A stretch of DNA of 64,000 bases from assembly GCA_016192035.1 (NCBI GenBank), contig JACPUW010000001.1, positions 33,090-97,089 of the forward strand, in the 5' to 3' direction. Source of the stretch: Bacteroidota bacterium. Lineage in GTDB: Bacteria; Bacteroidota; Bacteroidia; CAILMK01; JACPUW01. The notes under the pieces were generated by a model that searched no databases, was not told where the DNA came from, and was given only the letters and a program-made list of their open reading frames with translations. Below, one piece after another: positions 1 through 64,000 of the stretch. The first letter of the stretch is position 1, and each line of letters opens with the position of its first letter. A program made the position numbers and the translations under genes.

Positions 1-661
1 GCTGCCACTCCATATAGGATTCCACGGTGTCTATGGCGGCATACTTGCCCAATTCATAGCTCCTCACTACAAAGTACTGCCGGTCAGCGGCTATTTCTAC
101 GGCCTCCTGGTAGAGTAGCCTCAGGTCCCAGGCTGCCTTAAACTCCCAGTAAGCCACTGAAATGAGGTAGGAAAGGTCATTGCGGGCCAACTGAAATTCA
201 TGGGTGGATTGCCTTAGCATGGCCTGCTGCATTTTCACCTCTGCGCGCGCTTGGTCTATGAGTAAGTTGCGCAACAGTGGAAGGCTAATTTCCGTGTAGT
301 ACAAGCCCCCCAGGGGGGTGCCCGACTCTGGGTTGAGATACTGGCCGGTATTGAGTTCATAGCCGGCTTTTACCTCTATTCCGCTGTAAATGGGTACTTT
401 AAGTTCTAGCTGGTGGTAGTCGTAATAGGTGCTGCCCTTATATTCCTTTTCATACCTGGCCCAGGCCAATTTTGGGTCAAACTGGCCCCTGGCGGCACGC
501 AGTTTACCCGCAGCCATCTCCACCTCCAGTTCTGCCGCCTGGTACAGAGGGTGGTGGGCCTGCACCAATGCCAAGAATGAGCGAAGGTCTAGGCTGTCCT
601 GGCCCCAAGCCCTGCCTGTGGCCACTGCATTACATGCGAGAACGATCATCCATAACCTCAT
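1..661 (-). CDS. TolC-family outer membrane efflux protein, 3' end truncated by window start
   Basis: Open minus frame from ATG at 661 (MRLWMIVLACNAVATGRAWGQDSLDLRSFLALVQAHHPLYQAAELEVEMAAGKLRAARGQFDPKLAW...) with TolC-like content; directly downstream of HlyD and ABC genes. Confidence 0.75.
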   Translation of the reverse strand, partial: MRLWMIVLACNAVATGRAWGQDSLDLRSFLALVQAHHPLYQAAELEVEMAAGKLRAARGQFDPKLAWARYEKEYKGSTYYDYHQLELKVPIYSGIEVKAGYELNTGQYLNPESGTPLGGLYYTEISLPLLRNLLIDQARAEVKMQQAMLRQSTHEFQLARNDLSYLISVAYWEFKAAWDLRLLYQEAVEIAADRQYFVVRSYELGKYAAIDTVESYMEWQ

Positions 662-663
662 GC

Positions 664-1992
664 TTATTTGCTTTTTGGGCTGGTGCGGGTTATGTCTATA
701 TTGGGCGGAAAACCATTTAGCTGTCGCCATATTTCATACCAAATCGGCACATTGTCAAGCATTGTCCATCCGTAAACACCAGATCCTATGCGAATTTGCT
801 CAGGCCAGGGCTCGTCATTGGGGTCGGGTGTCACCAGTATCCGGTATAGGTTTTCATGGTTGTTTACGTAGTCTATCACTTGTATCTCACCGCCAAAAGT
901 GCCCAGGGAGGCGTTGGGCCAACCGGAAAAAACCAGTGCTGGCCAGCCATCAAACCGTATCCTCACCTTGTTGCCTTTGCTAAGCAAGGGCAGGTCGGTG
1001 GCCGTAACGAATAGTTCGGTGGCAAGTTGTGGATTGGCAGGCATGATGGTGAGAAGGGCATCACCCTCCTTGAGTATTTCACCTACCCCGCTTTTGTCAG
1101 CCCGTACCACATATCCTTCCTGGGGTGCCCGCACTACGTAGTTCTGCTGCCTTATCTCCAGGTTGGCTATGTCTATTTGCATTTTGGTGAGCTTGTTCTC
1201 CAAGTCGTTTATATAGCTCAGCGTTTGGTTCTTATCGGCTATAGCTTTAGAAATCTTGTCGTTGTATTCGGCTTCAAGAGATGATAACTCCAAAATGGCA
1301 TTGAGATACAGGTTGCTGCTCATCTGCAATTTGTTCAGGGCAGTTTGCAGCTTCGCTTGTGCTTCCTGCATTTTCATTCGCTTGTCTTCCAGGCTAGTGA
1401 GAGATACCAGGCCCTCGATTTGCAGTTTTTCTTCGCGGTCAAATTGGGCCTTGGCCGTTTCAAAATTCAGCTCATAAGCTTTTAGGTCGGCACTATCGGT
1501 GGCTATCTTGTACCGGGCATCGGCTATTTTGTTTTTGGCCTTGGAGAGGGATGCCCTAAGGCCATTTTCCATGGCATCAATTTGTCGGTCAAGTGATTTC
1601 ATCTTTTCAAACAGCGATGATATGGATTGTTCCTGGTCGTTTATTTGCGACCTTTTGCGTGCCAATATGTCGGGGTCAAAATACTCGTCCTTGATTTCTG
1701 AAATTACCACCAGGGTATCGCCCTTTTGCACCAATTGTCCTTCTTGTATGTGCCAAGCCCTTATCATGCCCGGCACGGTGGAATACACTTTCTGTGGGCG
1801 GTCTTCAGGGGCAAAAGCCGTTACCTTGCCATAGGCCCTAACGTTTTGTTGCCAAGGCAAAAACATGGCCAGGAAAATAAGGCCAAATATGAGTAAAAGC
1901 CAGTATGACAATATCCTGGCCGATTCATTTCGGTAAAGCAGTTTGGCTATAGCCAGTTGGTCTAGGTGGCCCGATGGTTTGTGGCCTTTCAC
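664..1992 (-). CDS. HlyD-family membrane fusion protein
   Basis: One N-terminal TM segment, long coiled coil, biotinyl/lipoyl-like halves (TVPGMIRAWHIQEGQLVQKGDTLVVI; VRAPQEGYVVRADKSGVGEILKEGDALLTI). Confidence 0.85.
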   Translation of the reverse strand: MKGHKPSGHLDQLAIAKLLYRNESARILSYWLLLIFGLIFLAMFLPWQQNVRAYGKVTAFAPEDRPQKVYSTVPGMIRAWHIQEGQLVQKGDTLVVISEIKDEYFDPDILARKRSQINDQEQSISSLFEKMKSLDRQIDAMENGLRASLSKAKNKIADARYKIATDSADLKAYELNFETAKAQFDREEKLQIEGLVSLTSLEDKRMKMQEAQAKLQTALNKLQMSSNLYLNAILELSSLEAEYNDKISKAIADKNQTLSYINDLENKLTKMQIDIANLEIRQQNYVVRAPQEGYVVRADKSGVGEILKEGDALLTIMPANPQLATELFVTATDLPLLSKGNKVRIRFDGWPALVFSGWPNASLGTFGGEIQVIDYVNNHENLYRILVTPDPNDEPWPEQIRIGSGVYGWTMLDNVPIWYEIWRQLNGFPPNIDITRTSPKSK

Positions 1993-4139
1993 AATATCAA
2001 ACTTTTAACCATTTCATGTTCCCGTATTTGCGCATAGGTGCCAGAGAGTACCGTTTGGCCATCCTGCATTACTAGCACACGGTCCACCGATTGAAGCACC
2101 AAGGGGTCGTGGCTGGATATGATAAAGGTACAGGCCATCTTTTTCTCACGGAGCAAGCGGTGAAAAAGCCGCTTTTTGAACCCAGATTCCAAGTTGAAAA
2201 AGAAGTCGTCAAAAAGCACCAATTTGGGCTTGCCGAGTAAGCTGCGGGCAAGTACCAGTCGTTTGGAAATTGAGGAGGGCAGCCCTTTGCCCGATGCCAC
2301 CAAGGAGGTTTGCAGGCCTTCTTCCAGTGCTGAAACCCAATCACTCAATTCGGTAATTTCAAGCACTTTGTTGAGGTCGGCGGAGCTAATTCCAGGCCGG
2401 GCCAGGGTCAGGTTTTCCACCAGGGTGCCGTCAAAAATGTGCTCGTGCGAAAGGCTGTCGCCCAAGCGGTCGCGCAGCATCCTTTTGTTTATGTCGCGCA
2501 GGGAGGCGCCATTGTAGGTAATCACGCCCTCATATGATTCCAGTATGCCTGCCAGCACATACATCAAGGTGGTTTTGCCGCAGCCCTCATGGCCTATTAT
2601 GGCCACGCTTTCGCATTCGCCCACCTCCATATTGGCACCCCTTAGGGCATAGCTCTTGCCGTCGGGGTAGCGGTACCTAAGGTTTTCTACCCGCACCTCA
2701 AATCCTTTGGTGGAATCTTGCCCAAACTGCATGGGAGCGGTTTCCGCCTCTAGCGGCAAATCGCTCAGATTACCCATTTTCTCCACCGCCGTCAGTACAT
2801 CGTAAATCGTGTCCAAATTGATAATCAATTTTTCTATAGAATTGATTACTAATACTATAACTAGTTCTGCTGCCACAAATTGGCCCACAGAAATTTGGCG
2901 ATCTATAACCAAGAAACTGCCAAGTACCAATAAGCCGCCCACTATGCCGGTTTTAAATGCAACGAAACCACCATATTGGGTCATCAACACCTTAAAGTGC
3001 AGCTTGCGCTTTTGGAGGTAGCCGCCCAGCTGTTTTTCGAGTTTTTGAATGGGTAGCGGCGAATTGCCTGCCAGCTTAAATGTTTTGATATTTCGCCCAA
3101 GCTCCTCTAGCCAGTGGGCTATGGCGTACTTGTACTTGGATTCATACAGGCTGGTATCTAGGCCGCGCCTGGCCGTGAAATAGAAAAGGAAATAGATGCA
3201 TACCAGCAAGAACAAACCGAAAAACACGAAAAAAGGGTGGTACATGGAGAGGAGCAGCAGGCCAAAGAATACCTGAAGCAGGGCGGTGATGAGCTCTACC
3301 AATATCTTGGTCAAGCCTTTTTGTACCGACAGCACGTCAAAGAACCGGTTCACCAATTCGGGCTCATACACATTGATAAGCCTTTCATAGCGAATGCGCG
3401 GTATCCTAAAGGCAAAATCTATGGCTGTTCGGCTGAAAATGCGCTGTTGCACGGTTTCTACCACGGTCATTTGCATCACCTGCATGATGCCGGTAAGAAA
3501 AACACCTACAATGACAAAGGCGCTGAGCAGCACCACGGGCCGCAAAAAAAGCCCGCCAGAAATAAGGCTTACCACCGACTGCACCCCCAAGGGCAGGGTA
3601 AGGCTAAGCAAGCCACCCAGTATGGCGTATATGTAAATCTGGTAGATATACTTGCGCTCTTCGCGCAGCAGGTTGACAAACCTGCGCACCGGCGATGGAA
3701 TCGCAGATTCATTCCCTTCATTGATTTTGATGGGAATCACGGTCAGTATATCGGAGCTGCCTTCATGTTCCGGGGCAAATTCCTGGTACAGGCATAACTG
3801 GGGTGCCAGTTCTGTCCAGGGCACTTCTTTTGAGCTTTCCTTTGTTTTTACCAGTATGTGGCCCTCCTTTTTGGCCTGGCTTATGGTGAGCCACTCCTTA
3901 TTGGCAAATACTACCAGCGGAATGGGCACTTCCTGTACATGCTTGTATAAATCATTGGCCGTAAATGGCTTGGTGTTTAGATAAAGTTGGGCGGGGTTGC
4001 CCATGCTGTTGGCCAGTGATAACCAATCCCTGATGCCCATTTCGGTATCGTCAAGCATTTGCTGAACCCTGAGGGCACTGCCTGGCTTAAAGCCATCAGC
4101 AAGAAAGGTTACCAGTTGTTTGGCGGCAGTGGATTTCAC
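1989..4139 (-). CDS. ABC transporter, fused permease/ATPase, exporter type
   Basis: TM domain followed by NBD with Walker A GHEGCGKTT; degenerate signature (LPSSISKRLVLARSLL) and Walker B (KLVLFDDFFFNLE). Overlaps the HlyD gene by 4 bp. Confidence 0.85.
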   Translation of the reverse strand: MKSTAAKQLVTFLADGFKPGSALRVQQMLDDTEMGIRDWLSLANSMGNPAQLYLNTKPFTANDLYKHVQEVPIPLVVFANKEWLTISQAKKEGHILVKTKESSKEVPWTELAPQLCLYQEFAPEHEGSSDILTVIPIKINEGNESAIPSPVRRFVNLLREERKYIYQIYIYAILGGLLSLTLPLGVQSVVSLISGGLFLRPVVLLSAFVIVGVFLTGIMQVMQMTVVETVQQRIFSRTAIDFAFRIPRIRYERLINVYEPELVNRFFDVLSVQKGLTKILVELITALLQVFFGLLLLSMYHPFFVFFGLFLLVCIYFLFYFTARRGLDTSLYESKYKYAIAHWLEELGRNIKTFKLAGNSPLPIQKLEKQLGGYLQKRKLHFKVLMTQYGGFVAFKTGIVGGLLVLGSFLVIDRQISVGQFVAAELVIVLVINSIEKLIINLDTIYDVLTAVEKMGNLSDLPLEAETAPMQFGQDSTKGFEVRVENLRYRYPDGKSYALRGANMEVGECESVAIIGHEGCGKTTLMYVLAGILESYEGVITYNGASLRDINKRMLRDRLGDSLSHEHIFDGTLVENLTLARPGISSADLNKVLEITELSDWVSALEEGLQTSLVASGKGLPSSISKRLVLARSLLGKPKLVLFDDFFFNLESGFKKRLFHRLLREKKMACTFIISSHDPLVLQSVDRVLVMQDGQTVLSGTYAQIREHEMVKSLIL

Positions 4140-4229
4140 TATAGTGTTTGAGCGGTGTGAAACAAGCTGTGCGGCACATGGTTTTGCATACCAACATCAA
4201 TTATTGTTAACACTGGTTGCGGGCCTGGG

Positions 4230-4754
4230 CTATTCCATCAGTTTGTCGATCATGGCTTCAAAGGCAGCCTTGCGTTCCTGCCCCAACTCCATGTCCACAT
4301 CCTGAAATTTGAAGTATAGGGTTTCAAGAAGCTGTGGGTCAAGGAGATTTTCTGCCAGCACAAATAGTTCGTCGTTTTCGGCAGCTATGTGGTCAAGTAG
4401 GTCGCCTGTGTAGCGCTCCAGCACTTTCATGGCGCGGGGATAGTCTTTGTCATCAAGGGCTTCCATGATTTCCCTGGCATACTCCCTAAAGTCTTCGTGG
4501 TGGGTTTCAAACTCTTCTATTATGCCGTGGAGCACAAAATCGGGGTGGTCCATTATGGCGGGAAAGAGGATCTCTTCTTCCTTGCGGTGGTGGTAGCCAT
4601 CGGCATACTCCCTAAAGAACCCTACCAATTGCCTGGCGGTGGACTCAAAACGAGAAGGGTCGGTTTCCCAAAGGCCCTTGAGGCCATCTACTATCTTTTC
4701 GGCCTTCATTACCACTTCGTGCTCGGCATACATTATGTCTAAGGGGTTGTTCAT
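4230..4754 (-). CDS. Hemerythrin HHE-domain protein
   Basis: Conserved H...HxxxE pattern (YADGYHHRKEEEILFPAI; ETHHEDFREYAREI; DLLDHIAAENDELFVLAENLL). Confidence 0.8.
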   Translation of the reverse strand: MNNPLDIMYAEHEVVMKAEKIVDGLKGLWETDPSRFESTARQLVGFFREYADGYHHRKEEEILFPAIMDHPDFVLHGIIEEFETHHEDFREYAREIMEALDDKDYPRAMKVLERYTGDLLDHIAAENDELFVLAENLLDPQLLETLYFKFQDVDMELGQERKAAFEAMIDKLME

Positions 4755-4814
4755 TTACTGAGTTGTTTTGTGTATTTTGTTGCAAAATAAGGCAATGAAA
4801 CCTGGGTATGGGGT

Positions 4815-4862
4815 AAAAAAAACACCCACAACCAACGGCCATGTGGCGGTCAATTGTGGGTG
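4815..4862 (-). terminator. Rho-independent terminator of tRNA-Ala
   Basis: Perfect 9-bp inverted repeat CACCCACAA/TTGTGGGTG (4823-4831 / 4854-4862), followed on the minus strand by eight T. Confidence 0.75.
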
Positions 4863-4866
4863 GCGG

Positions 4867-4940
<74 letters not shown>

Positions 4941-5004
4941 AAGGTATTTTGCTTACAGGCTTTTCCGTAAACAAGGCTGCAAATGTAGCAAACCGCCAAT
5001 TAAA

Positions 5005-6444
5005 TTAAAAACCGATGGACAGGTTTAAGGAGAGGTCGGCTCCCTTTACTATTTGGGGCGCAAAGACTCCCAAGAGGGCGTTGCTCCCCAGGGCAAAACG
5101 CAGGGGGCCACCCCGCAAACCCAGAAAACAGCCCATGTTCATGCCATACACCCCCCCATAGCCAGCGTTTAGGCCAGCTGATAGCAGGTTGCCCATGCGC
5201 AGGGCATAGGCCACATTCACAAAAGGCCTGGTACTATTGCCCGGTGCCTTGTTAAGCCCTTGTATGTAGGTCAAATGCACGGTATGCCGGTAGTAGCTTT
5301 CTCCTTTTCTGGTTTCCTTTTCGCTTATGCCATAAGAGCCGCCCAGGGTAATGCGGGTGGGCAACTGCATAAAGAAATCCCGTTGGGTCTCTGTGGGCAT
5401 ATACTTGGCCAGGAGTGAATCCGCGTTGAAATCCGGTTTGGTGTCCAAGTCTTTAAAGCCCATGCGCACCCCGTCAAAACTCACTTGGCCGGTGCCGCTG
5501 TAGTTGCGTACGTTGCCGCCGCCATAGTGGATATTGCCTATGTCGTTTACTGCGCCAAATGCCTTTATGTGCTTGACCAACTGTATAGAAGTGCCTATAT
5601 CGAATCCCAGTCCATGACCAAGGCCCGTCCTCACATAATTGGCATTGATCTTATCATCCTCCCCTGTCAAGGGTAAGGCCACATCAAAAAGGTAATCCAG
5701 GTTAAAATCCCAAACAGCGGGGTCTGCACTGTTGAGCGATAAATTGGCCTTACCGGTTTGCAGGGCGGCATATCCCACTAGGTATTTTAGGTTGATGCCG
5801 GTCCTAATTTTCATGCCATTGCTCAAACTGAGCAGGGGGAAGGCTGTGGAAAGGCACCACTCGGAGTAGGCGTTGAAGGAAACATTAAGATCTAGTAAAT
5901 CAATGGGTTCATCGCCAAATGATGCATTTCCGTTGTAAAGCATGGTGAAGACATCCTTGCCAAAGTAGTAGGAGAACCCGGTTTTTACCCGGTGGTTGAA
6001 ACCCATGGTCACAATCTCCTTTTTGTCGTCGCCCGCCTTGAACTTGACGGCAATGGCCAGGGGTGGGTATGCCGTGATACCGGTGACGAAAAAATTCGTG
6101 GCCGGGGTGTTGTTTACTATTTGGTCAAGTATCACATGTGGCAATAGATAGGCGGTGCCATCGGCATTTCGCAATACGGGCACTTCGTCGTCGTCAATTT
6201 TTCCCGTGGTAACGTTTGTTGCTACTTGGTAAAACCAGTTCACGTCGGCTATTGAATTGCCTATGTAGTAGTTAAGCCCGGTTAAATTCACCGACAGGGT
6301 GCGGATGTCGGTGCCCAGTTCTGATGGGTAATCAAAGGCGCCACTGGTTTTGAAGAAAGCATTGTACTGAAACTGATTGCCGTACTGGGCCAGGGCTGAT
6401 TGCGCACAGCAAAAAAGTACTATGGGGAGGAGGTGTTTTTTCAT
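5005..6444 (-). CDS. DUF5723-like Bacteroidota outer membrane/secreted protein
   Basis: Signal peptide; repetitive beta-strand composition; C-terminus SLNLSIGF typical of outer membrane barrels. Confidence 0.6.
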   Translation of the reverse strand: MKKHLLPIVLFCCAQSALAQYGNQFQYNAFFKTSGAFDYPSELGTDIRTLSVNLTGLNYYIGNSIADVNWFYQVATNVTTGKIDDDEVPVLRNADGTAYLLPHVILDQIVNNTPATNFFVTGITAYPPLAIAVKFKAGDDKKEIVTMGFNHRVKTGFSYYFGKDVFTMLYNGNASFGDEPIDLLDLNVSFNAYSEWCLSTAFPLLSLSNGMKIRTGINLKYLVGYAALQTGKANLSLNSADPAVWDFNLDYLFDVALPLTGEDDKINANYVRTGLGHGLGFDIGTSIQLVKHIKAFGAVNDIGNIHYGGGNVRNYSGTGQVSFDGVRMGFKDLDTKPDFNADSLLAKYMPTETQRDFFMQLPTRITLGGSYGISEKETRKGESYYRHTVHLTYIQGLNKAPGNSTRPFVNVAYALRMGNLLSAGLNAGYGGVYGMNMGCFLGLRGGPLRFALGSNALLGVFAPQIVKGADLSLNLSIGF

Positions 6445-6446
6445 CG

Positions 6447-7517
6447 TTATTCAATTTCAATTTGGTCAACATATAGGGTAAAATCCAGCATGAGCTTGAG
6501 CCTGAGCATGGATTGTTCGTTTAGCACTATCCCCACCCCTGCGGGGTCGTCGGGGGTATGTATGCGGTAGATTATTTCAAGGTCACGTTCAGAGTAGAAG
6601 AGTGCCAATTGGTCAAAACTCAAATCGGCCTTTGCCTCCGTAATTCCCTCTTCCAGCACGTCATAGCTCAGGGGGTCTATGGTGCCGGGTTTTAGCGTCA
6701 CGGCTTCTTGAAACAGCGAGTCTATGGTGTTGCCTTGTTCGTCGAGCACCATTACCTGCGCCCTGGCCTGTATGGGCAGGCCATTTCTAAAGGCCAGCAT
6801 GATGCTGCCTTCCAGTATTTTCTGCGGTTCGGCACCTGCGCCAAATATTGACACGCTTGCAGGGACCGTATCGGTCCATTCCTTACTAGGGTACAACTCC
6901 AATTTTCTCACCGAGATAAATTCAAATCCAAAGGCAAATACCGTTGAGGCATCGGTGAAATCCACCACTTGCCCGTTGCTGCCCGACGATCTAAAATTGT
7001 CGAGGTAAAACATCACATTTGACTCAACCTTAAGCGGTTCGTCAGCCTTTGTTGATACTTCTATGTGAAAAGTATAGGTGGAGTTGGGTGCAACGGTTTG
7101 TCCTATGGAGTGGCGGTAAAACACCTGCCCATTGCCCACGTTTTCAAAAACCAATTCGGTGCCCTGCCCTATGGGTATGGGGTACTTATTGGTAAAATCT
7201 ACTTGTATGTCAAGCGAATCGGTATGTATGGCCTTGAAATATTCGGTGAGTTCAAACACCTGGGCGCTGCTTCGGGAGTTCAATCCATTAATGGGCGGCA
7301 CGATCATGGGCCCACTCCACAGGGAATTGACCTCCAAGGATAAAATGTCGTCCACTAGCTTGATTTTTTGTAGGTTGGTAAGTGAATTGAGGCTAAGGGC
7401 GGTTTTTACCACCGGTCCTGCATAGTGGTGGGTCCACGGCTCAGGTTCCCAGGTTATTTCTTTAAAGCAGCCAGTAAGGAGCCATACGCATATGGCCAGG
7501 AGGAGTTTTGTTTTCAT
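6447..7517 (-). CDS. Putative lipoprotein of unknown function
   Basis: Lipobox-like N-terminus MKTKLLLAICVWLLTGCFKE; adjacent to and co-oriented with the DUF5723-like gene. Confidence 0.65.
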   Translation of the reverse strand: MKTKLLLAICVWLLTGCFKEITWEPEPWTHHYAGPVVKTALSLNSLTNLQKIKLVDDILSLEVNSLWSGPMIVPPINGLNSRSSAQVFELTEYFKAIHTDSLDIQVDFTNKYPIPIGQGTELVFENVGNGQVFYRHSIGQTVAPNSTYTFHIEVSTKADEPLKVESNVMFYLDNFRSSGSNGQVVDFTDASTVFAFGFEFISVRKLELYPSKEWTDTVPASVSIFGAGAEPQKILEGSIMLAFRNGLPIQARAQVMVLDEQGNTIDSLFQEAVTLKPGTIDPLSYDVLEEGITEAKADLSFDQLALFYSERDLEIIYRIHTPDDPAGVGIVLNEQSMLRLKLMLDFTLYVDQIEIE

Positions 7518-7645
7518 TTTTGCCTTGTTAAAGCATTAGCAAATATCTGCACGAAAGGGGACTAAAGGGTAAAATGTTAAATTCTTTAAGTGTGTGCGAT
7601 ACCTTTGCGCGGTGCTAAAATTGCATTAACCTTCTTATTTACAGC

Positions 7646-8173
7646 ATGGAAGTTCGTATTAGCGGAATATCGGATTTGGCTTCGGCGCGGGCGGCCAATG
7701 GCCTGGGGCCTGACTATATGGGCCTGCTCCTGGCCACCCATGGCACTGGCGGTATATCTCCCATACAGGTGCCCGACCTGGTGCAGTGGCTCCCCCAAGC
7801 GCGACTGGTGGGGCAGGCCCACCATCTCGATGCCGATAAGGCACTGCGATTGGCGGAACTGCTGCAACTGGGCTTTGCTGAGGTGTTGCCTGCCGCTGCC
7901 CAGGTGTTTTCTCCCAAACTATGGGTATGGTGCGCCCAACGGCCACTGTGGAACAACCGCGCCAACTGGGTGGCAGCCTCACCTGATGCGCACATGGCTC
8001 CCCTTTGCACCCACGCTTGGGTGTCGCTGGGCCCGCAGTGGATGGGCAAACTGGATGTGTGGAGGGAGGCGGGCATATCGCGGGTTGACTTTCCCGTCCA
8101 GGCTTATGCCACGCCCGACGGACCGGACTGGACCAGCCTAGAGCGTATGGTAATGGAAGCTAGGGAAGGCTAA
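7646..8173 (+). CDS. TrpF-like (phosphoribosylanthranilate isomerase-like) protein of unclear function
   Basis: N-terminus MEVRISGISDLASARAANGLGPDYMGLLL resembles TrpF MKVKICGIT...ADxLGF, but the catalytic Cys position is Ser; TACCTTTG box at 7600-7607 upstream. Confidence 0.5.
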   Translation: MEVRISGISDLASARAANGLGPDYMGLLLATHGTGGISPIQVPDLVQWLPQARLVGQAHHLDADKALRLAELLQLGFAEVLPAAAQVFSPKLWVWCAQRPLWNNRANWVAASPDAHMAPLCTHAWVSLGPQWMGKLDVWREAGISRVDFPVQAYATPDGPDWTSLERMVMEAREG

Positions 8174-8734
8174 TTATTTTTTCATCAGCCACATAGGGTA
8201 ATCTACGCTTACCTTGCCCCTTTTAATTTTGTCCAGTTTTCCCTTGAGCATGCCTTTTTTGATCGGGCTCAATAGGTCGGTAAACAAAATGCCCTCTATA
8301 TGGTCAAATTCGTGTTGAAAAACCCTGGATATTAATCCTTTAAATTGGGCTTCCTGTACATTGAACGCGGGGTCTTGGTACCGCACATGGATCTCATCAT
8401 GCCGCCATATTTCTTCCCGTATATGCGGTATGCTCAGGCAGCCCTCTTCAAAAGGTATCTTATCTCCACTAAATGAGCATATTACAGGATTGATAAAGGC
8501 CTGTTTTATGCCTTTTTCATCATCAGTGTCCTCTTGTATGGATACATGGGTGTCAACCACAAAGAGCCGGTACGAAAGCCCTACCTGCGGCGCGGCCAAG
8601 CCAATGCCGTTGGCATTGTACATGGTTTCAAACATATTGTCTATCAGTTCGGCCAGGCCTTTGGTGTCTGGGCTTAGATCTTGGCCTTTGCGCTTGAGCA
8701 CCGGGTCGCCAATGCCGCGAATGGGCAGTATCAT
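8174..8734 (-). CDS. def: Peptide deformylase
   Basis: Motifs GIGLAAPQVG, EEGCLSIP, QHEFDHIEGILF. Confidence 0.97.
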   Translation of the reverse strand: MILPIRGIGDPVLKRKGQDLSPDTKGLAELIDNMFETMYNANGIGLAAPQVGLSYRLFVVDTHVSIQEDTDDEKGIKQAFINPVICSFSGDKIPFEEGCLSIPHIREEIWRHDEIHVRYQDPAFNVQEAQFKGLISRVFQHEFDHIEGILFTDLLSPIKKGMLKGKLDKIKRGKVSVDYPMWLMKK

Positions 8735-9147
8735 ATTCCTTTTTCCTGCATGTATCGCTGCAAAATTAGGGTAGCACTTACCTTGTCTATCAAGCCCCTG
8801 TCGCGCCGCTTCATTTTTGGTATGCCTGCCAGCACCATGCTTTCCACGGCTTGTAGGCTGGTTCCCGATTCGTCCATTCCATCTATTTCCAGGCCCGGAA
8901 TTGATTTTTCCAATTGTAGGGCAAAGGCCTTTATCTTATTGGCTATGACCGAAAGGCTCCCATCGAGTCGGTAAGGAAGGCCCAAAACCACCAGGTCAAG
9001 GGTTTCTTTTTTGGCGTAGCCAACCACAAATGACAGTAGCTGCGGTGTTTCTACCGTGGTCAGTCCGGTGGCTATTAGGCGAAACGGGTCGGTTACCGCT
9101 ATGCCACAGCGTTTTCCGCCATAGTCTATGGCCATGATCCTACCCAT
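8731..9147 (-). CDS. ruvX: Putative pre-16S rRNA nuclease / Holliday junction resolvase YqgF family
   Basis: MGRIMAIDYGGKRCGIAVTDPFRLIATGL...LVVLGLPYRLDGS; start chosen at the internal Met before GRIMAIDYG. Confidence 0.9.
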   Translation of the reverse strand: MGRIMAIDYGGKRCGIAVTDPFRLIATGLTTVETPQLLSFVVGYAKKETLDLVVLGLPYRLDGSLSVIANKIKAFALQLEKSIPGLEIDGMDESGTSLQAVESMVLAGIPKMKRRDRGLIDKVSATLILQRYMQEKGI

Positions 9148-10069
9148 GTTTGCTTTCTTGATTTTGTGTTTGCACTGGGCTGCTCCCCACCATAAATATG
9201 CCCCCAAAAATAAGGGCAGCGTACACCAGCATGTACATATGGCCTTGATAACCTCCCCAAAATATGGCTATGGCCGATGCCAGCAAGGGTTGAACATAGA
9301 TATATGCCCCTACCACCGATGAGGCCACATGTTTAAGCGACCAAGCATTGAGCAAATAAGCAAGGAAGGTGGTGCCAAACACCACAAACAGAAGGGCAAG
9401 TAGAATGCTGGTATTGATTTGATGCCAAGGTACTTGGGTGAGTTCCCTAAACCCAAAGGGAAGTACCATGATCAACCCAAAGGCAAAAGTCCATTTCACT
9501 ATGGTAAAAGCGTGGTACTTGCGCATAAGGGGTTTCACCAAAACTAAATAGAGCGCATAACTGCTGGCGTTTATCAGCACCAATAAGTCGCCCTGCCAAG
9601 ATATGCCCTCTACTGACCTGGACACGCCAAATGGGTCGAACACCTGCATGAGCGCACCGGCCAGGCCCAGGGCTATGCCGAGTACCTTGCGCCAGTGTAG
9701 GGATTCGGCTGCCGCCAATGATGAAAAAAGTACTACCAAAAGGGGGTTTATGGTCATCATCACGCTGGCATTGATAGGGGAGGTGAGTGAAAGGCCCCAG
9801 AAAAAGCAGAGCATGTTAACCGCTACCCCCAGGCAGGCACAGAGTAGCAGCCTTAGGTAATCCTTTATAGAATCAATTTTTTCCCTAATCCAAAGGCTAT
9901 GAGCTAAAAGGAACAACAATAAGGCCCCGGATACGCGCAGCAGGATAAACCCAAATGGCCCTATGAAATCGGGCATTAGAGCCTTGGCTATGCTAAAATT
10001 GGCCCCGTATATGGCCCCTACGGTGAGCAGGGCCAGGTGTACCTTGAGTTTTGGCAAATGGCGGGGCAA
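9140..10069 (-). CDS. EamA/DMT-family transporter
   Basis: Ten hydrophobic segments in two repeats typical of EamA. Confidence 0.85.
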   Translation of the reverse strand: MPRHLPKLKVHLALLTVGAIYGANFSIAKALMPDFIGPFGFILLRVSGALLLFLLAHSLWIREKIDSIKDYLRLLLCACLGVAVNMLCFFWGLSLTSPINASVMMTINPLLVVLFSSLAAAESLHWRKVLGIALGLAGALMQVFDPFGVSRSVEGISWQGDLLVLINASSYALYLVLVKPLMRKYHAFTIVKWTFAFGLIMVLPFGFRELTQVPWHQINTSILLALLFVVFGTTFLAYLLNAWSLKHVASSVVGAYIYVQPLLASAIAIFWGGYQGHMYMLVYAALIFGGIFMVGSSPVQTQNQESKHG

Positions 10070-10077
10070 TAGGAAGG

Positions 10078-10434
10078 TTAGAAGCGGTAGTACTTGGGTT
10101 TCTGTATAAACACATAGAGCAATCCGTACTCTACTACCAGTACCCCCGCTGCCAATAGGCCAAACCTAAAGTCCATGAGCCGGGTGGCCTCTTCAAGGCC
10201 CTGGTCTATAATACCCAGGGTTTGGTAGGTGGCATAAATCCCTTGTGGCACCAAAAAAAGCATGGGTACCAATGGCTTAGGCCATGGGTGTAAATCTCCC
10301 AACCGGTGCCACCAAAGCATGACCAGCAGCAAATGCCCCACCGTATAGGGAAACACGTAGAAAAAATGGTCCTGTGTGAACATATAGCCCCACACTCCCA
10401 GCAACATAACCACCAAGGTCCATATCCACTTCAT
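10078..10434 (-). CDS. Small multi-TM membrane protein
   Basis: 118 aa, several TM segments; tightly packed between neighbours. Confidence 0.55.
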   Translation of the reverse strand: MKWIWTLVVMLLGVWGYMFTQDHFFYVFPYTVGHLLLVMLWWHRLGDLHPWPKPLVPMLFLVPQGIYATYQTLGIIDQGLEEATRLMDFRFGLLAAGVLVVEYGLLYVFIQKPKYYRF

Positions 10435-10438
10435 GCGC

Positions 10439-11350
10439 TTATTGGGCTTCCATTAATTCTTTGTCAAGGGTGTCAAACACATCCTTCTTAAATGTCCACA
10501 CGCGCTTGTTCCAGTGTAGGTAGTTGTACCTACCTGAGGGGATGTAGGTAAAATAATCGCCTTCATTTTTTGGGTTGGGCGGCACCAGGTCATCAAACGA
10601 AATGGCCCCCTGGCCCTCATGCCATTTCAGGGTTACCACTGCCTGTGCGTTGTATTCCAGTATCATCCGGTTCACCACACTGCCATCTTCCAAGGCTATA
10701 ATGGGTGCGCCAAATACCGGAATTTCACCGTCAAAGTACAGCACATCCACTATCTTCTTGTGGCTTATGTTGTTGTTGCCATCCCACCCCAGCAGCATGT
10801 AGTACTTGCTTTTTTTCAAGCCTAAAAACCCGGATTTCTTGTGCACCCAACCCATTTTAAAGTACAGCATTCCTTGCCAGTTGTTGTTGTCATACACCAG
10901 GTTGGCCATTTGAGGGACGCTATCGGCAAGGCCATCTTTTGCCTGCGGCAATTCATCAACCGAGCGGTCAAACAGGGGGTGTATGATGTCGCCCGCCGGG
11001 GTGTTCAAGTGTATCACGCCGAAGTACCGAAACCGATTGCCGTCTAGGCGCAAGACCCAGGAAAAGAGCCTAAAGGCATTGTCGCTAGGCCGCAATTTGG
11101 ACATATAGGTAAGGGAATCAAATGGATAGCTGTAGCTTCCGGGCAATAAAAGGGCATGCCTGAACCACCTTATTAGTTGTTTGGCACTTTCTTGCCGGGT
11201 AAATTGGCTTTTGGAGTGCAAAAGGCTGTCGCCCACCACCACCAGTTTTCGCTCGTACACGTGCAGGCTGTCGTCCCATATCACGTCGGCAGACTGGGCA
11301 CCCAATTGCTGGGCTATGGCCAAGAGCATAACTAGAGTGATGAATTTCAT
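10439..11350 (-). CDS. Conserved hypothetical secreted protein
   Basis: Signal peptide (MKFITLVMLLAIAQQLGAQ); uninterrupted 303 aa. Confidence 0.6.
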   Translation of the reverse strand: MKFITLVMLLAIAQQLGAQSADVIWDDSLHVYERKLVVVGDSLLHSKSQFTRQESAKQLIRWFRHALLLPGSYSYPFDSLTYMSKLRPSDNAFRLFSWVLRLDGNRFRYFGVIHLNTPAGDIIHPLFDRSVDELPQAKDGLADSVPQMANLVYDNNNWQGMLYFKMGWVHKKSGFLGLKKSKYYMLLGWDGNNNISHKKIVDVLYFDGEIPVFGAPIIALEDGSVVNRMILEYNAQAVVTLKWHEGQGAISFDDLVPPNPKNEGDYFTYIPSGRYNYLHWNKRVWTFKKDVFDTLDKELMEAQ

Positions 11351-11393
11351 GGCATACTTAACTTTTCCGGGCTAGCCCGGGGTGTGTAATGTT

Positions 11394-12575
11394 TTAGCCC
11401 AGGTATTCCAGCACCATGGCCGATGCCCCTCCGCCGCCATTGCAAATGCCTACTGCACCGTACCTGCCTCCTTTGTGGCGCATTACGTTGAGTAGGGTTA
11501 CTATGATCCTGGCACCGCTGCAGCCAAGGGGATGCCCCAATGACACGGCTCCGCCGAATACATTGATCTTGTTGTCAGGTATTTGCAATAATCGCTGGTT
11601 GGCTATGGCCACTACAGAGAAAGCCTCATTGAGTTCAAAGAAATCAATCTTATCCAGGGTCAAGCCCGCTTTTTGTACTGCCCTTTGAACGGCTGGCGTG
11701 GGCGCTGTGGTAAAATTTTCAGGTTCTTGTGCCGCGTCGGCATAGGATGCTATCCTGGCCAAGGGTTTCAATCCAAGTTCTCGCATTTTATCCTTACCCA
11801 TAAGCACTAGGGCGGCAGCCCCATCATTTAGGGTTGAGGCATTGGCTGCCGTTACCGTGCCATCTTTTTGAAAAGCAGGCTTTAAGCCGGGTATTTTGTC
11901 AAAGTTTACCGATTTGAATTCTTCGTCTTCTGCTATGGTAACCTCTCCTTTTCGGGTGCCAAAGGTGACAGGAACGATTTCTTGGGCCAGGTAGCCCGCT
12001 TTGTGGGAGGCGGCAGTACGCTCATATGATCGTATGGCATAGGCATCTTGGTCTTGTCGGCTTATGGCGCATTCCAATGCGCATTTTTCGGCAGCATTGC
12101 CCATGTGGTAGTCGTTGTACACATCCCATAGGCCGTCCTTGATCATACCATCGGTGAGCTGTCCGTGTCCAAAACGGTAACCGGTTCGTGCCTTTTCTAC
12201 ATAGTAGGGCACATTGCTCATGCTTTCCATTCCGCCAGTTACCACTACTTCGTTGTCGCCCAGCATAATGCTCATGGCGCCCAGCATGGTGGCCTTGGTG
12301 CCCGATGCACATACTTTATTCACTGTGGTACAGGGGGTGGTGTTAGAAAGGCCTGCGCCCAGTGCGGCTTGGCGGGCCGGTGCCTGCCCCAAGCCTGCTT
12401 GCAGCACGTTGCCAAAAAATACTTCTTGTACGGTGCCAGGGCTTAATCCGGCTTTTTGCAAGGCTCCCGCTATAGCGGTTTTGCCCAAATGTGGCGCGCT
12501 TACTTCACTGAGCGAGGCCCCAAAGCTCCCTATGGGAGTGCGCACGGCGCTTACTATATATACTTCTTTTGCCAT
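11394..12575 (-). CDS. Acetyl-CoA C-acetyltransferase (thiolase)
   Basis: [37 protein letters not shown] motifs. Confidence 0.95.
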
Positions 12576-12658
12576 GTGGTATATAAAATGTTGGATTTGC
12601 GGTTGCTGGGGGCAAAGGTATCCCAGCCCTGGGTATCAGGCCCCGTTTTCAACTGTGT

Positions 12659-12666
12659 TACTTTTG
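12659..12666 (+). promoter_or_regulatory. Candidate Bacteroidota -7 box TACTTTTG (TAnnTTTG)
   Basis: Exact match to TAnnTTTG 23 nt upstream of the 12689 ATG; no clear -33 TTG. Confidence 0.4.
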
Positions 12667-12688
12667 TCCGTGTACTCCACGCCAATAC

Positions 12689-14755
12689 ATGAGTCTGTCC
12701 ATACCCAAAGGAAAACAGTCCAATACCTTGATCAGGTACGCTTACTTGCTGTTGGCGCTGGTTATGATCATTGCTTTGGTGCCTGCCAATCAAAAGTTTA
12801 AGTATGAATTTGAGTTGGGTAAACCCTGGCAGTATGATGACCTATTGGCACCTTTTAGCTACCCCATACTCAAGCCTGATGACAAGCTGAAGGAGGAGCG
12901 AGATGCGGTGAACGGCGCATTTGAACCCTACTACGAGGAGTTGGCCGACATAATGGACAGGGCAATCACCGAGGGGGAAGCGTTTATAGACAACAATGAG
13001 GGGCAAATGGGGGCTACGGGCAAGACGGAGGAGTATAAAAGGGCACTGAGAGCCATACTGGGCAGCATTTACCGCACTGGGCTTCTGCAGCTAGAGCCCC
13101 AGCACCGCGACCTCCCTCCTAAAAGCCGGATCAGGGTTATCCGCGACAAATTGTCCAAATCAGGGCCCATCTCATCATTTCATACCCAGCAAACCGTGCG
13201 GGAAGCCATAGAAAAAAAGGCCGCCGAGTACACAAGCTTAACGCAAGACCTGCTGGTAAGCGCCATAAGGATGGTATTGCAGCCCAATTTGGTGTATGCC
13301 CATTCGCTAAGCGAACAGAAGCTACAAGAGGAGCTGCAACAAATAACCACTACCGAAGGCATGGTAGAGGCCGGTGAATTGATCATACAGAAGGGGATAA
13401 CCGTGACGGAGCTTGAGTATAAAAAGTTGAGTTCGCTCAAAACACAGTTTGCCGAGCTCATAAGAAGCGAAGGTCAAGGCTGGCATGTGGCGGGATATAT
13501 AGCGCTCATTGTCATTATATTCCTTATTTACATAGGCTATCTTCAGTTGTTTCAAATAGAATTGGCCCGCCGAAACAGGCACCTACTGCTCATACTTATT
13601 AATATCGTGTTTTTTGTGGTGCTCACCCGTTTGGTGGTGCTCCATAGTGGACTTAGCGTATATGTGGTGCCCTATTGTATTGTGCCGGTGGTGATTATAG
13701 CCTTTTTTGAATATAAGCTTGCCCTTATCACGCATATTGTTGTGGTACTTATAGTGGGCAGTTTTGTGCCCAGCAATGCCGGCGAATTCATGGCCATTCA
13801 ACTTATTGCGGGGTTTGCCGCCATTATCCGCATGACCAAGGTGCAGTACCTGTCGCAGTTTTTTGTAAGTACGCTTTTTGTGTTTTTGGCCTACCTGCTC
13901 ACCGCCACCGCTTTTCAGTTTATTAAGATTGGTACTTTCTCAGAATTTGAGTACCAACGCTTGCTTTGGCTAACCGGCAATTTTGTGCTTACCCTGCTGG
14001 CCTACCCCATTATATATGCCTATGAAAGACTGTTTGGGTTTGTGAGCGATATTACCCTGGTAGAGTTGTCTGATGTGAACAAGGAAGTGCTGCGCAAACT
14101 GTCGGTACAGGCACCGGGCACTTTTCAGCATTCCCTACAGGTAGCCAACCTTTCAGAAACCGTGATTCAACGCATAGGCGGCAATCCGCTGCTCACTAGG
14201 GTGGGGGCCCTTTATCATGACCTGGGAAAGATGGAAAACCCGGAATATTTTATTGAAAATCAAAAATATATAACCAATCCCCACGATGCGCTGAGCGATG
14301 AGGAAAGTGCGCGGGTCATTATAGGACATGTAACCAATGGCCTTAAGTTGGCCAGGCAGTATAACCTGCCCAAGGTGGTGGTGGAATTTATAGCCACCCA
14401 CCACGGCACATCAAGGGTGGAGTATTTCTATAGGAACTACCTCAAGAAAGTGCCAGCCGATCAAGTAGATGAGACAAAGTTTAGATACCCTGGCCCTAAA
14501 CCAACCACCCGCGAAATGGCAGTGGTAATGATTTGTGATGGGGTAGAGGCCGCCACCCGCAGCATACAACTGAAAACCCCCGATTCACTGGCTTCCATAG
14601 TGGACCAAATAGTGGATGGAAGGGTGATGGATGGCCAGTTGATAGAAGCTCCCCTTACGCTCAAGGAACTCCAAATTACCAAGGAGGTGGTGAAGGAACT
14701 GGTGAACAGCATGTACCATGTGAGGATAGCATATCCAGTGGAGGAAAAGGCCTAG
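12689..14755 (+). CDS. 7TM-7TMR HD-domain phosphohydrolase (PgpH-like, HDIG)
   Basis: N-terminal extracytoplasmic region, 7 TM segments, HD domain (LYHDLGKMENPEYF ... ATHHGTSRVEYFYRNYLK). Confidence 0.9.
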   Translation: MSLSIPKGKQSNTLIRYAYLLLALVMIIALVPANQKFKYEFELGKPWQYDDLLAPFSYPILKPDDKLKEERDAVNGAFEPYYEELADIMDRAITEGEAFIDNNEGQMGATGKTEEYKRALRAILGSIYRTGLLQLEPQHRDLPPKSRIRVIRDKLSKSGPISSFHTQQTVREAIEKKAAEYTSLTQDLLVSAIRMVLQPNLVYAHSLSEQKLQEELQQITTTEGMVEAGELIIQKGITVTELEYKKLSSLKTQFAELIRSEGQGWHVAGYIALIVIIFLIYIGYLQLFQIELARRNRHLLLILINIVFFVVLTRLVVLHSGLSVYVVPYCIVPVVIIAFFEYKLALITHIVVVLIVGSFVPSNAGEFMAIQLIAGFAAIIRMTKVQYLSQFFVSTLFVFLAYLLTATAFQFIKIGTFSEFEYQRLLWLTGNFVLTLLAYPIIYAYERLFGFVSDITLVELSDVNKEVLRKLSVQAPGTFQHSLQVANLSETVIQRIGGNPLLTRVGALYHDLGKMENPEYFIENQKYITNPHDALSDEESARVIIGHVTNGLKLARQYNLPKVVVEFIATHHGTSRVEYFYRNYLKKVPADQVDETKFRYPGPKPTTREMAVVMICDGVEAATRSIQLKTPDSLASIVDQIVDGRVMDGQLIEAPLTLKELQITKEVVKELVNSMYHVRIAYPVEEKA

Positions 14756-14988
14756 AATGTGGTTTTTCTATGCGTGAAGCCCGATTTGTTCTTATTTCCT
14801 TTATTAAAGATAAAAATATCCGAATATCCCAATATTGTGTATTTTCGCACTGCACACATGCCAAAACGGTCATACATGAACCCTTTTCAGTTGCTTGGCA
14901 ACCTGTTATTTATGGGGATTAATTGGCTTGTGGGCCGGTATTCCTAACCTGAAATTTTTCAATAGAGCAAAAGCCAAATCCGTTTTTT

Positions 14989-16176
14989 ATGAACTCACTG
15001 CCCAAACTCATACAACAGTGCAAAGACCTGGCATTCGACCTTCAGTTTACCCGGAGCAGGGAATGGAAAGCCCAAGAAGAAGGCCGTGTGGTGGTGGGCT
15101 ATATGCCTGTCTATTTTCCACGTGAAATCATACACGCTGCCGGGGGCCTGCCCGTGGCCATTTTTGGCGGGGGCGACCGCAAACAAATCATCAAGGGTGA
15201 TGCCTACTACCAGTCGTACATCTGCCACATTCCCAGGAGCATTATTGACCTGGCCCTCGACGGGCATACCAATCATTTTGACGGATACCTTTTCCCGTCC
15301 ATCTGCGACGTAATTCGAAACCTTTCTGGGTTGTTTAAGCTCAATAAACTGGGTAAGTTTGTGAAATACATGGATTTCCCCCAAAACTTTCTGCCCGAAA
15401 TCGGTGGGGTTTTCTATCAGCAGGAAATGCAACATGTGCTCCACTATATAAAAGAGATCAACGGCAAGGAAGTGACCGCACATGACCTAAACCACTCTAT
15501 TGCCCTGTACAACACCAACCGGAGGCTTATAGCCCGTATGTATGACATACGGCAAGAGTTTCCCTGGCGCATGACCATAGAAGAGCTGTACTATGTGTTG
15601 CGGGCAGGTACGGTTATTCCCGTGGAGGAGCACAATGACATATTGGAACAGGTAGTGGCCCATATGGAAAAGGAAATTGGAGAACCACAAGACAAGATCA
15701 AGGTGGTGGTTTCAGGTGCCTTCTGCGAGCAACCCGCTGTGGGACTTATCAAGGCCATAGAAGAAGCCGGGTGCTACGTGGTGGACGACGACTATATGCT
15801 CGGTTCGCGCATGATCCTGGGCGATATAGACCCAAGTACCGATAAGCCGCTCGAAGCCATTGCAAACGCCTACATTCACCAAAGCCAGTATTCCTCTTCC
15901 ATTTATGATGTGCACAATCCCAAAGAATACCGCCTGGCCAAAATAGTACAGGACAGGGGCGCCGACGGGGTCATTTTTGCCTCCGCCAGTTTCTGCGATC
16001 CAAGCCTCCTCGATGCACCTATTTTCCAAAAGGCATTTGACGAAATGGGAATCAGGTACATATCATTCCAGTATTCTGAAAACATCAACCAATTTAAGGT
16101 AATCAAAGAACAAGTTGGTGCCTTCTCTGACAGCATCAAGCTATGGGAAGACGACAAAGCCCTGGTAATCGCCTAA
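14989..16176 (+). CDS. bcrC: Class I benzoyl-CoA reductase subunit, BcrC/BzdN-like
   Basis: 2-hydroxyacyl-CoA dehydratase D-component family (GYMPVYFPREIIHAAGGLPVAIFGGGDRKQIIKGDAYYQSYICHIPRS; SASFCDPSLLDAP); first of four contiguous reductase genes. Confidence 0.85.
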   Translation: MNSLPKLIQQCKDLAFDLQFTRSREWKAQEEGRVVVGYMPVYFPREIIHAAGGLPVAIFGGGDRKQIIKGDAYYQSYICHIPRSIIDLALDGHTNHFDGYLFPSICDVIRNLSGLFKLNKLGKFVKYMDFPQNFLPEIGGVFYQQEMQHVLHYIKEINGKEVTAHDLNHSIALYNTNRRLIARMYDIRQEFPWRMTIEELYYVLRAGTVIPVEEHNDILEQVVAHMEKEIGEPQDKIKVVVSGAFCEQPAVGLIKAIEEAGCYVVDDDYMLGSRMILGDIDPSTDKPLEAIANAYIHQSQYSSSIYDVHNPKEYRLAKIVQDRGADGVIFASASFCDPSLLDAPIFQKAFDEMGIRYISFQYSENINQFKVIKEQVGAFSDSIKLWEDDKALVIA

Positions 16177-16221
16177 TTTTAACATAGACAATCATATATC
16201 TAATACCATAAATCCAATTCT

Positions 16222-17517
16222 ATGGCACAAGAAGCACAAAAGGAAAAAAGCATGGTCCTGCAAAAGGAAATGGTGGAGGGACTCTTTAACGACCTGGACT
16301 CGGCCAAGGAAAAAGGCCGTAAGGTGTGCTACACCTTTATCCCGGGCAACCTCTCTGAACTCATCCGCACCTTTGACATGCTGCCCGTGTATCCCGAAAT
16401 CAATGCGCTGCAAAATGCCATGCGCAAGAAATCGGCAGCCTATATCCGCGAAGCCGAAAAGCACGCGCACTCCGAAGACGTATGTACCTATGTGAAGTGC
16501 GATGTGGGTATGATGCTCAAGGGAAACATAGGCCCCACCGGCCAGAAAATACCAGAACCCGACATACTGCTGCTCAGCTATACAGGGTGTTTCACCTTTA
16601 TGAAGTGGTTTGAAACCCTAAAAAGGGAGTACCCCAACGCCACCGTGGTGATGATACATACCCCCTACCAGGAGAATGGGGTAATGACCCCTGAAATGAC
16701 CCAATACATGGTCAAACAACTCAAGGAAGAGGTCATACCCAAAATGGAAGAGGTTACCGGTATCAAGTTCGATGAAGAAAAACTGCGCCGCCACCTGGAG
16801 CTCTCCCGCGAAGCCGAAGACTGGATTACCAAAATCTTTGATACCACCAAACACAAACCATCCCCCATTGACGCCTATTTCGCAGGGGTTTACTACATAG
16901 GCCCTATCAACATAGGCTTTAGGGGAACCCAGCAAGCGGTGGACTACTATAAGGAACTCTATGGCGAAATACAGGAGCGCATTAGGCTGGGACTGGGGCC
17001 CATAACCCCCGAAGGCGAAATGAAAGAAGAGAAATACCGATTGGTGGTAGAAGGCCCTCCCAACTGGACCAATTTTAGGGAGTTCTGGAAAATTTTCTAC
17101 GACATGGGCGCCGTAATCGTGGCATCATCCTACACCAAGGTGGGAGGGGTGTATGACCTGGGCTGGCGGCACGACCCTTCCAGGCCACTGGAAGCCCTGG
17201 CTGAGTACTGCATGAACTGCTACACCAACCTAAACATACCGCAGCGCATTGACCTGCTTTCCAAGTGTATAGAAGAATACCAGGCCGACGGTTATATCAC
17301 CAATTCCATCAAGAGCTGCAACTCATTCTCTGCCGGCCAACTCGGTATGATGCGCGAAATTGAAGACCGGCTCGACATACCCGTTGGGTTTATTGAATCT
17401 GACCTGGTGGACCCAAGATACTTTTCCTATTCCAACATAAAAAACCGCTTGGAGTCTTATTTCCAAATGCTTGCACAACGCAAGATGATGGAAGCCCATG
17501 AGGCCATACACGCGTAA
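16222..17517 (+). CDS. bcrB: Class I benzoyl-CoA reductase subunit, BcrB/BzdO-like
   Basis: Same family, 431 aa (CYTFIPGNLSELIRTFDMLPVYPEINALQNAMRKKSAAYIREAEKHAHSEDVCTYVKCDVG); partner position. Confidence 0.85.
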   Translation: MAQEAQKEKSMVLQKEMVEGLFNDLDSAKEKGRKVCYTFIPGNLSELIRTFDMLPVYPEINALQNAMRKKSAAYIREAEKHAHSEDVCTYVKCDVGMMLKGNIGPTGQKIPEPDILLLSYTGCFTFMKWFETLKREYPNATVVMIHTPYQENGVMTPEMTQYMVKQLKEEVIPKMEEVTGIKFDEEKLRRHLELSREAEDWITKIFDTTKHKPSPIDAYFAGVYYIGPINIGFRGTQQAVDYYKELYGEIQERIRLGLGPITPEGEMKEEKYRLVVEGPPNWTNFREFWKIFYDMGAVIVASSYTKVGGVYDLGWRHDPSRPLEALAEYCMNCYTNLNIPQRIDLLSKCIEEYQADGYITNSIKSCNSFSAGQLGMMREIEDRLDIPVGFIESDLVDPRYFSYSNIKNRLESYFQMLAQRKMMEAHEAIHA

Positions 17518-17539
17518 CTATCATCTAAATCACCCAGCC

Positions 17540-18970
17540 ATGAACAAGTATTATTTAGGCATTGACCTTGGATCTACCACTTCTAAGGCCGTCATAGTGA
17601 ACGAAAGCGATGAGATTGTGGGCCGAGGCATCACCAATACCAGGGCCAACTACAAGGTGGCCGCCGACATAGCCCGCGACGAAGCCATATACGATGCCCG
17701 GTTTACACTCCTGCAGCGAAAAATCAGCGAAGGACAGGGCGAAAACCCAGTGGTGGCACAGTACCTCCAAGACCTGAAGGGCGTATTTAAATACGGCCAG
17801 TTCAAACGCAGGATGGACAGCCTAGAGCTTATGCTAGTAAAAACCGTAGAAGAGTTTTCGTTTGACAATAAGGCCGATGTACTGGTAAAGATCAAGGAAA
17901 TCATTGAAGACATACGGCCACTGCTGCACCACGGCTTTATCCACGAAGACTTGGGAAGTAAAAACCAGTTTTTCAGGGATATAGTAAGTGAAAAATACAA
18001 TGCCGAAGTGGAGAAAAAGGGGCCTGAGTTTTACGAAAAACTCATGCTGGCCTTTGACAAAAGCATCAACCCCATAGAAAATGAAATGGTCGTTTTCGAT
18101 TTCAAGGAATTGGTGGAAGAATCCATGCATTACCTCGACGAAAAGTACCAGGGCATGGCAACCGAGCTAGCCGCAAACCCTACCGTTCCTTGGGCAAACG
18201 AGGACAACAAAGCCTTGGTTTCCAGCTATAAAGAGGTGGAAGCCGAAATAACAAAATACCTAGACATGGTGGCCAACGAAGAGATTTACGTGGCCAAGAT
18301 GGTGGGTACCGGGTATGGCCGCGCACTGCTGCCTTTTCCCGATGACTGCATCAAGTCTGAAATCCTTTGCCATGCCTTTGGCGCCCACGCCATTTTCCCC
18401 AATACACGTACCGTACTTGATATAGGCGGACAAGACACCAAGGCCATACAGGTGGACCGACATGGATTGGTAACCAGCTTTCACATGAACGACCGGTGCG
18501 CGGCGGGATGCGGGCGGTACCTGGGTTATATTGCCGATGAGTTTGGCTTGTCGCTCAATGAATTGGGACCTGAAGCCAACAAGGCTACCAAAGAAACCAC
18601 CATCTGTTCTACTTGTACCGTGTTTGCGGGTGCTGAGGTAAAAGAACTGCTCCACAACGGCGAAGAACGGCCCAACATCCTGGCTGGCCTGCACAAGGCC
18701 ATTGTCCAGAGGGCCATGTCACTCATAGCGCGTTCGGGCGGTGTGAGAAACGAATTCACTTTTACCGGTGGGGTAGCCAGAAACCAGGCCGTGCTCAAGT
18801 ACGTGAAACAAATGGTGCGCGATGCGTACGGCGATGTGACCATGAACATACACACCGACTCCATTTTTATGGGGGCATTGGGCGGGGCCATGTTTGCCCG
18901 ACGAAACATTAGCGCCGACCTGCCTCAGGTAGCCAAGTCGAATGCACATGCCGAAGAAGTTGAAGGATAA
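17540..18970 (+). CDS. bcrA: Benzoyl-CoA reductase ATPase/activator subunit (BcrA-like, large)
   Basis: BadF/BcrA ATPase motifs YYLGIDLGSTTSKAV, GTGYGRALLPF, DIGGQDTKAI and cluster cysteines NDRCAAGCGRYL / STCTVFAGAEV; start moved to internal ATG 17540. Confidence 0.88.
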   Translation: MNKYYLGIDLGSTTSKAVIVNESDEIVGRGITNTRANYKVAADIARDEAIYDARFTLLQRKISEGQGENPVVAQYLQDLKGVFKYGQFKRRMDSLELMLVKTVEEFSFDNKADVLVKIKEIIEDIRPLLHHGFIHEDLGSKNQFFRDIVSEKYNAEVEKKGPEFYEKLMLAFDKSINPIENEMVVFDFKELVEESMHYLDEKYQGMATELAANPTVPWANEDNKALVSSYKEVEAEITKYLDMVANEEIYVAKMVGTGYGRALLPFPDDCIKSEILCHAFGAHAIFPNTRTVLDIGGQDTKAIQVDRHGLVTSFHMNDRCAAGCGRYLGYIADEFGLSLNELGPEANKATKETTICSTCTVFAGAEVKELLHNGEERPNILAGLHKAIVQRAMSLIARSGGVRNEFTFTGGVARNQAVLKYVKQMVRDAYGDVTMNIHTDSIFMGALGGAMFARRNISADLPQVAKSNAHAEEVEG

Positions 18971-19004
18971 TTGTATAGAATTGTTAAACAAGTAATTGAC
19001 TATC

Positions 19005-19862
19005 ATGGAAAATCCAATCTACACCCTGGGGGTTGACGTAGGTGGCAGCTATGTTAAAGTGGCACTGATGCGGTATTTTCACCAATCAGGCAACCATGAA
19101 CTGGTGGACAAACAAACCGAAAAGATCCGCAAGCGAAACCCAAAAGACGTGGTGGTGGACGCGGTCAATATGGTGCTCATGCGCAATGGGTTGAACCAAG
19201 AGCGTGACATTGCCTACCTGGCTTCCACCGGCGAGGGCGAAATGGTGGAGCGCAAAACCGGCCACTTCTATTCCATGACTTCACATGCACGGGGGGGGAT
19301 TTTTTTCAATCCCGAGGCCAAGACCGTGGTGGATATGGGGGGACTATATGTGCGCGCCATCAAGGTGGACAGCAGGGGCAAGGTCATAGACTATAAAATG
19401 ACCGGCCAGTGCGCCTCCGGTTCCGGACAGTTCATAGAAAACATTTCCCGGTACCTGGGATTGGCCATAGAAGAAGTAGGCCCCATTTCCCTACAAGCCG
19501 ACAACCCAGAAGTGCCATCGGGCATTTGTGCCGTGCTGGCCGAAACCGATGTGATTAACTTGGTTTCCAAAGGATTGTCCACACCCAATATTGTCAAGGG
19601 CATAAACCTGTCCATAGCCAACCGGGTGGTAAAACTGCTTGGATCGCTACGGGCTGAATCGCCCATAGCACTGGTAGGCGGCATGGGCATGAATGAAGGT
19701 ATGATACAAGCCATTGAGGAAATATCCGCCGAAAACAAGCGCAATACCTTCAAATTCACATCGCACCCCAATTCCATATACTCCGGTGCCATTGGCGCCG
19801 CCATATGGGGCGGATACCGGTACCACAAGCTCAAAGAAAAGCAAGCCGTACTTGCCGTGTAG
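19005..19862 (+). CDS. bcrD: Benzoyl-CoA reductase ATPase/activator subunit (BcrD-like, small)
   Basis: TLGVDVGGSYVKVALM, VDMGGLYVRAI, MTGQCASGSGQFIENISRYLG, SGICAVLAETDVINL; start moved to internal ATG 19005. Confidence 0.88.
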   Translation: MENPIYTLGVDVGGSYVKVALMRYFHQSGNHELVDKQTEKIRKRNPKDVVVDAVNMVLMRNGLNQERDIAYLASTGEGEMVERKTGHFYSMTSHARGGIFFNPEAKTVVDMGGLYVRAIKVDSRGKVIDYKMTGQCASGSGQFIENISRYLGLAIEEVGPISLQADNPEVPSGICAVLAETDVINLVSKGLSTPNIVKGINLSIANRVVKLLGSLRAESPIALVGGMGMNEGMIQAIEEISAENKRNTFKFTSHPNSIYSGAIGAAIWGGYRYHKLKEKQAVLAV

Positions 19863-19894
19863 CCTTTCCCTACTAAACCCTCATCCATTGCCAC

Positions 19895-21622
19895 ATGAAA
19901 GCGAGTATAGCAGGTAAGCCACTTGGCCCGGTTATCCCAAACATAGCCACCATGTTGCGGCGCAATAGTGTGGATTTTGGGCCCAACCAGGTTTTTGCCC
20001 AAAAAGCCGATGACGGTGAATACCACGGCATAACTTGGGCTATTTTTTTTCAGGAAATCAATTGTATAGCTGCCAATCTCAAGGAGCTGGGCTTTAGTCC
20101 GGGCGACAAAATGGTGCTGTTTTCCAGAAACCAACTGCACATGCTCCAAATGGAACTCGCGGTCATGGCCTATGGCGGTATTGCCGTACCCATTTTTGCC
20201 CATTTCAAGCGCGAAACAGCGGAACTGCTCATCAAGCATTCCGAAGCGCGGTGGCTTTTTGTGGAGGGCCAATCTCAACTGGATACCCTGCCTGGCGACC
20301 TGGAGGTGCATAGGGTCTTTGTGTCTGATAGCTACCAAGATGGCTATGCCCTGCCTTGTGCCCCTTTTGCCGGCCTGTTGGTTTCCAATCAAGAGCAAGT
20401 GCTTGACTATGAAATAAAACCAGATTCCGTTTGCTTAAATATGTTTACCTCCGGCACTATGGGATTGCCCAAATGCGTGCAGCTCACACATGGCAATATC
20501 CTTTCGCAGCAAGCCGGTTTGTCTTTGGTGTGGGACCTGGGCCCGTCTGACAGGTTTTTGTCTTACTTGCCTTGGCACCACAGTTTTGGCGGCATTTTCG
20601 AGTTGTTTACCGCCCTGCGCACCGGTGCCACCTATTTTTTGGAAAGCTCCTATGGCAAAAGCCCCGAATCTATTTTTAACAATTGGAACAAGGTGAGGCC
20701 CACTGTCTTCTTTAGCGTTCCTAAAGTATATCAAGCCCTGTACGACTTAACCCGGGAAAGCAAAGAAGCCGAAGACGTTTTCTTCAACTCAGGACTAAAG
20801 TTCATCTTCACCGCAGCTGCCGCTTTGCCCGAAAGGTTATCGGCCGAATTTGAAAAACGGGGCATCCCTGTAATTGAAGGTTGGGGGCTTACCGAAACCT
20901 CACCCTGTTGCACCCTTACCAACCCCAGCCTCAAAAGGGAACCGGGCCTGGTGGGCATGCCACTGCCAGGCGTGCAACTGCGTATATCCCATGACGAAGA
21001 AATACAGGTAAAAGGCCCCAACGTAATGCTTGGGTACTTCAACAATGACGCTGCCAATCAAGAAGCCTTTACTCCAGATGGCTGGTACCGCACCGGCGAT
21101 GTGGGTGCCTTGGGACCCAATGGCCTCACACTCATAGCTAGAAAGGATAGGATCTTCAAGTTGTCAAATGGTGAAAAGGTCATTCCCACCGACCTGGAAA
21201 AAGCCATTGAGCTCCGCTGCCACTATGTGCAGTATGCCGTGGTTACCGGCAGTGGCGAAGAACATCCCGTGGCCCTTATTTTCCCAAACAAAAAACTACT
21301 GGAACAGCCTGACTATCAGGTCACACCTGAAGAAGGTTGTTTTTGTCCCAGGAGCCTCAATGAATTGGGACGCTGTTTTTCAGGGTGCCTTGAGCTGGCC
21401 AACAATACGATAGGCCAAAAATTCGCCAAGGTCAAATCGGCAGCTATCATCATGGATGAACTATCGCTAGAGGGCAATACCCTTACCCCTTCCATGAAAA
21501 TGGCACCCAAGAATGTGCTGGAGAAATACCGGGCACATCTGAAAAACCTCTATGGCGAACAAGTGCCGGTGAACGAGGAAGTATATGTGATAGACCTTAA
21601 CAAGAAACACAACATCAAGTAA
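19895..21622 (+). CDS. AMP-forming acyl-CoA ligase, substrate unknown
   Basis: FTSGTMGLPKCVQLTHGN, EGWGLTETSP, DGWYRTGDVG, A10-like TPSMKMAPKNVLEKY; overall resembles long-chain acyl-CoA ligases. Confidence 0.88.
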   Translation: MKASIAGKPLGPVIPNIATMLRRNSVDFGPNQVFAQKADDGEYHGITWAIFFQEINCIAANLKELGFSPGDKMVLFSRNQLHMLQMELAVMAYGGIAVPIFAHFKRETAELLIKHSEARWLFVEGQSQLDTLPGDLEVHRVFVSDSYQDGYALPCAPFAGLLVSNQEQVLDYEIKPDSVCLNMFTSGTMGLPKCVQLTHGNILSQQAGLSLVWDLGPSDRFLSYLPWHHSFGGIFELFTALRTGATYFLESSYGKSPESIFNNWNKVRPTVFFSVPKVYQALYDLTRESKEAEDVFFNSGLKFIFTAAAALPERLSAEFEKRGIPVIEGWGLTETSPCCTLTNPSLKREPGLVGMPLPGVQLRISHDEEIQVKGPNVMLGYFNNDAANQEAFTPDGWYRTGDVGALGPNGLTLIARKDRIFKLSNGEKVIPTDLEKAIELRCHYVQYAVVTGSGEEHPVALIFPNKKLLEQPDYQVTPEEGCFCPRSLNELGRCFSGCLELANNTIGQKFAKVKSAAIIMDELSLEGNTLTPSMKMAPKNVLEKYRAHLKNLYGEQVPVNEEVYVIDLNKKHNIK

Positions 21623-22843
21623 ATGTATAAAATAGCCAGTACCGAAACCATGAAAAAAGTCATGGGCGACTATTTCAAATCGCTCGGTAGCGGTGACAAC
21701 AAAGTAGCATGGTGTACCAGCGTGGGTCCCGCCGAACTCCTGCGGTCTTTTGGCTTTGAAGTCTATTTTCCCGAAAATCACGGTGCCTTGCTGGGGGCTA
21801 CCCGTTCTGCCATGGACTACATTCCCGAAGCCGTGAAATGCGGATACTCGGGCCATGTGTGCAGCTATACCACCGCCGATATTGGCAGCTACCTCAAGGG
21901 AGAAACCCCGCTTTCCAAACACTATGGCATGGCTGGGGCTCCTAAACCTGATCTAATTGCCTATAACACAAATCAGTGTAGGGAAGTCCAAGATTGGTTT
22001 GGCTTTTTTGCCAAAGAGTTTGGCTGCCCTATAGTGGGTATCCAGCCACCCAGGCATGTGGACCAAACCTCTCAAGAAGAGGTGGACCTGGTGGTAGCGC
22101 AGTTCAAACGCATGATTCCGGCCTGTGAAAATGCCAGCGGCAGCAAGTTTGACATAGATAGGTTTAGGGAAGTGGTAAGGCTGAGCAAGGAGGCTACCCT
22201 GCTGTGGCAGAAAGTGCTAAAAACGTCCACCGCACCCATAGCGCCCATTAGCTTCTTTGACGGCACCATACACATGGGGCCTATTGTGGTGCTTAGGGGC
22301 ACACAGGTGGCCAAAGATTACTATGCCAACCTCTTGGAGGAATTGGAACAAAACCTGGCCCAGGGAAAGGGCTTTTTGCCCAAGGCAAAGACCAGGATAT
22401 TTTGGGAAGGAATGCCCATTTGGGGCAAGCTGCGCATGTTGAGCGACCTTTTTGCCGATAACGCCGCCGCCGTGGTGGCGTCCACCTATTGCAGCAGTTG
22501 GGTGTTTGATCAATTTGATGAACGTGACCCATTTGAAAGCACTGCCCGTGCCTATACCGATATATTCATCAACCGAAGCGAAAAGGCCAAAATGGACATG
22601 TTGGCCAATTGGTTTGTAGAGTATGGCATAGACGGTATAGTCTATCACGATAGCAAGACCTGTTTTAACAACAGCAATGCAAAATTTGGCATGCCACAGC
22701 GCCTCAGGGACCGCACCGGGGTGCCGGCACTGGTGATTGAAGGCGACCTGTGCGACCTGCGCTTTTTTAGTGAAGGACAGAGCACCACCAAGATTGAAAC
22801 TTTTTTGGAACAGCTTGAAGACCAAAAGTCAGCCGTGATATGA
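21623..22843 (+). CDS. 2-hydroxyacyl-CoA dehydratase/BcrB-family protein (lone third D-component)
   Basis: Family-like order of conserved Cys/loops: VAWCTSVGPAELLRSFGFEVYFPENHGALLGA, YSGHVCSYTTADIG, GIVYHDSKTCFNNS, VIEGDLCDLRFFSEGQ. Confidence 0.82.
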   Translation: MYKIASTETMKKVMGDYFKSLGSGDNKVAWCTSVGPAELLRSFGFEVYFPENHGALLGATRSAMDYIPEAVKCGYSGHVCSYTTADIGSYLKGETPLSKHYGMAGAPKPDLIAYNTNQCREVQDWFGFFAKEFGCPIVGIQPPRHVDQTSQEEVDLVVAQFKRMIPACENASGSKFDIDRFREVVRLSKEATLLWQKVLKTSTAPIAPISFFDGTIHMGPIVVLRGTQVAKDYYANLLEELEQNLAQGKGFLPKAKTRIFWEGMPIWGKLRMLSDLFADNAAAVVASTYCSSWVFDQFDERDPFESTARAYTDIFINRSEKAKMDMLANWFVEYGIDGIVYHDSKTCFNNSNAKFGMPQRLRDRTGVPALVIEGDLCDLRFFSEGQSTTKIETFLEQLEDQKSAVI

Positions 22844-24693
22844 GCAATAACCAACCACTCAACATAGGCATAGTGGGTTTGGGGCCTGTGGGTATGATCA
22901 TGGCCGTGAAACTCCAAGAAGCGGGTTGCCAGGTATCACTCTGCGTGCGAAATGAGGTGAAGCGCAACCGCATTCTTACCGAAGGCATCAAGATAGAAAA
23001 TGTATTTCAGGCCCAGGCGGCCTTTACCCAAGTATATGCATCCCTTGGCTCCTTGGTTGACCTGCCACTGGATTTCCTCATCATTGCCACCAAGTCATAC
23101 CAAGTGCCCGAACTCATTCCCCATCTGGCCATGCTCAACACCGAGAAAATTACCGTGGTGGCAGCCCAGAATGGCATTGATGTGGAACAACTGCTCATTC
23201 CCACCTTTGGCGAGTCAAAGGTGCTGCGCATGGTAGTGAACTATGCCGGAAATATGGTTTCGCCCAATGTGGTGAAGGCCACCTTTTTCTCCGCACCCAA
23301 CTATCTCGGTTCACTCAATGATTCGCGCAGCGCACAAGCACAGGCACTGGCCAATGCACTGAGCAGCACAGGCCTGGAAACCAAAACCGTGGATTCGTTT
23401 GAATTATTTAAAAGGGCTTGGCAAAAAACCATCCTTAACTCTTCGCTCAGCGCCCTATGCGGGGTGGGACGGCTCACCATGGCCGAAGCAATGGCCGACC
23501 CTGACACCGTGGAACTTATAGAACAAACCATAAACGAGGCAGTGGTAGTGGCCGAGAAAGAAAAAGTCAGATTTCCCGATGACTTTGTTCGCCAGTGCCT
23601 TAAGTACCTTAAAAACGGAGGTGACCACTTTCCCTCCCTCGCCCTTGACCTAATCAATGGCCGCCCCACCGAAATAGACTATTTCAATGGAAAAATAGTG
23701 GAGTATGGCCGCAAGCACTATGTGCGCACTTCGCTCAACCTGTCTATGACCAACATGGTGAAAGCCATGACGAACAAGAACATCATTTCACGGGTGCCCG
23801 GTGCCGCCGGCAACGTGGCCAGAAAAATATTGGACAAGGGTTTGGTGGACAAAAAGGCTACCCCGGCCACCTTCCGCAACTCCGATTGTTTCCTGGGCAT
23901 TGACCTGGGTTCATCCTATGCCAAGTTTTGCGTGGCCGATGACAAGGGAAATGCCCTGTTCAGGTATTTCTTGCCTACCATGACCAATGATAAGCAGGCC
24001 TTTAAAAACGTGATGCAGGCCATAGCTTCCAATTTCCAGATTAAGTACTCATGCGCCACTGGATATGGCCGAAAGCATTTTACCGAAACCGATATGGTGA
24101 AAACGGAAATCAATTGTGCCGCCGCCGGTGTGTCGCATTATTTCCACGGGGCCAAGAATATCATTGATATAGGGGGAGAAGACATTAAGATCATCCGCTG
24201 CGAGGCCGATGATTCCGTGCTCAACTTCTACATGAATGACAAGTGCGCGGCAGGCACCGGTTCTTTCTTGGCCGAAATAGCCGAGCGCGCCGATATCAAA
24301 ATTGCCGAAATGAGCGGTTTGGCTGCCCTTTCCTCTTATGACAAGGAGCTCAATAGCTTCTGTACCGTGTTTGCCAAAACCGAAATCATGAATTGGATTT
24401 TCGACGGGCTTAGCCTAGAGGATATCTCTAAGGGGATTTACCTCTCCATAGCAAACCGCGTGGCCAAAATGCGCCTTGACCCAGGCATCCCTACCTATAT
24501 GATTGGGGGTGTCATAGCCCATCACCCCTATCTCAGGGAATTGCTGGCACAGCGCTTTGACAAGGAGATTCACATAGTGGAACAGCCCCAGTTTGTGGTG
24601 GCCTTAGGGGCCGCCTTGCTGGCCGCCATGGCCCACTCACGTGAAACGGCCAGAAAAGGCCTTGAACAACAAGCAAATACCGTAACTGTGTAA
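22840..24693 (+). CDS. Fusion: ketopantoate reductase (PanE/ApbA)-like domain + BadF/BadG/BcrA/BcrD-type ATPase
   Basis: N-half LNIGIVGLGPVGMIMAVKLQEAG ... KRAWQKTILN ... GRPTEIDYFNG; C-half CFLGIDLGSSYAKFCVADD ... ATGYGRKHF ... DIGGEDIKII ... MNDKCAAGTGSFLAEIAERA ... FCTVFAKTEI. One continuous 617-aa frame overlapping the upstream gene by 4 bp. Confidence 0.88.
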   Translation: MSNNQPLNIGIVGLGPVGMIMAVKLQEAGCQVSLCVRNEVKRNRILTEGIKIENVFQAQAAFTQVYASLGSLVDLPLDFLIIATKSYQVPELIPHLAMLNTEKITVVAAQNGIDVEQLLIPTFGESKVLRMVVNYAGNMVSPNVVKATFFSAPNYLGSLNDSRSAQAQALANALSSTGLETKTVDSFELFKRAWQKTILNSSLSALCGVGRLTMAEAMADPDTVELIEQTINEAVVVAEKEKVRFPDDFVRQCLKYLKNGGDHFPSLALDLINGRPTEIDYFNGKIVEYGRKHYVRTSLNLSMTNMVKAMTNKNIISRVPGAAGNVARKILDKGLVDKKATPATFRNSDCFLGIDLGSSYAKFCVADDKGNALFRYFLPTMTNDKQAFKNVMQAIASNFQIKYSCATGYGRKHFTETDMVKTEINCAAAGVSHYFHGAKNIIDIGGEDIKIIRCEADDSVLNFYMNDKCAAGTGSFLAEIAERADIKIAEMSGLAALSSYDKELNSFCTVFAKTEIMNWIFDGLSLEDISKGIYLSIANRVAKMRLDPGIPTYMIGGVIAHHPYLRELLAQRFDKEIHIVEQPQFVVALGAALLAAMAHSRETARKGLEQQANTVTV

Positions 24694-24695
24694 AT

Positions 24696-25892
24696 ATGAC
24701 TAAAGACCTAAACATGTTTCCCGAGGCCCGCATTCCTTTTGGCACTTGGGGGAGCAGTTATTTTCCGGCTTGGCAGTCCTCTCCTTTGGCAGAGGTAAAC
24801 ATTGGCCAATTTGCCGGCGAGGGCATGGCCCTTATCATGTCTAAGCGTAAGGTGCCCATCAGGGTGCTTGATTATTTGGTGGTTGGCTCCACTGTGCCCT
24901 GGCACTACAAGTTTTGGAATGCCACCGTGGTGGCTTCATGTACGGGCCACCGTATGCCGGGCCACCACCTGGAGCAAGCTTGCGCCACCGGGCTGCAGGC
25001 CATAGTAGCTGCAGGTGCTCAGGTGCAGTCGGGCTCTAGCGAGGCCGCAGGGGTCCTCACTTTCGACCGGACATCCGACTCACCCGTGGGCGTGTTTCCC
25101 GAACGACGTGCCTACCGGCGCACCGAGGTGATTTCTGACGTATGGGACAACTTTGGCTTTGATCCTTCTACCGAGAATGCCATGATTGCCTCTGCGGGTA
25201 ATGTGGCCCGCAAGTACAAGGTGGACCGTGCAGAGATTGACGATATGGTGGCGTTTAGGTACCAACAGTATTTTCAGGGCAAGGAATCGGGTTTCATACA
25301 GCGGGTGGCCGTTCCCATGGAGGTACTCAACATGCAGGGCAAATCCATGGGCACCATAGCAGATGATATTGGGGTAAAGAAAATATCGCTCCAGGCCCTG
25401 CATGCCATGCGCGAACTGGAAACGGGCGTGACCGGCGGGAGCCAAACACACGCCGCCGATGGTATGGCTACCATGCTGGTAACCAACAAGGAAATGGCAA
25501 AACAGCTTAGTACCCGGCCCGAAATTGACATTAGGTTCGTGGCAAAGGCCGAGGTACGGGTTCACGCATCCTGCATGCCCGAAGCCCCAGCCGCTGCCGT
25601 GCAAAAGCTCCTGTCTAAAACCGGCTTGTCCATGAACGATATGGCCGTGGTCAAGGACCACAACCCATTTGCCGTCAACGATGCCGTGTTTGCCAAGGTT
25701 TTTGGCTATGACTGGCACAAAATGAACAACAACGGTTGTCCATTGGTGTGGGGTCACCCCCAGGGGCCCACTCTTACCCGTGTCACCATTGAAGCCCTGG
25801 AAGAAGCCGCTGACCTAGGTGGGGGATACGTGCTCATTTTTGGCTGTGCCGCCGGTGATGTAGGTATCGCTGCCGTCTTTAAAGTTTCTTGA
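24696..25892 (+). CDS. Divergent thiolase-family protein
   Basis: EQACATGLQAI (nucleophile Cys), DHNPFAVNDAVFAKVF, WGHPQGPTLTR, GCAAGDVGIA; last motif differs from canonical CxGGG. Confidence 0.82.
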   Translation: MTKDLNMFPEARIPFGTWGSSYFPAWQSSPLAEVNIGQFAGEGMALIMSKRKVPIRVLDYLVVGSTVPWHYKFWNATVVASCTGHRMPGHHLEQACATGLQAIVAAGAQVQSGSSEAAGVLTFDRTSDSPVGVFPERRAYRRTEVISDVWDNFGFDPSTENAMIASAGNVARKYKVDRAEIDDMVAFRYQQYFQGKESGFIQRVAVPMEVLNMQGKSMGTIADDIGVKKISLQALHAMRELETGVTGGSQTHAADGMATMLVTNKEMAKQLSTRPEIDIRFVAKAEVRVHASCMPEAPAAAVQKLLSKTGLSMNDMAVVKDHNPFAVNDAVFAKVFGYDWHKMNNNGCPLVWGHPQGPTLTRVTIEALEEAADLGGGYVLIFGCAAGDVGIAAVFKVS

Positions 25893-25917
25893 AAAACAAT
25901 AAATTGACTATTCTATC

Positions 25918-28026
25918 ATGACAAGCAATTCCCAAAAAATACATGCCATGCGCCAACCCACGCTCCAGTCATTGGGGCTGGGGTCGGTGTTGGAGATTTT
26001 CCAAAACGGCCATATGCCCCTGCAAACGGCCGAATTGGTGGACGAAGTTTTTGGCCCTGAGGGACAGCGGGGCGCTATGGTGATTTCTGGTGCCAGCGGC
26101 ATAGTGGGTGCTGGCAAGGTGATGCAGTTTGCCTCCAGGCTGCAGCCCTATGGCATTCCCATCATTGCCCTTGACCTGCCAGGAGCCCCTGATGGGCTGG
26201 CCCAGCAATACAAGGGTTTACAGGCTTCTTTTGGGCCCAAGGCAGCCGCCGACATTATGCAGTACGTGGTACGCATAAACTATGATGGCAGCTCCCTGCC
26301 TGCGGCACTCCATCAATACAATCCCAAGTTCCTACTTGAGGCCATACCTGAAAACCTGGCCCTTAAAAGAGCCCACTACGAACTTTTCCGAAACGCATTC
26401 CCGGGCATACACATCTGGTCGGTTACTTCCGGATTCCCTTCATCTGAGTTGGGAGTGGGCATAGCCCACCCCGCTTTCCCGCATGAAATCAACAAGATAT
26501 TTGAAATAGTAGAGGAAAACCCCTCACCACAAACGCGCCTGCTCTGGAGCCTGGGCCTTATCCCGCTCAAGGTGAGCGACAACTGGTCCTTTGTGCTCGA
26601 TGTCTTTTTCTGCGGTTTGTTGCAGGCCTGCCTGCATTTCTGCCACCGCACCAATACACCGTACTGGAAGGTGGACAAATACATACGAAAGGTGTTGGGC
26701 CCCAACCCTTTTAGGGCGCATGACGTGATTGGTGCCAAAGGGGCCAATTTCCTTACATGGTCTTGCCTCCACCACCTGTCGCTACACTATGGGCCTCTAT
26801 ACCGTCCTGAAAACCAGCTGGAAATACGAAAGGAAAGTGGGCAGAACTGGTACCCGCTCAATCACTTCCGCCCTCTGGTCAACTGGACACTCGACCCCGA
26901 AACCGAGGCGGAGTTGAATACCATTGTAATGGGTGCGCTCTACCAAATGACCTCCCTTATGGTGCATGAACACCGGGCACAACCGGCTGTGATGAACCTA
27001 ATAGGCGAGGTATGCGCCCAGTTTACCAGGGGCATACTGGCCCACTGCCGCCAAGCAGGGCCTCATGGCGTGCGCCAGCAAGTGGCACAGTTCCATAAAC
27101 TGCTGCCAGAGGCAGCCCTATCGCCTTGGTACCCCCAGGTTTTTGACCAAATGGACAGCCCTGAATGGCAGCAGCTATATGTAAACGCCGAACACAATGG
27201 GCAAGTAGGCACCATTACCATAGCCCGTGAAAGCTATAACCGCGACGTGGATGCCGAATTGAACCGTGCCATAGATTGGCTTAATAAACAAGGCATTAAG
27301 AGTGTAATCGTGACCGGCGATTTCCACCTTTCCACACAAATGGTAGGGGCCGATACCAATGAATTCTTCCCGGCCATAGTACAGGCCGAAGAGGGTATCC
27401 GAATTGCCGCCACTTGGTCGGCTACGGCGCGCAGGCTGCACACGGAGTTTGATGTGTCGGTGGGATTTATACATGGCAAGCGCTGCATGGGGGGAATGCT
27501 GGAACTGCTCATGCACTGCCACTACCTCATAGCGCCTTCTTCGGTTTCGTTTGCCATGCCTGAGGTTACCCTACCCGTATTGCCCGGCATGGAGGGTTGT
27601 CACTGGGCATTGCGAAAATGCCCCGAGTCACTGCGCATCAACGTGTTGCACATGCTCCTCACCGGCAAGGCCGTGAAGGCATCAGAAACCGTAGGATGGC
27701 TGCTGGATGTGAGCGGTACCATGGATCAATGCCTGTTAAAGGCTTGGGAAATAGCCAATAAAGGGGCTAAGGCCCAGGCTCCGCGACCATTTGTTGAAAC
27801 GGGGTTTGCCATGAATTCGCTTGAATGGGCGGCCCTGGAACCCACCACCGACCCTGCACTGCAAGGTGCCCGTGAAGCCATTGCTGCCTGCATTGATGGG
27901 GCATGCGCCGTGGGCCTAGAACAAGCACTGCCGCTCCAGGCCAAATACTCCGGTGAGTTTATGACCACCCAGCTATGCCGCCGGGGAAGGGTGGGCTCCG
28001 AGCGCGATAAGATTGTGAATGTGTAA
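25918..28026 (+). CDS. 3-hydroxyacyl-CoA dehydrogenase-like N-domain fused to enoyl-CoA hydratase C-domain
   Basis: N-terminal Rossmann-like AMVISGASGIVGAGKVMQFASRLQ, AHPAFPHEINKIFEIVE; C-terminal MVGADTNEFF, MGGMLELLMHCHYLIAPSSVSFAMPEVTLPVLPGMEG. Confidence 0.78.
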   Translation: MTSNSQKIHAMRQPTLQSLGLGSVLEIFQNGHMPLQTAELVDEVFGPEGQRGAMVISGASGIVGAGKVMQFASRLQPYGIPIIALDLPGAPDGLAQQYKGLQASFGPKAAADIMQYVVRINYDGSSLPAALHQYNPKFLLEAIPENLALKRAHYELFRNAFPGIHIWSVTSGFPSSELGVGIAHPAFPHEINKIFEIVEENPSPQTRLLWSLGLIPLKVSDNWSFVLDVFFCGLLQACLHFCHRTNTPYWKVDKYIRKVLGPNPFRAHDVIGAKGANFLTWSCLHHLSLHYGPLYRPENQLEIRKESGQNWYPLNHFRPLVNWTLDPETEAELNTIVMGALYQMTSLMVHEHRAQPAVMNLIGEVCAQFTRGILAHCRQAGPHGVRQQVAQFHKLLPEAALSPWYPQVFDQMDSPEWQQLYVNAEHNGQVGTITIARESYNRDVDAELNRAIDWLNKQGIKSVIVTGDFHLSTQMVGADTNEFFPAIVQAEEGIRIAATWSATARRLHTEFDVSVGFIHGKRCMGGMLELLMHCHYLIAPSSVSFAMPEVTLPVLPGMEGCHWALRKCPESLRINVLHMLLTGKAVKASETVGWLLDVSGTMDQCLLKAWEIANKGAKAQAPRPFVETGFAMNSLEWAALEPTTDPALQGAREAIAACIDGACAVGLEQALPLQAKYSGEFMTTQLCRRGRVGSERDKIVNV

Positions 28027-28044
28027 GCCAAAGAATAGATAGAC

Positions 28045-29100
28045 ATGAAGTTGTATCAATACCAAATGACCCAAACCCAGGCCGATTTCCAGTTGGTGGA
28101 ATCTGAAATGCCCGCGTTGGCCCCTGGCCAGGCCCTGGTACAGGTAGCGGGCTGTGGCGTATGCCATACCGACATAAGCTTCTGGCACCATGGGGTAAGG
28201 ACCAAAAAGGAATTGCCGCTCACCCTGGGCCACGAGATTAGCGGCACCGTGGTAGATGGCCCTGAACACCTCCTGGGCCAGGCTGTGATCATACCTGCCG
28301 TGCTCCCCTGTGGCGAATGCGAGCTGTGCCAAATGGGCCGGAGCAATATCTGCCAAAACCAATTGATGCCCGGAAATGATTTTCATGGCGGTTTTGCCTC
28401 ACACATTGCCGTGCCTTCCCGGTTTCTATGCCCAGTGCCTAAGTCATTGTTGGGCACATATCCATTGGAACGCCTATCGGTGGTGGCCGATGCCATATCT
28501 ACCCCTTACCAAGTAATAGAAAAGGCTGAGTTACAGCCCGGCGATTTTGCCATAGTGATTGGTGTGGGCGGGGTAGGTGTGTATGGCGCCCTTTTGGCCA
28601 AAATCAAGGGGGCCAAGGTGCTGGCCATTGACATAGACGATCAGAAACTGGCCAATGCCATGAAACACGGCGTGGATGCCACCCTCAATTCAAGGGACAA
28701 GGACATAAAGGCCATTAAGGCTGAGGTAAAGGAAATTGCCAAGTCGCTGGGCGCCCCTAAGTATGCCTGGAAGATCTTTGAGATTTCTGGCACCGCGCCG
28801 GGACAAGAATTGGCCTTTAACCTAATCACTTTCGCATCGACCATGAGCGTGGTGGGCTTTACCATGGCCAAGCCTGATGTGAGGCTCAGCAACCTCATGG
28901 CCTTTGATGCCAAACTAATAGGCACTTGGGGATGCAAACCTGAATTGTATGCCAATGTGTTAGCCCTCATTGACAGTGGCCGGCTGGAAATTGGCAACTT
29001 CGTGGAAACATTCCAAATGTCACAAATCAATCAGGTATTTCAAAATACCCTGGCCCACAAGTACTCAAAACGTTCTGTCATGGTACCAGACTTTAATTGA
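28045..29100 (+). CDS. had: 6-hydroxycyclohex-1-ene-1-carbonyl-CoA dehydrogenase
   Basis: Zinc alcohol dehydrogenase with GCGVCHTDISFWHHGVRTKKELPLTLGHEISG, CGECELCQMGRSNIC; adjacent to oah and dch. Confidence 0.88.
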   Translation: MKLYQYQMTQTQADFQLVESEMPALAPGQALVQVAGCGVCHTDISFWHHGVRTKKELPLTLGHEISGTVVDGPEHLLGQAVIIPAVLPCGECELCQMGRSNICQNQLMPGNDFHGGFASHIAVPSRFLCPVPKSLLGTYPLERLSVVADAISTPYQVIEKAELQPGDFAIVIGVGGVGVYGALLAKIKGAKVLAIDIDDQKLANAMKHGVDATLNSRDKDIKAIKAEVKEIAKSLGAPKYAWKIFEISGTAPGQELAFNLITFASTMSVVGFTMAKPDVRLSNLMAFDAKLIGTWGCKPELYANVLALIDSGRLEIGNFVETFQMSQINQVFQNTLAHKYSKRSVMVPDFN

Positions 29101-29123
29101 CTCCAAACCAAAAATTGAATCAT

Positions 29124-30227
29124 ATGAACTTTAAGAATCACAACATTATAGAAGGCTATGCCTATACTGACATAGCGTATGAGCTGCGCCCCTGTGTGGA
29201 CCATGCGGGCAATGCCGTGGCGGGTTTGTACAATGCCTGGATCATGCTCAACAACCCGGGTCAGTACAACTCTTACACCACCAAGGCGGTGAAAGAAGTA
29301 ATCTTGGCTTTTGGCGAAGCCAGCAATGACCGCAGCGTGGTAGCCGTGGTATTTACTGCCGTGGGCGATAAGGCGTTCTGTACCGGGGGCAATACCAAGG
29401 AGTATGCCGAGTACTATTCGGGTCAGCCCCAAGAGTATAGCCAGTATATGCGGCTGTTTAACGACATGGTCTCGGCCATATTGAAATGCGAAAAACCCGT
29501 GATATGCCGGGTGAACGGCATGCGCATAGCCGGTGGGCAAGAAATAGGCATGGCCTGTGATATGACCGTGGCATCAGACCTGGCCAAGTTTGGACAGGCC
29601 GGCCCCAAACACGGCAGCGCGGCCATTGGCGGTTCTACCGATTTCCTTCACCTCTATGTGGGTATTGAACGCGCCATGCAGTCGCTCACCCTTTGCGACC
29701 AGTGGACAGCCCACTATGCCAAGTTTATTGGCCTTATTACCGACATAGCCCCGGTGCTTAAAAAGGATGGAAAATTTTTGGTTAACCCTTTGGTAACCAC
29801 CGACAAGATGGTGGACAATATGGGCAACATCGTATATGGCCAAGTGAAAACAGGAGAGGAATTGGCCCTGGCCAAAGCCCTTATGTCACAAGCCGAAATT
29901 GACCTTAGCGAACTGGACAAGACAGTAAACCGACTGATTGCCAAGCTGCTGTATGCTTTTCCAAACTGTATTTCCAAGTCGCTCACCGAAGTGCGAAAGA
30001 AGAAATTGGAACACTGGGACCGCAACAAGGAAAGCAGCAGAGAGTGGTTGGCGCTCAACATGATGACCGAAGCGAAAGCCGGTTTCAGGGCTTTTAACGA
30101 AGGCCCTAAAAACGGGCGCGAAATTGATTTCATCAAGCTCCGTCAACTACTGGCACAAGGCCATGAATGGAACGACGACCTGCACCGCGCCATTTCGCCC
30201 CAGTATAAACCGGAAAACAAACAGTAG
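29124..30227 (+). CDS. oah: 6-oxocyclohex-1-ene-1-carbonyl-CoA hydrolase (ring-opening, Oah/BamA)
   Basis: Crotonase family; Oah-like FCTGGNTKEYAEYYSGQPQEYSQYMRLFNDMVSAILKCEKPVICRVNGMRIAGGQEIGMACD. ORF opens at 29097; ATG at 29124 (MNFKNHNIIEG) likely start. Confidence 0.92.
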   Translation: MNFKNHNIIEGYAYTDIAYELRPCVDHAGNAVAGLYNAWIMLNNPGQYNSYTTKAVKEVILAFGEASNDRSVVAVVFTAVGDKAFCTGGNTKEYAEYYSGQPQEYSQYMRLFNDMVSAILKCEKPVICRVNGMRIAGGQEIGMACDMTVASDLAKFGQAGPKHGSAAIGGSTDFLHLYVGIERAMQSLTLCDQWTAHYAKFIGLITDIAPVLKKDGKFLVNPLVTTDKMVDNMGNIVYGQVKTGEELALAKALMSQAEIDLSELDKTVNRLIAKLLYAFPNCISKSLTEVRKKKLEHWDRNKESSREWLALNMMTEAKAGFRAFNEGPKNGREIDFIKLRQLLAQGHEWNDDLHRAISPQYKPENKQ

Positions 30228-30229
30228 CA

Positions 30230-31003
30230 ATGGAAAAGGTAAAACTGAGCTATACGCACCATGACTCGGTAGCCTGGATAACCCTGGCCGATGGCAAGGG
30301 CAATGTGCTGGACAATGTAATGATGCTCGAAATATTGGGTTGCCTTCGGGATTTTGGAAAAAATTCAAACTTGAAACTCATTGTTTTTCAAGGAGAAGGT
30401 AAACATTTTTCCTTTGGGGCCAGTGTAGAAGAGCATACCAAGGAACTGGCCGAAACCATGCTGAAAACCTTTCACAAGATTTTTAAAACGCTGATTGATC
30501 TCAGCATCCCCACGGCTTCGCTCATTTCTGGGCAGTGTCTGGGGGGCGGCATGGAACTGGCCATCATGTGTCAGGTGCTGTTTGCCGATAAAACGGCCAA
30601 AATGGGCCAACCCGAAATCGTATTGGGCGTTTTTCCGCCACCTGCTTCTATTATCCTTCCTGAAAAGATTGGATTGGCCCGGGCAGAGGAGCTGTTACTG
30701 ACAGGGCGAAGCGTCGATGCCCACGAAGCACTGTCGCTGGGTATTGTGAATCAAGTTTTTGAAGATAAAAGTGCGTTAATGGCAGGGTTTGATTTTTGGG
30801 TGAACCAACACATAGTGCCCAAAAGCGCAAGCTCGCTGCGCTATGCCGCCAAGGCTGCCCGCATTAAATTCAACCACGTGATGGGCAATTTCTTGCCCCA
30901 ACTTGAATATATCTATAACCGACAACTTATGGAAACCCATGATGCCAACGAGGGAATCACCGCCTTCCTGGCCAAGCGACAACCCGAATGGTCCAATAGT
31001 TAA
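30230..31003 (+). CDS. dch: Cyclohexa-1,5-diene-1-carbonyl-CoA hydratase
   Basis: Crotonase family; GEGKHFSFGASVEEHTKELAETMLKTFHKIFKTL ... GQCLGGGMELAIMCQVLFAD. Confidence 0.9.
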   Translation: MEKVKLSYTHHDSVAWITLADGKGNVLDNVMMLEILGCLRDFGKNSNLKLIVFQGEGKHFSFGASVEEHTKELAETMLKTFHKIFKTLIDLSIPTASLISGQCLGGGMELAIMCQVLFADKTAKMGQPEIVLGVFPPPASIILPEKIGLARAEELLLTGRSVDAHEALSLGIVNQVFEDKSALMAGFDFWVNQHIVPKSASSLRYAAKAARIKFNHVMGNFLPQLEYIYNRQLMETHDANEGITAFLAKRQPEWSNS

Positions 31004-31016
31004 TTCCTTTACCAAA

Positions 31017-32906
31017 TTGGAAAACCACCCACCAGAACAAGATTTGGCGCTGACCGCCAATGTAAAAGGACGCGTTAATAAACAGGTTAACAGCGTGGTA
31101 GTAAAGTTCGCCGGCGATTCTGGCGATGGCATGCAGTTGGCCGGTTCGCTCTTTACCGAAACCACCGCCATTAAGGGTAATGCCATTGCCACGTTCCCCG
31201 ACTTCCCATCTGAGATTCGAGCCCCACAGGGCACGGTGGCTGGGGTATCAGGTTACCAAATTCACTTTGGGGCTTCGGGGGTACATAGCCCGGGCGATGC
31301 GCCTGATGTGCTGGTGGCCATGAACCCAGCTGCCCTCAAGGCCAACCTGCAGCAACTCAAGCCGGCCTGTACCATCCTGTGCGACAAGGATTCTTTTGCC
31401 AAACGCGATTGGGAAAAAGCTGGGTTTGACTCAAACCCACTGGAAGGCGACCTCCTGGCCGACTACCAGGTGGTACCAGCACCCATCACCACCCTTACCA
31501 AAGGGGCAGTGGCGGGCTTGGGACTCGACAACAAGGCAGCTGACCGCTGTAAAAATGCCTTTACCCTGGGCATGGTCTTTTGGCTTTTTTCTGAGCCGCT
31601 TGACCAGTCCATCAAGTTTTTCCGGCAAAAGTTTAAGAAAACCCCTGAAATTGGGGAGGCCAACGTGCTGGCAATCAAAGCCGGATACAACTACGCCCTC
31701 ACCATGGAGGTGATAAAGGCCACCTATACCGTGCTGCCCGCCTCTAAAGCCCCGGGTGTGTATAGAAACATCACGGGCAACCAAGCCACGGCATGGGGAT
31801 TTTTGGCCGCCGCTGCCAAAGTGGGCAAGGATCTTTTTTTGGGCTCTTACCCCATCACACCGGCTACCGACATCATGCAGGAACTGGCCAAACACAAATG
31901 GGCCGGTGCCAAGGTTTTCCAGGCCGAAGACGAGATTGCCGGTATCACCTCGGCCATAGGGGCTGCCTTTGCCGGCAATGTGGCCATTACCACCACTTCA
32001 GGCCCCGGCATGGCACTCAAGACCGAAGCCATTGGCCTAGCGGTCATGGCCGAATTGCCACTGGTGATAGTGAACGTGCAACGCGGCGGGCCCTCTACCG
32101 GGCTGCCTACCAAAACCGAGCAAAGCGACCTGCTACAGGCCATATGGGGCCGCAACGGCGAAAGCCCCTTGGTGGTACTTTCTGCCAGCACCCCAAGTGA
32201 TTGTTTTGATTGGGCGTTTGAAGCTACCCGCATAGCCGTGGAGCACATGACCCCAGTGGTGCTGCTCACCGAAAGCTATATAGCCAATGGGGCAGAGCCC
32301 TGGAAGGTGAAAACCCTGGAACAAATGCCTGAAATACAGGCGGGCCAATTGCCGCCAACCGATGGCTCATGGAAACCCTATGACCGTGATTGCCATAGCC
32401 TTGCTAGAAAATGGGTGCCCGCAGGAAGCCCTGGTTTGCAGCATAGGATAGGCGGGCTTGAAAAAGACCAGTTCTCCGGGTGCGTGTCACACAATCCCAA
32501 TAACCACGAAGCCATGGTGGCCATACGCCGTGATAAGGTGGATAGGGTAGCTGACCGCTTGCCCGATCAAAAAGTGAAAGGAAAGAATGCCAGTAAACTG
32601 CTGGTAGTGGGCTGGGGCGGACAATTTGGTATCCTCTTTGGCGCAGTTTCGGAGTTGCAGCAGGAGGGATATGATATTGCCATTACCCATTTCAACTACA
32701 TTCACCCACTGCCAAAAAATACCGCTTCCATTTTTGCGCGGTTCCAAAAAATACTGGTTTGTGAGCTGAACAACGGGCAACTCGCCAAGTACCTAAGGGC
32801 TACTTTTCCTCAGTTTAATTTCCAACAATACAACAAGGTACAGGGCCAGCCATTTAAGGTTTCGGAACTGAAAAACGCCTTTGTTCAGCAATTGCAAGAA
32901 GCCTGA
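31017..32906 (+). CDS. korA: 2-oxoacid (2-oxoglutarate):ferredoxin oxidoreductase, fused gamma-alpha subunit
   Basis: SVVVKFAGDSGDGMQLAGSLFTETTA ... TSGPGMALKTEAIGLAVMAELPLVIVNVQRGGPSTGLPTKTEQSDLLQA. Longest ORF begins at 30903 and overlaps dch; exact start uncertain (TTG 31017 suggested). Confidence 0.9.
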   Translation: MENHPPEQDLALTANVKGRVNKQVNSVVVKFAGDSGDGMQLAGSLFTETTAIKGNAIATFPDFPSEIRAPQGTVAGVSGYQIHFGASGVHSPGDAPDVLVAMNPAALKANLQQLKPACTILCDKDSFAKRDWEKAGFDSNPLEGDLLADYQVVPAPITTLTKGAVAGLGLDNKAADRCKNAFTLGMVFWLFSEPLDQSIKFFRQKFKKTPEIGEANVLAIKAGYNYALTMEVIKATYTVLPASKAPGVYRNITGNQATAWGFLAAAAKVGKDLFLGSYPITPATDIMQELAKHKWAGAKVFQAEDEIAGITSAIGAAFAGNVAITTTSGPGMALKTEAIGLAVMAELPLVIVNVQRGGPSTGLPTKTEQSDLLQAIWGRNGESPLVVLSASTPSDCFDWAFEATRIAVEHMTPVVLLTESYIANGAEPWKVKTLEQMPEIQAGQLPPTDGSWKPYDRDCHSLARKWVPAGSPGLQHRIGGLEKDQFSGCVSHNPNNHEAMVAIRRDKVDRVADRLPDQKVKGKNASKLLVVGWGGQFGILFGAVSELQQEGYDIAITHFNYIHPLPKNTASIFARFQKILVCELNNGQLAKYLRATFPQFNFQQYNKVQGQPFKVSELKNAFVQQLQEA

Positions 32907-32908
32907 TT

Positions 32909-33931
32909 ATGGAAGCCATACAAACTGCTGCGCTAAAACCGCGCGACTACGCCAGCGACCAAGAAGTTAAGTGGTGCCCCGGATGCGGGGATTATGCCGT
33001 ACACAGCGCCGTTCAAAAGGCATTTGCCGATTTGGCACTAAAAAAAGACCAGGTAGCCATCATATCGGGCATTGGTTGCTCTTCCCGTTTTCCCTACTAT
33101 ATGGATACCTATGGTTTCCATACCATACACGGAAGGGCGGCTGCCGTGGCCACCGGGGTCAAATTGGCCAACCCCAGCCTCTCCGTTTGGGTCATGACCG
33201 GCGACGGGGATGCCCTTGCCATAGGAGGCAACCACTTCATACATGCCCAGCGCCGCAATATTGATATGAACATGGTGCTGTTCAACAATGAGATATACGG
33301 CCTTACCAAAGGCCAGCACTCCCCTACCACGGCCAAAGGAAAGGTGTTAAAATCATCGCCCTTGGGCACCATAGAAAACACCTTCTCCGTAGGTGAACTC
33401 TGCCTGGGTGCAGGCGGCCAGTTCTATGCCCGTGTGCCCGATACCGATGTGAAACTCATGGCGCAGGTCATGACGGAAGCCTATCGCCATAAGGGGTTTG
33501 CCATGATTGAAGTGTTGCAAAACTGTGTGATATTCAATGATAAAACCCACGCCCAAATCACGGGCAAAGAGTCTAGGGCATTGAATCAATTGGTGCTGGA
33601 GCACGGCAAGCCCATGATCTTTGGTGCCAACAGTGAGAAAGGCATAAGGCTAAACGGCCTAGAACTCGAGGTAATCACCCTGGGCCAGGGCGGAATGGGT
33701 ATAAACGATGTGCTGGTGCACGATGCAACCAACAAGTCAAATATCCTGCATACCATGTTGGTGCAGATGCGCTTACCCGAGTTTCCGGTAGCCCTGGGCG
33801 TCATACGTCGGGCGCAGTCATCCGTATTTGACCAAGATTTCTTGGCCCAGTCTGAAGCGCAGAAATCCAATACCCCATTCAAGGGGCTCAACGACTTGTT
33901 TCACAGTGGAAATACCTTTCAGATTAATTAA
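32909..33931 (+). CDS. korB: 2-oxoacid (2-oxoglutarate):ferredoxin oxidoreductase beta subunit
   Basis: KWCPGCGDYAVHSAVQKAF, ISGIGCSSRFPYYMDTYGFHTIHGRA, GDGDALAIGGNHFIHAQRRN TPP-binding motifs. Confidence 0.93.
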   Translation: MEAIQTAALKPRDYASDQEVKWCPGCGDYAVHSAVQKAFADLALKKDQVAIISGIGCSSRFPYYMDTYGFHTIHGRAAAVATGVKLANPSLSVWVMTGDGDALAIGGNHFIHAQRRNIDMNMVLFNNEIYGLTKGQHSPTTAKGKVLKSSPLGTIENTFSVGELCLGAGGQFYARVPDTDVKLMAQVMTEAYRHKGFAMIEVLQNCVIFNDKTHAQITGKESRALNQLVLEHGKPMIFGANSEKGIRLNGLELEVITLGQGGMGINDVLVHDATNKSNILHTMLVQMRLPEFPVALGVIRRAQSSVFDQDFLAQSEAQKSNTPFKGLNDLFHSGNTFQIN

Positions 33932-33940
33932 AATCAATGC

Positions 33941-34621
33941 ATGACAGCGGATACCCACACCCACGGTATGGCACCGCTGACCTCCCTGGATGGCCAGCGC
34001 ACTGGGGCATCCGTGGCAGTGCTGCTTTTGGCGGGTGGTTTGTCGTCCCGCATGGGCCAGCACAAATGCCTGTTGCCTTTTGACCATTCTGAGTCGTTTA
34101 TTGAGCACATAGCCGGCGTATATGCCCAAGTAGATCCTGCGCACATGGTGTTGGTTGCCAACATGGACATGCTGCCGTTTCGGGGCCAAATGCGCTTGAT
34201 GGGCCACTACGGCTTGCGGGTTTTGGCCAATCATTCCCCCAGGCTGGGAAGGCTTCATTCCCTACAGCTTGGATTGGCAGCCATACCCCCTGCCTTGCCT
34301 GTGCTGGTGCACAATACGGACAATCCCTTTGTGGGTGTAGGCACGGTGGCCCAGATAGTGGCGGCCAAACCCGGAGATGGGTATGTATCACCCCGCTACA
34401 AGGGCCAGGGCGGACACCCCATATTGCTCTCGCCGGGTGCGGCCCAAATGGTGAGAAAGGCTGGCAAACAGGCTATCTTGAAGGATGTCCTGCACCGTGT
34501 GTGCCGGATGGACCTGGAGGTGGACGATGAAAATATATTGAGCAACATAAACACGCCAGATGACTATATGGCCCACTTTGGGCATATGCACCTGGCCCAT
34601 CAAGTGCGCACCCATGCCTAA
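33941..34621 (+). CDS. MobA/MocA-like molybdenum cofactor nucleotidyltransferase
   Basis: VAVLLLAGGLSSRMGQHKCLLPFDHSE; VHNTDNPFVG; upstream of XdhC and Mo-enzyme genes. Confidence 0.85.
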   Translation: MTADTHTHGMAPLTSLDGQRTGASVAVLLLAGGLSSRMGQHKCLLPFDHSESFIEHIAGVYAQVDPAHMVLVANMDMLPFRGQMRLMGHYGLRVLANHSPRLGRLHSLQLGLAAIPPALPVLVHNTDNPFVGVGTVAQIVAAKPGDGYVSPRYKGQGGHPILLSPGAAQMVRKAGKQAILKDVLHRVCRMDLEVDDENILSNINTPDDYMAHFGHMHLAHQVRTHA

Positions 34622-35375
34622 GGTGGCAGCCGATAGGCGCACAGGCTGGGCACTCTGCCTGGTGGTGGAAACCAAAGGGTCAACGCCCAGAAAGGTGGGT
34701 GCCCGTATGCGCGTACAAGCCAACGGAAGGGTAGAAGGCACCATAGGTGGGGGTGAGTTTGAAAAAAAAGTGATAGTCAATGCCCAGTCTTGCCTACAAA
34801 CGGGCATTCCGGGCCTTTTTGAGCACCACCTGCTCCATGACCACCAAATGTGTTGCGGGGGTACGGTAAAAGTGTATGTAGAACCTGAAATGGAACAAGC
34901 CCAACTGTACATTTTTGGCGCGGGCCATGTGGGCCAGGCACTGGCGCGCATGGCGCTTGAGGCCGGGTTCAGCGTCACCTTATTCGATGACCGCCCCGAT
35001 TACATAGCGCAGGCCGGGCAATGCCAGGCCCAGACCCTGTTGGGGGATTTTATACACTTGGCAGGCCAGGTTCCTTTTGGCCCCAATTGCTATCTGGCCA
35101 TCATGACCTACAACCACGAGATAGACCGCCAGCTTTTGGCACACTGCGCACCCAGGCAATGGGCATATTTGGGGTTCATTGGCAGCAAGAGAAAAGTAAT
35201 GATCGCAGAAAAAATGCTCCTTTCCCTCAATCAACTGTCACCTGAAGAAATCGGTGAAATTGACATGCCCATGGGTTTGGACATAGGGGCACAGGGGCCG
35301 GTGGAAATCGCCATTAGCATCATGGCGCGATTGATCATGGTAAAAAACAACAAAACAGAGAATGATGAGCGATAG
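34614..35375 (+). CDS. XdhC/CoxI-family Mo-enzyme maturation protein
   Basis: LVVETKGSTPRKVGARMRV, GTIGGGEFE, LYIFGAGHVGQALARMALEAGFSVTLFDDRPDY; start probably internal Met (MPKVAADRRTG). Confidence 0.88.
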   Translation: MPKVAADRRTGWALCLVVETKGSTPRKVGARMRVQANGRVEGTIGGGEFEKKVIVNAQSCLQTGIPGLFEHHLLHDHQMCCGGTVKVYVEPEMEQAQLYIFGAGHVGQALARMALEAGFSVTLFDDRPDYIAQAGQCQAQTLLGDFIHLAGQVPFGPNCYLAIMTYNHEIDRQLLAHCAPRQWAYLGFIGSKRKVMIAEKMLLSLNQLSPEEIGEIDMPMGLDIGAQGPVEIAISIMARLIMVKNNKTENDER

Positions 35376-36099
35376 ACTGGCAATAGTGACAGGGGCGGCA
35401 AATGGCATAGGAAGGGCCATAGCCAAGCGTTTGCTGGACGATGGCAACACAGTGGTGGTGGTGGACATAGATGCCCAACAGGGCGCTGCACTGGCCAAAG
35501 GCTTGGGGGCCAATGCCTATTTTAAATTGTGCAACATAGCCGAGGAAGATTCCGTGCAGGCCTTGTTTGACTGGGTGACCAGTGAATGGGGTTTTGCCGA
35601 GGTGGTGGTGAACAATGCCGGCATTATCAAGGACAACGTAATTTGGAAAATGCCCACCATAGATTTTGACATGGTGGTGGATGTGAACTTGAAAGGTACC
35701 TGGCTCATGTGCAGGGCGGCATCACACGCCATGCGGTCAAATAACCGTGGTCGGATAGTAAACATAGCATCAAGGGCTTGGCTGGGCAATCCGGGCCAGT
35801 CTAACTACTCCGCATCCAAGGCCGGGGTGGTGGGCCTTACCCGTGTGCTGGCCTTGGAGCTGGGGCGCTACGGCGTGCTGGTCAATGCCGTAGCGCCTGG
35901 ATTGATAGATACGCCCCTAACCCAAAAGCTCAGTGATGATGTAAGGGAAAAACTTATACAGGCGCAGCCCACCAAATCTATGGGCCAGCCCGAAGACGTG
36001 GCCCATGCTGTGTCTTTTTTATGCCATCCCAATACGGGTTTTATCACCGGGCAAACCCTGTACGTGGATGGCGGAAAATCCATAGGTGCCGGTATATGA
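35362..36099 (+). CDS. Short-chain dehydrogenase/reductase
   Basis: TGAANGIGRAIAKRL, NNAGIIKD, IVNIAS...SNYSASKAG, NAVAPGLIDTPL. Confidence 0.9.
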   Translation: MMSDRLAIVTGAANGIGRAIAKRLLDDGNTVVVVDIDAQQGAALAKGLGANAYFKLCNIAEEDSVQALFDWVTSEWGFAEVVVNNAGIIKDNVIWKMPTIDFDMVVDVNLKGTWLMCRAASHAMRSNNRGRIVNIASRAWLGNPGQSNYSASKAGVVGLTRVLALELGRYGVLVNAVAPGLIDTPLTQKLSDDVREKLIQAQPTKSMGQPEDVAHAVSFLCHPNTGFITGQTLYVDGGKSIGAGI

Positions 36100-36281
36100 A
36101 CCCTTTTGACCATACCTCAATTTTAGCGCGCGTGTCGTGCTCTAGGGCAAAAATCAATTTGATATTTTATTTTGCCAATCTATTGGAAATCATATTTTTT
36201 AAACCAACCTATTGCGCTGGCCAGGCGGAGTGCCCAAGCCAAGCGCCCTATTTGGAACTGTCCATTAAATAAAGTAATACC

Positions 36282-39062
36282 ATGCAACTGATTCAACTAA
36301 CGGTAAACGGTGCGGTACACCATGTGGCGGTGGCTCCCCATGATACGCTGGCTAAGGTGTTGCGTGACAAAGTGATGCTCACCGGTACCAAAATGGGCTG
36401 CGAGCAGGGCAGCTGCGGTGCGTGTACGGTGATGCTGGAAGGTAGTGCCGTGCAGAGCTGCGTTACCCCGGTGCTCCGCGCGGCCGGCAAGCGCATTACC
36501 ACCATAGAAGGCATAGCACAGGGCAGCCAATTACACCCTTTGCAGCAGGCATTTATGGAGAAGGGAGCCGTACAGTGTGGGTACTGTACGCCTGGTATGA
36601 TCATGACCACCCTCGATTTTTTAAAGGAAAACCCGCATCCCACTGAAAATGAGATTAGGGAGGCCCTTTCGGGCAATTTGTGCCGCTGTACCGGGTACCA
36701 TAAAATTGTAGAAGCAGTTACTGCATATGTGGCAGGCACAGGTCATTCAAATGAGGGCGAGAGGCAGTACCACATGGTGGGGCAGCCCAGGCCTTACCTG
36801 GAAACCGCCAAAAAAGTGAGCGGAACCGCCGATTATGCCGACGACATCAAGGTAAAAAACGCATTGCACTGCAAGTTTTTGCGCAGTACCCATGCCCACG
36901 CCCGCATCAATTCCATTGATTTAGAAGCCGCCAAGAAGCTGCCTGGCGTACGTGCCGTGGTTGCCGGGGCCCATTTGCCCATTCGTTTTGGGGTGTTGCC
37001 CATATCACAAGACGAAACCGCCATGGCCATTCACAAAACCCGCTACGTGGGTGAAATTGTAGCTGCCGTGGCCGCCGATACCGAAGAAATTGCAGAGACC
37101 GCCTGTGCCCTTATCAAGGTGGACTACACGCCATTAAGGCCGTTTTTTGATGCGAGGGAAGGTTGCGGTGATGTGGGGCAAGACGAAAAGATACATGCCC
37201 ACACCAAGTACAACAACAACATCCACAAGAAAGCCGAATTGCGGTTTGGCGACCAAGAAACCGGCCTGGGCCAGGCAGCCCATGTAATAGAAGGCCAGTT
37301 CATTTTTGAAGGCATAAACCACGGTTTTACCGAGCCCCATGCTGCCACGGCCTGGTGGGATGAAAACGGCCTAAGCATCATCACCGCTACCCAGGTGCCG
37401 CACTATCTGCACCGCTACCTGGCCAAAGTGCTTGAAGTGCCCATGAGCCGGGTCAGGGTCATTAAACCGGTGGTGGGCGGTGGTTTTGGGGGCAAGTCTG
37501 ACCCCTTTCCTCATGAAATCATTGTATGCCATTTGGCCAGGTTAACCGGCAAACCCGTGAGAACCAGGTTTACGCGTGAAGAAGTATTCTTGACCAACCA
37601 CGGCAGGCACCCCAGCGACATGCGGCTGCGCCTGGGCGCACATGCCGATGGCAGTTTTGCGGCACTGGATGCTGACGTGCTCATAGATGGCGGTGCTTAC
37701 GGAAGTTTTGGTGTGGTTACTACCTACTACAATGGGGTGCTCCTACAGGCCCCTTACCGTTTGGACAATTTTGGCTTCAGGACCCGCAGGGTATATACCA
37801 ATAAGCCACAGAGCGGTGCCATGAGGGGCCACGGTGCGGTAAATACCCGTTTTGCCATAGAAACCATGATTGATGAATTGGCAGAAAGGCTTGATATGGA
37901 TCCGTGTGCACTGAGGTTGAGAAACTTTATCACCGGCCAGGCCCACACCGTGGGCCAGTTCAGGATTACTTCAAACGGTAGTGCCATGTGCCTGGAGCAG
38001 GTGATGCGCCAATCGGGTTGGGCGGAGAAATTTGGCAAACTGCCTTATGGACACGGTATTGGGGTGGCCTGTGGTTTCTTTATAAGTGGTAGCGCACTGC
38101 CCATACACTGGAATGAATATCCGCAGTCGGTGGTGCACCTCAAGTTGGACCTAGACGGAAGGGTGCTGGTAAGCTCTGGGGCCAGCGACATAGGACAGGG
38201 CAGTGATACCATGCTGGCCGTAATAGTAGGCGAAGTGCTGGGGCTTGACCTGGCCCATATCATGGTGTTGGCTGCCGATACGGCCTTAACCCCTATTGAT
38301 TTAGGGAGTTATTCGAGTAGGGTAACCTTTATGGCCGGCAATGCGGCCAAAACCGCAGCGGAAAACCTAAGGGAGAAGGTGCTGGAGGCAGTGGCTCAGG
38401 TAAACGGTACAGAGGCCAATGAGCTGTACCTACACCAGGGCCATGTGCGGTCAAATGATGGCAAGATTGGTCTTACCTGGGTGGAAGCCACTGAAATGGC
38501 CACACGTAAGGTGGGCGCGCTTACGGTGAGCGGACAGTACAATTCCCCAAAATTGGGCGGCGATTTCAAAGGTTCCGGTGCCGGTTTGAGCCCTTCATAT
38601 AGTTTTGGCGCAGCGGTGGTGGAGGTGAAGGTGAACCCAGAAACCGGCCATGTTAAGGTGCTGCAGCTATGGGGAGCCCATGATGTGGGCAAGGCCATAA
38701 ACCCCCTGGCGGTAGAGGGCCAACTGGAGGGCTCTTGGCACATGGGGCTGGGCCAGGCACTGAGCGAGCAGATGCGCTACCACAAGGGGTTGTTGGTGAA
38801 TGGCAACCTGTTGGACTACAAAATACCTACCTCGCTTGACACCCCCATGATGCACACCAACATAATAGAAACCATAGATCCCGAAGGGCCTTTTGGTGGC
38901 AAGGAATGCGGGGAAGGTGCCCTGCACCCGGTGCCGCCAGCGGTGGCCAATGCCATATATAACGCCGTGGGCGTGCGCATACGCACCCTGCCCATCACCG
39001 CCGAAGTGGTCTATAAGGCCATGAAGGAGAAGGAAAAACACGTACAAACAGAATTGGCCTAA
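36282..39062 (+). CDS. 4-hydroxybenzoyl-CoA reductase-like protein, fused [2Fe-2S] (HcrC-like) and molybdopterin (HcrA-like) subunits
   Basis: N-terminus CEQGSCGACTVML ... QCGYCTPGMIM ... NLCRCTGYHKIVEA, then xanthine-oxidase-family Mo subunit (GGGFGGKSDPFPHE; GGKECGEGALHP) in one 926-aa frame. Confidence 0.88.
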   Translation: MQLIQLTVNGAVHHVAVAPHDTLAKVLRDKVMLTGTKMGCEQGSCGACTVMLEGSAVQSCVTPVLRAAGKRITTIEGIAQGSQLHPLQQAFMEKGAVQCGYCTPGMIMTTLDFLKENPHPTENEIREALSGNLCRCTGYHKIVEAVTAYVAGTGHSNEGERQYHMVGQPRPYLETAKKVSGTADYADDIKVKNALHCKFLRSTHAHARINSIDLEAAKKLPGVRAVVAGAHLPIRFGVLPISQDETAMAIHKTRYVGEIVAAVAADTEEIAETACALIKVDYTPLRPFFDAREGCGDVGQDEKIHAHTKYNNNIHKKAELRFGDQETGLGQAAHVIEGQFIFEGINHGFTEPHAATAWWDENGLSIITATQVPHYLHRYLAKVLEVPMSRVRVIKPVVGGGFGGKSDPFPHEIIVCHLARLTGKPVRTRFTREEVFLTNHGRHPSDMRLRLGAHADGSFAALDADVLIDGGAYGSFGVVTTYYNGVLLQAPYRLDNFGFRTRRVYTNKPQSGAMRGHGAVNTRFAIETMIDELAERLDMDPCALRLRNFITGQAHTVGQFRITSNGSAMCLEQVMRQSGWAEKFGKLPYGHGIGVACGFFISGSALPIHWNEYPQSVVHLKLDLDGRVLVSSGASDIGQGSDTMLAVIVGEVLGLDLAHIMVLAADTALTPIDLGSYSSRVTFMAGNAAKTAAENLREKVLEAVAQVNGTEANELYLHQGHVRSNDGKIGLTWVEATEMATRKVGALTVSGQYNSPKLGGDFKGSGAGLSPSYSFGAAVVEVKVNPETGHVKVLQLWGAHDVGKAINPLAVEGQLEGSWHMGLGQALSEQMRYHKGLLVNGNLLDYKIPTSLDTPMMHTNIIETIDPEGPFGGKECGEGALHPVPPAVANAIYNAVGVRIRTLPITAEVVYKAMKEKEKHVQTELA

Positions 39063-39103
39063 GCTAGCATGAGCAGGCTCTTGGCATATAAAAACACAAG
39101 CAA

Positions 39104-40042
39104 ATGACTGAAACCCTACAAGCTACCTACTTAATGCCCGCCACCGTGCATGAGGCCCTGGACATGGCCGCGCAGCATCAGGGACATTGCGCCTTTATGG
39201 CAGGTGGCACCGATTTGATGGCCAACCGGTTTCAGGGCAACAATGCCGCGCCGGTGCTCATAGACCTTACCCAGGTGAGTGACATGAAGGGCATAGACCA
39301 GCGTGACGGTTACTTGCGGATAGGCGCACTGGAGACCCTGCACCAACTGGCCAAAAGCCCCGCCCTGAGCGAGTTTACCATGCTCCGGGAAGCGGCACAC
39401 TCGGTAGGGGCGCCCCTGCTGCGCAAAACCGCAACCTTGGGGGGGAACGTGCTGTGCGAAAACCGCTGTTTGTACTACAATCAAACGGAATGGTGGCGTG
39501 AATCCATAGGGTATTGCCTGAAATGTGACGGTGATATATGCATTGCCACTGGCGGCAGGAATGCCTGCTTTTCAGAATTGGTGAGCGACACGGCCCCGGC
39601 CATCATAGCCATGGAAGGTGAAATAGAATGGGTAAGCCCACTGGGCACCAGGGTACAGCCCTTGGAGGCCATATATACCGGTGATGGGGTGAAATCGAAA
39701 AATTTGCCAGACAATGCCATAGTAACCGCCATACGCTTACCGCTATACCGCAATTTTAGGCATAGTTTCCACAAGCTGCGCGAACGGGAGAGCCTGGAAT
39801 ACACCTCACTCACACTGGCTATGGCCGTGGATGGCCAAGGGAATGGAAAAGTGGCCATGTCGGGCGTGGACCCCAAGGCGGTGGTGGCGCGGTGGGCCGC
39901 CGGTGCACTGGATAAGGGAGCGCTCCTGAAACAATTGCTCAAAGGGGCCAGGGCCGTGGACAACGATATGTTTACCAGGGGGTATCGCCGGCAAATGGTA
40001 GAGGTTTACCTTAGTCAGGCCTTGGGCAAGGTGGTTTGGTAG
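39104..40042 (+). CDS. hcrB: 4-hydroxybenzoyl-CoA reductase FAD/[4Fe-4S] subunit
   Basis: FAD-binding subunit (AGGTDLMANRF; LRKTATLGGNVL) with cysteine insert CENRCLYYNQTEWWRESIGYCLKCDGDICIATGGRNACF, resembling the extra 4Fe-4S loop of HcrB. Confidence 0.88.
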   Translation: MTETLQATYLMPATVHEALDMAAQHQGHCAFMAGGTDLMANRFQGNNAAPVLIDLTQVSDMKGIDQRDGYLRIGALETLHQLAKSPALSEFTMLREAAHSVGAPLLRKTATLGGNVLCENRCLYYNQTEWWRESIGYCLKCDGDICIATGGRNACFSELVSDTAPAIIAMEGEIEWVSPLGTRVQPLEAIYTGDGVKSKNLPDNAIVTAIRLPLYRNFRHSFHKLRERESLEYTSLTLAMAVDGQGNGKVAMSGVDPKAVVARWAAGALDKGALLKQLLKGARAVDNDMFTRGYRRQMVEVYLSQALGKVVW

Positions 40043-40148
40043 GGTAGGGGGCCCTGCGCATTTGGTTGTGGGCCTTAGGCCAACCCATGGTGTGCCCACG
40101 GGCTTGTTTTCAGGTGGATTTTGTGGAACAATCCCTGGAATACCGTGT

Positions 40149-40156
40149 TACTTTTG
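40149..40156 (+). promoter_or_regulatory. Candidate Bacteroidota -7 box TACTTTTG upstream of sdhCAB
   Basis: Exact TAnnTTTG 25 nt upstream of sdhC ATG (40182); TTTTG at 40119-40123 is a possible -33 element with rather long spacing. Confidence 0.45.
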
Positions 40157-40181
40157 CCCCTTATTTTAACAATCCAAGCCA

Positions 40182-40856
40182 ATGAGTTGGTTGAAGAAAA
40201 CCTTTTCCAGTACCATAGGCCGCAAGTTTGCCATGGCACTGTCAGCCTTGTTTTTATTGGTGTTCCTGCTGCAACATTTTGCCATCAACATCACATCAGT
40301 TTTTAGTGCGGGTTTGTTCAATGAACTTTCCCATTTCATGGGTACCAATCCATTGGTGCAGTTTCTGTTGCAGCCTGTATTAATTGCCGGCATCCTGCTG
40401 CATTTCATATTGGGCGTATATCTGGAAATGACCAATAAGGCAGCCAGGCCCATAGCCTATGCCCAGTATAGGGGGTCTGCTTCGGCCACCTGGATGTCGC
40501 GCAACATGGCCTATTCGGGCATGGCCATCCTATTGTTTATGTCGCTGCATTTCTACGATTTCTGGGTTCCGGAAATAGTTTATAAATACGTGGAGGTGAA
40601 CCCTGAAGACCCATTCCGCTACTATGAAGAGTTGGTACACAAATTTCAGAACCCGGTGCGCATTGGCCTGTATGTGGCCGCTTTTGTATTCCTGTCGCTG
40701 CACCTGCTACATGGGTTTCAATCTGCATTCCAGAGCCTTGGCGCCCGCCACCCCAAGTATTATCCGCTCATTGAGAAATTGGGCAAGATCTACGCTATAG
40801 GTATTCCAGCGGGGTTTGTGTTCATCGCGTTGTACCACCATTTCTTCCACGCATAA
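40182..40856 (+). CDS. sdhC: Succinate dehydrogenase/fumarate reductase cytochrome b subunit
   Basis: Five TM segments, b558-type; followed by flavoprotein and FeS subunits. Confidence 0.93.
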   Translation: MSWLKKTFSSTIGRKFAMALSALFLLVFLLQHFAINITSVFSAGLFNELSHFMGTNPLVQFLLQPVLIAGILLHFILGVYLEMTNKAARPIAYAQYRGSASATWMSRNMAYSGMAILLFMSLHFYDFWVPEIVYKYVEVNPEDPFRYYEELVHKFQNPVRIGLYVAAFVFLSLHLLHGFQSAFQSLGARHPKYYPLIEKLGKIYAIGIPAGFVFIALYHHFFHA

Positions 40857-40868
40857 TAACATAAAACC

Positions 40869-42869
40869 ATGACCAATCTACAAGCCCACATACCCACCGG
40901 CCCATTGGCCGAGAAATGGACTTCACATAAAAACAAGATCAACCTGGTGAACCCGGCCAACAAGCGCCAGATTGACGTGATAGTGGTAGGAACCGGACTG
41001 GCGGGCGGCTCTGCTGCGGCCACGCTGGCTGAATTGGGGTATAACGTAAAGGCGTTCTGCTACCAAGATTCCCCGCGCCGGGCGCACTCCATAGCCGCTC
41101 AGGGGGGTATAAATGCCGCCAAGAACTACCAGGGAGATGGGGACTCTACCTATAGGCTGTTTTATGACACGGTAAAGGGCGGCGACTATCGGTCACGCGA
41201 GGCCAACGTGTATCGGCTGGCAGAGGTATCGGCCAATATCATAGACCAATGTGTGGCGCAGGGCGTTCCCTTTGCCAGGGACTACGGGGGTTTGTTGGAC
41301 AACCGATCTTTTGGCGGGGTGCTGGTATCCAGGACTTTCTATGCCAAAGGGCAAACTGGGCAACAGCTCTTGTTGGGGTGCTACTCAGCCATGAACCGCC
41401 AAATAGCCAGGGGAAAAATAAAGATGTACAACCGGCATGAAATGATGGAGCTGGTGGTAGTGGACGGAAAGGCAAGGGGCATTATTGCCCGCAATTTGGT
41501 TACCGGGGCCATAGAGCGGCACTCGGCCCATGCGGTGGTGATAGCCTCGGGCGGCTATGGCAACGTGTTTTACCTCTCAACCAATGCTATGGGCAGCAAT
41601 GTGTCGGCTGCCTGGAAGGTACACAAAAAAGGAGCCTATTTTGCCAATCCCTGTTTTACACAAATACACCCCACTTGTATCCCGGTATCAGGCGACCACC
41701 AAAGCAAATTGACCCTTATGTCAGAATCCTTGCGCAACGATGGCCGAATTTGGGTGCCGAAAAAGATGGAAGACGTAAAGGCCATACGCGAAGGACGACT
41801 GAAACCTACCCAAATAGCTGAGCAAGACAGGGATTATTACTTGGAGCGCCGTTACCCGGCATTTGGAAACCTTGTGCCGCGCGATGTGGCCTCAAGGGCC
41901 GCCAAGGAGCGGTGTGATGCAGGGTACGGGGTAAACGCCACCGGTGAAGCCGTTTATCTCGATTTCTCATCGGCCATACTGCGCTACGGAAAGGAGCAGG
42001 CACACCTGAAAGGGATGGATGAAAATGATGCTGCCACCGTGAAACGGCTAGGAACCGCATTGGTAGAAGCCAAGTATGGCAACCTCTTTCAGATGTACGA
42101 AAAAATAGTGGACCAGAATCCTTATGAAACGCCCATGATGATATATCCCGCCGTGCACTACACCATGGGTGGTATTTGGGTGGACTACAACTTGATGACC
42201 ACCATACCAGGCCTATATGCCATTGGTGAAGCAAACTTCTCCGATCATGGTGCTAACCGCCTGGGGGCATCGGCGCTGATGCAGGGACTGGCCGATGGAT
42301 ATTTCGTATTGCCCTATACCATAGGTGATTATTTGTCAAAGGACATTCGTACGGGAAGAATAGATACCAATACCCCTGAGTTTGATGAAGCCGAGCGGCA
42401 GGTTAGGCAGCAGGTGGAACAACTGCTCCACAACAAGGGCAGCCGGAGCGTGGACTTCTTCCACAAAAAGCTGGGCCGGGTGATGTGGGACAAGGTGGGC
42501 ATGGCGCGGAATGCCGATGGGCTAAGGCAAGCCATAGAGGAAATCAGGCAGATACGCGCCGATTTTTACAAAGAGGTGCGGGTGCCGGGTACGGCCAACG
42601 AGTACAATGAGGAATTGGCAAAGGCCGGTAGGGTAGCCGACTTCTTGGAACTGGGCGAGCTCATGGCCAGGGATGCCCTGGAGCGTGAAGAGTCATGCGG
42701 TGGGCACTTTAGGGAAGAGTTCCAAACCGAAGATGGAGAGGCCATGCGGAGGCCTGAATTCCAGTACGTGGGTGCCTGGGAATATACGGGCGACCCCAGC
42801 CAGGCCAACCTGCACCGGGAAGTGTTGGAATATGAGAACATAGAGGTAAAAGAGCGCAGCTACAAATAA
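40869..42869 (+). CDS. sdhA: Succinate dehydrogenase/fumarate reductase flavoprotein subunit
   Basis: [55 protein letters not shown]. Confidence 0.97.
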
Positions 42870-42884
42870 CATAAAGCCGAAAAC

Positions 42885-43637
42885 ATGAAACTGAAACTCA
42901 AGATTTGGCGCCAAAAAAATGCACAGGACAAGGGAAAGATGGTGGACTATGACATAGAAGGTGTCTCTGGCGATATGTCCTTCCTAGAAATGCTGGATGT
43001 GCTTAACAACCAATTGATAGGGAAGGACGAAGACCCTGTGGCATTTGACCACGACTGCCGGGAAGGTATATGCGGCTCTTGCTCATTGTTTATCAATGGA
43101 GAGGCCCATGGCCCTGATCGCCTTATCACCACCTGCCAACTCCACATGCGTAAGTTTAAGGATGGCGATACGGTGTATATCGAGCCGTTTAGGGCGGGTG
43201 CTTTCCCGGTAATCAAAGACCTGGTGGTGGACCGCAGTGCCCTGGACCGCATACAGCAAGCGGGTGGGTATGTGTCGGTAAACACCAGCGGCAACACCCA
43301 GGATGCCAACGCGATACCCGTACCAAAATCTGATGCCGACAAGGCATTTGACGCGGCCACCTGTATAGGCTGCGGGGCCTGTGTGGCCTCTTGCAAGAAT
43401 GCCTCGGCCATGCTCTTCGTAGCGGCCAAGGTGTCGCAGTTTGCCCTACTGCCCCAGGGCAAGATAGAAGCCAAGCGGCGCGTGCTGAATATGGTAGAAC
43501 AAATGGACAAGGAGGGATTTGGCAGCTGCACCAATACCGGGGCTTGTGAGGCGGAGTGCCCAAAGGGCATATCGTTGGAAAACATAGCCCGCATGAACCG
43601 TGAGTACCTAAGTGCCAGTTTTACGGCCAACGAATAA
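42885..43637 (+). CDS. sdhB: Succinate dehydrogenase/fumarate reductase iron-sulfur subunit
   Basis: [48 protein letters not shown]. Confidence 0.96.
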
Positions 43638-43647
43638 GGGCTAGAAG

Positions 43648-44256
43648 ATGCCTACAAACGCAGGGCCCCAAGGCTTGGGTGCGGATTATTGGAGCCAACG
43701 ATACCAAAACGGGCAAACGGGCTGGGACCTGGGCAGGGTTTCAGAACCCCTTCGGCTGTACATAGATCAGCTGGTAAACAAGGATTTAAAGGTTTTGATC
43801 CCTGGCTGTGGCAATGCCTATGAGGCTGAGTATATGCTGGAACAAGGATTCACCAATATCACCCTCATAGATATTTCTGATGTGTTGGTAAAGCAACTGG
43901 GTGACCGTTTGTTGCCCAGGTTTGCCGGTAAAATTGCATTGGAACACGGTGACTTCTTTGCCCACAGGGGCCACTACGACCTCATCATAGAACAAACCTT
44001 TTTTTGCGCCCTACTGCCGGGTTTTAGGCGGGATTATGCCGTGAAAATGGCGCAGTTGCTGGCACCTGGGGGCAAATTGGTAGGCCTATTGTTTGACCGG
44101 CATTTTGAGCAGTCAGGCCCTCCCTTTGGCGGCGACCGCCATGAGTACCTGGAGTACTTTGGCGACTTGTTTGAACTGCGCTACTTCTCGGAGTGCTACA
44201 ACTCCATACCGCCCAGGGCTGGCACAGAGTTGTTTATTAGTTTGGTGAGAAAATGA
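43648..44256 (+). CDS. TPMT-family SAM-dependent methyltransferase
   Basis: DYWSQRYQNGQTGWDLGRVSEPL, LKVLIPGCGNAYEAEYMLEQGF, EQTFFCALLPGFRRDY. Confidence 0.9.
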   Translation: MPTNAGPQGLGADYWSQRYQNGQTGWDLGRVSEPLRLYIDQLVNKDLKVLIPGCGNAYEAEYMLEQGFTNITLIDISDVLVKQLGDRLLPRFAGKIALEHGDFFAHRGHYDLIIEQTFFCALLPGFRRDYAVKMAQLLAPGGKLVGLLFDRHFEQSGPPFGGDRHEYLEYFGDLFELRYFSECYNSIPPRAGTELFISLVRK

Positions 44257-44392
44257 GCCCTATCCGGGTGCCTGTTTGGCTTATTGCTAAGTACGGCGTA
44301 TCAAGATTATTTCGGCGCACCGTGGAGGTACTTGGCGGCGGTTTCCGAAATTTGGGCCTTGCCAAGGTTTGTTTATATCAAAAGAACCCATT

Positions 44393-44884
44393 ATGATCCA
44401 GCGGATTCAGTCTTTGTATTTGTTCTTGGCCGGTTTGTCGGCCCTCATGGTGCTGGCATTGCCTATCTACCGTATAGATTTGACAGGCAGTGAATTGGTG
44501 GTTGGGGCTTTGCGCAGCGACCTGGTGAGTGGGGGTGCCGTGGTGGACAGGGTAGGGAACGCGTATGTGGCCGTACTGTCCATTCTGGGCGGTGCCTTGG
44601 CCATAGGCGCCATTTTTCTTTACCAGCGGCGGCACTTGCAGGTGCGCATAGCCAGACTGGCTGGCCTGTGCATAGCCGCGCTCACCACGGCCATGCTTTT
44701 TTTGGCGGTAGATTCAGCAAAGCATATGGAGAGCGTGCGTGCACTGGTGGGCGCTGAAGAGCCACAGGGACAGTATGGGCTGGGGGCGTGGTTGCCCCTG
44801 GTAGGCATAGCCCTGTGTTTTATGGCAGCGCGGGCCATAGTGCGCGATGAAGCCAAGGTGCGCTCTGCCAGCAGGTTGAGATAG
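44393..44884 (+). CDS. DUF4293-like membrane protein
   Basis: MIQRIQSLYLFLAGLSALMVLALPIYRIDLTG start at 44393, four TM segments. Confidence 0.75.
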   Translation: MIQRIQSLYLFLAGLSALMVLALPIYRIDLTGSELVVGALRSDLVSGGAVVDRVGNAYVAVLSILGGALAIGAIFLYQRRHLQVRIARLAGLCIAALTTAMLFLAVDSAKHMESVRALVGAEEPQGQYGLGAWLPLVGIALCFMAARAIVRDEAKVRSASRLR

Positions 44885-44885
44885 C
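44502..44885 (+). repeat. Direct repeat copy 1 (3' portion of DUF4293-like gene)
   Basis: Highly similar by eye to about 46487-46870 over roughly 380 nt. Confidence 0.85.
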
Positions 44886-45262
44886 CTGGGGCCGCCGGTA
44901 GGCTAAAAGGCACTGTCCATAGCACCGCCTAGCTAGCTACATAAGTTTAGCAGCTTTTTACAATGGGGCCAACCACCGCCTATTTGACCAATGCAAAGGG
45001 GCACTATATGTAAGGCATGGCAAGCGTAGGTGTGGCCAATGGAAATTTGCCCTATGGTATAAACAGGTTGCCTGTATGGCATTTACCGGGCCTACAGGTC
45101 AGGTAAGGTGGTTGTGCTTATATTCGCCTGTGTAATGAGTAATGCCGCACATAATGAGCTAATTAGCTTATAGTCAAACGTTGCCGGTAATGGTAAAAAG
45201 ACAACGACAGTGATCAATATGAACGACATTATTAACGAACTTAACGAAGCATAGGCAGCATA

Positions 45263-46282
45263 ATGGAAAACGCAGAAGACAAAGACTACATACAAACGCT
45301 TATTTCTCTAAAAGAAAGAATCTTACTAGCACAATACAATAGTTACAGTGCCGTAAATTCTGAGATGATATTGGCTTATCTGGATTTTGGTAAAACCATT
45401 TCAGAAAAAACAAAAACAGGCTGGGGAACATCGGTAATCAAGCAGTTATCGATTGACCTACAAGCAGAATTTATAGGCGTGAATGGCTTTTCGGAAAGAA
45501 GCCTTCGGCTTATGCGTTTTGTTTATGAAGAAATTGCAGAAAATTCAATTTGGCAACAAGCTGTTGCCAAATTGCACTGGGGACATACAGTAATGATTTT
45601 TAGCAAGATAAAAAACAAAGCCGCACGTGAATTTTATTTATAAAGGGCAAAATCCGAAGCCTGGAGCCGAAGCATTTTAGAAGAAAAGATTAGAATTGAT
45701 GCTTATGCCAACCATCAAAACTTTCAGCATAATTTTGATAAGGCACTTGCCACACAGGAAGTAGTAAACTATACATTGCAGTTTAAAGATGAGTACGACC
45801 TGTCGTTTTTGAACCTGGCCGACCACCATAACGAAAAACAACTCGAAAACGCCCTTGTAGCCAATATTACCAAAATGCTTGGGCAGTTTGGGGCTGATTT
45901 CGCTTTTATGGGGCAACAATTCCGCTTGGAATTGGACGACAAAGAATATTTCATCGACATTCTTTTTTACCACCGCAAACTTAAATCAATGATAGCCATA
46001 GAGCTGAAAATAAATGACTTCAAACCAGAATACAGCCAACAACTTAATTGGTATTTGCACCTACTTGACAAAACCGTAAAATACCCTGAAGACAAGCCCA
46101 GCATAGGCATACTGCTTTGCAAAACCAAAAGCCATCTTACAGTTGAGTATGCACTAGAGTTAGTTAACAAACCAATGGGGGTGGCCACTTACAGCTATGC
46201 ACAACTGCCCAAAGAAATTGCCCTTAGTTTGCCCAACGAAGAACAATTGTCCAATATTTTTATCACCGATTCAGACAAATGA
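45263..46282 (+). pseudogene. DUF1016/YhcG-type PD-(D/E)XK nuclease gene with in-frame stop
   Basis: ORFs 45263-45643 and 45776-46282 share one frame; TAA at 45641-45643 interrupts ...KNKAAREFYL*RAKSEAWSRSILEEKIRIDAYANHQNF...; C-terminal nuclease motif YFIDILFYHRKLKSMIAIELK. Confidence 0.8.
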
Positions 46283-46486
46283 ACTGCATAGGGGGCCAAG
46301 ATAGGATAGAAGTAGGGTTGGGAGCGGTTTGCTTTTACTCAAAAGGCAAGAAACTACCTGTTTTGTCAAATGTTTTATCACAATAGTAATAAGGTTCCTT
46401 ACGTGAATATCCATATTTTAACCAAAAAACCCCTTTAACCCCAGCGTCTTAGGCGGCGAGGTGGGCGTGATTTTCGCGTTGTATAG

Positions 46487-46870
46487 GTAGTTGGGGCCTT
46501 GCGCAGCGACCTGGTGAGCGGGGGTGCCGTGGTGGACCGGGTAGGGAATGCGTATGTGGCCGTACTGTCCATTCTGGGCGGCGGCTTGGCCATAGGTGCC
46601 ATTTTTCTTTACCGGCGGCGGCACATGCAGGTGCGCATAGCCAGGCTGGCAGGCCTGTGCATAGCCGCGCTCACCACGGCCATGCTTTTTTTGGCGGTAG
46701 ATTCAGCAAAGCATATGGAGAGTGTGCGTGCACTGATGGGCGCTGAAGAGCCACAGGGGCAGTATGGGCTGGGGGCGTGGTTGCCCCTGGCCGACATAGC
46801 ACGGGGTTTTTGGCAGCGCGGGCCATAGTGCGCGAGAAGCCAAGGTGCGCTCTGCCAGCAGGCAGAGATA
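46487..46870 (+). pseudogene. Degenerate partial duplicate of the DUF4293-like gene (repeat copy 2)
   Basis: Lacks the 5' part of copy 1; frame degenerates near the end (GARG FWQRGP* versus GIALCFMAARAIVRDE). Confidence 0.8.
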
Positions 46871-46962
46871 GCCGATTGGCCCACCGTAGGCCAAAGTGAA
46901 AACGACAAGCGCAAGCCCCCCCAATATCTTTCCCCATCTTCCAAGCATTTAGCCCCGGCGCC

Positions 46963-48243
46963 CTACCCGCCCAAGTCAAGGCCTATATCCCGCCTATACA
47001 CCTTGCCCTCATACCGCACCGCCTCTATCTGGGCGTAGCATATGCCCAGCGCATCCCGTAGCGTATCGCCCAGCGCGCTCACCGCCATCACACGCCCGCC
47101 GGCAGTGGTCAGCACATGGTTTTCCAGGGCAGTGCCCGCGTGGTAAATCATGGCGCCAGCCACCGCACCGCCTATTTTTATCGCCTTCCCCTTGCTGTAT
47201 TCACCCGGGTACCCCGCCGATGCCAGCACCACCGTGGCGCAGGCCTGAGGGTATAGGTCCACCGCCGCTTGTGGGCCCAGCCCACCCCTGGCCGCCGCGT
47301 AGAGCAGCGGCAGCAAGTCGCTTTTTATCCTCGGCAGCACCGCCTCCGTTTCCGGATCCCCCATACGGCAGTTGTACTCTATCACATATGGTTCACCCGC
47401 CACACGCATCAAGCCAAAGTACAAAAAGCCCCTGTAGTCTATCCCATCGGCCCGAAGGCCCCGCATGGTGGGCCTAACTACCTGCGAATCTACTTTCTCC
47501 ATAAAATCCGCATCGGCATACCACACCGGCGACACCGCGCCCATGCCCCCCGTATTCGGCCCGCTATCCCCTTCGCCCACCCGCTTATAGTCCTTGGCCG
47601 TGGGCAGCAGCACATAGTCCTTACCGTCACATACCGCAAACACCGATAACTCCCTCCCATCCAGATAATCCTCCACCACCACCTTGGCCCCCGCCGCGCC
47701 GTATTTGCCGTCCAGCAGCATGTCGCGCAGGGCATCCTCCGCCTCCCCGGGGGCCAGGCACACCCTCACCCCCTTGCCCGCCGCCAGGCCGTCGGCCTTC
47801 AGCACTATGGGCGCCCCCTTCCGGGCCACATACTCCGCCGCCTGCGCATACTCACTGCCGGCAAACGTGGCATAGCACGCCGTGGGTATGCCGTGACGCA
47901 GCATAAACCCTTTGGCAAAGTCTTTACTGCCTTCTAGTTGGGCCGCCATTTTGTTGGGCCCAAACACCGGCACCTCACAGGTCCGGGCATCGGCGCCCAA
48001 ATAGTCCACCAACCCGGCCACCAGGGGAGACTCCGGCCCCACCACCACAAAATCAATTTTGTTAACATGAACATAACCCGCCAGCTGATCAAAATTCATG
48101 GGGTCTATCTGCACCGGCTCCGCCACCCCCACCGTACCTCCGTTGCCAGGGGCCATAAACACCCGTTCACAGGCCTTGCTCTGTGAAATCTTGTGTGCCA
48201 GCGCATGCTCCCGGCCACCCGAGCCTATGATCAATACTTTCAT
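46963..48243 (-). CDS. purD: Phosphoribosylamine-glycine ligase
   Basis: [69 protein letters not shown]; start at internal Met. Confidence 0.97.
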
Positions 48244-48351
48244 CGTTTTCTTTTTGGTGCCTGCCGGCAAAGGTAACCGTACCCGTTCAGGCTTTTCTAC
48301 CCAGTTTGAGCACCTGTGTTGCACGTGGAAATTTGGGTATTTTCGCAGCGT

Positions 48352-49056
48352 ATGGAAACCCCACTCAGGTACGCCAACCAACTAAAAGTCACAGGTTTTA
48401 CCCATCACCACCAGCGCATCATCCAGCATGCACGGGTACTGGTGGTGGGTGCCGGCGGACTCGGCTGCCCAGTACTCTTGCAGCTCTCCGCACTCGGCCT
48501 GGGCCACATCACCCTCTATGACCACGACCACATAGAAACCCACAACCTCAACCGCCAAACCCTGTACAGCGAACAGCACCTGGGCCAGCCCAAAGCCATC
48601 ACCGCCGCCGGCATATTGCGCGGGTTTAACCCCGACGTAGAAATCGTCCCCGTAGTTGAAATGTTGGGAACCAAGCAAATAGCATCCCTTGATGCCAAGT
48701 GGCAAGTGGTGGTTGACTGCACCGACAACATAGCTACCCGACACCTGCTCGACCACTTTTGCCAAACTCATGGCATTCCCCTCGTCTTTGGCGGTGTACG
48801 CATGTTGGAAGGACAGTTTGGCGTATTCAACTACCGGGGGGGGCCTTCCTTCTCAAAAGCATTTCCCGCCCATGGGCGCTTTGAACGAATTGAAGACTGC
48901 AATCTGCTGGGAACCTTTGCATTCGCCTGCCATATGGTGGCATCCTATCAAGTAAACGAGGTGTTTAAGATCATCACCGGCCTGGGCAGGGTCATGTCGG
49001 GCAAGGTCACCACCATCAACCTAGAATCGGTTACCCATTTCACCGTCGGCTTTTAG
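48352..49056 (+). CDS. ThiF/MoeB/HesA-family E1-like adenylyltransferase
   Basis: VLVVGAGGLGCPVLLQLSALGLGHITLYDHDHIETHNLNRQTLY, VVDCTDNIATRHLL; start likely METPLRYANQ. Confidence 0.88.
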   Translation: METPLRYANQLKVTGFTHHHQRIIQHARVLVVGAGGLGCPVLLQLSALGLGHITLYDHDHIETHNLNRQTLYSEQHLGQPKAITAAGILRGFNPDVEIVPVVEMLGTKQIASLDAKWQVVVDCTDNIATRHLLDHFCQTHGIPLVFGGVRMLEGQFGVFNYRGGPSFSKAFPAHGRFERIEDCNLLGTFAFACHMVASYQVNEVFKIITGLGRVMSGKVTTINLESVTHFTVGF

Positions 49057-49127
49057 CCCACCTTTCTAAACAATCCCCATTTATTCACCCCCTTTCACAC
49101 AGCTTGCCTTACTTTGGGCCACCTATC

Positions 49128-52100
49128 ATGAAATCCATTCTCTCCATCCTCATTTTTTTGGGCATGGGTTATGGCCTCTCGGCCCAATACCAATTTATTG
49201 AAAACAAGGGACAATGGAACAAAAAGGTCTTGTTTAAGGCATTTGTGGATGCAGGTGAGGTCATGCTCGAAAATGACGGCATCCGCTTTCTTTTCTACAA
49301 CGGCCAACAGGTAGAAGCCCATCACAACCGCAGTTCATCAGACAGCATCCTGGACTGCCATGCCATCAAACTCCAGTTCATGGGCGCTCAAGATGCCAGT
49401 CAGGTTTTGACCGCCGTTAAGAACCCCACCCTGTTCAACTACTTCAGGGGCAACAACCCAAGCCGATGGGTTAACGGGGCGGCTGCCTATGAGCGCATCA
49501 CCCTGCGAAACGTGTATCCAGGAATTGACTTTGAACTCTACAGCTTCCAGTATAAAATCAAGTACAACTTCATAGTCCACCCCGGCGCACATCCATCTGA
49601 CATAGCCATGCGCTACCTGGGTGCCGATAGCCTGGCCCTGCGCCAAGGCAACCTGCACATAGCCACATCCCTGCGACCCCTGGTGGAAGAAAGGCCCTAT
49701 TGTTATCAAACACTTGCTGGCCAACGCACCGTGGAAATACCCTCGCATTTTGTGCTGGAAGGCGACGTGCTCCGCGTGGCACTTGACAAACCCCCCAAAA
49801 AATCATACCCACTCGTTGTTGACCCTACCCTGGTCTTTGCCACTTTTTCGGGCTCCACCGCCGACAACTTTGGTTTTACCGCCACCCACGACCTCGATGG
49901 AAACGCCTATTCGGGAGGTACCGTGTACTGGTTTGGATTTCCCGTTACCCTAGGCGCTTTTCAATTGTCCTGGCATGACGGCGTAGATGTGGACTCGTGG
50001 ATAGGCGACCTACGCCGCGACATAGGAATACTAAAATACAGCCCCGATGGAACTAAGCTATTGTACGCCACCTACCTGGGCGGTTCTCACAACGAAGACC
50101 CCCACAGCATGGTGGTCAATAGCGACAATGAACTGATCGTGTTTGGAAACACCGGTTCCAGTGATTTCCCCGTGTCCGTGAGCGCCTTCGATACCAGTTT
50201 CAATGGCGCTTATGATATTTTCCTGGCCCGGCTTTCCCCTGATGGATCCCGCTTGTTGGCTTCCACTTTTGTGGGAGGCAGGGGGCGTGACGGCCTCAAT
50301 GGCCAACAAATACTCGGTGGGTCAGGTAAGTCAAATACCAACCCTTTGGGTTTCAATTATGGCGACGAGTACAGGGGCGAAGTCCAAGTAGATGAATTTG
50401 ACCAGGTATATGTGGCTTCCGTGTCCACCTCCGACGATTTTCCCGTCACTTCTACCGCTTTTCAATACACCAAAAAGGGAAAACACGATGCCGTTGTGTT
50501 TTGTCTTGACAAAAAGCTCAGCGCGCTGCTCGGGGCAACCTATTTTGGCGGGGTTGAAAACGATGCCTGCTATGCCATAGGCTTTGATCCTGCCGGCAAC
50601 GTGGTAGTGGCCGGGGGCAGCAAAAGTCCAGGGCTTCCCTTTGTTACATCCGCGTTTCAGCCCGCACGGTACGGTCGGATTGACGGCATACTGGCCCGCT
50701 TTGACCCTAAGCTCGAAAAACTCCTTTCAGGCACCTACTTCGGCATGGCCAATAGAGACCAGGCATATTTCCTCCAAACCGACGAACTCGGTGGGGTCCA
50801 CATTACTGGCCAGACTTTTAGCGACACTTTTTACCATGTCAATGCCAAATACCACACCCCTGCGGGCAAACAGTACCTGGCGGGGTTCGACACCACTTTC
50901 ACCCAGCTGCACTATGCTGCCACCTTTGGTTCGGGAAGGCAGGAACCTGACCTGTCCCCCAGTGCCTTTTTGGTTGACCAGTGCGGTAGGCTTTACCTTA
51001 CCGGGTGGGGTGGCCGGGCCAATTTTGGCGGATGGGCCAGCGACCTGCCCATTCCCAATCCTTCCACAGCAATCAAGAGCCAAACCAAGGGCTCCGATTT
51101 TTACCTGGCCGTATTTGGTGCCGGTATGGATAACATTCTGTATGGTAGCTACTTTGGCGGTGATACCGCCGCTGAACACGTGGACGGCGGCACCAGCCGA
51201 TATAACCGCGCAGGCATAGTATATCAGTCGGTGTGCGCCGGCTGTGGGGCGGGCTCATCTGATTTTCCGGTCACCAAAGGGGTGGTGAGCGAAACAAACA
51301 ACGCGGCTACCGGCAACCTCTGCAACAATGCCCTGTTCAAACTCGACTTTGACGCGCCAGTGCTGTTCGCCGATTTTGATGTGTTGCCCGCCTACTGCCA
51401 TGGCACCACCATACAGCCCATAAACCGCAGCACCAACGCCCTGGACTATGCTTGGGACTTTGGCGACGGGAATACCTACACCACCGCCAGCCCCACACAC
51501 CAGTACGCCGACACGGGGCAATATACCATAACGCTCATAGTGAGCAATATATACTCCTGTCCGGGCAAGGATACCTTTACACGCACCGTTTGGCTCTATA
51601 CGCGTTCGGGTGCAGGCTTTACCACCGCTGCCGATGCCTGTGGACGCGTATATGACTTTATCAATACCAGCAACCCAGCCCAAACCTTTCACTGGGCATT
51701 TGGTGATGGAAAGCATTCCAAGTATATAGAGCCCAGTCATATATACGCCGATACAGGGAAATATACCGTGCGACTGCTCACCGACTCCGGCACCTCTTGC
51801 GCCGACTCTGCTTTTTTGCCAATTGTGGTAGGGGGCACCCATGCCAATTTTAATTTTCTAACCGATAGCTGTGGCCGGTATGTTTCCTTTTTCGACAAGT
51901 CTAACGGGGCTTTTTCTTGGTACTGGACCATGGAACCGGGGGTGTTTGACACAGACAATAACCCCAGCCATGCCTTTAGCGATACGGGGACCTATACCGT
52001 AAGCCTGGTAATCAACAAGGGACATGTATGCAGCGACAGCCTGGCAAGAAAAGTGAAGGTTAAGATATTCAATAGATTGGCCGATATGTCCCTCGCCATA

Positions 52101-53516
52101 GATAGCTGCTCGTTTACCGGGTTGGCCATAGCCAATGGCCGCGCATGGTCAGGGTATAAGTGGATCCAACAAGATACCATTTGGGGCGATAGCCTGTTTT
52201 TTAATACCAATGGCCCAGGTCTTTACCCCATCACCCTAGTGGCCGACCCATTTTCTTTTTGCCCCGATACCACCGTGCGCTACCTGTCACTCGACCCCTT
52301 GCCGATATGCGATTTTGAAGTGGTGACAGATACCTGCTTATCAAAAATATATACGCTTAATAAGTCAATCAATGCCCACGCATATAGCTGGTGGGTAGAA
52401 GGGCTCAAGAGCACACAAGAAAACCCCACTTTTACCCTCACCGACACGGGGCTCTACCAGGTAGTATTGGTAGCCAACCCTTTTTCGGGTTGCGCCGATA
52501 CCCTGGTGGTCCCTGCCCATCTCCAGCGGCTGGGCTACGCCTTGTTTGGCGCTGAGGTGCTGCCCTGTAGCCAGCAGGTAGCCATCACCAATGAGTCGGT
52601 GAATGCCGACAGCCTTTTCTGGGTGTTAGGGCCAAAAGCAGGGCAAGTGCACTGGTCAAACGACACCCTGACCTTTGCATCGAAGGGATATAAGGTGCTT
52701 ACCCTCATTACCAATCCTGACGCAGGCGGCTGTAGTGACACCTTTGAACAAAAGTTTTATCTGCCACCCTCGCCCCAGGCCAATTTTCAACCATTCACCG
52801 ATACCTGTTTATCGGTCAGGGTATTTGAGCGACAGGGTTTGGACTATCCACGGGTACAATGGTACCTGGACAGCAGCCCAAGACAGCTAGGGGATACCCT
52901 GCGCATACAGTTGGCCGATACCTTGGGGCATTTGGTGAAGCTAGAGGTGACCGACAGCAACGGTTGCACAGATACAATTTCTACTTGGCTACGCATCAGG
53001 CAATTGGAAAGGGCTGCCTTTGCGGCCAATATAGACAGTTGTACCGGTCAAGTAGAAGTGGAAAACCTTTCTGTGGGTGCTTTTTCCTATACTTGGTACC
53101 TGCAGGGCCAGGAATTTTCCCGGGATTTTCTGCCCAGGTTTGGCCTAGCTTCTATGCCCGAATATCAGGTATTGGCCCTTCGGATCAATGACGGTTATCC
53201 ATGTGCGGATTCTACATCAAGAGAGCTGTATTTCCATATGCTGCAGCCCCATGAGCTTGAAGTGCCCAATGTGATAAGCCCTAACGGCGATGGCAAAAAC
53301 GACCTTCTATACCTGCCCTACATAACCAACCATTGCTATGATGCCAAACTGGAGATATTTAACCGCTGGGGGGTGAAGGTGTATGAAGCCCAGGGCAAAG
53401 AGCTGGCTTGGGATGCCAAAAACACAGCGGGAAGCGGCTTAAATCCAGGGGTTTATTATTACTTCCTTACCATAGGCGACCATGTGGGCCACGGCAGTAT
53501 CACGGTGGTGCGCTAG
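49128..53516 (+). CDS. Large secreted PKD-domain protein with type B T9SS (gliding motility-associated) C-terminal domain and N-terminal SBBP-type repeats
   Basis: Signal peptide; repeats such as GNTGSSDFPVSVSAFDTSFNG; PKD-like YAWDFGDGNTYTTASPTHQYADTGQYTITLIV; C-terminus VPNVISPNGDGKNDLLYLPY...LEIFNRWGVKVYEA...GVYYYFLTIGD. Confidence 0.9.
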   Translation: MKSILSILIFLGMGYGLSAQYQFIENKGQWNKKVLFKAFVDAGEVMLENDGIRFLFYNGQQVEAHHNRSSSDSILDCHAIKLQFMGAQDASQVLTAVKNPTLFNYFRGNNPSRWVNGAAAYERITLRNVYPGIDFELYSFQYKIKYNFIVHPGAHPSDIAMRYLGADSLALRQGNLHIATSLRPLVEERPYCYQTLAGQRTVEIPSHFVLEGDVLRVALDKPPKKSYPLVVDPTLVFATFSGSTADNFGFTATHDLDGNAYSGGTVYWFGFPVTLGAFQLSWHDGVDVDSWIGDLRRDIGILKYSPDGTKLLYATYLGGSHNEDPHSMVVNSDNELIVFGNTGSSDFPVSVSAFDTSFNGAYDIFLARLSPDGSRLLASTFVGGRGRDGLNGQQILGGSGKSNTNPLGFNYGDEYRGEVQVDEFDQVYVASVSTSDDFPVTSTAFQYTKKGKHDAVVFCLDKKLSALLGATYFGGVENDACYAIGFDPAGNVVVAGGSKSPGLPFVTSAFQPARYGRIDGILARFDPKLEKLLSGTYFGMANRDQAYFLQTDELGGVHITGQTFSDTFYHVNAKYHTPAGKQYLAGFDTTFTQLHYAATFGSGRQEPDLSPSAFLVDQCGRLYLTGWGGRANFGGWASDLPIPNPSTAIKSQTKGSDFYLAVFGAGMDNILYGSYFGGDTAAEHVDGGTSRYNRAGIVYQSVCAGCGAGSSDFPVTKGVVSETNNAATGNLCNNALFKLDFDAPVLFADFDVLPAYCHGTTIQPINRSTNALDYAWDFGDGNTYTTASPTHQYADTGQYTITLIVSNIYSCPGKDTFTRTVWLYTRSGAGFTTAADACGRVYDFINTSNPAQTFHWAFGDGKHSKYIEPSHIYADTGKYTVRLLTDSGTSCADSAFLPIVVGGTHANFNFLTDSCGRYVSFFDKSNGAFSWYWTMEPGVFDTDNNPSHAFSDTGTYTVSLVINKGHVCSDSLARKVKVKIFNRLADMSLAIDSCSFTGLAIANGRAWSGYKWIQQDTIWGDSLFFNTNGPGLYPITLVADPFSFCPDTTVRYLSLDPLPICDFEVVTDTCLSKIYTLNKSINAHAYSWWVEGLKSTQENPTFTLTDTGLYQVVLVANPFSGCADTLVVPAHLQRLGYALFGAEVLPCSQQVAITNESVNADSLFWVLGPKAGQVHWSNDTLTFASKGYKVLTLITNPDAGGCSDTFEQKFYLPPSPQANFQPFTDTCLSVRVFERQGLDYPRVQWYLDSSPRQLGDTLRIQLADTLGHLVKLEVTDSNGCTDTISTWLRIRQLERAAFAANIDSCTGQVEVENLSVGAFSYTWYLQGQEFSRDFLPRFGLASMPEYQVLALRINDGYPCADSTSRELYFHMLQPHELEVPNVISPNGDGKNDLLYLPYITNHCYDAKLEIFNRWGVKVYEAQGKELAWDAKNTAGSGLNPGVYYYFLTIGDHVGHGSITVVR

Positions 53517-53517
53517 C

Positions 53518-54000
53518 TTATTTCCAGAACTGGAGCATCTTAAGGGCATCGTTGGGGTTCACGCCCAAGAATTGGTACAGAAAATAAAAAAGGGAAGAAT
53601 AGAGGCTAAAAGACACAAACATGTACAGGAAGACCTTTTTGGAGTTTTGCTCTATGGTGCCCGCCAGAATGGTGCCTATGGGCACTTGGAGCAGTACGGG
53701 AGTGAGTAGGGCCACCCCCGTTAGGCCAAACCTTTTCCTAAAGACTACCAAACGGCGCATCTTTTTGTTTATCTTTATTTTAGTGGGGTCTATGCCGCGC
53801 TTTTTCTTTATGTAGTACAGCACTTCCATAAGGAGCAGGTCATAGGCCACCACGCCTATCATGCCCCCGCCTATGGTAGTGGCAAAGTAGGTAAAAGCCC
53901 CCCAGCCATTGCCCAGGTTCACCACGGCCACCGCCACCCCTGCCAAATACTTAGTAGTTGACAGGGCCATAACAATCAGTATGTTAACCCATAATGACAT
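53518..54000 (-). CDS. Small multi-TM membrane protein
   Basis: 160 aa, several TM helices, no recognised domain. Confidence 0.6.
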   Translation of the reverse strand: MSLWVNILIVMALSTTKYLAGVAVAVVNLGNGWGAFTYFATTIGGGMIGVVAYDLLLMEVLYYIKKKRGIDPTKIKINKKMRRLVVFRKRFGLTGVALLTPVLLQVPIGTILAGTIEQNSKKVFLYMFVSFSLYSSLFYFLYQFLGVNPNDALKMLQFWK

Positions 54001-54008
54001 GCGTGCGG

Positions 54009-54662
54009 TTATACTTTCGTTCCAAAAGCCAGGTCTCCGGCATCGCCCAAACCGGGTACAATGTACGCGTGTGCATTCAGTTCGGGGTCTATGGCGCAGG
54101 TGTAGTGCACCACGCCCGGGGCATGGCGCCTCACATAGTCTATGCCGGCAACAGAGGCAAACACTGAGGCAAAAATGACCTTTTGAGGCTTGGTTCCCTC
54201 AATTATTTTTTGGTAACAGGCTATCATGCTCCTCCCAGTGGCACACATGGGGTCCACCACCAGGAGTGTTTTGCCATCGAGCGGCGGTTTGGCCTCGTAG
54301 CCGGTAACTATTTCAAAATTGCCCTGGGCATCATACCGCCTAAAGGCCGACACAAAAGCCGCCGATGCGCGGGGCAGGGCGCGCAACATGCCAGACTGCA
54401 GGGGTAGGGCGGCCCGCAAAATGGCTGCTACCACCAATTGCTCTGATAGGGTGTGGACAGTGGCCGCTGCCAGGGGTGTTTCTATGCTTATGGTGTGGTA
54501 GTGCAGTGATTTGGAAATCTCATAGGCCATGATAAAACCCACTGATTCCATGTTGTCCCTAAACCGCCTTTGGTCGGTTTGCCTATCCTTGTGTCGCATG
54601 TCCAGGAGCCATTCACTAAGCAGGCTATGGGTGGCACCAAGTTCTATTACATTCTGTTCCAT
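54009..54662 (-). CDS. upp: Uracil phosphoribosyltransferase
   Basis: VVAAILRAALPLQSGML, LLVVDPMCATGRSMIACYQKI, YIVPGLGDAGDLAFGT. Confidence 0.9.
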   Translation of the reverse strand: MEQNVIELGATHSLLSEWLLDMRHKDRQTDQRRFRDNMESVGFIMAYEISKSLHYHTISIETPLAAATVHTLSEQLVVAAILRAALPLQSGMLRALPRASAAFVSAFRRYDAQGNFEIVTGYEAKPPLDGKTLLVVDPMCATGRSMIACYQKIIEGTKPQKVIFASVFASVAGIDYVRRHAPGVVHYTCAIDPELNAHAYIVPGLGDAGDLAFGTKV

Positions 54663-55627
54663 ATCAGGCTTTGAGGGAATTTTATCTTTCTTAGGCGGTA
54701 ATACACATGGGGGCTGGGGCCAAAACTGCGAAAAAAAGATTCGATTGGGGCAATGGAAGACCCATAGAAATCAAAACAACGGCTTAGTTGGGCGGCTTTT
54801 TCTAGTGCGCCATCCACCAGCAGGTTCATCACGTGCATGGAGCGGTACATAGGCAGGGCATAGCCGCTCATGAAATGGGTATAGTGTTCGTTGTGGGCAA
54901 AAAAGCCAGCTGCCGCCAATTGCCCATCGGGCGCATAAGTAGAGAGTAGGAAGCCATGATGGGCTTGCACGGCAGTATTGGCCAACCCGGCCAGCACCGG
55001 GACCGCCTGTGGCGGCACCAATTGCCTGCCCTCCTTTAGGTTGGCTTCCAGGGCTTGTACTACCTCATCTGCCGTGTGCGCCAATCGGTTTATAAAGCCA
55101 TCATTGGCAAGTTTCTGTATGTTTTTGCGCACCGATTTGGAGTAGCCCGCCCTCACCTGGGCCATGTCATGTTGCAGCGGCAGCAAATAGGTAAACCGGG
55201 GTAGCAGTTCTATGCCCTGCCAGGCGTAACCCGGGGCATATTCCGGATCTATTTCACTCATATAGTCAAACACGGCGGCCCGGCCCAATACAGGGGGCAA
55301 GAGTGCGCCCATGAGTCCATTTATGCGGTGGAGGCGCTTGTAGTTGCCCTCGGCATCATGGGGCCACCGGGGCACCAAGACCCCCCAGTAGCGGCTGGCA
55401 AACGGCTGCCGGGAAAGTGCCTGGCCCAGCTTCCGCTGGGTATAAAGGGGCATTACTCCTTGCCAAACACCCTGTTGGTCAATGGCTATGGTTGCCTCCC
55501 ACTGGCCATGGGTCACCGTGTCAATAAACCATGAAGCCACCGCCACGGTGGCGCCCGGGCATTGCTCTACAAAGGCATCCCAGGCCACGGGGTCCAAGTT
55601 TTTTCTGGATATAATCTCTACCTTCAA
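54647..55627 (-). CDS. GNAT/FemAB-like acyltransferase-family protein
   Basis: WDAFVEQCPGATVAVASWFIDTV ... FDFYGSSIAPIESFFRSFGPSPHVYYRL. Confidence 0.55.
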   Translation of the reverse strand: MKVEIISRKNLDPVAWDAFVEQCPGATVAVASWFIDTVTHGQWEATIAIDQQGVWQGVMPLYTQRKLGQALSRQPFASRYWGVLVPRWPHDAEGNYKRLHRINGLMGALLPPVLGRAAVFDYMSEIDPEYAPGYAWQGIELLPRFTYLLPLQHDMAQVRAGYSKSVRKNIQKLANDGFINRLAHTADEVVQALEANLKEGRQLVPPQAVPVLAGLANTAVQAHHGFLLSTYAPDGQLAAAGFFAHNEHYTHFMSGYALPMYRSMHVMNLLVDGALEKAAQLSRCFDFYGSSIAPIESFFRSFGPSPHVYYRLRKIKFPQSLIWNRM

Positions 55628-56973
55628 TCAATCAATGTTTTAGCTATGTCCAGATACAGTTTTTTCCATCCTTTCCAGCCTTCCATTTCGGCCAGTGCCT
55701 CGTGGTGCCACAAGCTTACATACAGCCCATGGCATTCCTTAAGTGTTTGAATTATATGTAATATGAGTTCTCCTGCCTGCTTGGGTGTATGGCCCATGTA
55801 GCGCCTAAGCGTTACATCCATGGTGCTAAAGGGAACGATGGTCAGGGCCGTAGGCTGCCGGCTCAGGGGGTTGAAAAAAGGGTAGGGCCGTGAGGTACCG
55901 GCGCGGAACCCCACTTCGTCGGCAAAACCCATGGAAAAGTCGTGGGTAATGCCTGAACCGAGTAATGACTGCTGGGTATGTGGCCAGGTGAAGCGCAAAA
56001 AGTGTTGCCGCGAATAATGAACGGGTCGATTGGTCAAGGTTTCAAGTGTATGTTTTTCAAGAGCAATGATTTCCGTGTGTTGGCTGCTGGCATAGCTCGG
56101 GTGTATTCCCCACTCAAAATCATGAAGATGCGCCTGTACAAATTGACCGAGTATGGAGGGATGCCTGGACTTGGTAAGGTCATAACGGGTAGTGCCGCCA
56201 CAGAGAAGAAAGAGCAGGTTTCGCTGGGCGGGCATTTTCATTTGGTCAAGCACTTCAAACGGGTCGGGGCCGCCCACAAGTGCCTGGGCCAGTTTCTGGG
56301 CGCTGGTCAGATGGGCGTACAGCAGGGCGCGGGCTATACCTGATAGCCTTATCCACAGGGGCTTGCCCTTTGATGCATAGACCTGGTCTATGTCTATGGT
56401 GTTCCACCAGGCAAAGGATTCCTGGGCCAGGCCGCGCACCTCCAGGTTGTGTAGCTGGTGCCGCAGGCGGGCTACCCAAATGTCTATCAATGGGTAGCGG
56501 TGGCCACCATGGGCATGGGTGGCACATGCCCGGGCAAGCACGCGTCCGTGGGGGTCGCGGGGCCATGCCGGGGCCAGTTCTTCCAGGCGCGCAAGAAGGT
56601 AATACACGGCTGCCAGTAGGTCAAACTCCCACAGTGGTGACTGGGGAAGGGCCATGGGAAACAGCACGCAATCAGCGTCATGGCCTGTAACCTCCGGGGT
56701 GGCAATGGCCGAAATACCTTGCTCCAGTTGGCCAAAAAAACCCGAATGGGGGATGGAGATGACCTGGCTGCCCACCCATAACTCTACCAGCTGGCCGGGG
56801 CCAGCGGTTTCTATGATGGTGTATGCCATGCCCAAGCGATGGCCCAAGAGGTAGTCAACGGTAAACAAGAGCTCTGGCCCTACGCTTGAGGAGGGCACCA
56901 AGAGTTGGCATGTAGGGGCGCCTGTGTTCACTGTGCGCTCAAAAGTGCGCCTTGAAAGGGTACATTTGGCCAA
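55624..56973 (-). CDS. Polysaccharide deacetylase-like protein
   Basis: NTIDIDQVYASKGK, FEWGIHPSYASS, HDFSMGFADEVGFRAGTSRPYPFFN; overlaps neighbour by 4 bp. Confidence 0.65.
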   Translation of the reverse strand: MAKCTLSRRTFERTVNTGAPTCQLLVPSSSVGPELLFTVDYLLGHRLGMAYTIIETAGPGQLVELWVGSQVISIPHSGFFGQLEQGISAIATPEVTGHDADCVLFPMALPQSPLWEFDLLAAVYYLLARLEELAPAWPRDPHGRVLARACATHAHGGHRYPLIDIWVARLRHQLHNLEVRGLAQESFAWWNTIDIDQVYASKGKPLWIRLSGIARALLYAHLTSAQKLAQALVGGPDPFEVLDQMKMPAQRNLLFLLCGGTTRYDLTKSRHPSILGQFVQAHLHDFEWGIHPSYASSQHTEIIALEKHTLETLTNRPVHYSRQHFLRFTWPHTQQSLLGSGITHDFSMGFADEVGFRAGTSRPYPFFNPLSRQPTALTIVPFSTMDVTLRRYMGHTPKQAGELILHIIQTLKECHGLYVSLWHHEALAEMEGWKGWKKLYLDIAKTLID

Positions 56974-56985
56974 AACTCCAGGAAT

Positions 56986-58674
56986 TTGTTTGGCGCCGGT
57001 CTCCGCACTTTCTACCGCATACTCCTTTTGAGCCCGCGCCGGCTGGTGCGCAGGTTTTGGGCACTCTGCGCCATGAGGCTGCTGGCCTCGGTGGTGGACC
57101 TGGCCGGTATAGCCGCCCTGCTTATGGTCATGTCAACCGCGCTTAGCCCTGATATGGGTGGACGAATGGCGGCCTGGTGGCCGGATGGGGGGGCGGATAC
57201 CTATGGCACAAAGGTGTGGACCCTGATGCTCCTGCTGGCTTGCCTACTCTTTTTTGCCGCCAAAAACCTGTTTACCTATTGGGTACAGTCGGCGGGCATA
57301 CTCCTGGGAGAGGAGTTAGGCCAATACCTGAGCGGCAGGCAGATGGAAGCCTTTTTTGCGCGGGGGTATGCCTATTTTCAGCACCAGTTGGTGTTTAAGA
57401 TCACCTTTGGCACCGCATCGCTGCCCTTTGACTTTACCTCCTTTGTGCTCAAATCGGTTTTTGCGCTGGTGGGTGAGAGCGCCGTGCTGCTGGTGTTCAT
57501 TGGCGTGGCAGTGGCAGCCAATCCATTGTTGGGCAGTATGCTCACGGTGGCTACCGTGCCGCTTACTTGGCAGCTATACCGCAAGATGGGTAGGAGGGCA
57601 TTGGCCTTTGGCACAAAAAAAAATACCCTGATACCCAAGAGCAACGACCAGATGTACAAGCTGTTTGAAAACTATGTGGAAACCAAGGTGTATAATGGTT
57701 TTGCGCAGTTTAGGGACCAGGCCTTGCGCACGCTAAGGGCCGTGAACCGGGCACGGCTTGACCAACAGCGCATGGCGTTTGTGCCAAAGAAGGCCCTGGA
57801 AATGGTAGCAGTGGCCCTGATCGTGGTGCTGTATGTGGCACACGCATTTGTGCTTGGAAGCCAAGAGGCTGGCAGCTTGGTGTTTGACCTGGGGCTGCTG
57901 GGTATGTATGGCTATAAGGTAATGCCGGCCATAGGGCAGGTGCTGGATGCCTTGATACAGATTAAACACTACAGCCCATCTATGGACGACATGTGGGTGA
58001 ACCTGCAAGTGCCCCAAAAGGAAAGGAATGACCGGGCAATACCCTTTGAGCGCGTGTTGCGGTTGCAGGACATAGGCTTGCGGATGGGTAACAAACAATT
58101 GTTTGATGGACTTGATTTTGAATTGCCCAAGGGAAAGATCACAGCGCTAACGGGGCCATCGGGGGTTGGCAAGTCCACGCTGGCCAAGCTGCTCATGGGC
58201 CTGCTGGCTCCCGATAGCGGGCGGGTATGGGCTGATGGACAGGAGGTACAGCTGGCGAACAATGAAGGGTGGCTGCATAAGTTTGCCTACTTGGGGCCAG
58301 AGACCCAAATGCTCTATGCCGGGGTGTATGAAAATACCTGCTACTCGCTGCGCACTGCCGGAAAGGAAGATAGGATACAAAGGGCACTGCTACGCGCCAG
58401 GCTGGGCCATTTGGAGAACCGGGAAGTGGGCGAACACGGCAAGTTGCTGTCAACCGGCGAGCGGCAGCGGCTGGGCCTGGCACGCGCCCTATATCACGAG
58501 CGCGAAATCTTGGTGCTTGACGAGTTTTCTGCCAATCTGGACAATGAAAACGAGCGGGCCATAATGGATACCCTGTTGGGACTAAACCGGGACCTGGGCC
58601 TCACCATATTGCTCATCACCCACAAGGACAATTTGCTGCAAATGGCCCATGCCCATGTGGCGCTGGGGGCGTAG
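56986..58674 (+). CDS. ABC transporter, fused permease/ATPase
   Basis: TM domain plus [44 protein letters not shown]. Confidence 0.9.
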
Positions 58675-58710
58675 GGGCTGGCCGGGTGGCCCATGGCGGG
58701 GCAGCGGGGG

Positions 58711-58718
58711 TAATTTTG
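58711..58718 (+). promoter_or_regulatory. Candidate -7 box TAATTTTG immediately upstream of the cysteine-synthase-like gene
   Basis: Exact TAnnTTTG match, 6 nt before ATG 58725. Confidence 0.35.
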
Positions 58719-58724
58719 CCGGCC

Positions 58725-59732
58725 ATGGATAGGCATTTTGACATCATAGTTGGCCATACGCCAATTATCCAAATCTTCTACCGATACAAGGGGGAGGCGC
58801 GCTCGGTGTTTTGCAAGTACGAAACGTTTAACATGACCGGGAGCATCAAGGACCGTATGGCCCTGTACATCATCACCCGTTCATACGAGCTGGGCATACT
58901 GAAACCGGGCGATACGATAGCCGAGGCCACGAGTGGCAATACGGGCATATCATTTTCGGCCATAGGCCGGGCGCTGGGGCACAGGGTGATCATTTTTATG
59001 CCCGACTGGATGAGCGAGGAGCGCAAGCGTCTCATAGCCAGTTTTGGTGCAGAGGTGCGGTTGGTGAGCAAGGAAGAAGGTGGTTTTCTGGGCAGTATAG
59101 CCATGAGCCGTCAATATGCCGAAGACAATGCCCATGTGTTTTTGCCCATGCAGTTTGACAATCCGCTAAATGCCGAGGCCCACATGCGGACCACGGGGCC
59201 TGAAATACGGCGACAGTTGGGCAGCCTGGGCCTGGTGCCCGATGTGTTTGTGGCGGGCGTGGGCACTGGGGGCACGGTGATGGGCGTGGGGGCATACCTA
59301 AGGGAATGGAACCCGGGGGTGCGGGTACACCCACTGGAACCTGCCAATTCACCCACCTTAAGCACTGGCCATAAGGTGGGCAAACACAGGATACAGGGTA
59401 TATCAGATGAGTTTATACCCTCTATAGTGGACCTGGGCAGCCTGGACCGGGTGGTACAGGTGGACGACGGCGACGCCATACTGATGGGGCAAAAATTTGC
59501 CCGGGAACTGGGCTTGGGCTTGGGCATATCGAGCGGTGCCAATTTTCTGGGCGCGGTGATGGCCCAGGATGCCCTGGATGGGCAGGCCACCGCAGTAACC
59601 ATTTTTTGCGATAGCAACAAGAAATACCTGAGCACCGATTTGATAAAAAATGAGCCGGTGAAGGATGGGTTTTTAAGCCCTGAGATAGAGTTGACCCACT
59701 TTAAGCTCTTGCGCTGTGCAGAGGTGCAGTAG
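58725..59732 (+). CDS. Cysteine synthase-family PLP-dependent enzyme
   Basis: [14 protein letters not shown] (PLP Lys), [30 protein letters not shown]. Confidence 0.88.
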
Positions 59733-59747
59733 CTGAGGGAAGGAGAA

Positions 59748-60644
59748 ATGCCAATTTTGGGATACATGGCTGGTAAACTGCAATTTAACTGGTTTCTTTT
59801 GTGGATGGCGCCCATCCCTTGGGTTTTTCCATGGCTGGAGCGGGCATGGCCGGGCTTGGCGCGGCGCTTGGCCATATGGCTGTTTCTGCGCCCCATACGG
59901 TTTGCGCCCTCAGATGCAGAACGGCAGTGGCTGGCCCTAGCGGATAGAAAGCCGATGGCGGTAGGGGGCCGGGAGGTGGTGCGCTATGGCTGGGGCATGG
60001 TGGGCGGGCCGTATGTGCTGTGCGTGCATGGGTGGAGCGGCAGGGCCAGCCAGTTTGAAGTGTTGGGCAGGGCGGTGCTGGCCAGGGGCATTGGTGTAGT
60101 GGCTTTTGATGCCCCTGGCCATGGGCAGGCCAGCGGTGGCCGGAGCAACCTGCTGGAATTTGCGCGGGGCATACGGGCAGTGGTGGATGAGCTGGGACAT
60201 CCCCTGGCGCTGGTGGGCCACTCCCTGGGCGGGGTGGCCTGTATGTACTACTGCCGCCACTTGGGCAAGGCGCTGCCCTTGGTAACCCTGGCTTCGCCGT
60301 TGATGGCATGGGAGATTTTTGAAAACTTTGCAAAAAGGATACAGGCCCGGCCTGAGAATATATCCAAATGGTTGAACGCCTATTCGCTGGCCAGGGTTGG
60401 GCAGCCGTTTGACGCACTGAGCGGGACGGAATTGCTGCAGGGCTGGCCAGAGGTGCCTATGCTGGGCTGCCTGGGGAGCCATGACCGGGAGGTGGGCATG
60501 GGCAACCTGGAGGTGATGGCACAGGCGGTGCCCCATGCGCAGCGCTGGATAGCACAGGGGCAGGGCCATACCCGGCTGTTGTGGCACAATGACACCGTGG
60601 AGCGGGTGCTGGGGTTTGTGCAGGGCCTGAATAGGGCAGGGTAA
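59748..60644 (+). CDS. Alpha/beta hydrolase
   Basis: VLCVHGWSGRASQF, LALVGHSLGGVACMY nucleophile elbow, GQGHTRLLWH. Confidence 0.88.
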   Translation: MPILGYMAGKLQFNWFLLWMAPIPWVFPWLERAWPGLARRLAIWLFLRPIRFAPSDAERQWLALADRKPMAVGGREVVRYGWGMVGGPYVLCVHGWSGRASQFEVLGRAVLARGIGVVAFDAPGHGQASGGRSNLLEFARGIRAVVDELGHPLALVGHSLGGVACMYYCRHLGKALPLVTLASPLMAWEIFENFAKRIQARPENISKWLNAYSLARVGQPFDALSGTELLQGWPEVPMLGCLGSHDREVGMGNLEVMAQAVPHAQRWIAQGQGHTRLLWHNDTVERVLGFVQGLNRAG

Positions 60645-61203
60645 GGTGGTGATAAAGGGCATGCTGGCAGGAGACATGATAGGGAAATACCTGTTTTTTG
60701 CAAAGGGGATAGGTTTGGGTAGGTTTTTGAATTTTTTTTTACTTGGGAGGTGGTAAGTTCAGATAAATAGTTTATGTTTGCTATGCGATACAAAATTTAT
60801 TACTATGTTAAACGGTTTGCTAGCTATTCACTTATGGGGTTTGTTTGGTCTATGGTGGCCCGGCTTGCCGGGGGAAACGAGATTACACCCGCTCATATGC
60901 AAGGCTTGGCAGGTAGGTAGAGGGAGTGCCCCGTAAAGGGATAGAAGCGATATTTATCTTGGCGGCAAGTGATTATCATTGACTGTGATTTGCATTGCGC
61001 GGACTGTTTTTTTAGACATAAATTTAGAATATGATATTGTTTATTGTGTTTGAGAATATTGGACTAGTAAAAATACCCCAAGGTTGAGATACGGGCTGAC
61101 CACCCAGAGTGACGACAAACAAAAAATGGAGACCAGCGACCATTTCAAAAAACGGGGCGAAACCGAAAAGCCAAACGAGTAGGAAAATTAAACTTAAAGT
61201 ATA

Positions 61204-61497
61204 ATGAGAAAAATTCTTTTTTGTGTGGTATTGTTATTAAGTATTACCACATTTTCAAAGGCGTACTTCATGTCTGGATTAGGAACAGCAAGTATGTCAT
61301 GGCTTGAGCCGGGAAGGGCCTTGGTGAAATGTGCCCCATCATCATATACATGTTGGGGCATAGGAGAAGAGGATGGCCGTTGGTATATTGATGTTATCGG
61401 GTTCGGATCTTGGTGGTTGAATAGTCAAGTTGAACCAACTGAAGATCCAGTGGGATCGAATGAATGGAATATTGATAACATCGGCGACCCAAAATAG
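61204..61497 (+). CDS. Small secreted protein
   Basis: Signal peptide MRKILFCVVLLLSITTFSKA; two cysteines in a 97-aa protein; upstream of a lipoprotein gene. Confidence 0.6.
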   Translation: MRKILFCVVLLLSITTFSKAYFMSGLGTASMSWLEPGRALVKCAPSSYTCWGIGEEDGRWYIDVIGFGSWWLNSQVEPTEDPVGSNEWNIDNIGDPK

Positions 61498-61560
61498 TAT
61501 GGCAATTACTAATAATTGGGGTAGAAGACTTGCTTTTACCCCATTTTTAAGAACCTTTTT

Positions 61561-63006
61561 ATGAAGATTTTTTATTATATCTGTTCCTTTGTTTTGGTTT
61601 CATCCCTTTCATATGGATGTGGCAAGGGACGGGCAGTAGAAACTGAGCTGGCAGAGATTGTGGTTGTGCTCTCCCCAAATGATTGTATAAACTGCAGCGC
61701 AACGCTTTATACATTGGTTAAAAACAACTTGCCCTTTCATTTCATGGTTGGTAAATATAGTGACATAGCGATATTAAAAAAGGTATTGGGGGTGAATTAT
61801 ACTGGTTATGAAATCATGGAGAACCCTAAGTTATACAAGGCATTGTGCCCGTCGGGTTTGTCTAGTGTCACGCTTATGAAGAACGGGGAAGTCGTACTGC
61901 AAAGGGGGCTAAAGAATATAGATGAAATCGTAGAACTGGCCAAGGCCATGTTCCGGGGTGCGCACCGGGCGCAATCATACCAATTGCCAGAAGGAATCAA
62001 CCTAAGCAGCCGAATCCAACTATGCGCATCAGAAGCGCACCTAAATATTTTGGACGAGTTCACCGGTACCATTTACCGCTGCAAGAAGGCAAACGAAGAG
62101 TTTGTCCTTGAATACACCATTGAGTTGGTGAGTATTTCTATAAAAAACATCTATGTGGCAAAAACCGGCGATACCGTGGGTTTTCACCAATTTGACATGA
62201 CAAGGCAGAAGTTTGCCAAATACAATCCAAATTCATTGCAAATAAAGCATTTGAATACATCAAGTGGGGCATTGTTTGCTAGTGTTGAGTTACAATATCC
62301 AAGATTGCGGGGAAATGGTGAAATTAGGTTTGAACCCTCATTCTTTATCGCAGAAATTGTTGATGGGGGCATTGGAGAAATAAAGCACATTGCTAGACCT
62401 TTTGACGATGGCAATTTCCCCAGGGTCGATGAAGCGTTTTATGTGGATTCATCAAGGGTGTTTACTTTTTTTAACAGCAAACCTTTGCATGAGTATAGTG
62501 GGGAAGAATGTCATAAGTTTTTGATTAAATATGAAACAGACCTTTCAACTAAATTGACAGATGTTGCGGCAATGGATTTTTGTTTGCCATCATACTGGAA
62601 AGATTATGGACTGACTTCTTTGACTGCGTTTTTGTTTGATGAAAATATTGGATATTTTATGCATTTCCCCTGGTTTGTAATAGAAAATGATAATTCATGG
62701 ATTCAGGTGGTTATCCACCAGTTGCACATCGATTATACTGGCATTAAAGAGTTTCCACCTGAAAAGGGAATAATTATCAATAGCGTGTATTTCAAGAATA
62801 GCTATTTATACGTCTTTTATTACAATCAAGAGGATTTGTACTATAAAGAACTCGTTTACAGTATAGTGGATAATAAGGTCATAAGTGATGCCAATTTCTG
62901 TAAGTATCCAGATTGCAGATTTAACGGGCAGTTGCAATACGACCAACATACGGGGGCCATATGGGCAATCAATATTGAAGATAAGAAGATCCACTGTTTC
63001 TACTAG
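61561..63006 (+). CDS. Putative lipoprotein with thioredoxin-like N-domain and beta-propeller-like remainder
   Basis: Lipobox-like LVSSLSYGCGKG; VVVLSPNDCINCSATLYTLV CxxC; repetitive beta-rich C-terminal region. Confidence 0.6.
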   Translation: MKIFYYICSFVLVSSLSYGCGKGRAVETELAEIVVVLSPNDCINCSATLYTLVKNNLPFHFMVGKYSDIAILKKVLGVNYTGYEIMENPKLYKALCPSGLSSVTLMKNGEVVLQRGLKNIDEIVELAKAMFRGAHRAQSYQLPEGINLSSRIQLCASEAHLNILDEFTGTIYRCKKANEEFVLEYTIELVSISIKNIYVAKTGDTVGFHQFDMTRQKFAKYNPNSLQIKHLNTSSGALFASVELQYPRLRGNGEIRFEPSFFIAEIVDGGIGEIKHIARPFDDGNFPRVDEAFYVDSSRVFTFFNSKPLHEYSGEECHKFLIKYETDLSTKLTDVAAMDFCLPSYWKDYGLTSLTAFLFDENIGYFMHFPWFVIENDNSWIQVVIHQLHIDYTGIKEFPPEKGIIINSVYFKNSYLYVFYYNQEDLYYKELVYSIVDNKVISDANFCKYPDCRFNGQLQYDQHTGAIWAINIEDKKIHCFY

Positions 63007-63307
63007 GTATCGGTGCCATAGTAAACATCCAAATCTGTTCTCGCTTACCTTGATAATTTATGGCGAGCAATTCAAACCGATAAGGGGCCAAGTAGCCCGC
63101 TCGCGAGCCCATGCGCAGCGCCATATGCTCAGCATACTCCTATCTTTGCTCAGGTAAAGATGTAATCAATGCATTTTGAGCTATATAGCCGCCGCCCGAG
63201 TAGCTTAACAGAAGCATGGGATACCTGTTGCCCAGTCGGCACAAAAGGTGCCGCAGGCCATGGGCGCACAGGTGCATGGATAGGGAATATGTCAAATAGC
63301 AAGGATC

Positions 63308-64000
63308 ATGACCTATTTTGAAGAGAAATACATCAACCCATTTACGGATTACGGGTTCAAGAAACTCTTTGGCGAAGAGCCAAATAAGGATTTGCTCCTG
63401 GATTTCTTGAATGAACTGTTAAGGGATGAACAGGGCCAAATAAAGGAGCTCACTTATTTAAAAACCGAGCAACTGGGGTATTCTACAGTTGACCGAAAAG
63501 CGATATTTGATTTGTACTGCGAAAATGAGCGGGGGGAGAAATTTATAGTAGAACTACAAAAATCGAAACAGAACTTTTTCAAGGACAGGACGGTGTATTA
63601 CTCCACCTTTCCAATAAGGGAACAGGCCAAACGCGCCGATTGGGACTTTGAGCTCAAGGCGGTTTACACCATCGCCATATTGGATTTTGTGTTCGAATCG
63701 GACAAAAATGAACCGGATAAGTTCCGGTATGACGTGAAGCTCACCGACATAGAAACAAAAAAGGTCTTTTACAACAAATTGACTTTCATCTACCTGGAAA
63801 TGCCCAAGTTTAACAAGACCGTGGATGAATTGCTTACCCGGTTTGACAAGTGGCTGTACGTGTTGAGAAACCTGAACCGGCTTGACAGGATACCCGACAA
63901 GTTTTCGGAGCGGATATTTGAGAAACTATTTGAGACTGCGGAAATTGCCAGGTTCACGCCAGAACAGGTCAATTCATATGAAGACAGCCTAAAGCACTAC
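63308..64000 (+). CDS. Rpn-family / PD-(D/E)XK nuclease family transposase-like protein, truncated at window end
   Basis: Open frame MTYFEEKYINPFTDYGFKKLFGEEPNKDLLLDFLNELLRDEQGQIKELTYLKTEQLGYSTVDRKAIFDLYCENERGEKFIVELQ...; no stop before 64000. Confidence 0.85.
   Translation, partial: MTYFEEKYINPFTDYGFKKLFGEEPNKDLLLDFLNELLRDEQGQIKELTYLKTEQLGYSTVDRKAIFDLYCENERGEKFIVELQKSKQNFFKDRTVYYSTFPIREQAKRADWDFELKAVYTIAILDFVFESDKNEPDKFRYDVKLTDIETKKVFYNKLTFIYLEMPKFNKTVDELLTRFDKWLYVLRNLNRLDRIPDKFSERIFEKLFETAEIARFTPEQVNSYEDSLKHY

Follow-up and report, generated by a model that had tools for sequence, protein, structure and literature searches.

The window, the whole 64,000-nucleotide stretch of DNA that was analyzed, carries a plus-strand run of genes at 14989-43637 that begins with bcrCBAD, continues through had, oah and dch, and then includes genes for a 2-oxoacid:ferredoxin oxidoreductase, 4-hydroxybenzoyl-CoA reductase and Sdh. 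A first-pass annotation had described BcrC/B/A/D-like subunits with Had, Oah and Dch in one plus-strand run, and we found these open reading frames at the coordinates it gave. The extent that it assigned, 14989-31003, contains those genes but is too short, as the run reaches about 43637, and it was silent on five genes between bcrD and had, including a dehydratase/PanE-activase module. The genes are as follows.

14989..16176, plus strand: bcrC, benzoyl-CoA reductase subunit C, 395 aa (TIGR02263)
16222..17517, plus strand: bcrB, catalytic subunit B, 431 aa (TIGR02260)
17498..18970, plus strand: bcrA, ATPase/activase subunit, long form, 490 aa (TIGR02259, below cut-off)
18996..19862, plus strand: bcrD, ATPase/activase subunit, 288 aa (TIGR02261, below cut-off)
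19895..21622, plus strand: acyl-CoA ligase (LIG), AMP-forming (PF00501, PF23562)
21623..22843, plus strand: HGD2, 2-hydroxyacyl-CoA dehydratase alpha-like, without beta partner (HadB model)
22840..24693, plus strand: PanE/ApbA ketopantoate-reductase-type dehydrogenase (residues ~1-315) fused to an acyl-CoA dehydratase activase (~350-600)
24696..25892, plus strand: divergent thiolase with the thiolase Cys/His/Cys residues (PF02803, PF00108)
25918..28026, plus strand: X702, 702-aa divergent 3-hydroxyacyl-CoA dehydrogenase (HCDH, N-terminal)-enoyl-CoA hydratase (ECH, C-terminal) protein (ECH domain)
28045..29100, plus strand: had, 6-hydroxycyclohex-1-ene-1-carbonyl-CoA dehydrogenase (TIGR03201)
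29097..30227, plus strand: oah, 6-oxocyclohex-1-ene-1-carbonyl-CoA hydratase (TIGR03200)
30230..31003, plus strand: dch, cyclohexa-1,5-dienecarbonyl-CoA hydratase (TIGR03189, below cut-off)
30903..32906, plus strand: korA, 2-oxoacid:acceptor oxidoreductase alpha (TIGR03710)
32909..33931, plus strand: korB, 2-oxoacid:ferredoxin oxidoreductase beta (PRK11866, TIGR02177)
33941..34621, plus strand: MocA-type molybdenum cofactor nucleotidyltransferase (TIGR03310, below cut-off)
34560..35375, plus strand: XdhC-type maturation factor (NF045664, TIGR02964)
35362..36099, plus strand: short-chain dehydrogenase (by synteny, kept beside hba genes)
36282..39062, plus strand: hbaCA, 4-hydroxybenzoyl-CoA reductase gamma-alpha fusion (TIGR03194, TIGR03193)
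39104..40042, plus strand: hbaB, 4-hydroxybenzoyl-CoA reductase beta with Cys-rich insert (TIGR03195)
40182..43637, plus strand: sdhCAB/frd, succinate dehydrogenase-fumarate reductase, a host gene set that closes the run (PF01127, PF00890/PF02910, PF13085)

In an NCBIfam equivalog search, BcrC scored 441.5 bits against TIGR02263 (cut-off 421) and BcrB scored 669.9 bits against TIGR02260 (cut-off 486.55). The right family was also the top match of BcrA, yet at 420 bits it stayed under the TIGR02259 cut-off of 578, and of BcrD, which at 308.3 bits fell just under the TIGR02261 cut-off of 312.85. The true start of bcrD is probably an ATG 9 bases inside the annotated open reading frame. The set has the composition of a class I benzoyl-CoA reductase (BCR), with two HGD-D catalytic and two BcrAD ATPase subunits, and the closest PDB relative of BcrC was MbdN (9g87_B). 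A Bzd-type class I reductase was rejected for this cluster because its proteins fell short of the BzdN/O/P/Q models; matches to the Bzd models were far weaker (BcrB with bzdO, 78 bits; bzdN, 116 bits).

The cluster-ligand cysteines, noted earlier as intact, were invariant among aligned orthologs: C79, C106, C246 and C336 in BcrC (82 orthologs) and C88, C123 and C366 in BcrB (89 orthologs). E59 of BcrB was invariant in a separate alignment, and this Glu and the three Cys line up with BzdO/MbdO. The two activase cysteines of BcrA and BcrD were preserved as well, with C334 and C370/C373 invariant in about 80 BcrA orthologs and C139 and C178 in 79 aligned BcrD orthologs. Judged by its sequence, bcrCBAD is predicted to encode a Thauera-type (Bcr) class I BCR.

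Had and Oah scored well above their cut-offs (440 against 338.65 bits with TIGR03201, and 573 against 464 bits with TIGR03200), and TIGR03189 was the top family of Dch at 223 bits, below its cut-off of 292.5. Thus, with TIGR02263, TIGR02260, TIGR03201 and TIGR03200 all passed, the class I BCR and benzoyl-CoA pathway that had been read from these genes proved right. KorA reached 620 bits with TIGR03710 (cut-off 483), and KorB 253 bits with PRK11866 and 249 bits with TIGR02177; the true start of korA is probably downstream of the annotated one, after dch. The top families of hbaCA were TIGR03194 (815 bits, cut-off 995) and TIGR03193 (172 bits), and that of hbaB, in which the Cys-rich insert is visible, was TIGR03195 (195 bits), all below cut-offs. 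The MocA-type gene, which adjoins hba genes in relatives too, scored 89 bits with TIGR03310, below cut-off. Family membership suggests that BcrCBAD would convert benzoyl-CoA to the 1,5-diene using ATP and ferredoxin reduced by KorAB, that Dch, Had and Oah would carry the diene to 3-hydroxypimeloyl-CoA, and that beta-oxidation enzymes and glutaryl-CoA dehydrogenase would complete the breakdown, while Hba would dehydroxylate 4-hydroxybenzoyl-CoA.

The host genome, from a member of the Bacteroidota, is near-complete (100% complete, 0.11% contamination) and encodes NarG (over cut-off), an aa3 oxidase and formate dehydrogenase. In the flanks, DUF5723, DUF4293 and a type IX signal of the CHU_C kind bear out the assignment to Bacteroidota made in the first-pass annotation. 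The TAnnTTTG boxes that it also cited do not: the two-box Bacteroidota promoter pattern had 0 matches in the window where about 2 were expected by chance, and so promoter boxes are no evidence here. The GC3 of the cluster resembles that of its flanks, and on this composition a recent import was rejected. A chimeric contig, or a bin contaminated with proteobacterial DNA, could be suspected in that most carriers of the cluster are metagenome-assembled genomes (MAGs) and two relatives are oddly labelled, as Gammaproteobacteria (L075) and Armatimonadetes (L108). However, the same cluster lies on the closed single-contig chromosomes G452 and G647 of the phylum and in dozens of independent MAGs, which excludes a chimera for the cluster family, and for the 97-kb source contig the low contamination, flank-like GC3 and closed relatives make one unlikely; we give this explanation hardly any weight. 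We are highly confident in the prediction of a complete anaerobic Bcr-type benzoyl-CoA cluster in a Bacteroidota host that respires nitrate and is facultatively anaerobic.

BcrB was above cut-off in 51 of 396 genomes of the class, in 32 of 198 genera, and the named carriers were nearly all MAGs. GTDB contigs contained 363 relatives, and the best 80 of the 363 were almost all labelled Bacteroidota MAGs. Within the same-genus pairs G074/G109 and G047/G086, rpoB was about 92% identical and BcrB only 73%, and AU tests rejected BcrB monophyly of either pair (p <= 1e-8). Neither pair includes G019, whose rpoB row was taken in a wrong frame, for which reason a rank correlation of rpoB and BcrB identities was set aside. 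This rejection of vertical descent indicates horizontal transfer of the cluster among members of the phylum; the BcrB tree was built without Thauera or Magnetospirillum sequences, and the exchange shown is exchange inside the phylum. A plasmid search for proteobacterial BcrB references yielded only dehydratase-like matches (22-27%). The earlier suggestion of either horizontal acquisition or an undocumented lineage of degraders therefore turned out to hold on both counts, as the cluster is widespread in the class and exchanged between families. The whole explanation, which places the cluster in a family that is widespread among uncultured Bacteroidota and exchanged horizontally, is in our judgment quite probable.

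The cluster is real and widespread, but the phylum is not as new to this pathway as had been supposed: the available part of a previous report already describes a Bacteroidota MAG, Vicingaceae KA17, with a four-subunit class I BCR, called Bzd-type, together with narG and nosZ (PMC8470020). The occurrence of class I BCR in Bacteroidota is hence not wholly new. The KA17 contig (L046) encodes a BcrB 89% identical to that of the source and the same HGD2 and PanE-activase, a module not discussed for KA17 in that part of the report (PMC8470020). Its BcrB scored 667 bits with TIGR02260 and had no bzdO match at the threshold used, which makes KA17 Bcr-type, against the published label. Uncultured Krumholzibacteriota MAGs, from another FCB phylum, carry bcrABCD and the pathway to 3-hydroxypimeloyl-CoA (PMC10936416), and resemble our case in group and route but not in phylum. 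Compared with bcrCBAD-had-oah-dch-kor of Thauera, the present cluster shares the four subunits, Had/Oah/Dch and a nearby Kor-type oxidoreductase, but differs in its Bacteroidota host, fused hbaCA, long BcrA below cut-off, lack of a TIGR02262 ligase over cut-off, and an inserted ligase-HGD2-PanE/activase-thiolase-HCDH/ECH module.

LIG, the ligase of this module, has feruloyl-CoA synthetase (8wev) as its closest PDB relative. It was rejected as a TIGR02262 benzoate ligase (109 bits, cut-off 375), and no TIGR02262 ligase above cut-off was found in the host genome. Most lineages have an AMP-forming ligase here; in some, an ADP-forming acyl-CoA synthetase takes its place. HGD2 scored 211 bits with the HadB model, whose curated cut-off of 750 it did not pass, and 184 bits with BcrB. 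Its predicted structure (pLDDT 85.5) had 3o3m_A as best PDB match (TM 0.88/0.90), and S33, E51, C80, C119, V122 and C347 were invariant in 63 sequences. HGD2 has the three cluster Cys, Ser and Glu of a HadBC-type alpha subunit. It shares with HadB both this Ser and a C-x-x-V that follows the second Cys; at these places Ile and Phe are found in BcrB and MbdO, and a catalytic His in BzdO. No HadC-like beta subunit was encoded in the 42 genomes examined, 41 of which had exactly BcrC, BcrB and HGD2, the 42nd having a split BcrC. To our knowledge, HadBC-type dehydratases are all alpha-beta heterodimers, and with the beta gene missing the chemistry of HGD2 could differ; the protein probably acts as a homodimer.

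The activase half of the fusion passed TIGR00241 (168 bits, cut-off 125), with C469 and C508 invariant. In G208 and L078, PanE and activase are split instead of fused. The PanE half retains the marks of the ketopantoate-reductase family, with GxGxxG (G13-G18) and the catalytic N111, K196, N200 and E278 invariant in 45 sequences. X702 aligns over its full length with HCDH-ECH proteins; its structure model was weak (mean pLDDT 58) and found only HCDH folds at E<0.001, which indicates a fold class at most. HGD2 and the PanE-activase occurred in 52 of 52 BcrB-positive genomes of the class and in 1 of 344 others (Fisher p ~1e-64, phylogeny ignored). The beta-less HGD2 and the PanE/activase fusion were found undescribed as part of such a cluster, and they are its most unusual portion.

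The module most likely makes (4-hydroxy)benzoyl-CoA. It is possible, at somewhat less than even odds in our view, that it is a feeder for arylpyruvates from Phe and Tyr. PanE would reduce the arylpyruvate to (R)-aryllactate, the ligase would put CoA on it, HGD2, fired by its activase, would remove water to give cinnamoyl- or coumaroyl-CoA, and the HCDH-ECH protein and thiolase would release (4-hydroxy)benzoyl-CoA. The gene order supplies the full arylpyruvate route with no surplus part. More tentatively still, oxidation of Phe/Tyr through aryllactyl-CoA by a homodimeric dehydratase, with the activator fused to the reductase that makes the substrate, may be a new anaerobic peripheral pathway and architecture.

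Several points count against this reading. LIG may simply be a benzoate-CoA ligase, the beta-oxidation enzymes are equally required for 3-hydroxypimeloyl-CoA, and a fused indolepyruvate oxidoreductase encoded elsewhere in the genome offers arylpyruvates an alternative fate, the phenylacetate route.

Other roles of the module were weighed against the arylpyruvate route. HGD2 might instead serve the lower pathway by hydrating glutaconyl-CoA to 2-hydroxyglutaryl-CoA, the ligase freeing 2-hydroxyglutarate, PanE forming 2-oxoglutarate, and KorAB reducing the ferredoxin of BCR. KorAB in the same run, the ADP-forming synthetase of some lineages and the presence of 2-hydroxyglutaryl-CoA dehydratases among HAD enzymes are consistent with this. 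We nevertheless regard it as unlikely, since the AMP-forming ligase of most lineages favors CoA activation over release, the usual substrates of PanE-type enzymes are branched or aromatic 2-oxoacids, and a glutaryl-CoA-dehydrogenase-like enzyme of the host (L193), 73% identical to one adjoining hba in L082, points to the ordinary route.

It is similarly doubtful that HGD2 is no dehydratase but a further catalytic subunit of the reductase type, served by its own activase and acting on a different aromatic CoA ester, or a BCR accessory. BCRs and 2-hydroxyacyl-CoA dehydratases form one family (PMC11971306), HGD2 is a constant companion of benzoyl-CoA pathway genes, and its likeness to BcrB and HadB is near-equal. 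However, it has the HadB-type Ser and C-x-x-V described above, a role for PanE in ring reduction is not obvious, G010 has HGD2 without any other PF06050 protein, and in G528 it occurs alongside a genuine Bzd-type reductase set on another contig. That the module acts on a different 2-hydroxyacyl-CoA, or has a regulatory or redox function, also seems rather improbable: the substrate is not readable from sequence and the HadB score is low, but the gene order already forms a complete arylpyruvate route.

Known systems resemble the proposed aryllactate chemistry in part. In the (R)-2-hydroxyisocaproyl-CoA dehydratase HadBC-HadI (3o3m, 4eht), HadB agrees with HGD2 in its fold and in the three Cys, the Ser and the Glu, and the activator HadI (4eht) is matched by the activase half of the fusion; the present module differs in its missing beta subunit, PanE-fused activase and linkage to aromatic degradation. 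DCCP and its reductase (6eno, 7yyl) are likewise a single HGD-D protein with an activase, but HGD2 is far nearer HadB (TM 0.88 vs 0.77), the DCCP model match being weak (64/350 bits). For BzS1, a hypothetical sequence from phenylpyruvate via cinnamoyl-CoA to benzoyl-CoA was put forward for benzene activation (PMC13416013). The chemistry is the same, but BzS1 is a sulfate reducer, the substrate is benzene and the dehydratase is unassigned (PMC13416013), whereas the enzymes proposed here all lie in one conserved cluster.

As an obligate companion, the module suggests that aromatic amino acids may reach benzoyl-CoA by radical aryllactyl-CoA dehydration, bypassing phenylacetate. This route, if true, would use a dehydratase that lacks the customary second subunit, which is a testable claim. 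Proteobacteria and a small number of strict anaerobes are usually regarded as the agents of anaerobic ring cleavage. Should the cluster be functional, common uncultured nitrate-respiring Bacteroidota of lakes, groundwater and sediments would join them, and surveys that rely only on proteobacterial bcr or benzoate-ligase markers would overlook such Bacteroidota.

The gene run at 14989-31003 was as the first-pass annotation had described it, with bcrCBAD followed by had, oah and dch, and curated models bore out both the finding and its name: BcrC, BcrB, Had and Oah scored above the cut-off, and for BcrA, BcrD and Dch the right family was the best match, with scores slightly to clearly under it. 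BcrB scored 670 with TIGR02260 vs. 78 with the bzdO model, indicating that the reductase is of the Bcr (Thauera) type, and the reductase Cys ligands showed no variation over ~80 orthologues. The run continues unbroken on the same strand past 31003 with korAB, molybdenum-cofactor helpers, a 4-hydroxybenzoyl-CoA reductase (Hba) whose gamma and alpha subunits are fused, and sdhCAB. Between bcrD and had lies a five-gene module on which the first-pass annotation was silent:

CoA ligase
HGD2 (21623..22843), 2-hydroxyacyl-CoA dehydratase alpha-like
PanE-activase, a ketopantoate-reductase-type dehydrogenase fused to a dehydratase activase
divergent thiolase
HCDH-ECH protein, 702 aa

We then examined the genome. 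The window (G000:C32:33090-97089) belongs to a 2.98-Mb assembly of 44 contigs (completeness 100%, contamination 0.11%). The proposed Bacteroidota host was borne out, and the flanks carry genes typical of the phylum: DUF5723, DUF4293 and CHU_C, with Nqr and Tgt further left. Same-class and same-order relatives match public contigs labelled Bacteroidetes or Flavobacteriales, and G009, an order-mate, was sequence-confirmed as JABDBQ010000007.1. Facultative nitrate respiration is the usual lifestyle of class I reductase carriers. In the host, narG exceeded the cut-off, and an aa3 oxidase and a formate dehydrogenase are encoded as well, indicating that it is a facultative nitrate respirer. In three other genomes, G054 (L122), G111 (L118) and G096 (L130), a few kilobases separate nar genes from the bcr cluster. 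A hemerythrin-like protein (4230-4754), which may have to do with the sensing of oxygen or NO, has related-looking counterparts near the clusters of 13 relatives (e.g. L048:1957-2490). The window also encodes a stand-alone YhcG_C PDDEXK nuclease domain (45776-46282), and elsewhere the host has a fused indolepyruvate:ferredoxin oxidoreductase-like protein (L152, G000:C29:263198-266488; 534 bits, under the model cut-off).

BcrB exceeded the cut-off in 51 of 396 genomes sampled over the class; these represent 32 of 198 genera and 26 families, the host's among them. A phylum-wide draw of 393 genomes added three from other classes. Two of these, G452 and G647, are single-contig genomes bearing the full cluster; therefore, the concern that the assembly is chimeric is ruled out for the cluster family. 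Scanning GTDB at one genome per species gave 363 relatives. Of the 80 best, almost all were Bacteroidota MAGs, whose isolate names point to stratified lakes, groundwater and marine or hydrothermal sediments; some Chlorobiota, Ignavibacteria and KSB1 were also represented. BcrB loci labelled Gammaproteobacteria and Armatimonadetes (L075, L108) resemble Bacteroidota clusters and are probably mis-binned or recently transferred. Unrelated genes or rearrangement separate bcrA from bcrD in G109 (L120-L121) and G038 (L128-L129); elsewhere the order is compact.

The horizontal acquisition considered in the first-pass annotation held in the form of exchange within the phylum. BcrB is 73% identical in the same-genus pairs G074/G109 and G047/G086 despite 91-92% for rpoB, and 89% identical between G074 and the host, which belong to different families and have rpoB at 73%. 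AU tests rejected clades formed by the same-genus pairs (p 1e-8 and 2e-27) or by the host plus G009 (p 2e-6), and BcrB was not found in genus-mate G001 (81% complete) or family-mate G002 (88% complete). These comparisons of sequences make horizontal exchange of the cluster within the phylum well supported.

The order BcrCBAD - ligase - HGD2 - PanE-activase - thiolase - HAD - OAH - DCH - HCDH/ECH recurs across families; MocA-XdhC-SDR-HbaCA-HbaB is mostly upstream and divergently oriented, and an ADP-forming acyl-CoA synthetase replaces the AMP ligase in Bacteroidales and Ignavibacteria. HGD2 and PanE-activase were present in 52 of 52 BcrB-bearing class genomes (including G128, whose BcrB is split) vs. 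1 of 344 others (Fisher p 1e-64, a statistic that ignores phylogeny); because the parts recombine among themselves, the co-occurrence is more telling. PanE-activase was fused in 50 of the 52 genomes (one cut by a contig end) and split in the other 2. PanE and activase are separate adjacent genes in L073, L078, L082, L087 and L101, an arrangement that favours a joint function. In G047:C131, G074:C76 and G248:C177 the PanE-activase frame has in-frame stops (frameshift, assembly error or decay). The sole exception, G010, of the host's order, keeps ligase, PanE, HAD, OAH, DCH, HGD2, activase, thiolase and HCDH (L208, G010:C82:32319-52318); its whole genome lacked BcrCBAD and any PF06050 protein besides HGD2, and the reductase there may be of class II (tungsten). 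In L212 (G647), L103 and L208 there is a second hydroxybenzoyl-CoA-reductase-like molybdoenzyme, distinct from HbaCA (42-44% identical); in some clusters it adjoins PanE, activase or an SDR.

The closest structure to HGD2 was the 2-hydroxyisocaproyl-CoA dehydratase alpha subunit (TM 0.88/0.90), with MbdO, BzdO and DCCP behind. In 62 orthologues plus the window, HGD2 retains the HadB Ser and Glu and all three Cys, whereas BcrB and MbdO have Ile at the Ser position, and BzdO has its catalytic His where HGD2 and HadB carry Val. A second reductase-like role for HGD2 is a less likely reading. HGD2 departs from the HadBC type in one defining point, as no beta subunit was found by PF06050 count in 42 reductase-bearing genomes: 41 had exactly three such proteins, BcrC, BcrB and HGD2, and the 42nd a split BcrC. 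Because there is no spare partner, and G010 also lacks BcrC, the simplest reading is that HGD2 would be homomeric. The PanE half has an intact GxGxxG motif together with catalytic Asn, Lys and Glu residues, and so probably works as a 2-hydroxyacid dehydrogenase.

The proposed pathway builds on the genes observed, with their domain identities, order, key residues, linkage and copy number; we infer its every substrate and direction. Phe or Tyr would be transaminated to arylpyruvate, which PanE would reduce to (R)-aryllactate and the ligase convert to its CoA ester; HGD2 with its activase would carry out radical dehydration to cinnamoyl- or coumaroyl-CoA, and the HCDH-ECH protein and thiolase would yield (4-hydroxy)benzoyl-CoA by hydration, oxidation and thiolysis. 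Hba would take off the 4-hydroxyl, BcrCBAD would reduce the ring with ferredoxin supplied by KorAB, Dch, Had and Oah would open it, and a glutaryl-CoA dehydrogenase-like enzyme would act last. A 2-hydroxyglutarate shunt as the function of the module is a weaker explanation than this aryllactate route. A recent paper put forward the identical series of reactions as a hypothesis for a different purpose and left the dehydratase unassigned (PMC13416013).

The class I reductase of the Vicingaceae KA17 MAG (L046, one of the relatives from the GTDB scan) was already noted, and named Bzd-type, in PMC8470020; in contrast to that label, its BcrB scored 667 bits with the Bcr model. The phylum does contain a genuine Bzd set: G528, from another class, has one (BzdN 485, BzdO 659, BzdQ 445, all over cut-off), and its HGD2 is 64% identical. 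In G528 (L216 and L219 on C15, L209 on C37), HGD2 stands alone on a different contig from the Bzd-type reductase. The surprise of the finding is lowered by this one MAG report and by another prior report, on Krumholzibacteriota (PMC10936416); the breadth of the finding and the obligate, single-subunit dehydratase module raise it.
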